A model generated the notes under the pieces. It saw nothing but the letters and a program-made list of their open reading frames with translations, was not told the origin of the DNA and did no database searches. From the IMG/VR virus record IMGVR_UViG_3300002143_000153, positions 1-64,000 of that record: a stretch of 64,000 nt of DNA. One strand, written 5' to 3'. The position numbers and the translations under genes are program-made. Positions 1-64,000 of the stretch are shown here, piece after piece (within the stretch, counting starts at the first letter, position 1; each line of letters opens with the position of its first letter). The DNA is from a virus.

Positions 1-929
1 AAGTAATTTCTAGTTGTTTGTTTCCTGGTATGCTAGTACCAATTTCTGAACTTTTACTAGAAGTTGAAAGAGTACTTTGTAATTTAGAAAATGCAGTAGG
101 TTCTCCGGCATTAATCTCAGCAGCTATTAATGCACAATGTATTACAAGTGCTGATACAAAATTAAACGGAACCGGTACTTATTCTTCTATACCTGGTTGG
201 GTTACTAGTCCAGAAACTTTAGCAGAATCAAATAAAAACTTATGGCTTGTTGTATGTGATATGTATGCAGCTATTGAAAATATTAAACTAACTTGTTGTC
301 CTGGAGCTTGTGATTCTATTATATATGATTTTACAGCCTCTTTAATAACAGATGCTCAAGGTATTCCTATATCAGCAAATATTGTATTTGAAACTTCTTT
401 TATACCAGTTGGTTATACTGACTGTCCTGGCTCTAGTAAGATTACTATTACAGACAAAAATAGTGTATCTACAACTACACTTTTTCCTATTGCATCAACA
501 GCAGGTTCACCTACAGGTATTATAATATCTTTGGGTGCTTTATTTAAATATGCAGATTTAACTGTATTGGTTGAATTCTGTACTACAAATGGTACGCATA
601 CTTGTAGTGAGTCTATAACTCAGATTATCCCATCTGATTTAATTTGTCCAAATGATTTAAATTTAGTTTCAGCTACAACTACTAGTTTAACAGTTACTTT
701 CACAAATGTTCTTGGAACAGCTGCTATTTATGATATTCAGCTTATTGCTGTTGGAACTGGTGTTATAGGTGGATCTGCTCTTATAACAAGTCCCGGAACG
801 ACAGTTTCTCAAGTTATAACAGGATTAACTTCTGGAACTCAATATCAAGCTGAAGTTCTTGTATCACTTGGTGGTAGTGGAAAAAATTGTGGTAATTTAG
901 GAAATCCTGAATTTACTACAGTACCATAA
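1..929 (+). CDS. Fibronectin-III-like virion surface protein (5' partial)
   Basis: The reading frame is open from the window edge (first complete codon at position 3), so the gene starts upstream; TTG at 18 is only the first possible start codon inside the window. The visible ~300 residues are Thr/Ser/Gly-rich with scattered cysteines. The last ~90 residues, from a CPNDLNL segment, look like a fibronectin type III / Ig-like beta sandwich ending in a typical FN3 G-strand. It sits directly before a second FN3-like protein and close to the tail genes. I infer a surface-exposed head or tail decoration that may bind host glycans or other virion proteins. No catalytic motif is visible. The FN3-like fold is moderately supported; the exact virion role is unknown. 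Confidence 0.7.
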   Translation, partial: VISSCLFPGMLVPISELLLEVERVLCNLENAVGSPALISAAINAQCITSADTKLNGTGTYSSIPGWVTSPETLAESNKNLWLVVCDMYAAIENIKLTCCPGACDSIIYDFTASLITDAQGIPISANIVFETSFIPVGYTDCPGSSKITITDKNSVSTTTLFPIASTAGSPTGIIISLGALFKYADLTVLVEFCTTNGTHTCSESITQIIPSDLICPNDLNLVSATTTSLTVTFTNVLGTAAIYDIQLIAVGTGVIGGSALITSPGTTVSQVITGLTSGTQYQAEVLVSLGGSGKNCGNLGNPEFTTVP

Positions 930-951
930 TAATATATAAATAATTAAAAAA

Positions 952-1515
952 ATGTCTTGTACTAATTGTAATAACTCTAGCCCTTGTGGCTGCAAAGATA
1001 CCTCCTTAACTACACCATGTGGTTATACTCAATGTGGTATAGGTAATGAAAGATGTGATGATGTTCAATGCGCAGAATGTGTTAGCTATTGCGGTACATC
1101 ATTTCAAGTAACTACTCCAGAAGGTGTTTTAAAAATAGACTCTGGAGAAAGATTGGATCAAATAATTCAAAAATTTGCTTTGATGATTGCAAATGGTTTA
1201 GGTGCTTGTAATGGTGACAATGTTCATCATGCACCTTATAACCTATATGCTGAAGGATCTACAAATACAACTATATCTATTATATGGAATGGTATATCAT
1301 CTTTAAGTGAAGGAGTACATATTTATTATGACACCGTTATAAGTCCATCAGGTTGGGTTCAAGCTAATACAACTTTATTGGATCCTGCTGTTTTAGATTT
1401 TACAATAATAACATTATCACCTAATACTGAGTATAAAATAAAACTAACCTCACTATATGGTATTATGGATAATGCATGTGATTCTGTGGAAATTCTTGTT
1501 ACCACATTAACGTAA
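952..1515 (+). CDS. Cys-rich N-terminus plus FN3-like virion protein
   Basis: 187 aa. The first ~55 residues hold about 13 cysteines in CxxC, CGC and CxEC spacings, which suggests metal binding or disulfides. A linker follows, then a C-terminal ~90-residue beta-rich domain starting HAPYNLYAEG with fibronectin-III character (a W in the first half and a TEYKI strand near the end). It lies 22 nt after the preceding FN3-like gene, and a strong terminator follows, so the two form the end of a transcription unit. Short Cys-rich proteins with an appended beta-sandwich are common next to the tail genes of crAss-like phages. Likely a minor structural or attachment protein; function inferred from context only. 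Confidence 0.7.
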   Translation: MSCTNCNNSSPCGCKDTSLTTPCGYTQCGIGNERCDDVQCAECVSYCGTSFQVTTPEGVLKIDSGERLDQIIQKFALMIANGLGACNGDNVHHAPYNLYAEGSTNTTISIIWNGISSLSEGVHIYYDTVISPSGWVQANTTLLDPAVLDFTIITLSPNTEYKIKLTSLYGIMDNACDSVEILVTTLT

Positions 1516-1560
1516 CAACAATAACGTGATGGTTTGTTGGTTTTCTATCACAAACGTTGG

Positions 1561-1590
1561 AAGAGGGTCCTTGCGGGGACCTTCTTTTTT
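1561..1590 (+). terminator. Rho-independent terminator
   Basis: A 10-bp stem (1561-1570 with 1577-1586, one G-U pair) closes a 6-nt loop and runs into a T tract ending at 1590. It is one of the few GC-rich spots in the region and lies between the FN3-like gene pair and the phosphoesterase gene, so it should end the upstream transcript. Confidence 0.85.
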
Positions 1591-1635
1591 ATTAAAAAAT
1601 TAATTATATATTTGAAAAATTTATAAATCTTTATT

Positions 1636-2850
1636 ATGAGCAATTTAAAAAAAAGCATAATTGAAAGTTTACGTTGGAAAAAGTGTCCAACTTATTGTGC
1701 GGCAAGATTAGGGATAACTGAATCTCATTACATTAAATTAAAAAAAGAAGTTCTTTCAGAAAAGAAAAAAAACAGGTTTAAGTTTTTTCCTAAATCTTCA
1801 ACCAATTCACAATTAGCTGAATCAGTAAATTTAGAGAAAGGTGAAAAAACTATTTCAGGCACGTTTACAAATGAACCTAAATCTCCTGAAGAAATAATTA
1901 CACTACTTAATATAGACACAACACAATGGAAGTTGTCTCAGTATTGGAATAAACAAATGGGAGACCATTGGAGGGTATCTGCTTTAGTTACAAAACTAAA
2001 AGATTCATCTGAAACATTTATACAAGACTTATTAGAAAATTGGAAACCTAAAACATATAAGCTTCCTAAAACAAATATAAGCAAAGCAGATAAAGATATT
2101 GTTTGTGGTGTTTTGTCTTTACAGGATATACACTTTGGTAAAGAAGGTAATGAAACCGTAGACAAAGATTTTGAAGATACAATTAAAAACTTAATGAGAC
2201 GTGCTGCACCAAGTCATTATATAGAGAATCTATATTTTGTTGTAGGAGGCGATCTAATGAACATGGATACCTTTAGTGGTACAACTACTGCAGGAACACC
2301 CGTAGATAACTGTATGAGCTCTACAGAGGCTTATATACAAGCTTTCAATGCAATGCACTGGGCCATAAATTATGTTAAAGCTTTTTGTAATAAAATAACT
2401 GTGGTTTATATTCCGGGTAATCATGATAGATTATCTTCATTTCATTTGGTACACGCCTTATCAAAATCAATAGAATCAGATGAAATTGAATGGGATATTA
2501 AATATGAAGAAAGAAAAGTTCATGTTTATCATAATAACTTTAATGCATTTGAACATGGTGATAAATCTAGTAAGAACACACCTTTAATATATGCTAGTGA
2601 ATATCCTGAACAATGGGGTGCTACAAAAAACAGAACTTTGTTTAAAGGTCATATTCATACAGACAAGAAAACAGAATATTTAACTTCTAATGAGACAGCT
2701 GGTTTTATAGAAAAGAGTTTACCTAGCTTAGGTAAAACAGATTATTATCATTATTCCAATAAGTATACTTGTAATAGAAGATCTGGTAAATTAGAACTTC
2801 AAGATCCCATTATAGGTACAATAACGGAGTTAACTTATCAAGCACTATAA
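1636..2850 (+). CDS. Calcineurin-like metallophosphoesterase with HTH-like N-terminus
   Basis: 404 aa. The metallophosphoesterase metal-ligand motifs appear in order: D164-x-H166 (LQDIHFG), GGD206, GNHD at 261-264, a later EHGD, and GHIH with H339/H341. This is the two-metal phosphoesterase fold used by Mre11/SbcD-type nucleases and protein phosphatases. The stretch GTTTAGTPVDN after the second motif resembles phage-encoded members of the family. Residues ~8-40 (ESLRWKKCPTYCAARLGI and following) look like a helix-turn-helix, so DNA binding is plausible. It stands alone between two terminators within the virion module. A DNA-end nuclease acting in packaging or replication is likelier than protein dephosphorylation, but substrate cannot be read from sequence. 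Confidence 0.85.
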   Translation: MSNLKKSIIESLRWKKCPTYCAARLGITESHYIKLKKEVLSEKKKNRFKFFPKSSTNSQLAESVNLEKGEKTISGTFTNEPKSPEEIITLLNIDTTQWKLSQYWNKQMGDHWRVSALVTKLKDSSETFIQDLLENWKPKTYKLPKTNISKADKDIVCGVLSLQDIHFGKEGNETVDKDFEDTIKNLMRRAAPSHYIENLYFVVGGDLMNMDTFSGTTTAGTPVDNCMSSTEAYIQAFNAMHWAINYVKAFCNKITVVYIPGNHDRLSSFHLVHALSKSIESDEIEWDIKYEERKVHVYHNNFNAFEHGDKSSKNTPLIYASEYPEQWGATKNRTLFKGHIHTDKKTEYLTSNETAGFIEKSLPSLGKTDYYHYSNKYTCNRRSGKLELQDPIIGTITELTYQAL

Positions 2851-2889
2851 AGTTAAAAAATATAAACTTTTATAAGTGCTCTTTTTTTT
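2841..2889 (+). terminator. Rho-independent terminator overlapping the stop codon of the phosphoesterase gene
   Basis: An imperfect stem pairs 2841-2854 with 2865-2880 (AGCACT against AGTGCT at the base), followed by eight T residues at 2882-2889. The TAA stop at 2848-2850 lies inside the 5' arm, so the hairpin can form only once ribosomes have left. Confidence 0.8.
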
Positions 2890-2904
2890 GTAAATTAATA
2901 GTGT
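2890..2904 (+). promoter_or_regulatory. Phage promoter-like motif, copy A (GTAAATTAATAGTGT)
   Basis: One mismatch from the 15-mer at 15980-15994. It starts at the end of a terminator T tract and ends 6 nt before the ATG of the ring-protein gene, exactly where a promoter for the next unit is expected. The resulting 5' leader would be only a few nucleotides long. Confidence 0.55.
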
Positions 2905-2910
2905 GTATAT

Positions 2911-3477
2911 ATGATTAGTAATTTTAGAAAGCCTGATGTAAAAGCTCCTAGATACAGGAAGAAAACATTAAGTTTATTAAACAAACAAACAATTAAAGAA
3001 TTTAAAGATAAGAGACCCTTATATGCTCAAATAGACGATAACAAATTAAAGACAATAATTAAGTTATACAATAGAGCATTATGGGAAGGAGTAATAGAAC
3101 ATAGAGACGGTGTAGAACTACCTGATTCACTGGGTTATATATTTTTAGGAACATGCCCTCCAGCAAAAACTATTAATATAAATTTTTCAAAATCTAATGA
3201 ATACGGTAAAGTACTAAGGAATAAAAATTGGGATACGGATGGTAACATAGGTAAAATCTTTTACACTAACTGGTCTACAAAATACAGGTTTAAAAATAGA
3301 GAACTTTGGTCATTTGTAGCTTGCAGAGAATTTAAAAGAACAGTTGCTAAAGAGTATCCTGAGAACTGGACAAAATATATAAAGATGCAGAGTAAAATGA
3401 AAATCTCACATTTATATGATCCAGATCCTGAAACCACAAGTAAAGCACTTAAAGACTATGATGAATTTGAAACATAA
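2911..3477 (+). CDS. Ring/connector-type virion protein of crAss-like phages
   Basis: 188 aa, Lys/Tyr/Trp-rich. It begins MISNFRKPDVKAPRYRKK, which looks like a basic arm. A middle segment reads GYIFLGTCPP and a Trp-rich part follows (NWDTDG, YTNWSTKYRF, ELWSF), with a charged C-terminus. It is the first gene after a terminator and a promoter-like motif, and 5 nt before a second small structural gene, in the block leading to the tail stabilisation protein. In crAss-like genomes such short proteins at this place form ring/adaptor layers between portal and tail. Placement is by gene order and general character; no diagnostic motif is visible. Confidence 0.55.
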   Translation: MISNFRKPDVKAPRYRKKTLSLLNKQTIKEFKDKRPLYAQIDDNKLKTIIKLYNRALWEGVIEHRDGVELPDSLGYIFLGTCPPAKTININFSKSNEYGKVLRNKNWDTDGNIGKIFYTNWSTKYRFKNRELWSFVACREFKRTVAKEYPENWTKYIKMQSKMKISHLYDPDPETTSKALKDYDEFET

Positions 3478-3482
3478 ATATC

Positions 3483-4151
3483 ATGACAACAATAGGAGAA
3501 GTTATATCAAGAATAAGAGGTCAGGTAAAAGCAGAAGTACAAGATGCTTTTGTAACAGATAGATATATCTATAGCCTGATCCAAAAGTTTTCTCAACTAC
3601 TAATGAGAAGACAGGACAGTGCTAATAAATTAATGAAATTTAATTCTGTATGGCAAACATTACCATTTTTTGAATTAGTAGAAGTAGATAAGGTAGAAGC
3701 ATATTGTACAGGAATAAAAAGTAATTGTACAATTATGAGAACTAGAGATAAGTTACCTCATATGATTGAAGGTTACTGGGGACCATTAATTAGAACAGTG
3801 AGCTCCATTGATGGTTCTACTGAGCTACAAATAACTCAACCGGGAACATACACTTCTATGACCAATACTACATCTTTTAGATATAACAAGACTAAATACT
3901 TTTGGTATTTAAATGGTTATTTATATTTTCCAAATATAGAATGGGATGCTGTTAAAATAGAAGGTGTATTTGATGGAGATATTTCTGAGTGGACTTGTGA
4001 TAAAGATGAATGTATTCCAAGATACCAACAAAAGATAAATATACCAGAGGCATTATTTGCTGAAATAGAACAACAAGTTTTAGCTGTGATGACTAACACA
4101 TTGAGAATTCCAGCTGAAGATTCCGATAACAAAATTAATTTACATAGATAA
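3483..4151 (+). CDS. Ring/tail-tube adaptor protein
   Basis: 222 aa. A helical N-terminus (MTTIGEVISRIRGQVKAEV, then VTDRYIYSLIQKFSQLLMRR) is followed by a beta-rich middle with several cysteines and a C-terminal helix (IPEALFAEIEQQVLAV). This layout fits the head-tail adaptor / ring proteins next to the tail-tube protein in crAss-like phages. The stop codon overlaps the next start in TAATG, which points to translational coupling and joint assembly. Likely part of the collar between portal and muzzle; the family assignment rests on order and fold impression. Confidence 0.6.
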   Translation: MTTIGEVISRIRGQVKAEVQDAFVTDRYIYSLIQKFSQLLMRRQDSANKLMKFNSVWQTLPFFELVEVDKVEAYCTGIKSNCTIMRTRDKLPHMIEGYWGPLIRTVSSIDGSTELQITQPGTYTSMTNTTSFRYNKTKYFWYLNGYLYFPNIEWDAVKIEGVFDGDISEWTCDKDECIPRYQQKINIPEALFAEIEQQVLAVMTNTLRIPAEDSDNKINLHR

Positions 4152-5035
4152 TGTCCGTATCACATAAATATAGAACTTTTGATCAACTGTTAAATGACGT
4201 AGCAATTGATTTTTCCAGTTTTTCATTGGAAGGTTTCGTAGAACCCGCTCAACTTATTAAAGTTGCAACAAGAGTAAACTATGATTTAGGTTTAAAAATA
4301 CATAGAACTAAGCAACTTGTTTTAGAAATTGAACATAATAAAGCTAGACTACCTCATGATTTTGCATATTTAAACTATGCTTTTATTTGTGGTGAGTATA
4401 AGATTGAAACAGGTAGTATGCCTTCAGGTACACATACAGAAACTGTAAGTGTAAATTATGTACCGGAGCCTGGTAATACAGGACCGTGTGAAGATCCAAC
4501 TTGCAATGATGTTTGTATTGTAAAACCTTGCAAAGAAAATGACGGATATAAACTTATTCAAAGAATAAATACTAGTCAGTATAAAGAATACACTGCATTT
4601 TCTCCATTAAGAATTGGAACTGTAAATGATGCAACTTGTGATTGTCCTAATATTAATACAACTTCTTCAAACATTGGTGAAATTAAAGATGGTTTTTTAA
4701 AAACAAATTTTAAGACAGGTAAAGTTTATATAAATTTCCAAGGGGCAATGGAAGATAACGAAGGTAACTTACTTGTATTAGATCATCCTTATTGTAATGA
4801 GTATTATGAGTATGCTATTAAACAAAGGATACTTGAGAATATGATGTTTGCTGGTGAGAATGTTGGAAACCAAATGGGTTTAATTGAACAAAGACTTAGA
4901 GCTGCAAGAAACAACGCTTTAAGTTTTATGAATACACCAGACTTTGCAGAAATGAAAAAAATGTGGGAAGTAAATAGGAAAGCTCAATACCACAATTATT
5001 ATAATATGTTTAAGAGTACACCTACATTAAGATAA
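4151..5035 (+). CDS. Tail tubular / ring protein (P22 gp4-like position)
   Basis: 294 aa. The N-terminus (FDQLLNDVAIDFSSFSLEG, then LIKVATRVNYDLGLKI) and the strand pair LVLEIEHNKARLPHDFAYLN match the character of the tail-tube/adaptor protein of crAss-like phages, where a short helical bundle is followed by a LP-hDF beta element. A Cys-rich insertion occupies ~110-165 and the C-terminus is helical, with a YYEYAIKQRILENMMFAG segment. It overlaps the preceding gene by 1 nt and ends 4 nt before the muzzle gene, keeping the conserved tube-then-stabilisation order. Role: a ring of the short tail tube. I am fairly sure of the type, less sure which ring. Confidence 0.7.
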   Translation: MSVSHKYRTFDQLLNDVAIDFSSFSLEGFVEPAQLIKVATRVNYDLGLKIHRTKQLVLEIEHNKARLPHDFAYLNYAFICGEYKIETGSMPSGTHTETVSVNYVPEPGNTGPCEDPTCNDVCIVKPCKENDGYKLIQRINTSQYKEYTAFSPLRIGTVNDATCDCPNINTTSSNIGEIKDGFLKTNFKTGKVYINFQGAMEDNEGNLLVLDHPYCNEYYEYAIKQRILENMMFAGENVGNQMGLIEQRLRAARNNALSFMNTPDFAEMKKMWEVNRKAQYHNYYNMFKSTPTLR

Positions 5036-5039
5036 TACC

Positions 5040-8000
5040 ATGGCAAAGAAGAATAGTTCATCGCAAAATAACGGATCATCTTTTCAAAATACTTCTAGTG
5101 TAGATACTAGAGTGTTTTTGAAAGGTATGGTTAAGGACATGAATGCTTCTTATCAAGCAAAAGAGTCTTGGTCTCACGCGCGTAATGCTGCAAATAATTC
5201 TGTAGATGGGGATTTAGGGCTTATTGGTAATGAGCCAGCAAATTTAGCATGTGCTAAAGTACCATATACTATTATAGGCGCTATACATACGTATTCTGAT
5301 CAATGGGTTTTATATTCAACGGATGATGTAAATTCTGAGATAGGTTTATTTGATGATAGTAAATGTGAGTACATAACTCTTGTTAATGATCCCTGTTTAA
5401 ATTTTAACAAGAAACATTTAATTGTTGGTGCTGCAAAAGAAAATTTTGACTGTACTTGGCAAACATATTGGGATGATGGTAACAATCCATCTAGAACTCT
5501 TAATATAAATGATATACCTTGGAAGCAAGTTTGTACAGATGAGAATAACGTAGTTCTTCCGGGCCCACCTAATTATAATTCTGTTGGATGTATAACCTGT
5601 GTTGACACAACAGACTTAGATTGTGAAAAGATAAGAATAGCTCCATTAGTTGATACACCATGTATTACATTAAATAAAGGAGAAAGTGGAGGTCAGTTAA
5701 GAAATGGATCATATCAAGTTTTTATAGCATACACTGTAAACGAACAAAAAGTAACAGATTATATTGGTGTATCTAATATTCAACCTTTATTTGATCATAA
5801 TGATTTATCAGGATCATTAAAAATTACAGTATCAAATTTAGATAAAGAATTTGAGTACTATGAACTTGTAATTTTTTCAAATAATCAAAACCAAAGTGTA
5901 GCTAAAAGAATTGGTTTATATAGTACTGAACAAACAGATATTGAAATTGACTATATTGATCAATCATTAATTACTGTACCATTACAGCTAATACCTTTAA
6001 GATCACCGGCTTATGAGAAATCAGATTCAATGTATGTTGTAAATGATTATTTAATAAGACAAGGCCCAACAGAACAATTTGATTTTAATTACCAATCATT
6101 AGCAAATAAGATTAGAGCTAAATGGTTAGTTGCTGAATATCCTGCTGCTTATTATTACAAGGGTGGTAATAAGACAAGTTTTATGAGAGATGAACAATAC
6201 TCATTTTTTATTAGATGGATTTATAATACAGGTGAAAGATCTAGTTCATATCACATTCCAGGCAGAGCACCTAAAATAAATGGTAGAAATCAGTTTGGTA
6301 AAATTGTAGATGAAACAGCTGTTAATATTGGAACAGACTCATTAGCAAATGATGAGATGAATTTCCAAATTTATAATACAGCAACTGAGACTGCAACTGG
6401 TTTAGTTAAACCAACAGGTGATGGGGGTATTATAATTGCAAAAGGAGATATGGCTTATTGGCAATCTTCTGAAAAATATCCAGCAACAAGACCTGATATA
6501 TGGGGTAATCTTTGCGGTAAATATATTAGGCATCATAAAATGCCTACAGAAGAAATTTCAGCTAATCTTCAAATATCAACTACTAATGGTACAACAATAA
6601 GATTGTTAGGTGTTGAATTTGAAAACATAGCACCACCTCTAGATAACAATGGTGATCTTATTACTAATATTGTTGGTTATGAAATATTAAGAGGTTCAAG
6701 AGAAGGCAATAAATCTATTCTTGCAAAAGGTATATTTAGAAATATGCGTACCTATAATATACCTGATGGGGGTCAAACTCTAGGTAATACTACAGGATTA
6801 TACCCGAACTACCCTTATAATGATTTAAGACCTGATGTATATTTCCATGATGGTAATGCTGATCCAGATACACATAGAACAGATGGTTGCAATACATTTT
6901 TTGAATCTGTAAGAGATTATAAACCTTTAACTGGTTATAAAAAAGATTATTTTACATTTCACTCTCCAGAGTTAATGTTTAGAAGACCTTTTTTAAGTGC
7001 TTATGAAACTAGAATTTACGGAGAACTTGATGGGCAAAGTGTAGGTCATTTTATTAAATCAGAAAATCATCCTCAGAATAAATTACTTAGAAACTCCGCT
7101 GCTGTATTAGGTGGTGCTATTGGTATAGGTTATGCAATTAATCAAGTTCAAGGTACAAGACAATTTAATTACAATGGTCCTAAATTAGCTGCTCCATTTC
7201 CATTAGGTGTTGATCCTGTTAGTTATGGGCTTGCTTTAATTACTTTAAATGCTGTAGGTGTTGCTACTACTGTTGTAGATACGGTTTTGGATGTTTTATT
7301 AAGCGAGGCTGCAGATATAGCATCTATAGTTGATGGTGGTACTTTTGCATTTGCTTCAACTCAAGGAAAAGCCATAAGTGACTTTGCACTTGGTGGAACA
7401 CCTGGTATGATAGGTGGTAGTAAAGATGAGATATATACATTTGACAATCCTACATCTAATTTACCTAAAATATTTAAACTTATTCTTGGTGTTGCAATTG
7501 GTGCTGTTAATATTGGTATTGGCGCACAAGAAATAATAGATCTTATATATAATCAAGCTGACGAAGACGATTTTGCATTTAAATATAACTCTCATGGTTT
7601 TTATGATCAGTTTACTACTAGAGGTATTAATAAAAGATTTAGAACAAAGAATAAAAGTTCTAATTTTATAAAAAATACTTTTCAAGAATTTGAAGGTTAT
7701 AAGGTAAACAATTTGTTTAGACCTATGACTGTAGCCATAGCAACAGAACAGACATTAGAAGATCCAACAATAGTTGATAAATCTAGATATACTATAGGGG
7801 GTGATGCTGATAATGATTTTGGAAATACTTATTTGAGAAATCCAGATCAAGAACAAACAAAAAATATATCTGTAATATACGGTGCTTTAAAATATAATTT
7901 TAAAAATCAATATGGTCAGTTAGATGGCATCAAACAAATTCAAATGAGAGGTTGTGTTGAGCTGATAGATGTCAAACGTAAACAAGATAAATTTGTATCT

Positions 8001-11000
8001 TCTCCAATTTTTTCAGGTGATGTCTACATTAATAGATATACAGAAAAAACAATAATGCCAATATTTGCTGATTTTTTAAATGGTCAACCTAATCAATATG
8101 TTTATGATTATTTATCAAGAGTAAATATTCCTTATCCAAGATTTTGGATGGATACAAGAACTTTTGATGCTACAGCTTTAGGCAGAGACATTACAACTTT
8201 AGGCTTTTTTAGTGGAGGTGATTCTTTACCAAATGATTTATTTTATTTAGATAGAGGTAATACAAGTTGTAATCACAAGGTCTTAGGTAATATATTACCT
8301 AATATAGGTGATAAAACTGATTTAAATAAAATATTTTCTATGACTACAGCCTACATGTATACACATGTTAACGGTGTTCAAGATTTCTTTGTTGAATCAG
8401 AATATAATTTAGCTCATAGAGATTGGAAAGATGAACCAAAAGGTAGACATTATGATGCTTATGAATATACTAATGTTGATGATCTATTTCACGCGGATAT
8501 AATTAAAGAAGGTAATTTATATAATTATGATTTATCTTTAAGTATTACTAAAACAATATCTCAAGTAACATCTTTTGGTAATGTACAACCTAGAGACTAT
8601 GATCCTTTAGTTGCTGAAAATTGCTATCAGTATTATCCTAAAAGATTAATATACTCTTTACAGGCTCAAAAGGAAGCAAAGAAAGATTTTTGGAAAGTAT
8701 TCCTTGCTGATAATTATAAAGATTTTAAGAATAAAGTTAATGTAATTAAACCTATTAATAAAAGCGGAGCCATTATATTTTTTCCTTATCAATCTCCGCA
8801 AATGTTTCAAGGGGTTGATCAATTAGAAACAGATCTAGGAACTAAAATAACTCTTGGTGATGGTGGTTTATTTAGTCAAGCATTTCAAAATGTTGCAAAT
8901 TCAGATCTTTCAAATGAGTATGGTTCATCTGAGAGTGCGCGTTCTGTAGTTAATACTCCTGCTGGTATATTTTATTTATCACAAGCTCAAGGTAAAGTAT
9001 TTAATATGTCAAATCAGTTAGATAATATTGCTAATGCTGGGATGAAATGGTGGTTTAATAAATACTTACCATCTACATTAATTAGACAATATCCTGATTT
9101 AGAATTTAGTAAACTATCAGATAATCCAGTAATAGGTATTGGTTGTCAAACTATATATGATTCAAATGATGACATAGTTTATTTTATGAAGAAAGATTTT
9201 TCTGTTAAAGAAGAATTTAAAACTAATATTAATTTTGAAGATGATCAATTTGTTCTAAGACGTACTGTAAACTCTAGACCTATACCTTTAGTAATTGGAG
9301 ATTCTAATTACTTTGATAGTACTTCTTGGACTGTATCATATGATCCTAAAGCTAAAGCTTGGATATCATTCCATGATTGGTTTCCAGAATTGTCTTTACC
9401 AAGCATAAATCATTTCTTAACCACCAATACGGTTACAACAGATATACCTTATTGTCCTCCTGGTTATACATTTAATCCTGAGACTAAACAATGTGAAAAT
9501 ATAAAGAGAGAGATTATACCAGCTAAGACTACTGTACATGAAATATTATCTTCTATAAATGGCGATTGTCTTCTTGATATTGTAATAGCAATGGATGATT
9601 CAGCTAGTGTAAATTCAAATAATATATTTCAAGCACAGAAAGATTTTGTTCAAAGCTTTTTAACAAGTTCTGTTATAGCAAATGGTATGAGCGCTGGTGA
9701 TATACAAGTTGGCTTTACAAGATTTAATAGTCAAACTACAAGTAGCATGAATCCTAATGGATATAGCATGAGTAACACAGTTACACCTGCTCAGGTTGAT
9801 TTATATTATACTCCAGCTGGCGGTTTCTTTACCGAAATTTGTGATGGTATGACTCAAGCTGATATTAAAATAAAAGATGTAAATAATTCTCAATTACTAT
9901 CTAGAACAGGAGATCCAAATTTTAAATCTATATTAATAGTTATAACAAATGGTGACACTACTGAGTGTCAAGGTATACCTAGTGGAAGTAATCCTAGTTT
10001 TCCTACATTTGGTTGTAATCAAATACTAGGTCAACCTAATTATGAAATCTACGGTGTATTCTGTAGTCCAACAACACCAACATTAAATGCGGGTGCTTTG
10101 GATATTATGAATGCTATAACTTGTGGTACGCCAGAACGTCAATTAATAATTGTTTCAAATGGTGGTTATGCTGAAAATGATCCAGGCTTTGTTGCAAGAG
10201 AATTTTCAGAAACTATTTGCCCAGGTGATTGTAATTGTCCTGAAGGATACACATTAGTATACAAAAATCAGAATGGCTATTATACTGATAGTTACGGTCT
10301 TTGTGATCCTAATAATCCTCCTATCTGTAGAAAAGTAGAGTGTGAATGTGTTGGTAACTGTACACCCATAGAAACAAGTGGTGGGTGTGCTGGCTATACT
10401 GTTTATGATATAGGTGATCCAGCATATATAAATCCTCAACCTTTATTATGTAATTGTTTTACTGGAAAAACTACAGCTCCAAGTTATGAACTAAGTGGTT
10501 TATGGAGACATAACTACAGATGTGATTTATATAGTAACTACTATGATGTTGATTACCCATGGGAAGTTGAGATAATTGAAAACACAGGACAAGAAGTTAC
10601 AACTTTAAGAAGTGTTGAATATCAATTAGAATCTTATGTTTACAAAGGAGATTTACACCATGGATGTGCAGATGATAGATGGCATGATTTAGATTTCAAT
10701 TTTGATGAATCTATAATTCATAACTCAGAACAAGTTTCCGGCCTACTAAGATTGGAACTTAATCCTAAAGAAGATCCTTATGGTATGTTACAGTATCCAA
10801 TAATTGGAGCTGCTGATATGAGAATCCTTTATTCTAAAGAAGAACAAAAATATAGATTTAATCAATTTTGGGATGCTACAGAAGATAGAGGTGAATTTAG
10901 TGCAGCTGAAAGAAGTATATTTATTACACAACTAAATGGGTATATCAGAGATTTAAACGCTGCTAATTTAAACTATAACAAGGATCCATTCCAACATAAA

Positions 11001-11108
11001 AAGTTTAGACACTATTATAATAAAGTTCTTTTGAGAAGACATAAATCTGGAAATAGAAAAATGCTTCTTAAATTAGTAAACACAAAACTTAATTTATCAT
11101 TTAGATAA
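5040..11108 (+). CDS. Tail stabilisation / muzzle protein with embedded vWA domain
   Basis: 2,022 aa. The N-terminal ~350 residues (SSVDTRVFLKGMVKDMNA, SWSHARNAANNSVDGDLGL, then beta strands) are the tail-stabilisation region typical of crAss-like phages, which forms the muzzle closing the short tail. Residues ~680-840 contain long hydrophobic, Gly/Ala-rich stretches. Residues ~1510-1690 form a von Willebrand A-like domain with a MIDAS DxSxS at 1519-1523 and a later TNGDT. It is bracketed by Cys-rich CPPGY/CPEGY segments, and a long Cys-rich region follows (~1715-1800). The C-terminus is basic. It follows the tube gene by 4 nt and its last base is shared with the next ATG. The muzzle assignment is strong by position and N-terminus; the vWA domain may mediate metal-dependent contact with a host receptor or fibre (inference). 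Confidence 0.85.
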   Translation: MAKKNSSSQNNGSSFQNTSSVDTRVFLKGMVKDMNASYQAKESWSHARNAANNSVDGDLGLIGNEPANLACAKVPYTIIGAIHTYSDQWVLYSTDDVNSEIGLFDDSKCEYITLVNDPCLNFNKKHLIVGAAKENFDCTWQTYWDDGNNPSRTLNINDIPWKQVCTDENNVVLPGPPNYNSVGCITCVDTTDLDCEKIRIAPLVDTPCITLNKGESGGQLRNGSYQVFIAYTVNEQKVTDYIGVSNIQPLFDHNDLSGSLKITVSNLDKEFEYYELVIFSNNQNQSVAKRIGLYSTEQTDIEIDYIDQSLITVPLQLIPLRSPAYEKSDSMYVVNDYLIRQGPTEQFDFNYQSLANKIRAKWLVAEYPAAYYYKGGNKTSFMRDEQYSFFIRWIYNTGERSSSYHIPGRAPKINGRNQFGKIVDETAVNIGTDSLANDEMNFQIYNTATETATGLVKPTGDGGIIIAKGDMAYWQSSEKYPATRPDIWGNLCGKYIRHHKMPTEEISANLQISTTNGTTIRLLGVEFENIAPPLDNNGDLITNIVGYEILRGSREGNKSILAKGIFRNMRTYNIPDGGQTLGNTTGLYPNYPYNDLRPDVYFHDGNADPDTHRTDGCNTFFESVRDYKPLTGYKKDYFTFHSPELMFRRPFLSAYETRIYGELDGQSVGHFIKSENHPQNKLLRNSAAVLGGAIGIGYAINQVQGTRQFNYNGPKLAAPFPLGVDPVSYGLALITLNAVGVATTVVDTVLDVLLSEAADIASIVDGGTFAFASTQGKAISDFALGGTPGMIGGSKDEIYTFDNPTSNLPKIFKLILGVAIGAVNIGIGAQEIIDLIYNQADEDDFAFKYNSHGFYDQFTTRGINKRFRTKNKSSNFIKNTFQEFEGYKVNNLFRPMTVAIATEQTLEDPTIVDKSRYTIGGDADNDFGNTYLRNPDQEQTKNISVIYGALKYNFKNQYGQLDGIKQIQMRGCVELIDVKRKQDKFVSSPIFSGDVYINRYTEKTIMPIFADFLNGQPNQYVYDYLSRVNIPYPRFWMDTRTFDATALGRDITTLGFFSGGDSLPNDLFYLDRGNTSCNHKVLGNILPNIGDKTDLNKIFSMTTAYMYTHVNGVQDFFVESEYNLAHRDWKDEPKGRHYDAYEYTNVDDLFHADIIKEGNLYNYDLSLSITKTISQVTSFGNVQPRDYDPLVAENCYQYYPKRLIYSLQAQKEAKKDFWKVFLADNYKDFKNKVNVIKPINKSGAIIFFPYQSPQMFQGVDQLETDLGTKITLGDGGLFSQAFQNVANSDLSNEYGSSESARSVVNTPAGIFYLSQAQGKVFNMSNQLDNIANAGMKWWFNKYLPSTLIRQYPDLEFSKLSDNPVIGIGCQTIYDSNDDIVYFMKKDFSVKEEFKTNINFEDDQFVLRRTVNSRPIPLVIGDSNYFDSTSWTVSYDPKAKAWISFHDWFPELSLPSINHFLTTNTVTTDIPYCPPGYTFNPETKQCENIKREIIPAKTTVHEILSSINGDCLLDIVIAMDDSASVNSNNIFQAQKDFVQSFLTSSVIANGMSAGDIQVGFTRFNSQTTSSMNPNGYSMSNTVTPAQVDLYYTPAGGFFTEICDGMTQADIKIKDVNNSQLLSRTGDPNFKSILIVITNGDTTECQGIPSGSNPSFPTFGCNQILGQPNYEIYGVFCSPTTPTLNAGALDIMNAITCGTPERQLIIVSNGGYAENDPGFVAREFSETICPGDCNCPEGYTLVYKNQNGYYTDSYGLCDPNNPPICRKVECECVGNCTPIETSGGCAGYTVYDIGDPAYINPQPLLCNCFTGKTTAPSYELSGLWRHNYRCDLYSNYYDVDYPWEVEIIENTGQEVTTLRSVEYQLESYVYKGDLHHGCADDRWHDLDFNFDESIIHNSEQVSGLLRLELNPKEDPYGMLQYPIIGAADMRILYSKEEQKYRFNQFWDATEDRGEFSAAERSIFITQLNGYIRDLNAANLNYNKDPFQHKKFRHYYNKVLLRRHKSGNRKMLLKLVNTKLNLSFR

Positions 11109-14100
11109 TGTATAAAAAATTTCAACAGCAAGAATCAAGAGGTTTACCTGGGGGACCTAATGAAATGTTTAGTTATGTAACAGGTGTATTCTCTATGGAT
11201 GGCTATAAGAGTGACTCACCGGATGTAAACAATCCTTATAATATTATACCTTCTGGTAATATAACAATGAAGGGTGTAGACTTTCCTGTTCATGGTACAG
11301 ACAACTATGGAAATCAAAAGATGATGTATCCAGGAAATGATTATAAGTTTCCTGGGGACATGGTGTTTGAAACACCTATGGCTCAAAATGGTATTGAAGT
11401 ACCTAAAAGACAAGGTGCTAGAAAAAATCCAGATGGTACTGAGTCTACTCATCTTATGGCTACTGAAACTTTAGATGGTAAAAATTGGGTTTCATTTCCA
11501 ACATTATTTCAAGATCCTGATGGTACTTGGATTGATATGTCTGATAAGCCATGGGAAGAAGCTTATGAAGAAGCTAAGAAGAGAGGTGAACTTATAGATT
11601 TTGGTACAGACAAAGAAGCTGCAATTAAGTTTGGGGAAGGTTCTTGGAAACCTAAGATGAAACGTGGTGGTGCACTGTTGAATAAAACTATGAAATGTAA
11701 CAACTGCGGTTGGTCATGGAAAGCTGCTGATGGTGGAGCTGATGTTAATACTTGTCACAAATGTGGAGGTGAAGCTTTAATCAAAGCTCAACCAGGTGTA
11801 GAATTAACAAGAAACGGTAGACTTCAATACGATAAACCTGATCCAAACGCTACATACAAGTCACCTTCTTATGAAGAATATTCTAATTTAGTAAATAAAG
11901 AAAAAACCAAAAAGGTTGAAACAATTGCTGATAGACAAAAATTAGAAAAACAAATATCAAATTATAATATTAGAGGAGAAATAACAACAGATGGTTCAGG
12001 TCAAAAATTTCAAAAACAACAAAAATTAGCAAAAGATAAACAAGGTAATTTAGTTATAAATGAGTATTTAATTAAAGTTGATGATAAACCTCTTGCTTTT
12101 AATGATTCTGGAAATAGTCCTATAAATAGAGCATTAGCTTATCCCTATGTATACGCTAGTGAAAGAACAGGAACTACTGACTTTTTTAAAGGTGATCCTG
12201 CTTATGATGCAGCTAGTAAACAAGGATTAGGCGCTTCTATGATGGATGGTTTATCTTTAATGTCTCCCTATGCTTGGGATTATTCTTTAGGTAAGGTAGG
12301 AACTAATAATCAAAGTGCTTATTCAAGTGGTGATGAATTTATTACAGACATTGCTTTATCTGGTCCTGCATCATTAGCCGGTAACTTAGTTAAAAAAGGA
12401 ATTAAACCTGTAGCTAAAGAAATACCTTCGCTTATGAATAAAGGTAGAGGTATGTTAGATAATGCAGCAGAATATGTTGTTAATCAAAGACCTGCTTCTG
12501 GTAATAATTTTGATTTAGAAAAACTTAGAAACATATATCATAATTCTCAAAGATATTTAGAACCTCAAGAATCAAGATTTTTACATAAAAAAGGTTATGG
12601 TAAACAATCCCAATATAGAAATAGGTATGATGGTACCACTGTTACAGATGAACAAGTAGATGAATTCTGGAGAATTAGAGATGCTAATCAAAATCAATTA
12701 TCACAAATACAATTAGATTTAAGAAGACATGCTCAATATGATGCAGATTTATTAGCTGATGATTATCAAAATCTTATTGCTGGAAGACCTGCTGTTAACT
12801 ATCCTAATTTAGATATAACATCTAATGAATTGCAACAACATATGTTAACTCAGCGTGAACAATACCTAAATACTCAAAGAACATGGCAAACTTTACAAAA
12901 TACACCTCAAACCCCTCTTAAACCAAAAACTCCTATTAATAAATCGGGTTTAACTAAAGATGAAGTATTACAAAAAGCATCACCTAAAGATAAAGATGGT
13001 ATTTCTAAAATGTCTGAAGCTGAATTTGAAAACACTGTTCTTAAACCTAATGGAGAAATAACCCCTTATTATTCGGGTTCTTTGGAAAAACAATTTAGCG
13101 GTTCTCAAAATGTAACGGCTTTATCTCCAAAACAATATACAGATGAATTTAATTCAAGATTAGATTTATTAAATGATATTATTGCTCAAAAAAATAAATC
13201 AGGTGTAGAATATAGAGTTAAGGGTTTAGATGAAAACGGTAGATTAACTTTTTATACACCTGAGCAATCTATACCTGCAAAATTAACAAATGACCAAAAA
13301 GCAACTATTAAAGCATTTAATAAAGATCCTAAAGATTATCTTATAAATCAAGCTGGTTTAGAACAAAAAGGAAATAAATTTAGATTACCTTGGGGATCAG
13401 GAAGCTGGGGTACTGAATTTAATAGTATAGAAGAAGCTATTGAACTTGCAAGAAATGAAATGAAACCTTTTACTAAACCAAAAGTAATATCTGGAGAATC
13501 AACTTGGAGAACTACATTAAATCCTGGCCAATGGAGAGGTGACGTTGAGGATATAGCAAATACAGAATACTTTAGAAGTATTCCTGGTTTAGAAATGTAT
13601 GATACTACGCCTGGAGTATTTGCAGATAATGTAGCAAGAAAAGGTACAGGTGCTTATGAATCTATAAATGAATATCTTAAAGCATTAAATTTAGGTAGAG
13701 TAAAACCAGGATTTAATTCTCAAACTGAATTTTCAAGAGGAGCTTGGGAAAACTTTATTAAATCAGGAAGAGGTGTAGGATTTTATGCTAATCCAAGAAC
13801 TGTATATGGTACTATGAAAACGGCAATACCGTTAACAGGTGTTGGACTTGGAGCATATTCATTATCAGATCCTAATTTTAAATCACCGTTAAATCAAAAA
13901 CAATATGGTGGTGAAGAAACAAATCCATCATTTGATTCTTGGTATTCAAGATATGCTAAAGCTACAGATAATTCTACTAACCCATATGATAAAGAACATT
14001 ACTATGATTATGAATCATTCTTTAATGATAACATAAGTAAACCTGAAAATTTATATCCATTAGATACAAGGGATTGGCATCTGTCTTCTAAATATAAAAA

Positions 14101-15973
14101 AGAGGGTCACCCAAGATTATATGAATATCCTGATGGCACATATGGTGAAAACTATATAGAAGGTGCTAAAGACACAAGAGAGTTTCAAAAAGGTGGTAAT
14201 GTAAGATACACAAGTAATCCTAATGATAGAGGTATAAAAGCTTATGCTGATAGTTTAGATTTGTATAATGAGTATATGGATTTTTACAACCAAGCATTAA
14301 ATACAAATGCAGGAACAAGAGAGCAAGTAGCAAGAAGGTATGGGATTCAAGCTGTTCCTAATAGAAATAATTTATTTAATTTGACTGGATATGATCCAAA
14401 TCTAGTTTTTTCAGATAATAGTTTAACTCATGGTCCTATAGCGGCTTATCCAAATAATAATAGCGTAAACCCAAATATTTTACCCATCGCTGCTAGAAGT
14501 TATTCAGATGTAGATAACGCATTAATTTCTCCTTTTTTAGCAGAGTATAAAAAACCAGTACAACGAGTAAAATACCGTGATCCTGAAATAGTGGCAAAAC
14601 AAAAAGAACTAATTGCCGCAGGTTATGATATAGGTGCAGCAGATGGTATTTGGGGTCCTAAATCTCAAGCTGCTTGGGAACAGACACAAAAAGAAATTGT
14701 TAACTTAAAACCTAATGTTGTTGAACCTACAACTAAAAAAGAATATTCTAGATTTGTAAATATACATGGGAAAAATTATGGCTTTAATAATCAAGAAGAA
14801 TTTTTTAATATAGCAAAAAGTAAAAATATGCCTAAAGGTTGGGCAGAAGCTAATGTTCCAAAAAATTTAGAGTTTCAAAAAGGTGGTGAATATAAAGTTA
14901 AAACAGGAGATACTTTTTATGGTATTGCTAGTAAAAATAAAATAACAAAACAAGCGTTACTAAAAGCTAATCCCGGATTAGATATACAAAATCTTAAATT
15001 AAATCAATTAATTAAACTTCCTACACCACCACCTGCACCAAAACCTGTAGCAGAACCTGTAAAACCAAAACCTCAAGAAACAGCATGGAGTGATTATATC
15101 AATCCTATGAACTGGGGTGTAACTGATAGAGATGATGATGGTACTTTTAGACAAGCATTTAGAGCAGCAAGAGTTGATGGTGACGATGAGTTTATGTGGT
15201 ATGGTAAAAGATATACTACAGATCTTGTAGAAAAAGAAATTAAAAAAGAAACTACAAATGTACCTTTAAAACCAAGTAGTTTTTTACCAACATATTTTAA
15301 TGATATTAAACAAATTGAAAATGCTGAAAAGAAAGGTTGGGATTCTGAAAAACAAAAATGGTTTCCTTATGAATCTTTTGAAGATCCTAAAAGTTTTGAT
15401 ATAGGTTATGGTCATAAAATAAAAACAGGTGAAGATTATTCAAAAGGACTTACAGAAAAAGAAATTTTAGCATTAATAAAAAAAGATTTTAATGAACATG
15501 AAAAATTAGCTGCACATTATATTAATAAAACACATGGTGCTAATACTTGGGCTAATTTAAATTCTTATCAAAAAACATTATTAACAGATACACAATATAA
15601 TGTAGGAAGTCTTGGAGAATTTCCAAGTTTTTCAAAAGGTGTAGTTAATAATGATAAAGAAACTATGTTGAAAGAATACAAAAGATACACTGATGGTAAA
15701 CCATTAGGTAGAAACAAATGGATTCTAGAAACAATAAATGATTATATAGAAAGTGATCAATTCCAACCTATTAAAAAACAAGCTGGTGGTGAAACAGAAA
15801 TGCTTTCTATGTATTCAGATTACATGATGGGTAAATATGATGGCACAGACACGGAAGAAGTTGGTAAAAAGATATATGATAAAATGAATAGACTTTATTA
15901 TAAACAAGCAAAACAAGCAGGAGTAACTGTTCCTAATTATATAATGACTAATATTATTAGGCAAACAGCATAA
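11108..15973 (+). CDS. Multidomain virion protein: zinc ribbon, PG-binding, LysM and lysozyme
   Basis: 1,621 aa. In order: residues ~96-182, a compact domain with THLMATET and FPTLFQDPDGTW; a four-Cys zinc ribbon (C197, C200, C216, C219, with GWSWKAADGG between); a long low-complexity middle; a peptidoglycan-binding repeat at ~1157-1197 (AAGYDIGAADGIWGPKS); LysM at ~1262-1305 (YKVKTGDTFYGIA); and a GH24/T4-type lysozyme at ~1390-1560 (KQIENAEKKGW, FDIGYGH, TDTQYNVG). Five GG motifs (ends at residues 188, 935, 1030, 1260, 1561) fall near domain borders. It overlaps the muzzle gene by 1 nt. Likely a virion-carried wall-degrading protein released during entry; it could also contribute to lysis. 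The lysozyme, LysM and zinc-ribbon calls are well supported, the rest is inference. Confidence 0.85.
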   Translation: MYKKFQQQESRGLPGGPNEMFSYVTGVFSMDGYKSDSPDVNNPYNIIPSGNITMKGVDFPVHGTDNYGNQKMMYPGNDYKFPGDMVFETPMAQNGIEVPKRQGARKNPDGTESTHLMATETLDGKNWVSFPTLFQDPDGTWIDMSDKPWEEAYEEAKKRGELIDFGTDKEAAIKFGEGSWKPKMKRGGALLNKTMKCNNCGWSWKAADGGADVNTCHKCGGEALIKAQPGVELTRNGRLQYDKPDPNATYKSPSYEEYSNLVNKEKTKKVETIADRQKLEKQISNYNIRGEITTDGSGQKFQKQQKLAKDKQGNLVINEYLIKVDDKPLAFNDSGNSPINRALAYPYVYASERTGTTDFFKGDPAYDAASKQGLGASMMDGLSLMSPYAWDYSLGKVGTNNQSAYSSGDEFITDIALSGPASLAGNLVKKGIKPVAKEIPSLMNKGRGMLDNAAEYVVNQRPASGNNFDLEKLRNIYHNSQRYLEPQESRFLHKKGYGKQSQYRNRYDGTTVTDEQVDEFWRIRDANQNQLSQIQLDLRRHAQYDADLLADDYQNLIAGRPAVNYPNLDITSNELQQHMLTQREQYLNTQRTWQTLQNTPQTPLKPKTPINKSGLTKDEVLQKASPKDKDGISKMSEAEFENTVLKPNGEITPYYSGSLEKQFSGSQNVTALSPKQYTDEFNSRLDLLNDIIAQKNKSGVEYRVKGLDENGRLTFYTPEQSIPAKLTNDQKATIKAFNKDPKDYLINQAGLEQKGNKFRLPWGSGSWGTEFNSIEEAIELARNEMKPFTKPKVISGESTWRTTLNPGQWRGDVEDIANTEYFRSIPGLEMYDTTPGVFADNVARKGTGAYESINEYLKALNLGRVKPGFNSQTEFSRGAWENFIKSGRGVGFYANPRTVYGTMKTAIPLTGVGLGAYSLSDPNFKSPLNQKQYGGEETNPSFDSWYSRYAKATDNSTNPYDKEHYYDYESFFNDNISKPENLYPLDTRDWHLSSKYKKEGHPRLYEYPDGTYGENYIEGAKDTREFQKGGNVRYTSNPNDRGIKAYADSLDLYNEYMDFYNQALNTNAGTREQVARRYGIQAVPNRNNLFNLTGYDPNLVFSDNSLTHGPIAAYPNNNSVNPNILPIAARSYSDVDNALISPFLAEYKKPVQRVKYRDPEIVAKQKELIAAGYDIGAADGIWGPKSQAAWEQTQKEIVNLKPNVVEPTTKKEYSRFVNIHGKNYGFNNQEEFFNIAKSKNMPKGWAEANVPKNLEFQKGGEYKVKTGDTFYGIASKNKITKQALLKANPGLDIQNLKLNQLIKLPTPPPAPKPVAEPVKPKPQETAWSDYINPMNWGVTDRDDDGTFRQAFRAARVDGDDEFMWYGKRYTTDLVEKEIKKETTNVPLKPSSFLPTYFNDIKQIENAEKKGWDSEKQKWFPYESFEDPKSFDIGYGHKIKTGEDYSKGLTEKEILALIKKDFNEHEKLAAHYINKTHGANTWANLNSYQKTLLTDTQYNVGSLGEFPSFSKGVVNNDKETMLKEYKRYTDGKPLGRNKWILETINDYIESDQFQPIKKQAGGETEMLSMYSDYMMGKYDGTDTEEVGKKIYDKMNRLYYKQAKQAGVTVPNYIMTNIIRQTA

Positions 15974-15979
15974 TTTTTA

Positions 15980-15994
15980 GTATATTAATAGTGT
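15980..15994 (+). promoter_or_regulatory. Phage promoter-like motif, copy B (GTATATTAATAGTGT)
   Basis: An exact 15-nt match, in the opposite orientation, to the copy at 48193-48207. It lies in the short gap between the 1,621-aa and 593-aa protein genes and ends 3 nt before the ATG at 15998. It would give an internal promoter for the cargo genes with an almost leaderless mRNA. Confidence 0.55.
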
Positions 15995-15997
15995 ATC

Positions 15998-17779
15998 ATG
16001 AAGTCAAGAAAATTAAATAAAACACCAATGTATCAAGAAGGTGGCTCTTTAAATAAGGCATCTTCAAACATTGCTGTTGAAGAACTTGTACGTGAAGTAC
16101 AACAAAGAATAGAATCAGGAGAACCTCCTGAACAAGTGCTTTTATCTTTCTTACAAGAAGGTGTAGCACAAGAACAATTGGGTATTGCTTTTGAAAATCT
16201 TGGTTATGACCCAGCTGCATTTACAGATTTAATGATGGGTGCAGAACAAATGGTTCAAGCTCAACAGCAGCAACAACAACCTCAACAAAGCATGATACCT
16301 GAAAATCCTATACCACAAGGATTTGAAGCTCCTGAAGGTGAACAACCTATAATGCAAAGAGGTGGTTCTACACCTTTATATTTACCACCTATTCCAAGAA
16401 AAGGTAACATAGCAAATGCAGCTTATTGGCTTAATGATGCTATTGGAACTGGTATGGATACTGTAAATAATTGGGATACTGATAAAGCTAAGTATAAAGA
16501 AAAACAATTATCTAATAGATCTTATGAAGTTGATTTTAAAGGTAATGATTTAAAAAATTATGTACCTACTTGGGAAAATTTAGCTTCAGGTAAAATAGAT
16601 ACAAAGAAAGAATTTGAAGATAAAGTAAAGCAGTATAGCAGGCTTAGTTTTGATCCGGGTACAAATCAGTATGCAAATGATTTAATGTGGTCTGAAAACC
16701 AGGTTAAAACGCGTTCTGAAGATCAACTTAAAGGTACAACATCACTAAAAGATTTTATGTCTAATGTATCTGGTTATAGTCAAGAAGATAAAGATATATT
16801 AAGAAGTGCAACTCAGGCACCTAAAGATACAATATTAGGTTATGATGATAATGGTTATCTTGTATCAAAAGATGCAAGTAGTCTTACACCATCTCAACGT
16901 GAAGAAGAAACTAATATTTATAAGGATATACAATTAGGTAAAAGAAAAATAAATAATTCTCAAACACCAAGTCAATCTAATACACCTATATTTGAAATAC
17001 CTGAACGGAATATGCTGCAAGCACCTTCTTCAAATTATGAGTTTAGATACGGTGGTGATTTACCAAAAGCTGAATTTGGACCACCTCATTTATTTAATCA
17101 AAATCAAACTAAAAAACCTACATTTCAAGAATGGGTTTTAGAAGATCCTGTAACAAGAGGTACTGCATCAAGTAAAGATGAATATAATAAATTATATCCT
17201 GAAACTTTTGATTTTTCAGGTCCAACAGATAATTCACTTTCAATGAGTGATCCTGAAGTTACAAGAAAAAGAACTTTAGGAAATGCTTATAATCAAGTAG
17301 AAACTTTTATAAAAGATAATCCTGGAATGAAAGCTTTTGGTGATATATCAAACGGTCTTGTTATGGGTGCAAATCTTGCAAATGAATTTTTTCAACAGAA
17401 CAAGTTTGATGACTATAAAAATGATTTTAGAAATAGTACAATAGCTGATAAAACATATTCTACTAATACACCTCCAGATGCAAGAGGTAATTGGGATCAG
17501 TATGGTTTTACAAATGTTCAAAAATTTACACCTAATATGTCTCAAGCAATGTATGGTAGTGAAATGTATAAGGCTGGTGGTGCGTTTGAACCACACATGA
17601 TGTATGATCCTAGAACTAAAGAAAGTTATAATGCTAATCAAAAAGAAGATCATTTAAGAATGGCTGAGATGGGTTATTTGCATCAAAATGAAATGTATCA
17701 AGAAGGTGGTGAAATGGAAGTTGATAACGATACTCTTATGGCATTAATAGCTGCAGGAGCAGATTTAGAAATATTATAA
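15998..17779 (+). CDS. Cargo-type virion protein with repeated GG motifs
   Basis: 593 aa, Gln/Asn/Pro-rich with no enzyme motif. Five GG motifs stand out: YQEGG (end at residue 16), MQRGG (123), FRYGG (353), YKAGG (528) and YQEGG (571). FRYGG runs straight into DLPKAEFG, and a similar LPKA element occurs in the next protein. A Gln tract covers ~88-97. The C-terminus (DNDTLMALIAAGADLEIL) is a predicted amphipathic helix. The gene is 2 nt before the next one and follows a promoter-like motif. In crAss-like phages the genes between muzzle and RNA polymerase encode proteins packed in the capsid and ejected with DNA; I assign this one by position and motif content. Confidence 0.65.
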   Translation: MKSRKLNKTPMYQEGGSLNKASSNIAVEELVREVQQRIESGEPPEQVLLSFLQEGVAQEQLGIAFENLGYDPAAFTDLMMGAEQMVQAQQQQQQPQQSMIPENPIPQGFEAPEGEQPIMQRGGSTPLYLPPIPRKGNIANAAYWLNDAIGTGMDTVNNWDTDKAKYKEKQLSNRSYEVDFKGNDLKNYVPTWENLASGKIDTKKEFEDKVKQYSRLSFDPGTNQYANDLMWSENQVKTRSEDQLKGTTSLKDFMSNVSGYSQEDKDILRSATQAPKDTILGYDDNGYLVSKDASSLTPSQREEETNIYKDIQLGKRKINNSQTPSQSNTPIFEIPERNMLQAPSSNYEFRYGGDLPKAEFGPPHLFNQNQTKKPTFQEWVLEDPVTRGTASSKDEYNKLYPETFDFSGPTDNSLSMSDPEVTRKRTLGNAYNQVETFIKDNPGMKAFGDISNGLVMGANLANEFFQQNKFDDYKNDFRNSTIADKTYSTNTPPDARGNWDQYGFTNVQKFTPNMSQAMYGSEMYKAGGAFEPHMMYDPRTKESYNANQKEDHLRMAEMGYLHQNEMYQEGGEMEVDNDTLMALIAAGADLEIL

Positions 17780-17781
17780 TA

Positions 17782-20379
17782 ATGGCAAAAATTAAATTAA
17801 ATAGTTTACCACAAGGCTTTGAAATAAAAGATGGTAAAGTAATGAAAAAAATGAAGCAAGGTGGTATGACTGGTGATCAATCTGGTTATGGTTTGACCAC
17901 AACAACCTCTTCTTATGGTAGCGGTAGTTTTAATAATGCTGAGGATAATAAAAATGTTAGATATTCATTATCTTCTGTGCCTAAAGATATTGCCAATATA
18001 GAAGCTGAAGGTGGAGAAACTGTACTTACAGATCTTAATGGTGCTGGTAAGTTTGGTCTTTATGATATCAAAGGACCTAGACATTCTAAAGGTGGTGTAC
18101 CAATGTTTTTACCTACAGGTGCTTTTATTTTTTCTGATACCGATGCAATGAAATTTGATAGAAATGAACTTGCTGAATTTGGTGTTGAATCTAAAAAGAA
18201 AATAACACCAGCAAAAGTTTCTAAAAAATATCAGTTAAATGAATTTATAGGAGCACTTGCTGATGAGGATGCTGATTCTATAAAGGTGAAAAGTGCTGAG
18301 TTAATGTTAAATAAAAACATGATGGGTTTATCTAAAGTTGCATTTGCTCAAGAAGCAAAAAAACAATTTTCAGATGGTTTACCTAAAGCTGCATATCCTT
18401 ATATAGTATCTAAAGGTCAAGATCCTGAGCAGATGTCTCAACAAATTGAGGCAAGGAAAAATGAACAAAATGTAATGAATGCTATTGGAGCATTACCACC
18501 TGAACAACAAGCTAAAGCTATGGCTTTAAGACAAATGATGGGTGATCAAAATTCACAGGGTATGGAGCAACCTATGGCTCGTGATGGTTATGAATTACCA
18601 AAAGCTCAACTTGGTCTTGGCAATCCATTGGATATTTTTAATTATGGTAGAAACGTTTGGAACCAAAACAAACAGGGGTTAGTGAATGAATTATATAAAG
18701 ATAAAAGTAAACAAATTGATCCAAAAACATATAATCCAAGTTCAAGTTACGGTTCTAGTTTTTTAGAGGCAAATAAAGCTTTGTCAACAAATAAAGGTTT
18801 TATACCTTATAGATTAGATGACAATGGTGATTATCCAGTTTATGCTCAACAAGCTATTCAAAATGAAAATGCAGCAGCAAGTTCAAAAGCTAATGCAGAA
18901 CAAAATATGAATGCTGCAAATGCAGCAACTACAAAAAGACCTGTAGTAACAGCAACTAGTTCAGACGATAAATCAAACATAGCTTATAGTCCTAAAGTCA
19001 AAGATTTTTATAATAGATTTAATATAAATGTAAATGATGTAGGTGTAAATGCAACTACTTATAAAGACGTACAAGGTTATCAAGGTGAAGGTTTGTATGG
19101 TGATGCCGCTTCAAATTTAGAAGGTTGGAAAAAATCATGGTCCCCTTTATATCCAGATGCAGATAAATTAATACAGTCTTTACCTAAGTATGGAAAAGGT
19201 GAAAAAAATCCTGAAGTAGTAAAGTTTCAAAAATGGCAAGATGAAAATTATATACCTGAAGAAATGGCTAGGATTAAAAAAACCTGGGAAGATGAAGGTA
19301 ATATTTGGACACCTGAATTACAAGGTTCTTTAGAAAAAGCATTTAAGAAAGATTTTGGATTTGATCCAAATGCAACAGGTAAAGACTATGATGGTTTTAT
19401 GGGTACATTTACATCAAGTAGAAGACCATGGGATACTCAAGGTAATCCAAAAACACAAAATACTCCTGATGATTCAAACATAAATATAACACCTGAAGAT
19501 CCTAATTATTCATATGTTGATCCAGCAAAAGATTTCTGGATGCAAGATTATATTAAAATGGGAGCACAAGCTCAAAGAGATAGAGCTTTGTTTACACCAT
19601 GGCAACCCAATGTAGAGATACCTCAAATTGATTATATTCTTGAAGATCCTACAAGAGCTCTTGCTGATACTAACGAACAACTAAATATAGCAGGTCAAGC
19701 ACTAGGTGCTTTTGCTGGACCTCAATCATTAAGTGCAAGATTATCACAGGCTCAAGGTAATGCTTTTAAACAAAACGCTAATACTTTTGCTCAAGTACAT
19801 AATAGAAATGTAGGTACTGTTAATCAAGCTTTGGGTCAAAATGCTCAGTTAAGAGCTGTTGCTCAAAGAGAAAACAGAGATAGACAGGTTAAACAGTATG
19901 ATGATACAATGCTAACTTTTCAAAACTACTTAGATGAAAAAAATGTAGATAGAGAACAAATGGCTGATCTTAGTGCTAATGCTTATACAAATATGGCTAA
20001 TACTTATAATATGAATACATTGTATCCTTATTATAATATTAATCCTAATACAGGTGGTACAGTTGATTGGAATGGTGGTGCACCTCCAATGATTGCTAAT
20101 AACCAAGCAGGTAACCAAATGGATTTATATGATCAGATGACTCAAAGAGCTATTGATTTAAAATCTAAAAATTTAGATGCGGGTACTATAAATTTAATAT
20201 TGAATAATACTTATGGTACACCAGCACAGGCACCAACTCAAAAGTCTGCTTATCCAAATGCGGATAGTCTTAGAGCACATAGACAACAAGGTATGTCTGG
20301 TGGTTATGGTATTAGTAAATCAGGTAAAGAAATAAAACCTTATGCTACACCATTTTATATAGGAAAAACATTTTTTTAA
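17782..20379 (+). CDS. Cargo-type virion protein with EGGE/HSKGGV domain
   Basis: 865 aa. Residues ~1-28 end in an MKQGG motif. Residues ~72-135 hold a compact domain (NIEAEGGETVLTDL, RHSKGGVPMFLPTGAFIFSD), a recurring signature of crAss-like phage cargo proteins. Pieces of the same signature occur at the C-terminus of the 4,987-aa protein (HSQGGV) and the N-terminus of the 609-aa protein (EVEGGELL). A DGYELPKAQLG element at ~268 matches the LPKA element of the preceding protein. The remainder is Asn/Gln-rich and probably helical near the C-terminus. No catalytic motif. Probably packaged in the head and ejected; function unknown. Confidence 0.65.
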   Translation: MAKIKLNSLPQGFEIKDGKVMKKMKQGGMTGDQSGYGLTTTTSSYGSGSFNNAEDNKNVRYSLSSVPKDIANIEAEGGETVLTDLNGAGKFGLYDIKGPRHSKGGVPMFLPTGAFIFSDTDAMKFDRNELAEFGVESKKKITPAKVSKKYQLNEFIGALADEDADSIKVKSAELMLNKNMMGLSKVAFAQEAKKQFSDGLPKAAYPYIVSKGQDPEQMSQQIEARKNEQNVMNAIGALPPEQQAKAMALRQMMGDQNSQGMEQPMARDGYELPKAQLGLGNPLDIFNYGRNVWNQNKQGLVNELYKDKSKQIDPKTYNPSSSYGSSFLEANKALSTNKGFIPYRLDDNGDYPVYAQQAIQNENAAASSKANAEQNMNAANAATTKRPVVTATSSDDKSNIAYSPKVKDFYNRFNINVNDVGVNATTYKDVQGYQGEGLYGDAASNLEGWKKSWSPLYPDADKLIQSLPKYGKGEKNPEVVKFQKWQDENYIPEEMARIKKTWEDEGNIWTPELQGSLEKAFKKDFGFDPNATGKDYDGFMGTFTSSRRPWDTQGNPKTQNTPDDSNINITPEDPNYSYVDPAKDFWMQDYIKMGAQAQRDRALFTPWQPNVEIPQIDYILEDPTRALADTNEQLNIAGQALGAFAGPQSLSARLSQAQGNAFKQNANTFAQVHNRNVGTVNQALGQNAQLRAVAQRENRDRQVKQYDDTMLTFQNYLDEKNVDREQMADLSANAYTNMANTYNMNTLYPYYNINPNTGGTVDWNGGAPPMIANNQAGNQMDLYDQMTQRAIDLKSKNLDAGTINLILNNTYGTPAQAPTQKSAYPNADSLRAHRQQGMSGGYGISKSGKEIKPYATPFYIGKTFF

Positions 20380-20399
20380 ATTTAAAAAGTGTAATAATA

Positions 20400-20413
20400 A
20401 AGTTTTAAAACTT
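20400..20413. repeat. 14-nt perfect palindrome in the gap before the 1,019-aa protein gene
   Basis: AAGTTTTAAAACTT is its own reverse complement. It lies in the 58-nt gap between two cargo genes, together with a weak match to the promoter-like motif (AAATTTAAAAAGTGTAATA at about 20379-20397). It may be an operator or a chance AT-rich palindrome; no run of T follows, so it is not a terminator. Confidence 0.3.
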
Positions 20414-20437
20414 AATAAATTTTAGTAAATTTACATT

Positions 20438-23400
20438 ATGGCAACATACGTACCAGGATACCAAAGATATGAAAGAGAAACAAAACCGTTTACTCCAGAT
20501 TATAAATTTCTATCTGCAGTCCTAGACACTAGACAAGACCGTTTTGATACTAACTATAAACAACTGAATGATCAATACAGTAAAGTTGTTTATGCGGATA
20601 TGTCAAGAGAAGATACAACAAACGCAAGAGATCAATATACTCAACAGCTTATACCGAGGATGGAAAAACTATCAGGTATGGATTTGTCTATACGTCAAAA
20701 TGTAGATTCTGCAAAAAGTTTATTTAAACCTTTTTATGAAGATGATCTTATTGTAAAAGACTTGGTGTTTACATCGCAGTATAAAAAAAATATGCAGCTT
20801 GCAACAATACTTAAGGATTCTGATAGTGCTGATGAAAGAAAAAAATACTGGACAACAGGAATACAAGCTTTAAATTATCAGATGAAAGACTTTATGTCAG
20901 CTGATAGAGACACAGCTTTAAAGTCAGGTTTACCTTCTTATGTAGAGAATGTAGATCTTGAAGCAATGTCAATGAAGATTTTAACAGATGCTGGTTTTAA
21001 AGATGTTATAATGGATTTACCCGTTAAGGAAGGTGATCCTTTTGTTATTAGACAAAAAAATGGATCTCTTCAAGTACCTGGCGCATATAACTATTTAATG
21101 AAAACTCTTATGGAAGATCCAAGAGTTATAGAAGCTTATAGAACAAGTGGTTTAGTTCAAGCTAGAGGTCATGCAGAAACAGGTGTAGAAAACGGATTAT
21201 ATTCTAATATAGCTGAAGGAAAAAATGCATGGGCCCAAAATACACTTAATGAATTAAGAAATAGAAATGCTATAGCAAATCCAATATTAAAACAACAATT
21301 TGAAAAAGCTTTAGAAGCAAAACAAAATTGGGAACGTTATGAAAAAGAGGAAGGTATTATACCTGATAGTGATGAACATAAAGATTTATTAGAAGCTTTT
21401 GAAAAATTTGATAATGCCGAAGGTATTTTAAAAAGAAATGAAGAAGCTTTGCAAAGAATGGATTCTGTTGATGAAAATACAGATTCTTTAAATTTTGCAT
21501 ATAATATGCTTATGAATTATAATCTAAGTAGTGATATTTTAGGTGCTGCAACTTCATATAGTAAAAGAGATTATTCTCAAACTATAGCTATGGAAAATCC
21601 ATACACTAAAATGAAAATTCAACATCAGTATGATATTGCTAGAGATAATAATGCCAGTGCTAATAAAAAAAGTGAAGCTATATTACAAGGTAAGATTGAT
21701 GGTAATGTAAATAAAAAAGGTGAAATAATTAATCCTGCTTATTTAGCAGCTGAAATATTTAATGATGATGCAGGTCCTGATGATTTTAGTACTGAGTATG
21801 AAGATGTTGAATTAATAAAAGATCCTTATAAAAGAAATTTAGAAGATGTTGATACTAATGCAAAAGTTATAGCTGGACAACAAGCAGATTGGATTAATAA
21901 TTTTCTTACTTTAAAAAATTCAAGTAAACGTGTAGGTGACCAAAATGGTAATATGACAATTACTTTAGCTAATAATAAAAAGTTTACTGGTAACACACAA
22001 CAAATAAAACAAGAGTTAATAAAACCAGAAAATGTAAATGTATTAGCTAAACTTTATTCTGAGTCTTTTAAAGAATTTACAGAGTTACCTAAAACTAATA
22101 GACAAGCTCTTAAAAGTATAGAATATGTTACTTTAGCTGCAGATGCTAGTGAGATTGCAGGTAGGACAGATCAAATACTTGCCTGGAATTCTATAAGTAA
22201 ACAGCAAGTTAAAAAAAATTGGGAAGCTGCTAAAAGTATAGGTGCTTTACCTTTAGGTAGAGCTTTAGAAAAAGGCGTACCATCTATAGTAGATGATAAA
22301 GGTGAGGTATCAGATGAAAATGAATACGTTACAAATTATGTTAATTCTGCAAAAGAAGGTAAAATAAAAGGGGCTAATTACATGGTCGGTAGAGGTGGTA
22401 GAATGGATGATGGTTCAATGCGCTATGAAGGTGCTTTATCAATCGGTGAAGCAGTCAGTAGACGTATTGATAAATACACGGGTGATGTAATTTTTGATAA
22501 AACAAACGCTACAAATGATGCTAAACAAGCATATAAAGATCAGTATAAAATATTAAATAATACTTTAAATGAAAACTATACTGCAAGATATGATACAAAA
22601 AATACAGGTTTATTTCAAGCTTTATCTGCAGATGCTTATTTTAGAAATGTACCATTAGATGAAATGAATGCCGCCAATCTTTATACTTATGGTGGTACAA
22701 AAACAACATTTAATGTTGCTACTATTACTAGTGATGAAAAAGCATTTAAACAATTAAAAGCATTTAGGAATCAATTTATTAATACGCCTAGTGCTGATAA
22801 AATAATTATACCTACAGGTGTATCTTCCGCAAACCCTGATAAAGAAACAGATCCTACTGCTGATTATATTTTACGTCAAACTTTAAATGATATACAAAGA
22901 GCAATGCTTCAATCAAAAAGTGAAGCAAGTAAAAAATTATTAGTTGGTATTGAATATAGACCTGTTGCCGGAGTAAGTGAAGATGGTACTAAGTATGCTG
23001 GTTTTAAAATTAGTTTAACTGATGATCAATTAAAAGCTTTTACATCTGATGCGGCTAAGACACCAGCGGGTAAATTGAATAATGATGCTATTAAAGACTA
23101 TAGTGAAATAACCATGTTGTATAAACAAGAATTAGATACTAATCCTTTAAGAGCTGGTCAATACAATTTTTCTAGTACTCAAACAAAAATACAATTATCA
23201 GAAGATAATACTTATCATTATGATATGTTTAAAGAAACAGCTGGTTCTTTTAGAATCTTTAATAAAGATGATGTTTATTATAGATCAATGGAAATGTTGC
23301 AAGTTGATCCAAAAACAGGTAACTTTGTATTAGCGGGCCAACAAGCTATACAACCTATATTAAATCAAAATAATCAACCTGTTACTATTAATGAACTAGA

Positions 23401-23497
23401 TAGATATATTGCAAACTTTGAAGCAAGTTTTGCTGATTTACATACAAAAAATATGGTTGATGTTACCAGAATAAAAAAACAACTTGGAATAAAATAA
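20438..23497 (+). CDS. Large helical cargo/ejection virion protein
   Basis: 1,019 aa, rich in charged residues, Ala and Gln, largely helical by composition, with no signal peptide or convincing membrane segment. The N-terminus (MATYVPGYQRYERETKPFTPDYKFLSAVLDTRQ) resembles the start of the abundant cargo protein encoded just before the giant RNA polymerase gene in crAss-like phages. Its neighbours are the 865-aa cargo gene upstream and the RNA polymerase gene 4 nt downstream. The known crAss-like virion structure stores such proteins in unfolded form in the capsid/portal for ejection. No enzyme motif was seen. I am fairly confident of the class, not of a specific role. Confidence 0.65.
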   Translation: MATYVPGYQRYERETKPFTPDYKFLSAVLDTRQDRFDTNYKQLNDQYSKVVYADMSREDTTNARDQYTQQLIPRMEKLSGMDLSIRQNVDSAKSLFKPFYEDDLIVKDLVFTSQYKKNMQLATILKDSDSADERKKYWTTGIQALNYQMKDFMSADRDTALKSGLPSYVENVDLEAMSMKILTDAGFKDVIMDLPVKEGDPFVIRQKNGSLQVPGAYNYLMKTLMEDPRVIEAYRTSGLVQARGHAETGVENGLYSNIAEGKNAWAQNTLNELRNRNAIANPILKQQFEKALEAKQNWERYEKEEGIIPDSDEHKDLLEAFEKFDNAEGILKRNEEALQRMDSVDENTDSLNFAYNMLMNYNLSSDILGAATSYSKRDYSQTIAMENPYTKMKIQHQYDIARDNNASANKKSEAILQGKIDGNVNKKGEIINPAYLAAEIFNDDAGPDDFSTEYEDVELIKDPYKRNLEDVDTNAKVIAGQQADWINNFLTLKNSSKRVGDQNGNMTITLANNKKFTGNTQQIKQELIKPENVNVLAKLYSESFKEFTELPKTNRQALKSIEYVTLAADASEIAGRTDQILAWNSISKQQVKKNWEAAKSIGALPLGRALEKGVPSIVDDKGEVSDENEYVTNYVNSAKEGKIKGANYMVGRGGRMDDGSMRYEGALSIGEAVSRRIDKYTGDVIFDKTNATNDAKQAYKDQYKILNNTLNENYTARYDTKNTGLFQALSADAYFRNVPLDEMNAANLYTYGGTKTTFNVATITSDEKAFKQLKAFRNQFINTPSADKIIIPTGVSSANPDKETDPTADYILRQTLNDIQRAMLQSKSEASKKLLVGIEYRPVAGVSEDGTKYAGFKISLTDDQLKAFTSDAAKTPAGKLNNDAIKDYSEITMLYKQELDTNPLRAGQYNFSSTQTKIQLSEDNTYHYDMFKETAGSFRIFNKDDVYYRSMEMLQVDPKTGNFVLAGQQAIQPILNQNNQPVTINELDRYIANFEASFADLHTKNMVDVTRIKKQLGIK

Positions 23498-23501
23498 AAA
23501 C

Positions 23502-26500
23502 ATGGATTTAAAAAATCAAAATACTGTAACACCAGAAGGTGTTGAAAATTCTTTACCAATTAATACATCTATAAGTCAAGCATGGAATCCTGATGGTTTT
23601 GAATTTAAACCAATGAATGAAATATTTGATTTTGGTCCCAATACTGATGACCAAGTTGCTGAAGAATTTAGAAGAACTATAAATGAAATAGTTCCTAAAG
23701 TAAATGAAATAATTCCTTCATCAAATCTTGAATACAAAAAAGGTGCTCCAGGTTTAAATTCTTTTGAGGGTTTTAGTAAAGTTTTTGATAATCCTAATAG
23801 TTATATGGCTGGTGTAAAGGATGATCCTTTATATTTAAAACCTATGATATCTGGTGCTAGAAGTTCTGGTTTTGATAGAATAGCCGATCACCATAATTTT
23901 AAAGAATTAGGATGGAATCCTTTAAGAGATAATGAAAAATATTATAATGATAATTCTTCTGCTTTTTGGGATTTAACAAGAGCTACTAAATATTGGGCTG
24001 AATCTTTAGGTACAGGTTTTATGTCAAGTTATAGATCTTTTGGTGATTTTATAGATGATGATTCTTATTGGTTATCAGCAGATTATGAATCTTCCGATGA
24101 GTTTGAAGAAGCTACAAGATTAGGTAGTAGTACAAGAGGTGGTTTTGCAGGCTTTTCTACTAATTTATTTTTACAAACAGGTTATACTGTTGGTATACTT
24201 AGTTCTATTGCAGCAGAAGAACTTGCATTAGCTGCAGCAACTACTGCATCAGAAGGTATTGCTGCACCTGCCTTTTTATCAAGAACAATGGTTAATTTTG
24301 GTAGAAGTATTAAAAATATGGCCAATCTATTTGATGTTGGTAAAGCTTTAAAAGGAAGTAAATCTATTTTAGATTCCATAAGAAGTGTAGAAAATGCAAA
24401 AGATTTATGGGATGCAAGTAGAACTATTGGTGCAGCTCCTGTAAAATTTTTAGGAAATGTTTTTACACCTGAAACAATGGCTGTTATAAAATCCATGAAA
24501 TCAGCTGAAAATACAGCTCAAGGAATGACAGCTGCTGCAAAATTTGGAAAAGGTTTTGGTGCTTTTTATAAAGATATGAGAAGTATAAACTATGCAATGA
24601 GTGAAGGTAAAATGGAAGCAGGTTTTGTTTTCAATGAAGTTTTCTCAGAAGGTTTAGCAATTAAAAAAAGAGAAAACGGTGGATTTGATTTATCTCAAGA
24701 ACAATTAAAAACTTTAAATGAAGATGCTTTAAAAGCAGCAACAGAAACACTTTGGTTTAATGCACCTGCAATTTTTTTAACTAATCAATTAGTTTTAGGT
24801 ACAGCATTAAGAGGTTTTTCTCCAACAATGAGAAGAATCTTTAGTGATAAACTCCCAGGCTTTGCTAAAAATATAATCAGAAGTAAACCTGTTAGAGATA
24901 AAGCAACTGGTGTATTAAATAAAGGTTTATACGTAGACGTTAGTCCTAAAAATTTTAGAGCTAACTTTATTAATCTAAAAAAACTTAAAAGTGTTGGCGC
25001 TAAAGGAACTTTAATAAATACAGCTCATGGTCTATTAAGATATTCTGCGGCAAGTATAGGTGAAGGTTTACAAGAGGTGTATCAAGAAGGAGTTCAAGTA
25101 GGTGTAGTAGATTACCACAGAGCTTTGATGGAAAATCCAATGGCACCTGCAACAAACTTAATGCAGCAATCATTTAAAGAAGCTGTAAATAGTCAAATGT
25201 CTGGTCAAGGATTAGAAGTTTTTGCTTCTGGTTTTTTAATGGGTGGGTTAGTACAAGGACCACAAAAATTATTTTTTGAAATAGCCCCTGAAATATATCA
25301 GAATAAAAAGAATCCAGAAAAATTTGCTGAATATGAAAAAAATAAAATAGAATTTCTTAAAGTAGCAAATGAAGTTGGAGATAAAATTCAAGAAAACCCT
25401 TTTGATTTTTGGAATAACTCTAAATTACATTTGTTTTCTGCAAAAGAAGGTGATGATGAAACTAAAAAAGCTTTATATGAAGATGATAACTTAGGTTTTA
25501 GAGATGCAAAAGATGATGCTACTTTTATGCATTATCATTTTCTTATGACATCTGAAGCTGATGGTTTATTTAGAGAGCAATTTCAAGATCTTCTAAATCT
25601 AAATGATGAAGATTTAAAAGCTTTATATCCTGATTCAAATAAACCAATAGAGGATGTAAGAAATAAAATACAAAAATCAATAGATGGTATTAAAGAGTAC
25701 AAAAAGAAATATAATGATTCTTTTGATATTATTCAAAATCCTATAAACTATAACCAATATGAAAAACGTAAAAGAAAGTATAATGATGAAAGAATAAAGC
25801 ATGCTGCTATAGAACATGCTAGAATGCTTTATTTATTTGCAAATGATGCTTTTGAACAAGCTAACAAAAGAAGATATAATATTGAAAATACATTAATAAC
25901 GTCTCCTGTTATGAATGATCTTGCTTCTAATGATTTAACTGTTTTACTAAGTGTTGACTCTATAAATTTAGAGAATAATATGTTAATCAGGGAAATTTCA
26001 AATTTACAAAAAGCTGAAAAACCTGATTCAAAACTAATAAAAGAAAAACAAGCTAAACTAAAAAGCTTAATTGAGTATAGAGTAATTCTAGAAAGCATCT
26101 ATGATGAAGAATCTAAAACATATGATAGAGATAAAAGCAGTAAACTAAAAGATCCTTTAGTTAAGTATCTTAAAACTCTTGGTGCAATTAATAAAAAAGG
26201 TTATATAAAAAGAGATGAAATCAATGGTGTTATTGCAATGCTTGTTGATCATAATAATCTAGATACAAGAGCTCAGTTATTTGATAGAACTGTAGCCTTG
26301 TTTAGTGATCCTAATAAAATATTAAATCTGGTTGATAGAATATCAGATAACTTGGGTGTTCTATTTAGTAATACTAAAAAGATATATGTAAAGAGTGTGG
26401 AACAAGCCGTTATGAATGAAGAGATGAAACAATTAACATCTCAACTAGAATCAATAGGTGTTGTTCCAGATCCTGATCAATTTGATGCTTTTTTAAAATC

Positions 26501-29500
26501 AGGAAATGCAAATCTACTTACAAAATTCCATACAGAAAAAGGAATATTAGATCGTACTATAGATAAAGAAATTTATGATGTAATTCAATCAGAAATTAAT
26601 GTATATAATACAGCATCAAATTATAAGCCTGAAATAACAGAAGCAGAAGAGGTAGATGAGTTTGGTAACATTGCAGATGAGTCTCCTGCAAATAAAAGTA
26701 TTGATGAAAGTAAATTTGATAATATAATAAGTGAAGAACTGGGTGATGATGTCTTATCTGAAATACAGGAAGAAACACCTGATAATGATTTAACTATACC
26801 TGGGGATGCTTTTTTTACACTACAGGTTTTAAATAATATTTACAATGATTATAAAATTAAGAATATTAATAAAGAATCTGCGTTATTAACATTTCAGGAA
26901 TGGGTTAATACTAATGCGGGTAATAATGTTGTAAGAGGTTTAGACAAACTAAAAGCTTTATGGTTTAATTCATTAAAAGCATCAGATAAAACAGAAGAAG
27001 AAAACACAACTTTATATAAATCTGAAGAAGGTTTTCAAGATTGGATTCTTGAAAATAAAAATGATAGAGTTGTAAGTCTAATAATGATAATGGCAGGTTT
27101 TAATATAAAATCTATTGAATCAGAAAAAACTGAAACAGACTTAGAAAGTATTGTAGATACAGCAACAGAAGAAGTTATACAGATAGGACCCAATGTAAAC
27201 ATTGTAAAAAGAAAAGTAATTAATCCTGAAGACACAACAGATTTTAATTATATATATGAATTAGTAGATAATAATAATATTTCAATTGAAGCACAATTTT
27301 TAAAAGAAGCTGGTGTTGATGGTATTTATTTAGAAGAAAATAAAGCAGGTGCTTGGGCCGCTTATACAGCACTGTTAAAAGTTGTTCCAAAAACAGATGT
27401 TTATTCATACGATGGTATAGATGTAAAATACGGAGATGAATTAGAAAATGTTAACGGTGATAAATTTATTGTACTAGGTGCAGATACATCACCAAGTATG
27501 GGTCAATATTTAAAGTTGATACCTTTTGATAAAGTTGGATTATCCAATGAACAAAAAAAGGCAGCTATGATTTATGTTAAAGAAAAAGGATTTAGTGATT
27601 TATATTCTAAACCAGAAAATAAAATAACTAGTATTACTTATTCTACAAATATGACTAAATTAGATCACCGTGATATTAACGGTGTATATGCTATACAGTT
27701 AACTAGTAGAACAACAACTTCAGGTAAAGAAACTATAAAGGATGCTGAAGAAAGATTACAAAAAACTTTATCTCTTTTATCAGCTGAAGATTTAGAATCA
27801 GCTACTGTAACAATTAGAGAAAATGTAAGACAAGCGCCTAAAGCTTTTCAAACCGGAACTACACCTGAAAACAACCTTATTCAAAATAAGGGTGATAAAT
27901 ATACTGTGCTAATTACTTTGTCACCAGGGTCTATAGACAAAGTTAAATCTTTGTATGGTGAAAACTTTAATGGTGATATTGCTTTTATTAGAAATGACCG
28001 TTACGGTTTTGTTGGAAGATCAGGTAATCAAGTAAGTGTAGACGCTTTTACAGATGGTAATTTAAAAAAATATATCTTAGGTAATAATACTGATGCGTCA
28101 GATCTTAAGAATCAAATGCTTAGACAAAGTGAATTAACTGAAAAGTTAGATGAATTAGTCAAAGACAATGTTTCTATGAGTCTTAAGGACTTTCAAGATA
28201 CAACCAAAATTAACTTAAAAATAAGCGATGGTATAGTTACTTGGGATGATGTTACTAAAAGCTTAAATGACTTAGCTTATAGTACATATGATGGTGTTAA
28301 AGTTGTAATGATAAACACTAAAGACGGTGTATCATATGTTACAGATATAAAGAACCCTACAGAAGAAGTAGCTTTTATAAATAAGTTAGAAGAAGATTTA
28401 GAAAAAACACCAAAGCCAGAAAAGTATGGTAATATGCTAAACATGGCGCTTGATTCTGGTAGATATGTAGCTATTGTTAAAGATGCTAATGGTGTAGTAA
28501 CAGCGGTACAGTTAAGACAAAAATCTTATAGCAAAGAAGAACGTACTGAATTTTATAAAGAACTTTTAGATAGAGCAAAAGAGACAGCTGATAATAATGT
28601 TAAAGAGGGAAATGTTTCAAATAAAACAATTAATAATGATTGGAATGATAACTTTAATAAAAGGTTTTATTTAAAAGCAACAGCAGGTACTTTTATTGAT
28701 TTTAAAGTTTGGCCTGATGGTAATATAACTTTGAGTATACATAATAAAGCTAAAGGATTAGAAAAGCAACTTGAAAGAATTAGAGTTGCTGATTTAAATG
28801 AATATATAAAAGATCCTATAAAGGTGGAATCATTATATGAAGTTTTAAATAATAATGATGTTGTTGTTAAATTTAATAAATATCAATCTGAAAAAATAAA
28901 TTTATCAGGAGAATCAGTAACACGAGTTTTTGCTACTACAGCAGGTGTTAGTGAGATCATTGAAAAGACAGTTACTGATATAAATCCAAACGTTAGAATA
29001 AATAAAAAACTGTATCTAGAATACACTTCAGATTTAATAGAAGCAGAAAAAATTATACCTGGTGTAGAATTAGAAGATCAAAAAGGTGAAGTATTAACAC
29101 CACAAGAAACGGCTATAGCCACAGATAAAGTATCTGATATAAATCAAATACAAGCTGCTAGAGAAAGTCAAGAAGAATTAAATAGTGATGAAATAACAGC
29201 TGAAGCTGATATAGAAAGAGAATTATTCACAACCCCTATTAGCTTAAACAACTGGACTTCTGTAGAGCATGGTAAGTATATAAAATTACTTACACTAAGA
29301 GGAGATTTAGAAAAAAGAGATTTATTGAGAAATCTTGACCCTAAAAGTAGTTGGCAACTTTATGCAGTTGAAAATCTTTCAGAAGAAGAAGCTGGTGATA
29401 TTTTATCTATCATAAAAGAAGCTAAAAAAGCTGATATAGAAATAAGAAAAAATAAATCAAGAACTATTGATTCACAACCTTTTCAAAGAAACAATACTAC

Positions 29501-32500
29501 AGGAGCTAATTCAAATTTTGAAAGAAATTCTACAGATGTAAAAAGAATAGGATTAAGCATTGATAAAAAAATCAATGATGGTAAAACATCTAATGAGATT
29601 ATACAAGAATTAGCAGCTCAAGGAATTGTGGCTATGACTAACACACTTGATAGATTTAGGGAGTTTATATCAGATAGACAATCTGGTAAAACTACACAGA
29701 CTTTTGAAGAGTGGTATAATGAAACAGTTTCTGAACTTGATGCAGAACTTGATGCAGAACTTGATGCTTTAAATACTAATACAGAACAAACTTCTGAAAC
29801 ATTAAGTTTAGAAGATCAAATTAAAAAGCTTGAGGGTAGAAAAAGTATTTTAGATAAGCAGATTAATGATGAAGCAAAAGCACAAGGTGTTAATAGATAT
29901 AATTTAAAACAAGGCTCTGAGGAATATCAACAACTTGATTCTGAAATTAAAAATTTAAAATCTCAACGTAAAAATGCTTTCAAAATAGTTAATACACCAG
30001 AAGCATTAGCTGAAGATTTAAAAATTGATGACTTTATTAATTGGGCTAAAAGAAACTTACCTGATTTTATTCAAATAGTTGATATAGCTGAATTAAAAAA
30101 TAAACTAAAAGCTAATGGTTATACTGCAGGTCAGTTTACAATGGCTTTAAGAAATATTGCTGGTGGTGTAGAAGTAAGCGGTACTATATACACAGGTCCT
30201 TCAAGTATGATTGCTTACCATGAAGCTTTTCATAGTGTCTTTAGAATGCTGCTTACAGATGAAGAACAAACTAAATTATTAAAAATTGCTAAAGATGAAG
30301 TAAGAGCTAAGTTTAAAACACCAGAAGCTTTAATGGAAGACATGTTGCAATTTCAAACTCTTAGCCCTTTATATAAAAGCATGAGTCTTAAAAGACTTGA
30401 GCGTGAATATCTAGAGGAATATATGGCTGATGAGTTTGCTAAGTTTAAACAAAATCCTAGAAGTACAAAAACATCTTCTATAATTAAATCCCTATTTAAT
30501 AGAATAATAGAATGGATTAAAGCAGCATTAAAACGTTATAGTAAAAATGAACTTATCAATGTGTTTGAAAACATTGATGCTGGTAAATACAAAGGTGGTG
30601 CTGTAGCAGATAACTTTTATACTAAAGATTTAGATGGTGATATTACTATTGAAGCCTATAAAGCAATTCCATATGAATCAATTAATGGTGAGCTATTTGC
30701 TTCTGAATTATTTTTAGATCCTGCAACATCTGATTTATTAATAAGAATGATTGCTAATACATATCTAGAAAGAGTTAGTAAAGCAAAGACTAATATTGAA
30801 GAAAACAAAGTTAAAGATCAACTTTCAAATTTATTAAGCAAGTATAGCAAATTAAATGATGAAGATCAAACTGAAGAGATTACATCTGAAAAAGTTTATA
30901 TAGGCGCTGTTATAGCAGATTATGCTGATTTGTATTATCCGGGTAGAGATATCTATAATGGAGATAAATTTAGTGATTCTCAAGCTGAAAAATTAGAACA
31001 AATTTATAAAGCTTTAACTTTAGATGATGGAGAAAAAGTTGCTGATGAAGTAGCAGATTATATTTCTTTATTTGATATGAAGTTTGAAGAAATAAATAAT
31101 GAAATAGATTATCTTGAAAATTCAATTGGTAGTAGAAGTGTAGACCAATATGGTAGAGAAAATCAAGAGATAGGTATTCAACCCAGTAAAAAAATTAGAC
31201 TATATATTGCATCAACAATAGTAACTTCAAAAGACATGTTTGGTAATACTGAATTGCTTAATGGTGAACCCATAAAAGTAGCTGTTAAATACCAAGATGT
31301 ACACAATGGTTTAATGCTTGCTGCAATGAATGAGATAGATCCTTTTAAAATGATTACAAGAATGTATTACCATTCAAGAAGATCTTTAAATACAGCAGCT
31401 GTACTTGATAGATTTTTAAATGATGTTGGTATCATAAATGGGTCAAGATCTATGAGTGATGTTATTGATTCAGGTGAATTACCTACGGATATTAAAGATA
31501 CTTTATTATATCATGAGTTTATAAAAACTTATAAAAATAGTAGATTTGATTATGCATTTCATTTAAAAGATAAAAAATTAGGTAAAGCAATTATTATTTC
31601 AGCATCTCAATCAGATGCTGCTACTGCGCAAATAGATTCTTGGAAAAAATTCCATGGAGATAAGTTTGAATTATTTAAACAAAATGATAAAGCCTTGAAC
31701 CAAGCTGTTTCATCTTTAACTTTACTATCTAAAACATTAGGTAAAAATAAGATTACTAATAAGGAGTTATCTGCATTAGCTGATTCTTTATCAAAGAATA
31801 TTTTTGAAGACCTTGGTATAAGTTTTAGCCGTGGTTTCTTAGAGGTAAGCATTTCTTCTTCTATTGTTAACAAGAAAAAATATCAAAAAAACTTAACGGA
31901 AGTTGGTGAAAACATAAGACTTATTACTAAAGAAGATGCTTTGCAAATGTTACTTGCCTTACGTGTAAAAGTAACATCAGACGTAGGTTCAAAAATTGTT
32001 AAATTTAGACCTGAAAATTTATTTGTAGATGTTGAAGGTAAAGGAGTAAGTTCTAGATTAATGTCTTTAGCTTTAGGTAACGCTCATTTTGATGAAGCGA
32101 TTGGAGCTACTGTATTTACAGATGTTAATGATAAACTTATATACGCACACCAACATCAAACATATCATTCAAGAAGAATAGCTCAGTTAAATAGTGAAAC
32201 TTTTTTAACTGAATTAGTTGAAGAAAATGCATTTCTAGAAAAAAATATTCTTACTGATAACTTGGCTTTTAGACAAATGGCCAAAGATAAAATGCTTGCA
32301 ATTACTAGAGTTTCTGGTACTAAAAATGCAGATCTTTCAAATAGTCAAATTGATAATTTATCAGATGCAGCATTAAAAGAAGAAGGTGTTACTTATGGTG
32401 ATATGAGTTCTGCTGAATTTATAAATACACTTGTTGATTTATATGTACAATCTTTTAATACTAAAAGTGAAACTAATGAAAAAATAACTTATAAGAATGA

Positions 32501-35500
32501 AGAGGGTTTTACAGAAACTATTGCAAAAGCACCTGTTCTTTTAAGAATTATGGAAGCATCTAATACAAATGATTTAGTTTCTTTACCTGTTATTAAAACT
32601 GTAAGTATGACTGATAATAATGAATGGTCTATAACAGATAATGCATTACAGTTATTTGCTAATGAAATTGAAAGGGAATATAATGCAATAAAAGAAAACT
32701 TTAAAAAAGGAATTCAAGGCTTTGATGGTATTGACGGATACAATGATATGCAATCAGACAGAAGTGATAAAGGAAGAGGTTTTAAATTCTTTAAAATGGA
32801 TGTTTTATTAAATGATGAAAACAAAAAAGTTTATCTAGAAGCAGCTGAAGCAGGTTTGAATTTTACTGAAGCTTATCCTATAAATAGTTTAAAGAATGAT
32901 TTAAATAAAGAATTGCAATCTTTATTAGATTCATTTGATATAATGCTAAAAGATGAAAAATTAGCTACTCTTCAAAACAATAATAAAATTAAATTTAATT
33001 TTTCAAGTTTAGTTACCGGTTCATTCCCAAAAACAGAAAAAGGTAAAAGAGCAATGGAAGAATTAAATCTTTCTGAGAATGATCAGTCATTTAACATAGC
33101 TCAAATATTTTTAAATAACTTTTTAAATACCATGGCAATTAATCAATTAATACTTGGTGAAGAAGCTAGACTATTTAAAGATCCTTTTATTGATGCAATC
33201 AAAAGAGCTAAAATGCAAAATACAGCACCTATCTCTGTAGAGAGTTATGCTATTGATAAAGCTAAAGGGATTAATCATACATTAGGTGACGACTCTATTT
33301 CATTGATTACAATGGAAGATGCTTTATACGATCAAGTATTTACAGACAAATCTGTAAGAGGTAAAGGAGAAAAAACAGATGCACAAACATATATAACATC
33401 AAAAGGCTCTAGATATTTTAATTATGGTTTAGGGCAATTAACTGACGCAATGGTTCAGCTTCATAATAAAATTGATGCCGGTGAAATAATTACTTCAGAA
33501 GATTGGTATGGTAATAAAAACAATATAGGATTTTTAAAAGCAGGTGCTATATTAAATTCTCAAAAGTATGTGTATGGAGACGGGCAATCTTTTATAAAAA
33601 TGTCTACTGTTACATTAACTAAGGAAGAAACATCTGATTTGGTTAATGGTGTGTGGGTTGCTAAAATTGGTATGGAAGAGTTACATAATACCAGGGAAAT
33701 GATGGAGGAGTATGAAAAAACAAATCCTACAAAAGTTGCTTTTTTAGCGCCTAGATCTGCAGTTAAAATGTTAAAAAGTAGAGTGCATTCACTTTCAAGA
33801 ATAACAGATAATAAATCACCTTTAAAAACAACTGATGTAACACCTATAAATGCAAAAGATTTTGGTTTACAACAAGTTAATCCTTCTAATAAACTAGAAG
33901 TTACTTTACCTAACCAGATTAAATCTTTAATTACCAGTGAACAAAAAGATTCTGAAATAGTAATTATAAACGGTATGCCTCTAGAAATAGGTGCTATTAA
34001 AAAAGCATACCACAAGCTTACAAAAGAAGGTGTTAAATTTGAATTCAGACAAAAGAAAAATCTAATGTTTGATTTGTTGCCTGTACTAGATTTAGATATT
34101 TTATCCTCAATGGAAAAAGATAGTACAATAGATGCAAATTTGGCAACATTCTTACGTGCGGCAAATAACTATTTAAAGTCTTCTGCTGCAGGTAGTAATA
34201 TGGTTGAGTTCTTTAAAACTAATAAAGGTTATGCTAAATATGAATTAAATAATCCTATAACTATTAAAAAGTTTGAACAATTCTTTTTAGCTTATTTTAG
34301 TAAAAAAGTTTTAGCTGAAAAAGTAACAGGTCATGCTTTTGCATTAAAATCTGGTTTTGGAAAATCCATAATTAGAAAAGTATATAGTTTAGATTCAGAA
34401 GGTAATATTGATAAGCAAGATGTTATTAGAAGAAAAGTTCATCAACAAAATGGTAATAAAGAAGTTACTATAGATTTAAGAACAGAAAATGGTTTTGAAC
34501 AACTTAAAGAAGCTTTAAAAAATAATTCTGAAGGTGTTACAGTTATTGATAGACTTAGAATAAACTTACCTAAATATAATAAGATAGGAGCTGTTAAAGA
34601 TTGGGTTGCAACAGGTGAAAGAATAGCTGAAACTATTGTACCTGCTCACTACAAAGAAGTAATGGATCTGATTGAAAATTGGAATTATAATAAGTATGGA
34701 AGAATACCAGATGTAATTGCTAGAATGTTTGTTGTTAGGATTCCATCTCAAGATAAACATTCAGCTTTAAGTGTAGAGGTTGTAGATTTTGATCCTGTAT
34801 TCTTAGGATCAACTGCTGTATTCCCTGATGAACTTATTGAAGTATCGGGTGCAGATTTTGATATTGATAAAGTATTTGCTCATATTAAAGAATGGTATAT
34901 AAAAAAAGGTGAGTTTATTGAATATGGTAGATCTAATGCTACAGAAGAAGAAAAGTATGATGACTATATTTATAATTCAAATAAGTTAATTAATAAAAAA
35001 GATTCTTATTTATATGATGCTCTATATAAATATAATACCATAGGTGGTTCTAAGATTAATGCATTAAAACCAAAGCAAAGAAAAGAACTTCTTAAAGATA
35101 AAAACTTTAAAGAAGAAACTTTAGATGCTTTATCAATGCTTAATTTACCAAGAACTTTTAAGGAATACACAGTCTATAAAGAAAAATATGGTGTTGAACC
35201 ATACAAGGCTGCTATAAATAATCAATTACTTGATTTAAAAATGGCTCTTGTAAGTAATAAAGCTATGACAGAATCTATTAATGGTGATACACCTTTAGCT
35301 TTTCAACCTGCAGATATAGAAGCTTTAAAAGCTGAAAAGACACGTTTATTTAATGAATTCCCTCAATTAAAAGCATTATCAAAAGATGATTTTCCTATTG
35401 ATAGTTTAATAGGTCAATACTATAGTCATCTTAATGTTAAACAAAATGCTAATCTAATTGGCGCTGTTGTGCCTAGAAACGTAGTTATAAATTTCTTAAA

Positions 35501-38465
35501 GGAAATAGATGTAACTTTAAATAGCAAATGGGGTGAAATAAATGTTAATGACCAACCGCTTACTAAATTTGAAAACTTTACTAAAGATTCTTCCGGTGTA
35601 AGATCTCAATATTTGTTATCTAATCTTATAAGTGCTGCTACAGATGATGCTAAAGAAAGAATATTATCTGCACTTGGTTTTAATAAAGATGCTATAGGTA
35701 TTGTAGAAACAATGCTGGCCATGGGGTTATCTGTACATACAGCTACAATGTTTGTTAATGTTCCTGTTATAAGGAATGCTATGAAAGAAAGTGATCCATC
35801 TATAATTAAAACAGCAATATCAAATGTAGGTACAGATAAAGATGTAAATGTTACAGATTTAATTTTATCAAATGCTATTAATAAGACAGCTACTCCAGAA
35901 GAGTTATTAGGTATATATAAAACTTTTAATAAATTTAAAAATATAAAAGTGTTCATAGATAACTTAATACCTATTTTTAATTTAAATACGGGATTTGGTA
36001 AAGATTTTACCAGCTTAGAAGAGGTTCAACAAGGAATTGATGAATTGGGTATATATCTATCAGATGTAGAATTTAATAAAAACAAGTTACCTTTTGATAT
36101 AAGAAATGGTATTAAAAACCATTATATTTCAGGTTACTTAGAAATTTTTAATGAGTTTACAGAAGCAGTTCTACCTAGAGTTTTCTTAACGCAAACTGCT
36201 AAGTTTAAGGAATTAACTTCTGGTATATTTGGTTATAGTAGTTTTTCTGCAAGCAAAAAAGTAAAAGGTAAAGATCAAATTTCTAAAAATGTTTTAGCTT
36301 ATGTAACAATAAAAGCTTACATGAATCAGCTCTTTAAAAATGAAGAAGCTGCAAGTGCAATTGGTGGTTCATTAAACAATGACTTTATTTATGGTAATGG
36401 TAATTCAAACTATAACATTAATACAGTATTTAATAATTTAAGAGAAAACAATAAAGGTAAATCTAATTATTTTTTAGACTATTATGCGTCTACTCAAAAA
36501 GCTTCTGATAAAATTAATACTACAGGTTTAAATCTACTTAACTCAAACAGTTTTGGTAAACTAAGTGATAATGAAAAAGTACGTATTCAAAATGGTTTTC
36601 ATCAATTGTATGGTGAGAAAGAAACAAGAGCTGATGCTGTTAATATAATACACTATGTAATGATTAAAGACGGTCTTCAGTATGCAAATGGAAGTATACT
36701 TGATGCATTGGTTCCTTTTACTATGGAGAATTACTTAAGCGCATCTACAAAAGCATTTAATGTTTTTAAAGGTAATGATAATTTTGAAGACGTTTTTGGT
36801 GTATCATTTGAAGAATTAAAAGATGAAGTAATAACTAAATATGGTAGAGCTACATCATATGCATCAAACATATATAAACTTTCTCCTGAATATTTATTTA
36901 AAGGAAAAGATTCTCCGTTTGCTTATGAAGAAATAAAACTTGATGATACTCTAACATACACTAGAGTCATGTCTAATGATAAGTCTAAACCTAGTAAACC
37001 TTTATTTAAATTTCCTTTATTCATAAATAGAAGAGTAAAAGATCCAATAAATGGTAATTCAGAAGGTTACATAAATAATTATTATGTACTAACAAATGCA
37101 ACTTTAAATGGTGAAGATGTAATGTGGAAGAGAGGTGCTGGTGCCATAGATTCTGATAAAGTAACTTATGTTAAATATGAATTAGAAGGTGCTTATAAAC
37201 AAAACATTATTGGTTTTATGTTTGATAATGAAAACTACAAAAGACCTACAATCAAAGAACTAATAGCGTATAGACAAAGTCTTAATGACTTTTCTTCATA
37301 TAGAGATGACTTTGATGATATTGATTTTGATGATATTGATTTTGAGGATATTTTAATGGAAGAAGCTGAATCTAACAAGTTTACATTTTCTTCAGTTGAT
37401 GAAAGTAGTGTAGTAGCAAATGAAAAAGGAATTGCTATTGATGATATAAATATTTCAGATTACAAACGACCTGAAGGTGTTGAAGATGCGGAGAATAAAT
37501 TGCTTAAGTTTATGGCAAACAAATCAAATCCAGCACAACCAGCTACTGGTGCTGAAGAAGTGTTATCTATACAAGATGTTTTAAAAGAATATACCTTAGA
37601 AGAATTAAAACAAGGAGTTAATCTTAGGTCATTACAGGATAAAGTATTAAAAGGTGATGAAGAAACTATTAAAACTGCATATAACTACTTAAAAGCATAT
37701 GAAAAGGTAGAGTTATTAAAAAAAGAGTATGATAATACAGTAGAAAAAAATAAGGAAATTACTACAAAGATTAATAGTCTAACTCAAAGAATTAATGATA
37801 CTATACCAACAAAAGTTGGAGATGTGCTTGATATATCTAATGATGAAAATATGTCTGATTATAAGGCTAGATTATTAGAGATAACAAGAAATGAAAAAGG
37901 TGCTGTATTAAAAATTATAACAGCAAAGAAAAAAGAATATACACTTGTAGTTACTAAGGAAGGAGAAACTAAAACAGGATATGTAACTAATTTTGTATTT
38001 GAATCAAGCAAAGAAGATGTTGGAACATTAAGAGCGGATAAAGAAAATCTAAAAAGTCAATTAGTTTCTGTTAAAGATTACTTTGATTATGATAATGCAT
38101 TTTCAAAAATATGGAAAGATTATTTTATACCCACTCAACCATCTACTAGTGTTGAACCAGGAGTACAAGAACTATTTGATTCTAATCCTAAATTAGCTAA
38201 TGCTGTATATGGAGCTTTAGGGTTTCCTATCATTAATGAATCAGAAATAACTTATACAGATGAAAACGGTAATCCTTGTGCTAAAATAGGATTAACTAAT
38301 ACTACTAAAGGAACAGGTTGGAAAATAGTTAAAGATTTTAAAGGACAACCTAAACATAGTCAAGGTGGTGTAGATATTATTATTTCTGATAAAGGAATAA
38401 GTATGAGAAAAAGCGGTAAAGATATAAAAGCTAAGTTTGGATTATTAATATCTAATAATAATTAA
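23502..38465 (+). CDS. Giant virion polyprotein: metallopeptidase plus crAss-type RNA polymerase
   Basis: 4,987 aa in one uninterrupted frame. The first ~750 residues include an Ala/Gly-rich hydrophobic region (~225-300). Residues ~2190-2350 form a zincin-type peptidase: H2240-E-A-F-H2244 inside IAYHEAFHSVFR, with a later EEYMADEF that could supply the third ligand. The RNA polymerase lies in the second half: DFDID at 3785-3789 (SGADFDIDKVFAH) is the Mg-binding DxDxD signature of crAss-like virion RNA polymerases, related to DFDGD of beta-prime. Upstream FLAPRSAVKMLKSR (~3410) may supply the basic catalytic-loop residues. Acidic tandem repeats sit at ~4603-4617 and an HSQGGV domain ends the protein. 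Expected role: ejected with DNA to transcribe early genes. Peptidase and RNAP calls are strong; self-processing by the peptidase is inference. Confidence 0.88.
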   Translation: MDLKNQNTVTPEGVENSLPINTSISQAWNPDGFEFKPMNEIFDFGPNTDDQVAEEFRRTINEIVPKVNEIIPSSNLEYKKGAPGLNSFEGFSKVFDNPNSYMAGVKDDPLYLKPMISGARSSGFDRIADHHNFKELGWNPLRDNEKYYNDNSSAFWDLTRATKYWAESLGTGFMSSYRSFGDFIDDDSYWLSADYESSDEFEEATRLGSSTRGGFAGFSTNLFLQTGYTVGILSSIAAEELALAAATTASEGIAAPAFLSRTMVNFGRSIKNMANLFDVGKALKGSKSILDSIRSVENAKDLWDASRTIGAAPVKFLGNVFTPETMAVIKSMKSAENTAQGMTAAAKFGKGFGAFYKDMRSINYAMSEGKMEAGFVFNEVFSEGLAIKKRENGGFDLSQEQLKTLNEDALKAATETLWFNAPAIFLTNQLVLGTALRGFSPTMRRIFSDKLPGFAKNIIRSKPVRDKATGVLNKGLYVDVSPKNFRANFINLKKLKSVGAKGTLINTAHGLLRYSAASIGEGLQEVYQEGVQVGVVDYHRALMENPMAPATNLMQQSFKEAVNSQMSGQGLEVFASGFLMGGLVQGPQKLFFEIAPEIYQNKKNPEKFAEYEKNKIEFLKVANEVGDKIQENPFDFWNNSKLHLFSAKEGDDETKKALYEDDNLGFRDAKDDATFMHYHFLMTSEADGLFREQFQDLLNLNDEDLKALYPDSNKPIEDVRNKIQKSIDGIKEYKKKYNDSFDIIQNPINYNQYEKRKRKYNDERIKHAAIEHARMLYLFANDAFEQANKRRYNIENTLITSPVMNDLASNDLTVLLSVDSINLENNMLIREISNLQKAEKPDSKLIKEKQAKLKSLIEYRVILESIYDEESKTYDRDKSSKLKDPLVKYLKTLGAINKKGYIKRDEINGVIAMLVDHNNLDTRAQLFDRTVALFSDPNKILNLVDRISDNLGVLFSNTKKIYVKSVEQAVMNEEMKQLTSQLESIGVVPDPDQFDAFLKSGNANLLTKFHTEKGILDRTIDKEIYDVIQSEINVYNTASNYKPEITEAEEVDEFGNIADESPANKSIDESKFDNIISEELGDDVLSEIQEETPDNDLTIPGDAFFTLQVLNNIYNDYKIKNINKESALLTFQEWVNTNAGNNVVRGLDKLKALWFNSLKASDKTEEENTTLYKSEEGFQDWILENKNDRVVSLIMIMAGFNIKSIESEKTETDLESIVDTATEEVIQIGPNVNIVKRKVINPEDTTDFNYIYELVDNNNISIEAQFLKEAGVDGIYLEENKAGAWAAYTALLKVVPKTDVYSYDGIDVKYGDELENVNGDKFIVLGADTSPSMGQYLKLIPFDKVGLSNEQKKAAMIYVKEKGFSDLYSKPENKITSITYSTNMTKLDHRDINGVYAIQLTSRTTTSGKETIKDAEERLQKTLSLLSAEDLESATVTIRENVRQAPKAFQTGTTPENNLIQNKGDKYTVLITLSPGSIDKVKSLYGENFNGDIAFIRNDRYGFVGRSGNQVSVDAFTDGNLKKYILGNNTDASDLKNQMLRQSELTEKLDELVKDNVSMSLKDFQDTTKINLKISDGIVTWDDVTKSLNDLAYSTYDGVKVVMINTKDGVSYVTDIKNPTEEVAFINKLEEDLEKTPKPEKYGNMLNMALDSGRYVAIVKDANGVVTAVQLRQKSYSKEERTEFYKELLDRAKETADNNVKEGNVSNKTINNDWNDNFNKRFYLKATAGTFIDFKVWPDGNITLSIHNKAKGLEKQLERIRVADLNEYIKDPIKVESLYEVLNNNDVVVKFNKYQSEKINLSGESVTRVFATTAGVSEIIEKTVTDINPNVRINKKLYLEYTSDLIEAEKIIPGVELEDQKGEVLTPQETAIATDKVSDINQIQAARESQEELNSDEITAEADIERELFTTPISLNNWTSVEHGKYIKLLTLRGDLEKRDLLRNLDPKSSWQLYAVENLSEEEAGDILSIIKEAKKADIEIRKNKSRTIDSQPFQRNNTTGANSNFERNSTDVKRIGLSIDKKINDGKTSNEIIQELAAQGIVAMTNTLDRFREFISDRQSGKTTQTFEEWYNETVSELDAELDAELDALNTNTEQTSETLSLEDQIKKLEGRKSILDKQINDEAKAQGVNRYNLKQGSEEYQQLDSEIKNLKSQRKNAFKIVNTPEALAEDLKIDDFINWAKRNLPDFIQIVDIAELKNKLKANGYTAGQFTMALRNIAGGVEVSGTIYTGPSSMIAYHEAFHSVFRMLLTDEEQTKLLKIAKDEVRAKFKTPEALMEDMLQFQTLSPLYKSMSLKRLEREYLEEYMADEFAKFKQNPRSTKTSSIIKSLFNRIIEWIKAALKRYSKNELINVFENIDAGKYKGGAVADNFYTKDLDGDITIEAYKAIPYESINGELFASELFLDPATSDLLIRMIANTYLERVSKAKTNIEENKVKDQLSNLLSKYSKLNDEDQTEEITSEKVYIGAVIADYADLYYPGRDIYNGDKFSDSQAEKLEQIYKALTLDDGEKVADEVADYISLFDMKFEEINNEIDYLENSIGSRSVDQYGRENQEIGIQPSKKIRLYIASTIVTSKDMFGNTELLNGEPIKVAVKYQDVHNGLMLAAMNEIDPFKMITRMYYHSRRSLNTAAVLDRFLNDVGIINGSRSMSDVIDSGELPTDIKDTLLYHEFIKTYKNSRFDYAFHLKDKKLGKAIIISASQSDAATAQIDSWKKFHGDKFELFKQNDKALNQAVSSLTLLSKTLGKNKITNKELSALADSLSKNIFEDLGISFSRGFLEVSISSSIVNKKKYQKNLTEVGENIRLITKEDALQMLLALRVKVTSDVGSKIVKFRPENLFVDVEGKGVSSRLMSLALGNAHFDEAIGATVFTDVNDKLIYAHQHQTYHSRRIAQLNSETFLTELVEENAFLEKNILTDNLAFRQMAKDKMLAITRVSGTKNADLSNSQIDNLSDAALKEEGVTYGDMSSAEFINTLVDLYVQSFNTKSETNEKITYKNEEGFTETIAKAPVLLRIMEASNTNDLVSLPVIKTVSMTDNNEWSITDNALQLFANEIEREYNAIKENFKKGIQGFDGIDGYNDMQSDRSDKGRGFKFFKMDVLLNDENKKVYLEAAEAGLNFTEAYPINSLKNDLNKELQSLLDSFDIMLKDEKLATLQNNNKIKFNFSSLVTGSFPKTEKGKRAMEELNLSENDQSFNIAQIFLNNFLNTMAINQLILGEEARLFKDPFIDAIKRAKMQNTAPISVESYAIDKAKGINHTLGDDSISLITMEDALYDQVFTDKSVRGKGEKTDAQTYITSKGSRYFNYGLGQLTDAMVQLHNKIDAGEIITSEDWYGNKNNIGFLKAGAILNSQKYVYGDGQSFIKMSTVTLTKEETSDLVNGVWVAKIGMEELHNTREMMEEYEKTNPTKVAFLAPRSAVKMLKSRVHSLSRITDNKSPLKTTDVTPINAKDFGLQQVNPSNKLEVTLPNQIKSLITSEQKDSEIVIINGMPLEIGAIKKAYHKLTKEGVKFEFRQKKNLMFDLLPVLDLDILSSMEKDSTIDANLATFLRAANNYLKSSAAGSNMVEFFKTNKGYAKYELNNPITIKKFEQFFLAYFSKKVLAEKVTGHAFALKSGFGKSIIRKVYSLDSEGNIDKQDVIRRKVHQQNGNKEVTIDLRTENGFEQLKEALKNNSEGVTVIDRLRINLPKYNKIGAVKDWVATGERIAETIVPAHYKEVMDLIENWNYNKYGRIPDVIARMFVVRIPSQDKHSALSVEVVDFDPVFLGSTAVFPDELIEVSGADFDIDKVFAHIKEWYIKKGEFIEYGRSNATEEEKYDDYIYNSNKLINKKDSYLYDALYKYNTIGGSKINALKPKQRKELLKDKNFKEETLDALSMLNLPRTFKEYTVYKEKYGVEPYKAAINNQLLDLKMALVSNKAMTESINGDTPLAFQPADIEALKAEKTRLFNEFPQLKALSKDDFPIDSLIGQYYSHLNVKQNANLIGAVVPRNVVINFLKEIDVTLNSKWGEINVNDQPLTKFENFTKDSSGVRSQYLLSNLISAATDDAKERILSALGFNKDAIGIVETMLAMGLSVHTATMFVNVPVIRNAMKESDPSIIKTAISNVGTDKDVNVTDLILSNAINKTATPEELLGIYKTFNKFKNIKVFIDNLIPIFNLNTGFGKDFTSLEEVQQGIDELGIYLSDVEFNKNKLPFDIRNGIKNHYISGYLEIFNEFTEAVLPRVFLTQTAKFKELTSGIFGYSSFSASKKVKGKDQISKNVLAYVTIKAYMNQLFKNEEAASAIGGSLNNDFIYGNGNSNYNINTVFNNLRENNKGKSNYFLDYYASTQKASDKINTTGLNLLNSNSFGKLSDNEKVRIQNGFHQLYGEKETRADAVNIIHYVMIKDGLQYANGSILDALVPFTMENYLSASTKAFNVFKGNDNFEDVFGVSFEELKDEVITKYGRATSYASNIYKLSPEYLFKGKDSPFAYEEIKLDDTLTYTRVMSNDKSKPSKPLFKFPLFINRRVKDPINGNSEGYINNYYVLTNATLNGEDVMWKRGAGAIDSDKVTYVKYELEGAYKQNIIGFMFDNENYKRPTIKELIAYRQSLNDFSSYRDDFDDIDFDDIDFEDILMEEAESNKFTFSSVDESSVVANEKGIAIDDINISDYKRPEGVEDAENKLLKFMANKSNPAQPATGAEEVLSIQDVLKEYTLEELKQGVNLRSLQDKVLKGDEETIKTAYNYLKAYEKVELLKKEYDNTVEKNKEITTKINSLTQRINDTIPTKVGDVLDISNDENMSDYKARLLEITRNEKGAVLKIITAKKKEYTLVVTKEGETKTGYVTNFVFESSKEDVGTLRADKENLKSQLVSVKDYFDYDNAFSKIWKDYFIPTQPSTSVEPGVQELFDSNPKLANAVYGALGFPIINESEITYTDENGNPCAKIGLTNTTKGTGWKIVKDFKGQPKHSQGGVDIIISDKGISMRKSGKDIKAKFGLLISNNN
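29733..29768 (+). repeat. Three 12-bp tandem repeats inside the giant gene
   Basis: GAACTTGATGCA is repeated three times (last base differs in copy 3), encoding ELDA three times in an acidic linker just before a coiled-coil-like segment and the peptidase domain. In-frame repeats like this change linker length by slippage without breaking the frame. Confidence 0.85.
37308..37352 (+). repeat. Three 15-bp tandem repeats inside the giant gene
   Basis: The unit GATTTTGATGATATT occurs three times with two substitutions, encoding DFDDI-DFDDI-DFEDI. A similar acidic element (DDFDEIDVEDIL) is present in the 148-aa protein two genes downstream, so the motif is shared between virion proteins rather than pure slippage noise. 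Confidence 0.85.
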
Positions 38466-38466
38466 C

Positions 38467-40296
38467 ATGAAAAAACAAAATATTGAAGTTGAAGGTGGAG
38501 AATTATTAATAATGTCAAAAGAAGGACATTATGCAGTAATACCAGCTAAACATAGACAAGAAGTAATGGATATTATTAAAGATGGTTGTGATAATTGTAT
38601 TAATAATTATATACAAACATTACCTAAAGATAGTGATTATGCAGAAGATGGTACAGTTATATCTGAATTATATAAACAAAAAACTGGTAAAGATTGGAGT
38701 ACAGCTAAACAAGAAGGATTAACTACTGGTAGTTATGATGATAACATGAAATTAAGAGATAGATTAGTAAAAGGTGAATTTGATAATAAACAAATGAACA
38801 GTAATAATTCTAAACAAATTATCAATAATACCACTCAAAATCAGGATTATACAAAAGCTAAAGATTTTAATGAGGCTTTTAAAATAGCAAGAAACCAATT
38901 AGGAACTAATCAAATATTTGAATATCAAGGTAGAAAATATGGAACTAATATATTAGGTGAGAAGTTTGAACCTTCTGAAGAAGTATTAATAAAAGCTAAT
39001 ATGAATAAACCAGAAGTAAAACAAAGATTAAACAAACAAAATAATATGGTATCTTCTGTTTATTCAGATAAGAAAACAACTAAAGTTGTACCAGAATACC
39101 AGGATTGGGATAAGGTAAAAAAGAGAACTAAAGAATTAAATAAAATGAGCCAAGCTGATATAATAACAGGTTATCATAAAGATTCAGAAGAACAGTACCT
39201 AGTATTAGACAAAAAGAGGGGAAAGATGCATTTATATAAAGGAGATAAAGAAATATCTTCATATAACGTAGGAACTGGAGCTAATGTTGGAGATGAGCAG
39301 ACAAAAACAGTAGTTAAAAACGGTAAAGTTGATTGGGATGCCGGAAATAAGATGACAGGAGCTGGTATATATACAGTATCAGGAGTAAATCCTAAGAATA
39401 GTCATTATTCTGATGCACCTACTTGGAATTTTAAAAATGAACAAGGTATTGAAGTTCCTATGGCTATTCACAGTAGTTTTGGGGATAGAACAGCTAAACT
39501 AAAAGATAATGATGAAACTAATAATAGGCTCTCTAATGGTTGTATAAATGGTATTTGTTACAATCTTAAAGAACTTTATAAAAATGGATACAAAGAAGGA
39601 CAAAAGTTGTATGTACTTCCTGATGACGAAAGCAATTCATACACATTGAGTAACGGAAAGTTAATTCTAAAATCAAATGATAACAATGTAAATAAAACAG
39701 TTAATACACTAAATTACAAACCAATTAAAATAGTATACCCTAAAGATTACAGTCCTGAAATTCCTAAAATGGCAAGTAGTATAGTAAATAACAAACAAAA
39801 CCTAATGAAAGATTTAAAAATAAATGGAGATATCTATAATGACATAGCAGAACTTACTCTTGGTGTAGCTGGTCAAGAAACTGACTATGGAAATTCTGTA
39901 AAATATAAATTAAAAACAGAATTAGTACAAGACGCATTAAAAACAGTTACAGGAAATAACAGTTATAATAGTAAGGGGATAACCCAAATTAAATATGATG
40001 CTCAAATTAAAAATGAAGAAGTAGCTAAATTATTTAATAAATATGGAATTACTAAAGATAACTTAGAAAGCGGGGATAAAGCTGCTATTGCTCAATTAAT
40101 ACTCTTTGCTACAATGTATAAATATGAACTTCCTAACTATAAAGATGTAAATATAGATGATATGGATAAACTGCTGTATTTAAATCAAGGTAAGTCAAGT
40201 GAATTAAAAAATAAAACAGCAACACCCAATGAAAATATTTATATAAGAAATGTAAAAGAATATAAAAATAAATTTAAACTTAAAGAACTTAATTAG
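38467..40296 (+). CDS. L,D-transpeptidase-like plus lytic-transglycosylase-like virion protein
   Basis: 609 aa. Residues 1-60 carry an EVEGGELL element shared with cargo proteins. Residues ~235-395 resemble a YkuD L,D-transpeptidase: YLVLDKKRGKMHLYKGDKE strands, GAGIYTVSG, H335 in MAIHSSFG, and the catalytic-type Cys359 in SNGCING. The usual motif is SHGC, so the His before the Gly is replaced by Asn. Residues ~455-545 resemble a lytic transglycosylase/goose-lysozyme fold, with E471 in VAGQETDYGNS and SKGITQIKYD. It starts 1 nt after the giant RNA polymerase gene and ends in TAG 1 nt before the next ATG. Likely acts on peptidoglycan during entry; transpeptidase against carboxypeptidase or hydrolase activity cannot be told from sequence. 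Confidence 0.75.
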   Translation: MKKQNIEVEGGELLIMSKEGHYAVIPAKHRQEVMDIIKDGCDNCINNYIQTLPKDSDYAEDGTVISELYKQKTGKDWSTAKQEGLTTGSYDDNMKLRDRLVKGEFDNKQMNSNNSKQIINNTTQNQDYTKAKDFNEAFKIARNQLGTNQIFEYQGRKYGTNILGEKFEPSEEVLIKANMNKPEVKQRLNKQNNMVSSVYSDKKTTKVVPEYQDWDKVKKRTKELNKMSQADIITGYHKDSEEQYLVLDKKRGKMHLYKGDKEISSYNVGTGANVGDEQTKTVVKNGKVDWDAGNKMTGAGIYTVSGVNPKNSHYSDAPTWNFKNEQGIEVPMAIHSSFGDRTAKLKDNDETNNRLSNGCINGICYNLKELYKNGYKEGQKLYVLPDDESNSYTLSNGKLILKSNDNNVNKTVNTLNYKPIKIVYPKDYSPEIPKMASSIVNNKQNLMKDLKINGDIYNDIAELTLGVAGQETDYGNSVKYKLKTELVQDALKTVTGNNSYNSKGITQIKYDAQIKNEEVAKLFNKYGITKDNLESGDKAAIAQLILFATMYKYELPNYKDVNIDDMDKLLYLNQGKSSELKNKTATPNENIYIRNVKEYKNKFKLKELN

Positions 40297-40297
40297 T

Positions 40298-40744
40298 ATG
40301 AGCTGCAACCCAACATATAAAGGAAAAAGATATAACTCTTTAGAGGAGTTATATAAAGTTAATGGAATTAATCCACAACAAAAACAACAAGCTCAACAAC
40401 AATATTCTCATGCAGGTGTACCTGCAATACAAGCTAATGAAGTTGAAGAACAAACTGATGATTTTGATGAAATAGATGTTGAAGATATACTTGATAATGA
40501 TACCTTTGATGAACTAAATGATTTAGGAATGGAATTTAAAAATAAGTTTTCATCTGTAGAAAATATAGATATCAAAATTAGTAACTTTTATGATGAGTAT
40601 ATTGATGGTAAGAAAGAAGCACAAGAATCTTTAAAGGCTGCTAGAATAGGAACAACACTAGAAGGTTTCTCTGAATCATTTAAAAAGAGCGGGTTTACAA
40701 AAATTGAAGAGTACCTAGATGATCAAAAATGCCATATAAAATAA
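40298..40744 (+). CDS. Small acidic virion-module protein
   Basis: 148 aa. The N-terminus (MSCNPTYKGKRYNSLEELYKVNGI) resembles a short module that often opens crAss-like cargo proteins. A Gln-rich linker follows, then an acidic DDFDEIDVEDIL element like the tandem DFDDI repeats of the 4,987-aa protein, and a helical C-terminal half. The gene lies between the transpeptidase-like gene and the 1,908-aa gene with gaps of 1 and 6 nt. It could be a domain split off a larger polyprotein. No enzymatic motif; function unknown. Confidence 0.6.
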   Translation: MSCNPTYKGKRYNSLEELYKVNGINPQQKQQAQQQYSHAGVPAIQANEVEEQTDDFDEIDVEDILDNDTFDELNDLGMEFKNKFSSVENIDIKISNFYDEYIDGKKEAQESLKAARIGTTLEGFSESFKKSGFTKIEEYLDDQKCHIK

Positions 40745-40750
40745 TATAAA

Positions 40751-43700
40751 ATGAGTAAATGTTATAATAAAAATACCGCGGAGTATAAAGCTTTACAAAC
40801 AGCATTTCCAAATGATGCTGCTGTAAATAACGTAATTTCACAATGGCAAAACCTAACAAAACTGGATGAGTTTCCAACTGTTATACAAGCTAAAAAAATA
40901 ATTAAGGATGGTAAAGTTGCATTTTCTTTAAAGCAAAGAAGTTTTGCTGAGTCTTTACTAGGTAATTTAAGCCGTTTGAAAATGGCAAGTAAATCCAATA
41001 AGCATGGTGGGTATTACTATGTTAACAATACTCTGGAAAATCAAAGAGTATATGATAAAGATGCTTTAGAAAACAATAGAAAAAGAATAGTAAGATACCT
41101 TAGCATCAATAATATTCCTGAAGGTACTGTTACTTTAGCAAAAACAAAAAGATCTTATAGGGTAACTATAAATGAAGATATGTTTACTGCTAAAGATATA
41201 TTACCTAAAACTAGAAATAATACAGGCACACATACCACCGATGTTTTAAGTCACTTAAAAAGAATATTTCCAGATTTAAGTATATACATACCATCAGTAG
41301 AAAAAGCTGAAGCTTATTATAATAGTTTAGATCCATCTGTAAAAAGCGGAGTTCCTTTTTCTGAAGTTAAATCTTTTTATTATGATGGTAATGTAATTCT
41401 TATAAAAGGACGTGTTGATAATGAAACAGCAATTGAAGAAGTACTGCATGCATTTACAGATACTTTAGCTTATGTAAAGCCTGATTTATTTAAAAGTCTT
41501 TTGGAAGAAGCTAAAAAAACATTTCCTGTATTAAGTCAAGAGATAGAAGATGCTTATACTAAAAGAAGAAAGTTTACTCAAAAACAAAGAGATCTAGAGT
41601 TAGTAACACAAGCTTTAACAAGACACTTTGCTAAAGAGTATGAAACAGAACCTACTAAATCTTTTTTAGCAAGAGTTGCTGACATGCTTAAATGGTTTGC
41701 TAGTGTCATTAAAGACTTACATAAATTTATTACAGTCAATGGTATAATCAAATTAAAAGTTGAAGATATTAAATCAACAACTAAAATGTCTGATATTGCT
41801 AAATTATTAAATACTAGTGAAATACAATTTGAGTTAACTAAACCTAAACAGTCACAAGTAAGATATGCATTATCAGATGAGAAAGCTGAATACTTAAAAA
41901 GAATTCTTAAGCCTGCTAATCCAGTGCAAACTCAGATGGCTAATAAGTTATTAAGTGTTGTGCAAAATACAGATAGCGTTGAAGATTCTTATTCTGTAAG
42001 CAAAGCTAATTTAAATGAAGGTGATGATATTGTAATTTTAAATGAAGCTGATCATACTTATTATAATCTTTTTGATCTAAAAAAAGAATATACTTCTGCT
42101 ACAACAGCAATTAATGGTAAGATGAGTAATGTAGAACAAGACAATGTTAAACTCAATCTTGAAATTGGAAATGATTTTGATAGCATTGCTGAAGGTATTG
42201 CAGCATGGAAAACTTTTGATGAAATAAAAGGTAGCATTAAAAAGTTAAGTGAAGAGCAAGCAGTGAAAGCTTACTCTGAACTATATGATTATATTAATAA
42301 TTCAATAAGAAAACCGGGTGATATAATAATTCCTCAAGTTGTTGTGCATGATGATAAAACAGGTCTTGCTGGAACTATTGACTTTTTATTAATAACACCT
42401 CAAGGTAAATTAAAAATCATTGACATTAAAACAAGTAAATACAAGTACGCTACAACAGAAAATACTAAGTATGATGAACCTTGGGATATAAAGCCTGACT
42501 CTAGACTTTATCCTTATAATGTAAAACGTCTTTCAGCAAAACAAAAACATAATCTTCAAGTAAACTTGTATAGAAGAATGCTTGAAAATATGGGTTATGA
42601 AATTGAAGATTCTGATCAAGCTACAAGTACTTATCATATTTGGGTTGATATTACAGGTTCCAAAAAAGATCAAGTATGGGCTGGTAATTTTGAATTAGAA
42701 CAACCTTATTTTCATCCCATTACAGAAAATGAATTTTATGTTAATGCACTTATACCTAAAAATGTAAATACCATTTCAAAGAATAAGATTGATAATGCAC
42801 GTAAAGAGTCTGATGATTATCCATTAATGAATGATGAAGATTTTGCTGATATAAGTTCTGATATGGGTATGACAGATGATGCTGGTGGTATTGAATTTGA
42901 ACTTCTATTTCAAGGATTAGAAAATTACAGAACAAAGTTAATTCAAAGAATTGAAGTTTTAAAAACGGTAAAAGGAGCCATATTCACAGACCTAAGTAAA
43001 GAACAAACAATTAAAAGATTAAACCTAGCTATAACAAATGTTACACTAGCTTTAACTTCAGGTAATGGTCAAAAAGCTTCTGATATATATACAAAGTTTC
43101 TTACAGATTCAATAAGGGAAGTAGAAACTTTAGAAAAATATTTGATAGATGAAAATAATATAGCTAACTCTGATTACATTTCAAAAGCTAGAAACGCTAA
43201 ATCATTTGCAGAATCTTTTGAAGGTTTGACAAGTATTTCTTCTACTTATGGTAATCTTAATTCAACACAAACTAAATTAAAAGATAATTTAATTAATAGT
43301 TTAAATAGACTTGCTGGGTCTACAATAAATCAAAGAATAAGTATTGCTGATAAAGCTATATTAAAGCATGTTCAAAAACTAACAAAAGACACAAGTACAA
43401 AAGAGATGTCAGATGAAGAATTTGAATTGTTATTTAAAGAAGCTGAAAAAATAACAGGAGCAACATTAAATTTTACAGATATAACTACATCTAGTGATAC
43501 TCTTTTAGCTGTAATGAAAAAAATATGGCATCAAAAAAGAGAAGAAGCTTTAGATAAAATTGGTGAAAGAGAGCAAGCAATTGTAGCTGCAGGGTCTTAT
43601 CTTAGAAAACTTTCTCCTGGATCAACAGATAAAGAAGTTTTTGAATTTATAATTGAAACAGATGATAAAGGAAATCACACAGGTCGTTATGTTGTTGAAA

Positions 43701-46477
43701 TAGGTGAGCAATATTGGAATATATATGATGAACTTGAAAAACAAATAAATGATACAGATGGCACAAGATTACAGTATAGAGAAATACTTGATTTAGAAAA
43801 TGCAAATCCTAAAGATATAGAATTCAATAAAGATTTATATCATAAGAAAAAAGCTTGGAATAAGTTTTTAAATCCTGAAACTAGAAATGGTTCTGATTAT
43901 TCAGATGGTGATTATCATTACTATACTGAAGAATTTAAAACAATAAGATCTGAATATAAAGAATTTATACCCGTTGGTGAAAATGGTTATTGGCAATTTA
44001 AAAGCAACATTTCAGCAGATGAACAATCTTATTATAATTTAACGTACACAAATGCGGTTGAATACTATAAATCTCAAAATATTGAGGATATACCTACAGG
44101 TATGGTTATTAAAACTTTTGGTAATTTTCCTTTAAAGAAATATATAAAGATAAGAGACTTCAGCAGTGCTGGTAAAGACATGCGTAGTACTAAGTATAAA
44201 ACTATTATGGATGCTGCTTCTGGGGATGCTTTAGGGCAAGCCAGAAAATCTTTTTATATGGTTGTAAAGAAGTATTATGAGGATGGTATGCTAAAACAAA
44301 TTCCTGAGAACGTTAGAGATTATATGTTAGGTAAAACACCTAGAATACAAGCTAATCTTGCAAATCAACTTGCTAAAAGTCCTGCTCCAGTAACTAGTTT
44401 TTTAGCTAGAACTAAGGAAAATATAAAAGATTTCTTTACAGAAACAACACGTTTAAGTAGAGTTAACGTAGATGAAAAAGGTGAAATTGTAGATTCATTA
44501 CCAATTATGTTTGTTGGTACACTAAAAGATGATGAATCAATAAAAAAACTTCAAGATGAAATTGAAGAGCTTAAACAAAAATATGCTAACTCTGAAATAA
44601 CTTCTACCTTTTATGATATAAAAATAAAAGAACTACAATCTAAAGAAATAAGTTTAAGAAGTAAACCAAGAGCTGAAGAGTTAAGTTGGGATGTTGTTTC
44701 AACGTTACTTACATTTAGTGTAATGGCTCAGACATATGAGACAATGTCATCAATAGAAGATACACTATTATCTTTTGTTAAAGTTATAGAAGATAGAAAG
44801 TATAAAGAACCCTCTTCTTCTAAAGCAAAAAAAATGATATCTGCAAAATTTTCTAGTACATTCAATAGAAAAGGTGGTGATGTAGAAGCTTTAGCAGAAG
44901 GTAGAGATTCTAATAATGCTAAACACGCAAGAGCATTTATGAATATGGTATTCTATGATAATGCTGAAGTTACTAAAGGTATGGCTGAAAAAGCTGTAGA
45001 TAAAGTTATACAATACAGTTCATTAGCTTATGTAGGCTTTAACGTTTTTGGTAACTTTAATAACTATGTTTTAGGTAGAATAAATAATGGTATAGAAAGC
45101 ATGGGTCAAAGATTTGTTTCTAGAGAAGCTTATGTAAGAGCGTCTAAAGAATTTAATAAAAGAGCTATTGCCGATCTAATTCATAGAACATCATACCTAG
45201 CCATCAAAAAAACAACTGGTGCAAAATATGATCCTTATAAAGCAATAAGTAAATATGAAGCTTTTGTTGACTTATATAGAATGATGGATCAAAAGTCTGA
45301 TCTTAGAGAAGTTGGTAGAAATTATGATGAAAAAAGTTTTTATCAAAAGTATGTTGCAGGCATAGGTTATATATTCCAAGATGCAGCTGAGTATAATGTT
45401 CAGACTAAAATGGGTATGGCTATAGTAATGGATACATATATACTTAATGAATCAACCGGGCAAATTTTAAGTTTGTACGATGCATTTGATTTTAATGGTG
45501 AACAAGAATTACAACTTAAAGAAGGGTTTACTAAAATGGTAAAACCTAAAAAAGATATACCAACATTTAAAACAATGCTTCAAGGGAATGTTTATCAAAA
45601 AGATGCTTCTGGTAATTTAATTTATGATATACAAGGTGACTATAATGAAAAGTTTAGATATGATCTTAGGATGAAAATTCGTGAGGTTAATAAACAAATC
45701 CATGGTAACTATGCTTATGAAGATAGAATGGTTATTCAAGTTCATACTTGGGGTAAACTACTAGCTCAATTTCATAAATGGGTTGTTCCTGCAATTAGGG
45801 CTAGATTTCAAAAAAAGTATTTTGATGAAAATTTAGGCTGGTTGGAAGGACGTTATAACTCTTATGCTAACTTTATGGTTTATTTGTTTAAGAATATTGC
45901 AAAAACAAAAGATACTGAAAAAAGCATAATAGAAAACTGGATGATAGATACAGGTTTTAAAAATAATAATTCTCAGAAAGATGAACAGTTTATAAATGCT
46001 GCTTTAAATGTACATAGAACAAATGCGGAACTTGCAATTTTAATAGCTACTATAATAACTCTAAATTTATTAAAAGGTATATGGGCTGATGATGATGATG
46101 ATGAAACAGTTAAAAGACTTAAAAATTTATCATTGTATCAATTAAGTAGAGTAAGATCTGAGATGCAATTATTTTTACCTTTACTTGGTGTATCAGATGC
46201 CTTACAGTTTTTTGAAAGTCCTTTTGCAACAACTAAAGTTTTAGGCGAATTTGGTGATGTAATGGATAAATCTTGGGATTTAATGGCTGGTGGTGCAAGA
46301 TATTATATTACAGGTAATGATGAAGATTGGTATGGGAATAAAAATGTTTATTACCAAAGAGGTAGAAGAGCTGGTCAAAAGAAAATTACCAAAGAAATAA
46401 TTGATTTAGGACCAGGATTGTTAGTTTGGAAGAAATGGGATGATGCTATTCAGAATAACACTTTTTATATTGATTAA
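40751..46477 (+). CDS. Giant virion protein with degenerate zincin motif and RecB-like nuclease
   Basis: 1,908 aa. The N-terminus (MSKCYNKNTAEYKALQ) is typical of crAss-like giant proteins. Residues ~180-340 look like the metallopeptidase of the 4,987-aa protein, but HExxH reads E229-E-V-L-H233, so the first metal-binding His is lost and the domain is probably not active as a zinc peptidase. Residues ~455-620 form a PD-(D/E)XK (RecB-like) nuclease: D544 in GTIDFLL, D558-x-K560 in IIDIKTSK, then LQVNLYRRML with the conserved Gln and Tyr. The middle is long and helical. The last ~220 residues hold a hydrophobic segment (LAILIATIITLNLL) and an Asp run. Terminated by a strong hairpin. Likely ejected; the nuclease could act on host or phage DNA at entry (inference). 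Confidence 0.8.
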   Translation: MSKCYNKNTAEYKALQTAFPNDAAVNNVISQWQNLTKLDEFPTVIQAKKIIKDGKVAFSLKQRSFAESLLGNLSRLKMASKSNKHGGYYYVNNTLENQRVYDKDALENNRKRIVRYLSINNIPEGTVTLAKTKRSYRVTINEDMFTAKDILPKTRNNTGTHTTDVLSHLKRIFPDLSIYIPSVEKAEAYYNSLDPSVKSGVPFSEVKSFYYDGNVILIKGRVDNETAIEEVLHAFTDTLAYVKPDLFKSLLEEAKKTFPVLSQEIEDAYTKRRKFTQKQRDLELVTQALTRHFAKEYETEPTKSFLARVADMLKWFASVIKDLHKFITVNGIIKLKVEDIKSTTKMSDIAKLLNTSEIQFELTKPKQSQVRYALSDEKAEYLKRILKPANPVQTQMANKLLSVVQNTDSVEDSYSVSKANLNEGDDIVILNEADHTYYNLFDLKKEYTSATTAINGKMSNVEQDNVKLNLEIGNDFDSIAEGIAAWKTFDEIKGSIKKLSEEQAVKAYSELYDYINNSIRKPGDIIIPQVVVHDDKTGLAGTIDFLLITPQGKLKIIDIKTSKYKYATTENTKYDEPWDIKPDSRLYPYNVKRLSAKQKHNLQVNLYRRMLENMGYEIEDSDQATSTYHIWVDITGSKKDQVWAGNFELEQPYFHPITENEFYVNALIPKNVNTISKNKIDNARKESDDYPLMNDEDFADISSDMGMTDDAGGIEFELLFQGLENYRTKLIQRIEVLKTVKGAIFTDLSKEQTIKRLNLAITNVTLALTSGNGQKASDIYTKFLTDSIREVETLEKYLIDENNIANSDYISKARNAKSFAESFEGLTSISSTYGNLNSTQTKLKDNLINSLNRLAGSTINQRISIADKAILKHVQKLTKDTSTKEMSDEEFELLFKEAEKITGATLNFTDITTSSDTLLAVMKKIWHQKREEALDKIGEREQAIVAAGSYLRKLSPGSTDKEVFEFIIETDDKGNHTGRYVVEIGEQYWNIYDELEKQINDTDGTRLQYREILDLENANPKDIEFNKDLYHKKKAWNKFLNPETRNGSDYSDGDYHYYTEEFKTIRSEYKEFIPVGENGYWQFKSNISADEQSYYNLTYTNAVEYYKSQNIEDIPTGMVIKTFGNFPLKKYIKIRDFSSAGKDMRSTKYKTIMDAASGDALGQARKSFYMVVKKYYEDGMLKQIPENVRDYMLGKTPRIQANLANQLAKSPAPVTSFLARTKENIKDFFTETTRLSRVNVDEKGEIVDSLPIMFVGTLKDDESIKKLQDEIEELKQKYANSEITSTFYDIKIKELQSKEISLRSKPRAEELSWDVVSTLLTFSVMAQTYETMSSIEDTLLSFVKVIEDRKYKEPSSSKAKKMISAKFSSTFNRKGGDVEALAEGRDSNNAKHARAFMNMVFYDNAEVTKGMAEKAVDKVIQYSSLAYVGFNVFGNFNNYVLGRINNGIESMGQRFVSREAYVRASKEFNKRAIADLIHRTSYLAIKKTTGAKYDPYKAISKYEAFVDLYRMMDQKSDLREVGRNYDEKSFYQKYVAGIGYIFQDAAEYNVQTKMGMAIVMDTYILNESTGQILSLYDAFDFNGEQELQLKEGFTKMVKPKKDIPTFKTMLQGNVYQKDASGNLIYDIQGDYNEKFRYDLRMKIREVNKQIHGNYAYEDRMVIQVHTWGKLLAQFHKWVVPAIRARFQKKYFDENLGWLEGRYNSYANFMVYLFKNIAKTKDTEKSIIENWMIDTGFKNNNSQKDEQFINAALNVHRTNAELAILIATIITLNLLKGIWADDDDDETVKRLKNLSLYQLSRVRSEMQLFLPLLGVSDALQFFESPFATTKVLGEFGDVMDKSWDLMAGGARYYITGNDEDWYGNKNVYYQRGRRAGQKKITKEIIDLGPGLLVWKKWDDAIQNNTFYID

Positions 46478-46484
46478 ATAATAG

Positions 46485-46517
46485 AAAAGGGAGACTTAAA
46501 AAATCTCCCTTTTTTTT
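46485..46517. terminator. Bidirectional terminator between convergent genes
   Basis: A perfect 10-bp stem (AAAAGGGAGA at 46485-46494 with TCTCCCTTTT at 46504-46513) has a 9-nt loop and a T run on the + strand; an A run on the other side gives a shorter T run for the - strand. It separates the end of the virion module from the convergent - strand genes. Confidence 0.85.
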
Positions 46518-47091
46518 ATTTGCCAATTTTCCAATACAACCCACCAGATAGGACAGGTTGTAATTCTTGATTAATACCTATACCGAGGCCGTACAGATGT
46601 TTCTTTTTGTTTTTGTACATTACTTGACCTCCAATGTAATTTAATTGCTTAGAAGAGCCCTGAAGACCTAATCCTATATACAATTCATTATTATTAACAT
46701 AAACTGTATTTGTTATTCTGGTTGTAGGATAAATCAACTCATATCTAATAGAACGTGAACTAATTTTATTCTGAGATATTGAATCTCTAATTGTTAGATT
46801 TAAGCTATCTAATTTTTGTATATCTTCATATACATATGTACTAAAGTAATCATTCAACACATATACTGTGTCTATAACAAGAGTGCTATCATATTGTTTT
46901 TGAATCACATTAATGTACTTTGGTTTGTAACGGGTTACTTCTTTTACAATAGTATCATAAGTAACTTCAATTTTAGTAATTGTAATTGGTCCAGCAGGTA
47001 TAGATTCTTTATTACAATTTCTCATTAAAATAATGGCAACTACTAATACTATAATTAGTATTGACTGAATATTACTAAAATACTTTTTCAT
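46516..47091 (-). CDS. Membrane-anchored protein with beta-rich C-terminus (spanin-like candidate)
   Basis: 191 aa. One N-terminal transmembrane segment (ILIIVLVVAIILM, ~11-23) is followed by a Cys (NCNKE), then a ~100-residue stalk rich in Thr/Tyr/Val, then a C-terminal ~55 residues alternating Gly and aromatic residues (YIGLGLQG, YGLGIGI, SGGLYWKIGK) as in beta-hairpins of outer-membrane proteins. An inner-membrane anchor plus an outer-membrane-like end could bridge the envelope as a spanin does, but no lipobox is convincing and homology is unproven. It is last of a three-gene - strand unit (47092, 47946) and overlaps the shared terminator. Confidence 0.6.
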   Translation of the reverse strand: MKKYFSNIQSILIIVLVVAIILMRNCNKESIPAGPITITKIEVTYDTIVKEVTRYKPKYINVIQKQYDSTLVIDTVYVLNDYFSTYVYEDIQKLDSLNLTIRDSISQNKISSRSIRYELIYPTTRITNTVYVNNNELYIGLGLQGSSKQLNYIGGQVMYKNKKKHLYGLGIGINQELQPVLSGGLYWKIGK

Positions 47092-47943
47092 TTAGAACCA
47101 GTTTTTTGGATTAGCTTTCTTACCAGCTTTTTTTAAAGCATCTGCTGCATCTTGTAATCTTAAAGCTTCTGCGGCATTGTCTGCTTGTTTTTTTGTTTCT
47201 GCAGCTGTATCGTCCAATACTTTTTGTGCTGCTTTAGCATTTTCTTCTAATCTAAGTTTTTCTGCAGTTTCTTCTGCTAGTTTCTGAGCTGCTTCTTGTG
47301 CTGGTTTAGTATCTACACTTACTGAAAGGTCTACATCAACTCCAACTAAGAGGGCAAGTTTACCATCAACTCCAACGGTTGCAACACCATCATCCATTGT
47401 TGCACCACCACCAACACTACCGCCAGCTTGTACTCCAACTGATACACCTGCGCCTGCTTCTGCACCATTTCCACTTTCATCATATGTTCCAGTTGATGCA
47501 CCTACACCTACCGATGCTCCAGCTACTGCTCCCGCGTGTCCTTCTGCTCCATCCATTCCAACTTGTCCACCAACGGATACTCCAGCATTTGCTTGTGCTC
47601 CGGCATGAACTTCGGTTGTGTTTGTTACACCACCATATTCTACTGAGTTAGATACTCCAACTTCCACTGATGTTCCAACTTCTGCTCCGGCTTCTACTTT
47701 AGCATTTCTACCATCAAAGCCTGCTTCTGCTCCTGCTTCGGCATGAACTTCTGCTTCAGCATGCGCTTCTTGAGAGATAGTTACATCTCCAACTTTGTTA
47801 GTGTTTTCTACACCTGCGTGTACTTCTACATTAGCTTCAGCTCCTGCTGCTACTGATGTATCTGTAATTTCAGTTCCAGCACTTGCGTTTGCAGATGCTC
47901 CTAGGTTTTCATTACCTACTGTTTTATTTACTTCTTCTGACAT
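47092..47943 (-). CDS. Low-complexity Gly/Ala/Val/Glu-rich protein of unknown function
   Basis: 283 aa. From ~25 to ~205 it is a near-repetitive series of short alternating segments (GAEAGFDG, GAEVGTSVEVGVSNSV, AGAQANAGVSVGG, AGASVGVGAS), consistent with stacked beta strands or a beta-solenoid. Residues ~205-270 turn into an Ala/Lys/Glu/Gln helical coiled coil (KLAEETAEKLRLEENAKAA). No signal peptide and no known domain. The DNA is visibly richer in G and C than its surroundings because of Gly/Ala codons. It lies between two membrane-protein genes in one unit (gaps 0-2 nt). It could be an envelope or fibre-like structural protein; no function is assigned. Confidence 0.6.
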   Translation of the reverse strand: MSEEVNKTVGNENLGASANASAGTEITDTSVAAGAEANVEVHAGVENTNKVGDVTISQEAHAEAEVHAEAGAEAGFDGRNAKVEAGAEVGTSVEVGVSNSVEYGGVTNTTEVHAGAQANAGVSVGGQVGMDGAEGHAGAVAGASVGVGASTGTYDESGNGAEAGAGVSVGVQAGGSVGGGATMDDGVATVGVDGKLALLVGVDVDLSVSVDTKPAQEAAQKLAEETAEKLRLEENAKAAQKVLDDTAAETKKQADNAAEALRLQDAADALKKAGKKANPKNWF

Positions 47944-47945
47944 AA

Positions 47946-48194
47946 TTATTTATTTGTTTTAAGTTCTAAAATTCTTTCAATATACAAGTTTTTCTGTTCT
48001 TCATATAATTTTTCTATTAATAGTTCTTGTTTTGCTTCAATATTTTCATGTCTAATGATTCTTTCTCTGAACATTTTATTTTGAAAATATATAACACCAA
48101 GCATTAAAACTATTGTAAAAGATTGCTCTTTTAATTTAGACAAAAATACTTCTAAAAAACTTGAAGGTATAGCATTTGATTCTTGTTCTTTCAC
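47946..48194 (-). CDS. Small single-span membrane protein with coiled-coil tail
   Basis: 82 aa from a GTG start. One hydrophobic segment (SFTIVLMLGVIYF, ~25-37) is followed by a basic stretch and a long charged helix (IEAKQELLIEKLYEEQKNLY). This layout is seen in phage holins/antiholins and in scaffolding membrane proteins; a pinholin-type or envelope accessory role is possible. The GTG overlaps the last two bases of promoter-like motif copy C, so the mRNA would be essentially leaderless; no ATG lies upstream. It is the first gene of a three-gene unit. Function unproven. Confidence 0.55.
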   Translation of the reverse strand: MKEQESNAIPSSFLEVFLSKLKEQSFTIVLMLGVIYFQNKMFRERIIRHENIEAKQELLIEKLYEEQKNLYIERILELKTNK

Positions 48195-48207
48195 ACTATT
48201 AATATAC
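48193..48207 (-). promoter_or_regulatory. Phage promoter-like motif, copy C (GTATATTAATAGTGT)
   Basis: Identical over 15 nt to the copy at 15980-15994. It stands directly after the nrdA terminator and at the start codon of the 82-aa protein gene, so it fits a promoter for the three-gene unit 46516-48194. Confidence 0.55.
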
Positions 48208-48223
48208 GAATAATTAATTAAAC

Positions 48224-48252
48224 AAAAAAGGTTGATCCTTAGACCAACCTTT
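48224..48252 (-). terminator. Rho-independent terminator after nrdA
   Basis: A perfect 8-bp stem (AAAGGTTG at 48227-48234 with CAACCTTT at 48245-48252), loop of 10 nt, and a run of T on the - strand (48224-48229) immediately downstream of the nrdA stop. Confidence 0.8.
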
Positions 48253-48300
48253 GATGCATAAATCTATCATTAATCACAAAAAATAGCTTTAATGTATGAA

Positions 48301-49926
48301 TTAACCCTCACAACTTGCACATTCAAGTATGTTTCTTGAGAATGCTTGAGCTGAACTTACACTAAATTGATAGTATAAAGTTTTTACTCCTGATTCATGG
48401 GCAAACAAATATAATTGATTAATATCTTTTGCTGGAACACTAGGATGAATCATTAAGTTTAATGACTGTGATTGATCAATAAACTTCTGTCTTTGTCCTG
48501 CTTGAATAATAATCTCTTTAGGACTAATTTCAATAAATGATTTAAATACTGCTTTAGTAGGAAAATCAAGGTGTTGTACAGACCCATCTTTCTTTAAAAT
48601 ACTATCCCAGGTTTTATCATTATTTAAACCATATTTATCTAATTCAGATTCTAAGAAAGGATTTTTGTATACAGTTTTAGACTTGGCTAAATCTTTTACA
48701 AAATAATTAGATTTAATAGGTTCAATACCCATGGATACTTGACCATGTATAAATGACGAAGATTTAGTTGGAGCAATAGCAACCAACGTAGTATTAGCGT
48801 AACCATTTCTTATAGATTTTACATTACCAATTTCACAGAGTTCTCTTGAGGCTGCCTCAGATTTATCTTTAATTGTTTTAAATATTTGTGTGTTTAATAA
48901 TTTAGCTTCCATTGACTCAAACTCAATGAGTTCGGATTGTAAATATGAATGCCATCCAAGTACACCTAAACCAATTGCTCTATGTTCTTTTGCAAAATTA
49001 TATGCTCTAGCCATTCCGGGCATTGTTTTAGATTTAGTAATAAATTCATCTATAACAGCATTCAAAAATAACGTATAAGTTTCAATAGCATCTGTTTTAA
49101 CAAGCTCATCCCAATGTAAAAGATTGATGGATCCTAAACAACAAACAAATGAATTAAATGAATCAGTTGGTAATTGAATTTCAGAACATAAATTAGATGC
49201 AGTGATCTCAAGACCTAGTTCTTTATAAGGTGAATTGTTATTTGTGTTGTCCTTAAACATAATATAAGGAAAACCAAATTCATTACGTCTTTGAATAACT
49301 TTAGCCCAGATTTTACGTTTATCAGCATCTCCTGCTTTCATTTCAGCAATCCAAGCATCGGTAACAGTAACTCCGTACTGTAGGTTTTGAATTGGATTAC
49401 CCTCAGTTCCCATATCTAAGAACTCTAAAATATCATTGTGTTCTACTGGTAACCATGCAGCGCATGCTCCACGTCTTGCTTCTGATTGTTTACATACATC
49501 CACAACTGTATCATAAATTCTAGCATAATGTACGGGACCATCTGCAGTTCCTCCAGTTGTTATTGCTGTACCTCTTGATCTAATATTTCCTAAGTATACA
49601 GAAGTTCCTCCTCCATACTTAGACATCATACCAATTTCACGGCCTGCGTTTAATATGCTATCTAGATTATCATCTACGTTACTTCCGTAGCAACTTATAG
49701 GTAAACCTTTTTGTTTACCAAAGTTAATCCATACAGGGGTAGATAAACTATAAAAACCTCTAGCCATATAGTCTTCAAACTTTTTAGCAAAACCATTAAC
49801 CTTAAGATACTTTTCAGCTATTACTGCAATATCATGTATACGTTGTTCAGGGCTCTCATTAATGTAACCTCTTGATAAAAATGTGCGGCTATCTTCATTA
49901 AGCCAATAATACTTTTTTCTTTCCAT
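48301..49926 (-). CDS. nrdA: Class I ribonucleoside-diphosphate reductase, large subunit
   Basis: 541 aa from the chosen ATG. It reduces ribonucleoside diphosphates to deoxyribonucleotides with the NrdB radical subunit. Visible NrdA landmarks: STPVWINFG, the redox Cys in PISCYGSN, NLCSEI (N-x-C-x-E active site), the substrate-loop PTKSSSFI, and the C-terminal CASC pair that receives electrons from thioredoxin/glutaredoxin. It is shorter than the ~760-aa bacterial enzyme because the N-terminal ATP-cone is absent, so allosteric activity control by ATP/dATP is probably lost. I chose ATG at 49926, since MERKKYYWLNEDS matches the usual beginning; an ATG at 49944 overlapping the nrdB end is the alternative. 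Same unit as nrdB; together they supply dNTPs for phage DNA. Confidence 0.92.
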   Translation of the reverse strand: MERKKYYWLNEDSRTFLSRGYINESPEQRIHDIAVIAEKYLKVNGFAKKFEDYMARGFYSLSTPVWINFGKQKGLPISCYGSNVDDNLDSILNAGREIGMMSKYGGGTSVYLGNIRSRGTAITTGGTADGPVHYARIYDTVVDVCKQSEARRGACAAWLPVEHNDILEFLDMGTEGNPIQNLQYGVTVTDAWIAEMKAGDADKRKIWAKVIQRRNEFGFPYIMFKDNTNNNSPYKELGLEITASNLCSEIQLPTDSFNSFVCCLGSINLLHWDELVKTDAIETYTLFLNAVIDEFITKSKTMPGMARAYNFAKEHRAIGLGVLGWHSYLQSELIEFESMEAKLLNTQIFKTIKDKSEAASRELCEIGNVKSIRNGYANTTLVAIAPTKSSSFIHGQVSMGIEPIKSNYFVKDLAKSKTVYKNPFLESELDKYGLNNDKTWDSILKKDGSVQHLDFPTKAVFKSFIEISPKEIIIQAGQRQKFIDQSQSLNLMIHPSVPAKDINQLYLFAHESGVKTLYYQFSVSSAQAFSRNILECASCEG

Positions 49927-49930
49927 AATT

Positions 49931-50911
49931 TTAAAATAAGTCATCAGCTGTTATAGCTTTTGATTTTTTGTTGTAATCTATTTGTTTTTTGTAAAAGAAG
50001 TCTCCTTCTTTAGTTGCTGTAATTTCTACATCAAACCATTTAGTTGATGCTAATAATACAGGGTCTGGTGTGAATATAGGATTCATTCCAATTTTCATTA
50101 ATGAATTATTAAATCTGTTTTGAATAAATTGCTTAATAGTTTCCAAAGATAGAAACTCTAATTCACCTTTTTCAAATATCCAATCTAGTATTCCACACTC
50201 TGCAACATAAGCTTTTTTGCATGCTGAATAAACCAACTCTTCAAATTCTTCATCAAACCACTCAGGGTTTTCTTCTTTGATTATATTAATTATTTCAACA
50301 CCAAAGTTACCATGGATATCTTCTTCTTTACTTGTTGCTTCAACTACATTAGAGATTCCTTTAAATAAGTTCTTCTCCTTGTTAAAAGACATCATAATTA
50401 AGAATTGGCTAAATAAACTAACATGCTCTATAAACAAAGAGAATAGTAGTACAGACTTAGTATACATTTTATTGTCTTTACTACGAGAGCCATCTAAGTA
50501 CTTTTTTAAGTACTTAATCCTGTCTTTAATAGCCGGGATTTCTACTACAGTTCTAAACTCTTCTTCTAGCCCAAGGATTCTTAAAAGTCTAGCATAAGCA
50601 TCTTTGTGTCTTACCTCAGATTCTGCAAAGGTCATTCCTACATCACCTACTTCTGTGATTGGCATTCTCTTATAAAGATCAGCCCAAAATGTTTTAACAT
50701 TAACTTCTATTTGCGCAATTGCAAGCATTGTTTTTTTAATTACTTCACGCTCTTGATCATTAACTTTAACCTTATAATCATCAATGTCTGTTGTAAAATT
50801 GTATTCAGTATCTATCCAATATGAATGTCTAATAGCGTCTTTGTATTCTAGTAGTGATGGGTATTCATAAGGTAGAATATTTTCCCTAGGCATAAAAATG
50901 TTTTTTGTCAT
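49931..50911 (-). CDS. nrdB: Class I ribonucleoside-diphosphate reductase, small (radical) subunit
   Basis: 326 aa. Carries the diiron/tyrosyl-radical cofactor that NrdA needs. Candidate ligands are all in place: Glu in QIEVNVKTFW, the E-x-x-H-x-x-x-Y signature in ESEVRHKDAYARLL (Glu and His ligands plus the radical Tyr spaced as in E. coli R2), Glu in LFIEHVSLF, and E-x-x-H in KEEDIHGNFG. The C-terminus (SKAITADDLF) provides the acidic/aromatic tail used to dock on NrdA. The end lies within a few nt of the nrdA start, so the pair is co-transcribed, nrdB first. Upstream is a terminator for the preceding - strand gene; the promoter is not clear. Confidence 0.93.
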   Translation of the reverse strand: MTKNIFMPRENILPYEYPSLLEYKDAIRHSYWIDTEYNFTTDIDDYKVKVNDQEREVIKKTMLAIAQIEVNVKTFWADLYKRMPITEVGDVGMTFAESEVRHKDAYARLLRILGLEEEFRTVVEIPAIKDRIKYLKKYLDGSRSKDNKMYTKSVLLFSLFIEHVSLFSQFLIMMSFNKEKNLFKGISNVVEATSKEEDIHGNFGVEIINIIKEENPEWFDEEFEELVYSACKKAYVAECGILDWIFEKGELEFLSLETIKQFIQNRFNNSLMKIGMNPIFTPDPVLLASTKWFDVEITATKEGDFFYKKQIDYNKKSKAITADDLF

Positions 50912-50938
50912 AAGTGTTTAATTATTAATTGGTTGTAG

Positions 50939-50983
50939 AAAAAAATAGCTATAAAGCAAGTTGAGTAACAAGCTTTATAGCTA
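50939..50983 (-). terminator. Rho-independent terminator upstream of nrdB
   Basis: A perfect 12-bp stem (TAGCTATAAAGC at 50946-50957 with GCTTTATAGCTA at 50972-50983) with a 14-nt loop, followed on the - strand by seven T (50939-50945). It insulates nrdB from transcription of the small - strand gene at 51038-51229. Confidence 0.85.
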
Positions 50984-51018
50984 ATAGTGTATAGTCAATT
51001 TACAAAAAATTGAACAGT

Positions 51019-51032
51019 GTTCCTAGAGGAAC
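51019..51032. promoter_or_regulatory. Dyad, possible operator (GTTCCTAGAGGAAC)
   Basis: Two 6-bp arms (GTTCCT/AGGAAC) around a 2-bp centre. It lies between the small - strand gene and the nrdB terminator. There is no T run, so it reads as a protein-binding dyad or mRNA 3'-end hairpin rather than an intrinsic terminator. Confidence 0.35.
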
Positions 51033-51037
51033 TTTAA

Positions 51038-51229
51038 TTATTTCCAAAAAATATGGGAATAACTAAATGTTAAAAATAAAAAACCTAACTCAATACTTAT
51101 TAGGGGTCTAAATTCATCGTCCTCACATTTTGCGTGTGTGTTGTGTAATTTGATACCTAACAAAGGTTCTTGAGGTAATAATACTAAATAAAACTTATGA
51201 TTAAAAGTTTCTTGTTTTATATCTGACAT
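51038..51229 (-). CDS. Small hypothetical protein
   Basis: 63 aa from the ATG at 51229 (MSDIKQETFNHKFYLVLLPQEPLLG); an in-frame ATG at 51274 would add 15 Lys-rich residues and run into a dyad in the control region, so I prefer the shorter form. The mix of hydrophobic strands and a His/Cys/Asp/Glu middle (HNTHAKCEDDEF) looks like a real small globular protein. A strong terminator lies downstream. No family recognised; could be a regulator of the neighbouring divergent unit, but nothing in the sequence proves that. Confidence 0.5.
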   Translation of the reverse strand: MSDIKQETFNHKFYLVLLPQEPLLGIKLHNTHAKCEDDEFRPLISIELGFLFLTFSYSHIFWK

Positions 51230-51259
51230 AATTATTAATTTTTTTGATTTAAACTTTTT

Positions 51260-51276
51260 AAATGTCATAGACATTT
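51260..51276. promoter_or_regulatory. Inverted repeat in the divergent control region (AAATGTCATAGACATTT)
   Basis: Perfect 7-bp arms with a 3-nt centre, lying between the - strand small gene and the + strand cassette that starts at 51358. Immediately to its right on the + strand is TTTTGTATATTG, similar to the left half of the promoter-like motif. The arrangement suits an operator controlling one or both divergent units. Confidence 0.45.
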
Positions 51277-51357
51277 TGTATATTGTATCTATGGATGTAT
51301 AAGCAAAGATAAATGTTTTGCTATATAATCCTTTTTATTTATAAAATATTTTAAAAA

Positions 51358-51666
51358 ATGGAGTGGACTCAAATTATTATTACCGTTATTACTGTAGCTG
51401 GATCTACGGGAATATGGAAATTTTTAGAAACCAAGTACATTGCAATGCAAGAAGAAAAAAGATTGGATTTAGAAAATAGTGACGGAATGCAATTTAGAGA
51501 TGATTTAAAATCAAGAGTTAGAAATCTTGAAACTTTATTGGCTGGTTCAGCAGATCAAAAAGATCAATTAAGAAATCAAGTTTTATTATTAACTGCAGAA
51601 GTACATGCTTTGAGGGTTAAAGTTGAATATCTTGAGAAAGAAAATGAAAGACTTAAAAATATATGA
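51358..51666 (+). CDS. Membrane-anchored coiled-coil protein
   Basis: 102 aa. An N-terminal hydrophobic segment (IIITVITVAGSTGIWKFL, ~6-23) is followed by a long charged helix with heptad spacing (RDDLKSRVRNLETLLAG, then VLLLTAEVHALRVKVEYLEKENERL). Such N-anchored coiled coils are common in Bacteroidota phages near holin-like genes and may act as an i-spanin or as an accessory to the holin. First gene of the + strand cassette 51358-54963, preceded by a control region with a dyad. No enzymatic motif; the membrane/coiled-coil call is firm, the role is inferred. Confidence 0.7.
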   Translation: MEWTQIIITVITVAGSTGIWKFLETKYIAMQEEKRLDLENSDGMQFRDDLKSRVRNLETLLAGSADQKDQLRNQVLLLTAEVHALRVKVEYLEKENERLKNI

Positions 51667-51689
51667 TTTTGAAAGTATATAATTTTGTA

Positions 51690-51704
51690 GTATATTGATA
51701 GAGT
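51690..51704 (+). promoter_or_regulatory. Phage promoter-like motif, copy D (GTATATTGATAGAGT)
   Basis: Two mismatches from copies B and C, in the 55-nt gap after the coiled-coil protein gene and 17 nt before the ATG at 51722. Confidence 0.45.
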
Positions 51705-51721
51705 ATAGATATATAATTAAA

Positions 51722-51940
51722 ATGATTAATAAATTATTAAATAAAATTTGGAATTGGGCTTGGTTCAAAACCAATATTAATGAAAAGGTTATTGAGGTTG
51801 TTACAGAAACTAAACCAAAAGTAAAAGTAGTTAAAAAAGAATTGCAAGATGTTAAAGAAACATCTGAAGAACTTTTATCTAAAGTTAAAAAAGTAGATAA
51901 AACTATTAAACCTAAACCAAGAGTTAAAAAAGTTAAATAA
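51722..51940 (+). CDS. Small Lys/Val-rich protein
   Basis: 72 aa. I chose ATG 51722 because the nine codons before it in the open frame overlap the promoter-like motif. The N-terminus is an amphipathic Trp-rich helix (INKLLNKIWNWAWFK) that could lie on a membrane, followed by alternating Lys/Val/Glu helices and a very basic end (IKPKPRVKKVK). It is 1 nt before the holin-like gene. It may help in membrane or nucleic-acid binding; no family recognised. Confidence 0.6.
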   Translation: MINKLLNKIWNWAWFKTNINEKVIEVVTETKPKVKVVKKELQDVKETSEELLSKVKKVDKTIKPKPRVKKVK

Positions 51941-51941
51941 A

Positions 51942-52187
51942 ATGAAAGTTATAAATTGGATTACAGGATTACTTAAAGATGAAAAAGGTTCACCTTCTTC
52001 AAAAAGATTTATAGGTATTATTGCAGGTCTTACTTTATGTGCTACTTTATTTGTTAATCAATATACAGACGAAGCAATTGCTCCATCTCCTGTATTAATA
52101 AATGCAGTAGCAGCTTTAGCATTTGGTGCTTTAGGATTAGCATCAGTAGATAAGATCTGGGGTAAAAAAGATAATAAAGAAGACTAA
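51942..52187 (+). CDS. Putative holin (two membrane spans)
   Basis: 81 aa. Short cytoplasmic N-terminus, then two hydrophobic segments (FIGIIAGLTLCATLFV, ~23-38, and LINAVAALAFGALGLASV, ~51-68) separated by an acidic turn with Pro, and a charged C-terminus (WGKKDNKED). This is the usual build of a small class II holin and is common in Bacteroidota phages. It is tightly packed between two small genes. Holins permeabilise the inner membrane to time lysis; no lysozyme gene is adjacent, so the partner would be elsewhere, possibly the lysozyme-bearing virion protein. Confidence 0.6.
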   Translation: MKVINWITGLLKDEKGSPSSKRFIGIIAGLTLCATLFVNQYTDEAIAPSPVLINAVAALAFGALGLASVDKIWGKKDNKED

Positions 52188-52189
52188 CA

Positions 52190-52327
52190 ATGGCTAAAAT
52201 TAATGTAGGTGGTACATTCCAGAAAAAAACAAAAGTTAAAAGACCTGGTGTGCATGCTAAAACTAAAACTAGCAATAACAAAAATAGTGCAAACTATAAA
52301 AAGAAATATATAGGGCAAGGTAAATGA
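52190..52327 (+). CDS. Small basic phage protein with GVHAKTKTS motif
   Basis: 45 aa, too short for most gene finders. It has a GG motif near the start (KINVGGTF), then KVKRPGVHAKTKTSNNKNS, then a YKKKYIGQGK tail. The GVHAKTKTS...KNYKK.Y.GQG pattern recurs in many phage virion proteins, usually as a short C-terminal tail or as a stand-alone peptide, and probably binds DNA or a structural partner. The stop overlaps the next start (ATGA), which supports that it is translated. Function unknown. Confidence 0.7.
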   Translation: MAKINVGGTFQKKTKVKRPGVHAKTKTSNNKNSANYKKKYIGQGK

Positions 52328-52470
52328 AGGATTGGAGTTTATTAATAGCTTTTCACTGGCCTCATGATAGATTTATATTTGGTTGGGAAATAATACATCC
52401 TGATAAAGAATTTAATACATATAATTTTACATTATATTTGTTGATAGTAACGTTAACTTTAGAAATTTAA
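52324..52470 (+). CDS. Small Trp/Phe/Ile-rich protein
   Basis: 48 aa, starting in the ATGA overlap with the preceding gene and ending 4 nt before the next. MKDWSLLIAFHWPHDRFIFG is aromatic and the C-terminal third is hydrophobic (LYLLIVTLTL), so a membrane-associated peptide is likely. No family recognised; the tight overlap supports a true gene. Confidence 0.55.
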   Translation: MKDWSLLIAFHWPHDRFIFGWEIIHPDKEFNTYNFTLYLLIVTLTLEI

Positions 52471-52474
52471 AAAG

Positions 52475-52630
52475 ATGAAAAATATAAAATATAAAATAGG
52501 TGGTGAAACATTACTATCTAAATTAACTTATGGTGGTTCATCAATTGATATGTCTGAACCTATGGTTAAAAGAATGCAAATGGGAGGAAGTACTGCTAAT
52601 ACACATAATAGTCCCAAAAAGAAAAAGTAA
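52475..52630 (+). CDS. Small protein with three GG motifs
   Basis: 51 aa. KYKIGGE, LTYGGSS and MQMGGSTANTHN are spaced at roughly 10-25 residues, with a Lys-rich end (SPKKKK). The same type of GG motif occurs at domain borders of the 1,621- and 593-aa virion proteins, so this peptide looks like a minimal array of the signal. Its TAA shares one base with the next ATG (TAATG). Probably a virion or cargo peptide; function inferred from motif only. Confidence 0.65.
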   Translation: MKNIKYKIGGETLLSKLTYGGSSIDMSEPMVKRMQMGGSTANTHNSPKKKK

Positions 52631-53208
52631 TGAATATTCTTACAGACATATTAAGTTTATTTAAAAGAAAACAAGTTGTAGATCAGGTTACACCTGAAGA
52701 TCTTATAGTTGTTGGTAGACATGAGAAACCTGATATGTTAGGTATAGCATCTCCAATTCCTTATAAAAGTGTTAAGCTTGTTAAGGTAAAGGATTTATTG
52801 TCTATAGATGATTGTGCTCATACTAATGTTAATAATGGTACAGGCACTAACCCGGTTGGTATATTTCATAACAAAACTTCAGAACCTTGTTCTATAAATC
52901 TTAGAAGTATATCTGGTATAGGAAACAATATTAGTGTTGTTCAAAATGATAAAGAAATTGAAATTTCTACAACAGGAGAACCTAATACAGGAATTAATTT
53001 AGGTATTGGTGCTAAAGTATTTAAAACTAAAGTTGCTGAAGTATTAAATTTCAGAACATTAATTTCAAATAATGGATCTATTCTTATTATAGAAGACACA
53101 GATCAAATAGACATAAAACTAAATAGAGTTATTATAAATTCTCCTAATGGTGCAGCCTGGGAAATAACAATAGATAATTCAGGTAACTTAACAACAACAC
53201 AACTATAA
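52630..53208 (+). CDS. Fibre-type structural protein with shared N-terminal docking segment
   Basis: 192 aa. The first ~60 residues (MNILTDILSLFKRKQVV, EDLIVVGRHEK, SVKLVKVKDLL) align by pattern with the first ~60 of the following YadA-repeat fibre, which suggests a shared virion-docking element. The remainder is Asn/Gly/Ile/Thr-rich beta structure without Cys-rich or catalytic motifs, as in short head or tail fibres. It starts in a TAATG overlap and is 12 nt upstream of the second fibre. Role in attachment or decoration is inferred. Confidence 0.65.
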   Translation: MNILTDILSLFKRKQVVDQVTPEDLIVVGRHEKPDMLGIASPIPYKSVKLVKVKDLLSIDDCAHTNVNNGTGTNPVGIFHNKTSEPCSINLRSISGIGNNISVVQNDKEIEISTTGEPNTGINLGIGAKVFKTKVAEVLNFRTLISNNGSILIIEDTDQIDIKLNRVIINSPNGAAWEITIDNSGNLTTTQL

Positions 53209-53220
53209 AAATAAAAAATT

Positions 53221-54447
53221 ATGAGTAATATATTACAAGACATAATGGGTATACTTTCTAGAAAAAAGAGAGTAACACCAAAATTAGATGATTCAATTTT
53301 AATAGCTAGACCAGTTTTTAAAACGGATACATTAAAACCTCAACCTGGTTACAATACAGAATTAATTTCTATATCTTCATTAACAACTCTTGTTAATGCA
53401 AATGATCTAAAAGGATCAGGTACAGCTAATAAAGTTACAAAATGGCTTAATGCTAATACAATTTCAAGCAGTTTATTAAATGATAATGGTACAAGTGTAT
53501 GGAATGCAGGTGCGGGTGCTGAAGATTCAAATATAGCCTTTGGGTTATATGCCCTTATGTCTAATACCACAGGGTATCATAACACTGCACTTGGTTATGA
53601 AGCATTAAATAAAAACACCACAGGTTTTGGTAATGTAGCAAATGGTAAAGGTGCTCTTTTTTCCAACATTATAGGGAGAGAAAACACCGCAATAGGTGTT
53701 AACGCCCTTACTTTCAACACCACGGGAGATGAAAACACCGCAACGGGTAATCAATCCCTTTATTCCAACACCACAGGGTATAAAAACACCGCAAATGGTT
53801 ATTTAGCCCTTTCTTTAAACACTATAGGTCACGACAATGTGGCAATAGGACATACAACATTACGTTCTAATACAAGTGGTAATTTTAATACTGCACTAGG
53901 AAATATTACTTTATATTCAAATACAACAGGTATAGATAATACAGCTATTGGACATTCTGCACTTACAAGTAATACAACAGGAAGTCAAAACGTAGCAACA
54001 GGTTTATTTGCACTTAAAACAAATACAACAGGCATAGGAAATACAGCTACCGGGTTTTTCTCATTGTATTTTAACAATGGAGGTTATAATACGGCAGTAG
54101 GGAATAAAGCACTCTATAATAATCAAACAGCAGGTAGTAATGTATCAATGGGTTATCAATCAATGTATTTTAATACAATAGGAGCAAACAATACAGCGAT
54201 TGGCACAAACGGACTCTTAAGTAATACAACAGGGAGTAATAATTCCTCTTTAGGTTATTATACTCAAAGTGGTAATTTTAGTGGTTCTGTTATTTTAGGT
54301 TCAACAGCAGCAGCAACAGCAAATAATCAATTTGTAGTAGGTTCTGCAGTTACAAATGCTGGTGCAGTAACAGCGGAAACACCCACACAAGCAAATGTAT
54401 GGAACGTAGTAATTAACGGAGTAGCAAGAAAAATACTTTTAGCATAA
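53221..54447 (+). CDS. Trimeric fibre with YadA-like repeats
   Basis: 408 aa. After the N-terminal docking-like segment (~1-60) and a linker, residues ~105-345 are a long series of NTAIGxxAL / NTTG-type repeats of roughly 12-14 residues (for example YHNTALGYEAL, ENTAIGVNAL, IDNTAIGHSAL). These are the left-handed beta-roll repeats of YadA-type trimeric adhesins and many phage fibres. The C-terminal ~50 residues (NQFVVGSAV, WNVVINGVARKILLA) look like a terminal cap. Part of the repeat region (about 53545-53850) uses visibly GC-richer codons (ACC, GCC, GGG), suggesting local replacement by recombination. Likely a host-recognition or decoration fibre. Confidence 0.85.
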   Translation: MSNILQDIMGILSRKKRVTPKLDDSILIARPVFKTDTLKPQPGYNTELISISSLTTLVNANDLKGSGTANKVTKWLNANTISSSLLNDNGTSVWNAGAGAEDSNIAFGLYALMSNTTGYHNTALGYEALNKNTTGFGNVANGKGALFSNIIGRENTAIGVNALTFNTTGDENTATGNQSLYSNTTGYKNTANGYLALSLNTIGHDNVAIGHTTLRSNTSGNFNTALGNITLYSNTTGIDNTAIGHSALTSNTTGSQNVATGLFALKTNTTGIGNTATGFFSLYFNNGGYNTAVGNKALYNNQTAGSNVSMGYQSMYFNTIGANNTAIGTNGLLSNTTGSNNSSLGYYTQSGNFSGSVILGSTAAATANNQFVVGSAVTNAGAVTAETPTQANVWNVVINGVARKILLA

Positions 54448-54454
54448 AAATAAT

Positions 54455-54796
54455 ATGAACTATAATTGGACAGTAACAAATCTTTATACGATTGACGCAA
54501 ACACAGAGGTGAACTATGTCGTTAATGCGTTGTATAATGTAACAGCAATGGAGCAGATTGAGGATGAGGTGTACACAGCTACACTATCTAACTCAGCTCA
54601 GTTTGAAGTAAAAGAAGGTGACTCTTTTGTTCCTTACGTTGATTTAACTAATGACTTAGTTATTGAGTGGATTCAAACAGGACTAGGTCAAGATGGAGTT
54701 TACAATATTGAGGCATCAGTAGAAGGAATGGTTAATAGCCAAATAAATCCTTCTGTAAATCCTGAAAATACACCACTCCCCGAAAACTTTAATTAA
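54455..54796 (+). CDS. Small fibre-associated phage protein
   Basis: 113 aa. Starts MNYNWTVTNLYTID and continues with beta strands, then FVPYVDLTNDLVIEWIQTGLG and a Pro/Asn-rich tail. This W-T-hxxL opening with a later PYxDLT-hhxW segment is seen in small proteins beside tail fibres of many phages. I think it is such an accessory protein, perhaps a fibre assembly factor. It follows the YadA-like fibre by 7 nt. Confidence 0.6.
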   Translation: MNYNWTVTNLYTIDANTEVNYVVNALYNVTAMEQIEDEVYTATLSNSAQFEVKEGDSFVPYVDLTNDLVIEWIQTGLGQDGVYNIEASVEGMVNSQINPSVNPENTPLPENFN

Positions 54797-54816
54797 ACCT
54801 AAACATACATAACCAA

Positions 54817-54963
54817 ATGACAGAAGCACAAGCAAAAGAAGTACTTTACAATGCAGTTAACATAGCAACCTCTAAAGGTTGTTATAATTTAGATCAAACT
54901 ATTAATATAGTAGATGCATTAAGAATTGTTTTAGTAAAAGAAGAAGAAACTGTAAGTTTGTAA
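54817..54963 (+). CDS. Small helical hypothetical protein
   Basis: 48 aa (MTEAQAKEVLYNAVNIATSKG, then LDQTINIVDALRIVL), clearly helical with an acidic end. The pattern resembles small helical phage accessory proteins encoded after fibres. It is the last gene before a terminator. No family recognised. Confidence 0.6.
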   Translation: MTEAQAKEVLYNAVNIATSKGCYNLDQTINIVDALRIVLVKEEETVSL

Positions 54964-54983
54964 GGTTACTAATCAGTGAAAAT

Positions 54984-55014
54984 AAAAAGGGAGCCATTGA
55001 AGCTCCCTTTTTTA
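54984..55014. terminator. Bidirectional terminator closing the fibre cassette
   Basis: A perfect 11-bp stem (AAAAAGGGAGC at 54984-54994 with GCTCCCTTTTT at 55002-55012), 7-nt loop, T runs on both strands. It sits between the + strand fibre cassette and the - strand early genes. Confidence 0.88.
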
Positions 55015-55036
55015 TTATAAACTTTTTTTAAGTTAT

Positions 55037-55126
55037 TTAATCTTGAGATTTATTTTTTCCAAATATTAAAATAGATAAAATAAATAATACTATAGTTATT
55101 ATTACTTCAATAATACCCTTAAGCAT
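55037..55126 (-). CDS. Tiny single-span membrane peptide
   Basis: 29 aa: MLKGIIEVIITIVLFILSIL forms one membrane helix, with a short Gly/Lys/Ser tail. The ATG overlaps the stop of the upstream DUF932-like gene in TAATG, a common translational coupling arrangement in this genome, which is the main reason to call it. Function unknown. Confidence 0.5.
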   Translation of the reverse strand: MLKGIIEVIITIVLFILSILIFGKNKSQD

Positions 55127-55971
55127 TATAAAATAAATGCTTCATTAGTAATTTCTATGTCTTCAATAGCATTAAAATTATCAGTTGCTGCATTAGCAAT
55201 AACAGAATCTTTTTGTTGAATTCCCATTTGACCCAGCAAGTCAGCAACAATAAAGTCATGAAACTTTTGACTATCACTTAACCAAGTTCTTGGATGTGAT
55301 TTTTTTAAAGCATGTGTAACATGGTTGTAAAAAGTCCATGCATTGTCTTTATCAGCATTATAATCATATGATGCCTTTGTCATCTCATTTTTAATAACAG
55401 CTACCTGACTGGTGTCAATTATTTCTTTTTCTGCATATAATCTACCTAGTAATTCTGACTGTGCTTTTATATCTAAAGTAACATTTCTTAGATTATTTTT
55501 ATCATCAATGATACGTCTGTAATATTTCTCAGCATTTTTGATTTGATTTGATATTTGCATTAAAATATCATAATCTGCAGATCCTGTATGTTTTCTTCTG
55601 AAATTCATCATATCACCTGCAACCATACCATTATAACATACCATTACGTATGCGCCAATAGCACACTGAAAAACTGTACTTTTATCATATGAATTTGTCC
55701 AGGCAAACATCATCCCAAGTTCTGATTCAGTTTTTACTAAATTATCTAGCGGGTTTCTAGGTACAATATGATATATACCTTGAGCTACATTTGCGTTCAT
55801 GTTAGCTCTATAAAGTTCTCTAGTAACATGGAAACCACTGGCATTCAGCATGTTGAGAGTATTGTGTATAACCTCTTTATGAGGAATTACGGTGTAAGAT
55901 TGACCGTGGGTTGGTAATGAGGCAGCCTCTAAATAGGCTCTCGTTGTGTCTTTTGGTTTTGTATATCCCAT
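55126..55971 (-). CDS. DUF932-like phage/plasmid protein
   Basis: 281 aa. The middle (FAWTNSYDKSTVFQCAIGAYVMVCYNG, then MVAGDMMNFRRKHTG) matches the character of the DUF932 / phage-plasmid-like family, in which a beta-rich core precedes a helical tail. Many phages, including crAss-like phages, carry one near the replication genes; its biochemical role is not known. It lies beside the phased-repeat region and is coupled to a tiny downstream gene. The family assignment is by eye and moderately sure. Confidence 0.7.
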   Translation of the reverse strand: MGYTKPKDTTRAYLEAASLPTHGQSYTVIPHKEVIHNTLNMLNASGFHVTRELYRANMNANVAQGIYHIVPRNPLDNLVKTESELGMMFAWTNSYDKSTVFQCAIGAYVMVCYNGMVAGDMMNFRRKHTGSADYDILMQISNQIKNAEKYYRRIIDDKNNLRNVTLDIKAQSELLGRLYAEKEIIDTSQVAVIKNEMTKASYDYNADKDNAWTFYNHVTHALKKSHPRTWLSDSQKFHDFIVADLLGQMGIQQKDSVIANAATDNFNAIEDIEITNEAFIL

Positions 55972-56001
55972 TTATTTATATTTATTATTCTTGTAATAAA
56001 G

Positions 56002-56122
56002 TGCGGTAAAACGCTCTTTTGATATGTATTTATGCGGTATTATACGTATTTGCAGCATAAAGTGCAGTATAAGGTACTTTTATATGCTTTAATGTAGTAT
56101 ATATGACGCATTAAGGGTGTTA
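56002..56122. repeat. Four direct repeats phased at 30-31 bp (candidate iterons)
   Basis: TG(C/T)(G/A)GTA cores start at 56002, 56033, 56063 and 56093, so spacings are 31, 30 and 30 bp. Similarity extends beyond the core: copies 1 and 3 share AAAGTGC..GTA and CTTTT..ATATG. It opens a 317-nt stretch (55972-56288) without any gene. Three-turn phasing puts all sites on one DNA face, as in replication-initiator iterons or cooperative repressor operators. Confidence 0.75.
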
Positions 56123-56124
56123 AT

Positions 56125-56266
56125 TCGGATAATGTCCGAGTTATGCAACATAATTTTGCATAATAAACCTTACAGATATATTGTGCATTTTTTAACAAAT
56201 TGGTTTACTTATTGGTTTGTATTTATACTTTATATGCTTGTCACAAATTTACAAATAATTGTGACA
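56125..56266. repeat. Cluster of inverted repeats next to the phased repeats
   Basis: Three inverted repeats: TCGGA/TCCGA (56125-56129, 56135-56139), TTATGCAA/TTGCATAA (56141-56148, 56156-56163) and TGTCACAA/TTGTGACA (56239-56246, 56259-56266). A direct repeat ATTGGTTT occurs at 56199 and 56211. The region is otherwise AT-rich and non-coding. Together with the iterons this is the best origin or control-region candidate in the window. Confidence 0.65.
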
Positions 56267-56288
56267 CAATAAGATCAAAATTTAATAT

Positions 56289-56486
56289 TTATTTAACTAT
56301 TTCAACTTCAGTCCATCCAGCAAGATGAACAATTTCACCTTTTAAATTAATGCAGTATGAATACATGCCATCAAGATGGTCAAATATTAATATATCTTCT
56401 TGATTTAATTTAGGACTTTCTGGTGGAGTATCTGCATCAGATATTATTCTGATTTTAGATCCTTTTGGTATGTCGTATAATTTCAT
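56289..56486 (-). CDS. Small beta-rich hypothetical protein
   Basis: 65 aa (MKLYDIPKGSKIRIISDADTP, then FDHLDGMYSYCINLKGEIVHLAGWTEVEIV). Alternating strands and turns suggest an SH3-like or OB-like barrel. Its ATG overlaps the stop of the upstream 54-aa gene. Small proteins of this look are common among phage early genes. Function unknown. Confidence 0.65.
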   Translation of the reverse strand: MKLYDIPKGSKIRIISDADTPPESPKLNQEDILIFDHLDGMYSYCINLKGEIVHLAGWTEVEIVK

Positions 56487-56647
56487 AAACTTTTGATTTT
56501 ATCAATACCTAATTCATAATGAATAGCCTGTGTGTTAACGTCAGTATTAGATATTGTTGAATAATATAAATTAGAAATTTCCTTTTTTTTATGAAGTTGT
56601 TCTAATATGTTTTGATTAGCTACTTTGTATAGTTCTTTTTTATTCAT
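56483..56647 (-). CDS. Small hypothetical protein overlapping its neighbours
   Basis: 54 aa (MNKKELYKVANQNILEQLHKKKEISNLYY...), helical and basic. It begins inside the last codons of the MazG-like gene (8-nt overlap) and ends in an ATGA overlap with the next gene, filling what would otherwise be the only gap in this tight unit. No family recognised. Confidence 0.6.
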   Translation of the reverse strand: MNKKELYKVANQNILEQLHKKKEISNLYYSTISNTDVNTQAIHYELGIDKIKSL

Positions 56648-56942
56648 CTTTTACAAATTGACCGGCTACCATTTTACCAGTTCTTTTACTAATCACATTG
56701 TATGCTGATTCTAAGCATTCTTCAAGACTTAGTCCTTGCATCTTAGCTTGAATAATCAAGGTAACCATAATGTCACCCATAGCATCAATGATCTCAGGAA
56801 CATCATTTTTATTTACTGCTGTACAGAACTCTGTACATTCTTCTAATGTTTTTAGTGCTTGAGCCATTGGTGTAGCTTTCTCTAAAATACCTTTTTCTTC
56901 CGCCCATGTTTCTACTGCGCATTCTAATTCAAAATAATCCAT
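56640..56942 (-). CDS. MazG-like nucleotide pyrophosphohydrolase
   Basis: 100 aa. The MazG/all-alpha NTP pyrophosphatase signature is present: EECTE in helix one, then E-I-I-D-A-M-G-D (ExxDxxGD) after a short turn, providing the Mg-binding acidic cluster. Such enzymes hydrolyse (d)NTPs to monophosphates. In phages they are thought to cleanse unusual nucleotides, adjust the dNTP pool or lower (p)ppGpp. It is next to PhoH and DNA polymerase genes, in line with nucleotide metabolism. Short single-domain form; family call is good, substrate open. Confidence 0.85.
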   Translation of the reverse strand: MDYFELECAVETWAEEKGILEKATPMAQALKTLEECTEFCTAVNKNDVPEIIDAMGDIMVTLIIQAKMQGLSLEECLESAYNVISKRTGKMVAGQFVKDE

Positions 56943-56956
56943 TTGGTTTTAATTGT

Positions 56957-57616
56957 TTAATTGTTTGCTAATAAGTCTAATACTTCTATTAATGATTCAT
57001 GTCTATGGTTATCTTTTAAAATAACTTTGCTGACATATTTAGAGCCAACTATTTTTGCAACTTCATGAATTGCTGAATAATTTTTATCTTTTAAATCAAT
57101 TTGTTGGCTATCTCCACAAAGAATCATTATTGAATCTTTACCAAGTCTACCCAACACCATTGCTAGTTGAGATCTAGTTAAGTTTTGAAATTCATCTATA
57201 ATAACTACAGAATGATCAAAAGTTCTTCCTCTAAAATGTGCTAAAGACACTAATTCAATTGCTTCTTCTTTCTCCATTTTCTCTAATAAAGCAGGTTTAT
57301 TGTAAACCTTTCTCATATTAGATCTAATAGGTACAAGCCATGGTTCCATTTTTTCTTTTTCTGAACCAGGTAAAAAACCATTATCTTCTGTTGAGACTGT
57401 TGGTCTTGTGATAATAATTTTATTATACTGTCTCTTGAAAAATTGATCCAATGCAATTTGTACTGCAAGTAATGTTTTACCACTACCTGCATTACCCATT
57501 ACAAAATTAAATGGATGGTACAATATTGTGTCTTTAGCTAATTTTTGTTCTTCAGATAATTGAATTGTAAATCTGATGGCTCCCTTGGGAGATTCTTTTT
57601 CTTTGTTTTGTGCCAT
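56957..57616 (-). CDS. phoH: PhoH-like ATPase
   Basis: 219 aa. Walker A GNAGSGKT at 41-48; Walker B VVIIDEFQN near 137-145; a sensor-like ILCGDSQQID; and an end typical for the PhoH/RecD-like helicase core. Also HFRGRTFDHS, as seen in PhoH proteins. The family binds ATP and RNA/DNA; phage PhoH is frequent and of unsettled role. The stop of the downstream-lying DNA polymerase gene and this start are adjacent (0-nt gap), so they share an operon. Confidence 0.9.
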   Translation of the reverse strand: MAQNKEKESPKGAIRFTIQLSEEQKLAKDTILYHPFNFVMGNAGSGKTLLAVQIALDQFFKRQYNKIIITRPTVSTEDNGFLPGSEKEKMEPWLVPIRSNMRKVYNKPALLEKMEKEEAIELVSLAHFRGRTFDHSVVIIDEFQNLTRSQLAMVLGRLGKDSIMILCGDSQQIDLKDKNYSAIHEVAKIVGSKYVSKVILKDNHRHESLIEVLDLLANN

Positions 57617-59614
57617 TTAAAATAAAGTTAGTTGATTACTAGGGGATTTTAATATGTTATCTATCTCTTGTTCTATAGCTTCAAGATAATATCCTTTGTT
57701 GATATTATAACTATCCCACTTAGGTTTAATTTCCATTTTATTGAAAACTGTTTGTAACCATTTTCCTGCTTCTAATTGAATTTCTCTTTTATCTGTTTTA
57801 TTTACTTTAATAATCTTAACTCCAGTTTTAGATATGTAATATCTATTAATTTTCTGAAGAGGTTCTTCCATGTATTCACCTTCTTTTATATAACGCGCAA
57901 CCTGTTTCCAATCACCTTTTGATTTACCACCAATACAATAATCTAATATATTTTTATTCTGCTCTAAATACTCAGTTGGCATAATATTATGTATAAAATA
58001 ATTGTATATTGCTTTTGGTATAATCAACTTAGATTTATTCTTATGCAATGCTAAGTTATAAAAGTCAAATCTACCCTTCATTTTTGCTGGAGCATAATAA
58101 AATTTATCATTAACCACTTTAAATTTATAATGAGGGTTCTTTTTCTTTATATCTCTATAATCTGTAATGTCAATTTGTTTGAAATCATTAAGACCAATAT
58201 AGTTATTTACATCACCAAGTACCAATTTTTGGTATTTATCATGTTCAAGCTCTAAATTGGTTAACTCTTCCCATTCTTTACAAATTTCCATATAAGCATC
58301 TACTGAGTCTTTAGGGATAATAGTTTCTAAACCGTCAGTATTTTGCATTAAAGCTTTAGCATTTGGAATTCTTTCCATAATCATCTCATATAACATTATC
58401 AAACTTAGTTGACCGTTAATTGTGATTCTCATAGTTAACTCAGGATCATAAAAGAAGCTATTTACATCGTTGCTAAGACCGAAAGTAGAATTAAGTATAA
58501 TCTTATATACATAGTTCATTGGATTGCTCTTAGGGATCTTCTTACGCTCTTCAAAGAACCATTCATATTGGTCACAGAATTCTTGTGCTGGAAAATGACC
58601 CGGGGCCCATTTATTTCTAATAACTAGATTAGGATAAAATGAAGTAACATCTGAAGACATAATAACGTATTCATCTGTTGATTTATATATCCCACCTATT
58701 GTTGCACCATGTACACCGCCTACACCAAAATCTGTTTTAACACCTTTATAAGTAACAGAATATTTAAATGCTCCTTTAAGATTATCTGGATTTAATTCAA
58801 CAGAGTTAAATCTATCCAGTAGTTGTTTAAATTCAGGCGATGTAAACTTTATGTACGGTAATATAATGTCCTTAAACTTAATAACATTTCTGTGAGTTCT
58901 CATTGTCTTGAGCACTCTTTTATTTATGTTTAGTTTTTTAGACATATAGTAAGCAAACAGTTCTTTACTTATACGTGGTTCTGAAGCACTATAAAGATTA
59001 ATATCATATTCATCAGTTAATTCTTTTCTGAGTTTTATAAGATCTTTTGATCTGTTAAAAATCTCTTTGGTTGACCTAACATCATTAATATTATAACCTA
59101 TTATAGTATCTATCTCCTGTAGAGTTTTAATTTCAGTTTCATGGTGAATTGGCATATCTAATATGTTATCCCAGTCCATGCTATATTGTATCCACTTTAA
59201 ACTTGAACGTTTAGCAGGGTTATCCCAATGATGCATTTTATATAGATCAATCTGACCTATAGACATTTTCCATTGAGGATAATCACTAAATTGTTTTGAA
59301 TCACTTTTTGATATGCATTTTGCAGCATATTCATATATGATAGCTGCTATTTCGCAGCCACCTAGATTTAACCAAGCAGCATGTTTCTCTATAATGTATT
59401 GTGTGATTTGACTGTCAAATGCCAAACCATTATATGAAATATGCCACTCTTTATTATCTGTATTTTGTTTTAAGAATTCTATAAACTCTACAAAATCATT
59501 TCTCAGGTCATGAACAACAAAGATTTTAATTTCCTTTGTTTTATAATCTTCAAATACCCCTGTGAAACAATTGGATAACGTTTCATAGTCGTGAACCCAG
59601 TGTTTTTTACTCAT
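57617..59614 (-). CDS. Family B DNA polymerase with 3'-5' exonuclease
   Basis: 665 aa from ATG 59614; an upstream in-frame TTG at 59656 lies inside a terminator hairpin and is rejected. Exonuclease motifs: D-x-E in HDYETLSN (ExoI), YNGLAFDSQ (ExoII), GYNINDVRST (ExoIII-like). Polymerase motifs: motif A SSDVTSFYP (DxxSxYP), motif B KIILNSTFG (KxxxNSxYG with Phe for Tyr) and motif C QNTDG, where the first Asp of the usual DTD is Asn. The catalytic Asp pair expected from the RB69/T4 enzyme is kept. A KxxY-like KKNPHYKF follows. Phage replicative polymerase, next to PhoH. Confidence 0.9.
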   Translation of the reverse strand: MSKKHWVHDYETLSNCFTGVFEDYKTKEIKIFVVHDLRNDFVEFIEFLKQNTDNKEWHISYNGLAFDSQITQYIIEKHAAWLNLGGCEIAAIIYEYAAKCISKSDSKQFSDYPQWKMSIGQIDLYKMHHWDNPAKRSSLKWIQYSMDWDNILDMPIHHETEIKTLQEIDTIIGYNINDVRSTKEIFNRSKDLIKLRKELTDEYDINLYSASEPRISKELFAYYMSKKLNINKRVLKTMRTHRNVIKFKDIILPYIKFTSPEFKQLLDRFNSVELNPDNLKGAFKYSVTYKGVKTDFGVGGVHGATIGGIYKSTDEYVIMSSDVTSFYPNLVIRNKWAPGHFPAQEFCDQYEWFFEERKKIPKSNPMNYVYKIILNSTFGLSNDVNSFFYDPELTMRITINGQLSLIMLYEMIMERIPNAKALMQNTDGLETIIPKDSVDAYMEICKEWEELTNLELEHDKYQKLVLGDVNNYIGLNDFKQIDITDYRDIKKKNPHYKFKVVNDKFYYAPAKMKGRFDFYNLALHKNKSKLIIPKAIYNYFIHNIMPTEYLEQNKNILDYCIGGKSKGDWKQVARYIKEGEYMEEPLQKINRYYISKTGVKIIKVNKTDKREIQLEAGKWLQTVFNKMEIKPKWDSYNINKGYYLEAIEQEIDNILKSPSNQLTLF

Positions 59615-59639
59615 ATTTCTATTTTTATTTATTAGAGCC

Positions 59640-59663
59640 AAAAAAGCCCAAATCAATGGGCTT
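59640..59663 (-). terminator. Rho-independent terminator upstream of the DNA polymerase gene
   Basis: Stem AAGCCCA (59644-59650) with TGGGCTT (59657-59663), 6-nt loop, then six T on the - strand. It separates the polymerase unit from the unknown genes further up. Confidence 0.75.
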
Positions 59664-59719
59664 CTTTATACCTGTCAATAAACTAAAGACCTGGAAGGAT
59701 CTTTAATCTCCGTGAGTAT

Positions 59720-60142
59720 TTACTGACCTGGCATTATTATACTAGACTTTTTGGTCTCTTTAACATCAACATTTAATAACTCTTTATAATTGAATGCCGT
59801 AGCATTAATTGCAAATAGTTCTATGAAAGTTTCAATATCAGCTTTATCACTGATATAAAATTCATTAAATGTTTCAAGCATTACTCTATGCTCTTTAACA
59901 GTCTTACCTGTTTGCATATTTGGTGCTTTTAATCTTTGTGGTTCACCGTTATCATCAAGACGTGGCATCATATGAAATGATTCCTTTTTATCTTTACTGA
60001 TTACAGCTAATATCCCGGAACTGGGATCAAACATTGCTTCTACATATGGGGAGTCACTGCTCACCGGAATTAAACTAAAAGATCTTGCATTTCTAAAAAC
60101 AGAATTTACAAGCATCATGTTGTTACCTAAATTATTTACCAT
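59720..60142 (-). CDS. Conserved-looking hypothetical protein in replication block
   Basis: 140 aa. Beta-rich N-terminal half (SLIPVSSDSPYVEAMFD, GILAVISKDKKESFHMMP) and a helical C-terminal half (DIETFIELFAINATAF). No catalytic motif and no recognised family. It lies 5 nt after an unknown gene and just before a terminator. Possibly a single-strand-binding or polymerase accessory protein by context only; I assign no function. Confidence 0.65.
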   Translation of the reverse strand: MVNNLGNNMMLVNSVFRNARSFSLIPVSSDSPYVEAMFDPSSGILAVISKDKKESFHMMPRLDDNGEPQRLKAPNMQTGKTVKEHRVMLETFNEFYISDKADIETFIELFAINATAFNYKELLNVDVKETKKSSIIMPGQ

Positions 60143-60147
60143 TGGTT

Positions 60148-60732
60148 TTAAATTTTGTCCAAAGATATAGAAATATTTTTAAAGATTTCTAATTCTTCAG
60201 GTATTTTGTTAAAAAGTGTTTCTTTTTTAAGATCTGGGGATGAACACAACTCCCATACAGTCTCTATAATATTTAGTTCTACATCTAAAGCTTCAGCATA
60301 TTCTTCATGATAAGCTTTAGGATCTAGAAAACTTTTGACATAACTAGCTATATTTCCTACTGAGCCAAAGAAGTTTAAAATTATTATTTTTGTATCTTTT
60401 TTAAATTTAGAATACTCCCCTTTTACAAAAGATTTATGATCATGTCTAAATGAATTATAATCAAATATGTAAATATGAGTATTATCATCTAATTTAAGAT
60501 ATGTTTCAAGTAAAGGATGAAATTTAAGATGTTTATTTTGAAAATCTATAAATTTCTTATCTGTTTTTTTAGCAGTATACAAACACAAAAATTTTAAATC
60601 AGAAGAATGATATAGTTTGTCCCAAGCAATATAAGTTTGCTCAGGGACATAATCTATACCTTTTTGTAAGTTTAAAAGTGGGTATAAAAATACCTTACTT
60701 TTTTGAAAATATTGTGCATAAACACCTGTCAT
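60148..60732 (-). CDS. Hypothetical protein in replication block
   Basis: 194 aa, rich in Phe/Lys/Leu. Alternating strands and helices (FLYPLLNLQKG, LKFLCLYTAKKT, HIYIFDYNSFR, KIIILNFFGSVG) look like an alpha/beta fold. The segment TKIIILNFFGSVG has the feel of a Rossmann-type strand-turn but no Walker A is present. It starts 1 nt after the RecB-like nuclease gene ends. No family recognised. Confidence 0.65.
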   Translation of the reverse strand: MTGVYAQYFQKSKVFLYPLLNLQKGIDYVPEQTYIAWDKLYHSSDLKFLCLYTAKKTDKKFIDFQNKHLKFHPLLETYLKLDDNTHIYIFDYNSFRHDHKSFVKGEYSKFKKDTKIIILNFFGSVGNIASYVKSFLDPKAYHEEYAEALDVELNIIETVWELCSSPDLKKETLFNKIPEELEIFKNISISLDKI

Positions 60733-60733
60733 A

Positions 60734-61738
60734 CTACAAGATAACTTTTTCTATAAGAAACTCATAGGGTAAAGAATAATCTTTTTTTATATAATGGTAT
60801 TCAGCCACTTTTAAAACATCTGATAAAGCATTTGTCCACATTGCTATTGATTCTGCTGATACATCAAACACATAAACTTGTTTGTAGTTATCAATTACAA
60901 CAAATTTATAAATAATTTCATATTCTTGTTGTGTTTTGTCCAGATTTTCAAAAACTAATTTGCAATATATTGCAGCTTGTAACCAATACTTATAAAAATT
61001 AACTGTTTCTTTAAACTCAGCTATACTTTTACTAGTTGTTTTAAGGTCACAAATTGTAACTAATTGTTTCTCTTCATCAACTTTGTAAAAATCCAATATA
61101 CCCTTTAAACCAAAAGGTTTATCTTTCAAATTACAATCTAATGGTTTCTCTGCATGTATAGACACAGGATCCAAAACAAAATCAGTTTGCTTACCAGAAA
61201 ATAATTCCATTACATCTGGATTGACTTTAATTATTTCAACATATGTTTTACATTTTTCATATGTGTCATTATCAATAATATCAATTGATGAATTGTTTAA
61301 GAAATTCCAATACTCTTTAGCATCATCTGTTTGAACTTTTTCAAGTCTAGCAGAATCTAGTTTTAAAGATTGAAATAGATTTTCCTCTTTTAAAGCTTCT
61401 AACATTAGATTGGTCCATTCCGGTACATCTGACATAAAATCATAATCTATACTATTTACTTTACAAAAATCTTTAAACTTACGCAAAACTTTAATAATAC
61501 CATCAGATGGTGTTTTACCTGGCACCAGATTAAACTTTTTTGAAAAGTTCTCAGGTTCAAATAATAAACAGTGCACTACAGAACCTTCAATTAAATACTT
61601 TTCAGTTTTAATTTCTCTATCTTTTAAAATATAATCCTTATAGAATAAGGACGGTGAAAATAATAACTTGTTTAGTGATGAATAACTAAACTTGAATTCT
61701 TTACTGTAGAATTCTTCTTCTTTTTGATAATCTCTCAT
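60734..61738 (-). CDS. PD-(D/E)XK nuclease (RecB-like exonuclease)
   Basis: 334 aa. KFSYSSLNKLLFSP at the start; GSVVHCLLFEP (motif I region); GLKGILDFYKVD with the first catalytic Asp; TICDLKTTSKS (D-x-K); and KYWLQAAIYCKLV with the conserved Gln and Tyr. This is the arrangement of phage RecB-like/Cas4-like exonucleases. Likely processes DNA ends in phage recombination or replication. A second RecB-like domain occurs in the 1,908-aa virion protein. Its neighbours are unknown genes; the family call is firm. Confidence 0.85.
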   Translation of the reverse strand: MRDYQKEEEFYSKEFKFSYSSLNKLLFSPSLFYKDYILKDREIKTEKYLIEGSVVHCLLFEPENFSKKFNLVPGKTPSDGIIKVLRKFKDFCKVNSIDYDFMSDVPEWTNLMLEALKEENLFQSLKLDSARLEKVQTDDAKEYWNFLNNSSIDIIDNDTYEKCKTYVEIIKVNPDVMELFSGKQTDFVLDPVSIHAEKPLDCNLKDKPFGLKGILDFYKVDEEKQLVTICDLKTTSKSIAEFKETVNFYKYWLQAAIYCKLVFENLDKTQQEYEIIYKFVVIDNYKQVYVFDVSAESIAMWTNALSDVLKVAEYHYIKKDYSLPYEFLIEKVIL

Positions 61739-61794
61739 TTTTTTATTTTATTAATAAGGAAGGGAAATCCCTAATGTAACACTAAGAATTTCCC

Positions 61795-61812
61795 ACAATT
61801 ATGGCTAATTGT
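61795..61812. promoter_or_regulatory. Inverted repeat upstream of the RecB-like gene (ACAATTATGGCTAATTGT)
   Basis: Perfect 7-bp arms with a 4-nt centre in the 76-nt gap between the two - strand genes. A second, looser hairpin (GGGAAAT ... ATTTCCC on the - strand) lies just beyond it. No strong T run, so an operator or mRNA 5'-end structure is as likely as a terminator. Confidence 0.4.
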
Positions 61813-61814
61813 CC

Positions 61815-62948
61815 TTAAAAGCTTACAAATTCCTCTCTGGGAGAAATCAAAAATAGTTTATTTTTATTTAAAGCATCAATATAATCAGGATTAATTTGAA
61901 GGGCATTAATATCAATTTTAAAAACACTTTCATCTGTTAAATTCATTGTCTTTTTTACTACATTATGAAATGCATAACGCGCAGTTTCTTTAAAAGCAAA
62001 TTCTGTTAATTGATTATTTTTAATTAACATCTTTAAATACTTGTCATAGAAAAAACCAGCACTAGTATTATTATAAGGAACAAAATCTGATAAAGAGGAT
62101 CTTAAGGTTTTAACATTAATATTATTCCAGTTAGAGGCAATTTTTAATTTATCATTCATGTAATAAAATAGCATACTTATAAAATCAAAAGATTCATTTA
62201 AATTACAATTTGCCATTAATTCTAGAGTCAAACTTAGATTAGACGGATCATTAGATTTAATCATCTTTTTGCAATTCTCATATTCTTCTTTTGTCATTAC
62301 GTGTAAACCTTCATATATGATGTTATTTAAAGCATCATCATATATTAAATTTGTAGAATTAATAAGCTGATCTACAATTGGTTGGTTTGCTGGACTAATA
62401 TATCTATAACTACCAAATTTTACAGAATCCCTTAGTTGATCCATAAACAAATTAAGACTATTATAATGATGTCTATTTATTATACTTATATAATCTTCAT
62501 CATTAATATTATCAAGTATATTACAAAAATCTAAATAAGCATCATTATTAAAAGTAGCTTTGTTAATTTCAAGATATTTAACAACATCTTCTTTTGAGTA
62601 TAAATTATTCCATGAATAATCACTTAAACTTTTAATATAGTTTTGAGAAATAATTTGATAGTCTGCTTTTTTAATATCACGTGTAATTTTAATATTAAAA
62701 TTTTCTTTTAATAACTCCATTTTTTGTCTTGGTAAAGATAAATTAGGATGTCTATAAAATAGTTTGTCTTTAATATCATCAACTTTATCTTTTACATTTA
62801 AAATGCTAAAAGATACATCTTCAGAACCTGCTTTTGCATATGCAGAAGAATTCAAAAGGGTATGAGATTGTTCAAGAATTACTGTATTTATATATAATGT
62901 TGACTTAGGGTCAATAGTAATTTTTATATTATGAGCTAATTTTGTCAT
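61815..62948 (-). CDS. Hypothetical protein, tandem paralogue 2
   Basis: 377 aa. The N-terminal part (LPRQKMELLKENFNIKITRDIKKADYQIIS) parallels a segment of the next gene upstream (SADRVKAACKEHKITLTNDYEAADFIIT). Both then have similarly placed helical second halves (NLSLTLELMANCNLNESFDF beside ALAAMILPTIDYVNNKHLL). The fold is alpha/beta then all-helical. The KITxDhxxADYhI pattern resembles a BRCT-like strand-turn, which is only an impression. Overlaps the preceding gene by 20 nt. No function assigned. Confidence 0.65.
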   Translation of the reverse strand: MTKLAHNIKITIDPKSTLYINTVILEQSHTLLNSSAYAKAGSEDVSFSILNVKDKVDDIKDKLFYRHPNLSLPRQKMELLKENFNIKITRDIKKADYQIISQNYIKSLSDYSWNNLYSKEDVVKYLEINKATFNNDAYLDFCNILDNINDEDYISIINRHHYNSLNLFMDQLRDSVKFGSYRYISPANQPIVDQLINSTNLIYDDALNNIIYEGLHVMTKEEYENCKKMIKSNDPSNLSLTLELMANCNLNESFDFISMLFYYMNDKLKIASNWNNINVKTLRSSLSDFVPYNNTSAGFFYDKYLKMLIKNNQLTEFAFKETARYAFHNVVKKTMNLTDESVFKIDINALQINPDYIDALNKNKLFLISPREEFVSF

Positions 62949-64000
62949 TTGGTATTTGTTTTAAATATTTTCTATACTCTGGTTTTACCTCTACTTTAAA
63001 TACATATAGATCTCTATTGTGAATTTTTATTTCTTTTCTAACAATAACTTCTAGGTATCTAAAGTTTACAGAATTTAGTTCTTCACTTTTTTCTAAAGCA
63101 AGAATCATATCCTGTGCACTGTAGTTATATAATGTGTTAAATTTTGACATTTCTTTCCAGTAATGTATATCTTTGTTTCTATTAAACTTGTATATATGAC
63201 TTGAAATATTTTGTGCTAATTCCCACAATAAATGTTTATTATTGACATAATCAATAGTTGGTAATATCATAGCTGCTAAAGCTTGATCTTCTTCATTATA
63301 ACTTGTAACTTGTCTGATTAAATCTTTTAACAATTGTTGATTTAACACTTGTTTTGTAGCAGATTCATTAGCAACAATATTTACATCAATTACATCTAAT
63401 TCTCCAATAGCAATTTTATAAGCTATGTTTACAGCCATACCTGTTAAATACCAACCGTCATAAATATTAGTTGTATCATTAACTTGCCATGATGATAAAT
63501 TTGCTTTATTACAATTTTCATCATAAATCATGGAGTAACCTGTGGTATTACACCATTCATCTATTTCACTACCTCTAAAAGCACTTGTATTGGATTCTTT
63601 GAATGTTGTATAATTCCATAATTTACATATTAATTTATTAGATTTTATTTGATTACCATTGCTAAAACTATCCCTAAAGTCAGGGTGTGTTATTATAAAA
63701 TCAGCAGCTTCATAATCATTTGTTAATGTAATTTTATGCTCTTTACATGCTGCTTTTACTCTGTCAGCAGATATAGGTGATGATGGTAATAAGAAACCTT
63801 TCTTCTTTGTCTTAAATTGTACAGAATCTATGGTGTCTTTACCTAATATAATTTTAATATTGTCATACGTGATTTCAGAATCTGTAACCATAACTTTACT
63901 TATATCTTGGTTAGTAAGCACCCCATGTATAGGGGCGCTTTCTAAACCAAAATGTTTTAAAGCCAGAGGATCAAATTCTTGATAAACTGATTTACTTGCC
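62929..64000 (-). CDS. Hypothetical protein, tandem paralogue 1 (5' partial)
   Basis: At least 357 codons; the frame is open to the window edge and reads as sensible protein (YQEFDPLALKHFG, SAPIHGVLTNQDIS), so GTG at 63921 is not the real start and the gene continues outside. Architecture as in the next gene: an alpha/beta N-terminal part with KITLTNDYEAADFIITHPDF and a helical C-terminal part (EEDQALAAMILPTIDYVNN). No catalytic motif or known family. In the replication block, so a DNA-transaction or early host-takeover role is possible but unproven. Confidence 0.65.
   Translation of the reverse strand, partial: ASKSVYQEFDPLALKHFGLESAPIHGVLTNQDISKVMVTDSEITYDNIKIILGKDTIDSVQFKTKKKGFLLPSSPISADRVKAACKEHKITLTNDYEAADFIITHPDFRDSFSNGNQIKSNKLICKLWNYTTFKESNTSAFRGSEIDEWCNTTGYSMIYDENCNKANLSSWQVNDTTNIYDGWYLTGMAVNIAYKIAIGELDVIDVNIVANESATKQVLNQQLLKDLIRQVTSYNEEDQALAAMILPTIDYVNNKHLLWELAQNISSHIYKFNRNKDIHYWKEMSKFNTLYNYSAQDMILALEKSEELNSVNFRYLEVIVRKEIKIHNRDLYVFKVEVKPEYRKYLKQIPNDKISS

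Follow-up and report, generated by a model that had tools for sequence, protein, structure and literature searches.

An optional vWA head in a propeller turn of the muzzle protein in a family of environmental crAss-like phages

A 2,022-residue open reading frame that appears to close the tail of a crAss-like phage raises the question of why such a protein should carry a von Willebrand A (vWA) domain, a fold it shares with integrin I domains. The frame lies in a stretch of 64 kb out of a 93,957-base virus record, referred to here as the window. The first-pass annotation had placed a vWA domain with a metal ion-dependent adhesion site (MIDAS) between two Cys-rich segments of a muzzle protein and proposed that it acts as a receptor-sensing trigger or as a hook for tail fibres. 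The identification of the carrier as a crassvirus muzzle protein is well supported. The product matches PHROG families of virion structural proteins (E 1.6e-40 and 3e-25) and is homologous to the muzzle annotated in csAssE-Sib (E 5e-17), and the family of gp44 from PhicrAss001 aligns with its C-terminal part with an hhalign probability of 99.3 (E 1.2e-19) in an alignment bridged by close relatives and three named phages. Foldseek searches with the modelled C-terminal half return several crAss 'stabilization' proteins and one 'crassvirus muzzle protein C-terminal domain' protein. The gene order R2-R1-muzzle is the same as in PhicrAss001, whose gp44 likewise follows R1 and has a homologous C-terminal propeller. 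Searches of the PDB gave no direct sequence match between the solved muzzle and the window protein at E<1, and, as regards IG1, IG2 and the crass domain of gp44-like muzzles, the N-terminal 350 residues align weakly (probability 60). By homology to gp44, the window protein would form the hexamer that closes the tail. The coordinates of the features are collected in Table 1.

Table 1. Features of the muzzle locus in window coordinates
Feature	Coordinates	Strand	Basis or remark
Tail ring genes R2 (3483-4151) and R1 (4151-5035)	3483..5035	+	Pfam CrAss_Ring_2, E 1.5e-17; CrAss_Ring_1, E 1.5e-9
Muzzle (tail stabilisation / nozzle) protein	5040..11108	+	ORF of 2022 aa
Conserved propeller strands before the slot (WISFHDWFPELSLPSINHF, residues 1441-1459)	9360..9416	+	Several invariant columns, alignment A1
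Variable cassette, residues 1460-1821	9417..10502	+	In one propeller hairpin turn; 8-823 aa among 70 relatives
5' Cys-rich stalk segment (CPPGY..., residues 1472-1509)	9453..9566	+	C1472 and C1485 100% conserved
vWA head, residues 1510-1727	9567..10220	+	Pfam, AlphaFold, Foldseek; Pfam core 9576-9965 (residues 1513-1642)
MIDAS motif 1, DDSAS (D1519, S1521, S1523)	9594..9608	+	100% conserved in 38 non-redundant heads
MIDAS threonine T1598	9831..9833	+	97% conserved in 38 non-redundant heads
MIDAS position 5, N1637 (AAT)	9948..9950	+	D in 97% of non-redundant heads; N only in the window
3' Cys-rich stalk segment (CNCPEGY...C, residues 1731-1806)	10230..10457	+	Eight cysteines, 96-100% conserved
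Conserved strand after the slot (GLWRHN, residues 1820-1825)	10497..10514	+	W1822, H1824 and N1825 invariant

Two other loci of the window were noted. The gene immediately downstream of the muzzle gene (11108-15973, 1621 aa) encodes a LysM domain (E 2.5e-10) and has a weak endolysin match; its relatives range from about 540 to 1330 aa, and the product is thus possibly a further modular protein with an ejected or lytic role. A protein with a YkuD L,D-transpeptidase domain is encoded at 38467-40296, adjoining an ORF of 4987 aa (23502-38465).

Several lines of evidence establish that the inserted domain is a vWA domain, as had been proposed. The whole muzzle protein scores 28.7 bits against Pfam VWA (PF00092), above the curated cut-off of 23.8, and the segment alone scores 31.7 bits. 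A profile built from the vWA heads of relatives, with the window left out, gives the window 167 bits (E 3e-50); among 1000 shuffled sequences the top score is 9 bits, and a chance match is therefore rejected. An AlphaFold model of a 386-residue segment, computed with an alignment of 51 family members, has a mean pLDDT of 85.8, and most blocks of the vWA core reach 93-98, about 95. The modelled head has the Rossmann-like alternating β/α fold, the absence of which would have spoken against the annotation, and Foldseek matches it to integrin I domains, CMG2, TEM8 and proximal thread matrix protein 1 (PTMP1) with E values of 1e-8 to 1e-5. The TM scores against I domains, normalised to the target, are about 0.6-0.75. 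The head thus shares with vWA and integrin I domains the fold, the DxSxS motif and the MIDAS threonine; unlike integrin I domains, it has an asparagine for the MIDAS aspartate and sits in a tail-nozzle propeller on a Cys-rich stalk. The best sequence-profile match among solved structures is the mussel PTMP1 (PDB 4cn8, E 1.8e-4), also a vWA protein with a MIDAS, which can hold zinc according to the title of PDB 4cn9. PTMP1 is an animal byssus protein, and the likeness is confined to the vWA core.

The position of the head on the muzzle was derived from the alignment to gp44. The WISFHDWFPELSLPSINHF strands align with FTSFMSYEG...EFYAF of gp44, and the slot flanks, WISFHDW...NHF and W.HN, both invariant in the family, align with EFYAF-KDGK-MWEQ, so that the slot corresponds to residues 1234-1237 of gp44. 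There gp44 has only the short turn KDGK, whereas the window protein has 362 residues. The crass domain of gp44 lies within IG2 (318-1021), as described by Bayfield et al. 2023 (PMC10172136). Since IG2, including the crass domain, ends at 1021, the slot falls in the propeller part that follows, and the possibility that the vWA domain belongs to the tip crass domain is ruled out. The published length variation of muzzles concerns the crass and IG2 domains, elsewhere than this turn (PMC10172136). From the strand pattern, the blade with the slot appears to be the last one, probably blade 7, which in a seven-bladed propeller would lie roughly opposite blade 4. It is blade 4 that carries the gate loop in the PhicrAss001 muzzle (PMC10172136).

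The Cys-rich motifs on either side of the head, CPPGY at 1472 and CPEGY at 1733, are at the positions first reported, as are DDSAS (1519-1523) and TNGDT (1636). Rather than two separate brackets, they are parts of one conserved Cys-rich stalk, which together with the head makes up the cassette and is kept in relatives without the vWA head. Twelve of its cysteines are conserved at 86-100%, those of the 3' segment being C1731, 1733, 1755, 1763, 1768, 1770, 1783 and 1804, and the 5' segment has a weak cEGF match below the cut-off. This conservation is consistent with an exposed, oxidised environment. When the C-terminal half was modelled with AlphaFold, the result was poor outside the cassette (pLDDT 69, pTM 0.34) and too weak for placing the head relative to the propeller. 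Burial of the head in the tail lumen is nevertheless unlikely, because six of the longest cassettes (823 aa, in L047) would, judged from their residue counts, weigh about 0.54 MDa and so exceed the capacity of the tail cargo zone of PhicrAss001, given as about 0.4 MDa (PMC10172136), and because the cassette can be wholly missing. We infer that the head is exposed on the outside.

The MIDAS is among the best preserved parts of the head. The full set D-S-S-T-D is present in 43 of 45 vWA heads (alignment A3), and its five positions rank 3rd to 8th among 218 columns in conservation across 38 non-redundant heads, the median pairwise identity of which is 36%. The window itself retains DxSxS and the threonine and lacks the aspartate after β-4 (TDG): the TNGDT motif does fall at the MIDAS aspartate position, as had been noted, but the residue itself is an asparagine. 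This aspartate is not needed for membership of the vWA fold family, yet it bears on metal binding. The window head also has a two-residue insertion ahead of the MIDAS threonine, and with both changes it may bind metal less well or no longer; it is possible that N1637 is a base error in the assembly. The lengths of the three MIDAS loops range over 10-40, 10-22 and 15-41 residues, while the strands hardly vary. Because one loop on the opposite face varies too (6-26 residues), this pattern is only suggestive.

Some divergent heads have a MIDAS that reads as degenerate (L025, L023 and the second head of L059). Divergent vWA-like segments of the IDIVFVLQADDST type, with an apparently degenerate metal site, occur in L023 (14519-16216), L047 (14567-17107) and L059 (14513-17020), following a standard vWA head in L059 and a PA14-like module in L047. 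The head might accordingly be regarded as a relic or decoy, a fast-drifting exposed ornament that serves, for example, in shielding or weak non-specific sticking and has no specific metal-dependent binding, with N1637 as a mark of decay; the degenerate sites, the changes in the window and the optional presence of the head among relatives all agree with this. Drift would not preserve the metal site in nearly all heads at so low a sequence identity, and this explanation is therefore unlikely for the family, although the copy in the window may be heading that way.

The slot is occupied differently among relatives. In 70 distinct muzzles it is empty in two (L044, L055), holds the stalk without a head in seven (L017, L024, L058, L069, L072, L073, L077), a vWA-like head called by the family profile in 54, a PA14-like module alone in five (L015, L021, L064, L068, L075) and an unassigned module in two. 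The 54 include a tandem of heads in L059 and a pair of PA14-like and vWA modules in L047. The PA14 name is tentative, because the Pfam PA14 scores of L068 (12.2 bits), L064 (13.2) and the related L047 (17.2) are below the cut-off of 24; L015, L021 and L075 have no Pfam PA14 match. The unassigned modules (L020 14579-16330, L034 14564-16315), each of about 400 aa, gave no Pfam match above the cut-off and no PDB profile match. A search of other crAss-like muzzles for the insertion, which had been suggested at the outset, thus finds it widespread within the family, while the vWA head is absent from all 18 muzzles tested outside it; at the slot position, the muzzles of gut crassviruses, Cellulophaga phages, Leptolyngbya phage JY46 and loci related to L044 show nothing beyond a short turn. 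The cassette was not found in named phages, and a search of viral contigs with the cassette bearing the window's own head gave no match. The single match in bacterial genomes (L083, GTDB contig WLWP01000004.1, 114.7 kb, from a Pseudomonadales MAG) is itself a muzzle gene bearing the same vWA head, probably on a misbinned phage contig, and a cellular source of the cassette is rejected.

This distribution weighs against the idea that the head is a receptor-sensing trigger that opens the muzzle. According to that idea, an integrin-like conformational change in the head would be relayed by way of the stalk to the propeller, where the gate on blade 4 would open. The head does sit on the same propeller as the gate loop (PMC10172136), and the solved folds closest to it include integrin I domains. 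Of the 70 relatives, 16 have no head, L073 and L055, a member of the same clade as the window, among them; L055, L044 and every muzzle examined outside the family are without the head or without the whole cassette. Since headless relatives exist, muzzle opening cannot depend on the head in general. The part of the PhicrAss001 muzzle proposed to contact the cell is, moreover, the crass domain, by its surface loops (Bayfield et al., PMC10172136). A role as ejection trigger is very unlikely.

Comparison of close relatives shows how readily the head comes and goes. On the scaffold tree, the presence or absence of vWA changes at least 8 times. L073 keeps the stalk and misses the head, though its scaffold is 92% identical to that of the head-bearing L065; in both L073 and L017 the absence is clean and in frame relative to close head-bearing relatives, and the junctions differ. 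The closest non-vWA relative of the window, L055, has 68% scaffold identity and no cassette. Heads and scaffolds also have different affinities. The window scaffold is nearest to that of L001 (74%), yet their heads are only 36% identical, while the window head is nearer to those of L050, L030 and L003 (42-46%), whose scaffolds are 57-58% identical to that of the window. In AU tests, for which the groups were named after the trees were seen, a constraint joining the heads of the window and L001 is rejected (p 0.003), as are those holding head groups together on the scaffold (p 3e-5 and 3e-48). Because the vWA state changes so often and the head and scaffold trees conflict, the heads must have been exchanged between muzzle backgrounds, in the favoured reading by recombination. 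They also diverge faster than their surroundings: at 60-70% scaffold identity, the vWA domains are 41% identical and the flanking propeller 71-72%. A diversity-generating retroelement was considered as a source of head variation, and no reverse transcriptase was found in the 93,957-base record, which is possibly incomplete.

The same comparisons bear on the suggestion that the head is a docking hook for tail fibres of the phage itself or for some other protein of the virion. Assembly of protein with protein is also a common role of vWA domains, and six copies would stand at a symmetric position, so that an internal phage partner is possible. Between L065 and L073, the head is lost without the loss of any neighbouring gene, the gene sets being identical in the compared stretch. 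In the genes upstream of the muzzle, L065 and L073 show about the same degree of conservation as L065 and the head-bearing L019; those downstream are less conserved (61-82% between L065 and L073). The fibres of PhicrAss001 dock at R1/R2, away from the muzzle (PMC10172136), and fast divergence with exchange between backgrounds is unlike an internal interface. The hook for tail fibres finds no support here, and a docking role of this kind is improbable.

The reading that we consider likely is that the muzzle displays the head as an adhesion module, optional and exchangeable, which works through a metal ion. In each of its six subunits, the muzzle would extend one C-terminal propeller hairpin into a disulfide-rich stalk that bears the head. 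In the vWA fold both chain ends lie opposite the MIDAS, so that the latter is expected to face outwards from the phage. A divalent ion bound there would be the contact, coordinating an acidic group on a ligand of the host surface, and the bound head would keep the tail tip in place at the cell while ejection proceeds. The head is optional: some lineages have dropped it in a clean manner, and others have it twice or bear PA14-like or other modules in its place. Ligand binding by a vWA domain in the muzzle, part of the original proposal, draws support from the fold, the conserved MIDAS, the rapid divergence and the exchange of heads; for the window's own copy, N1637 counts against it.

vWA heads in phage adhesion parts are already known, and the present case is not new in kind. 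The gp164 protein of Bacillus thuringiensis phage 0305phi8-36 has a mid-protein vWA domain in the baseplate/fibre region that is replaced by another domain in relatives (PMC2147016), and eCIS tail-fibre proteins with VWA domains are phage-tail-derived target-binding fibres (PMC12923769). The former differs in that both the phage and the carrier protein are unrelated and the carrier belongs to a baseplate/fibre region, with no tail-closing muzzle; the carriers in eCIS are fibre proteins of contractile systems, whereas that of the window is a podovirus nozzle. A search of the open-access literature, a scope that leaves out most subscription journals, gave no report of a vWA cassette in a crassvirus muzzle or tail, or at this propeller turn.

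Crassviruses are abundant. The results suggest that a family of environmental crAss-like phages uses a removable integrin-like head on its tail-closing protein as an exchangeable host-gripping part. More broadly, and with about equal chances of being right or wrong, the muzzle may be a modular adhesion platform on which one propeller hairpin is a docking site for integrin-like, PA14-like and other heads. The nozzle, and not only the fibres, would then set which surface is gripped, with a conserved metal site amid variable loops doing the recognising. If true, this would be a case from nature in which integrin-like heads are shuffled on the nozzle of a virus, and a second muzzle site with exchangeable metal-dependent heads would offer a tangible way of studying adsorption by experiment.
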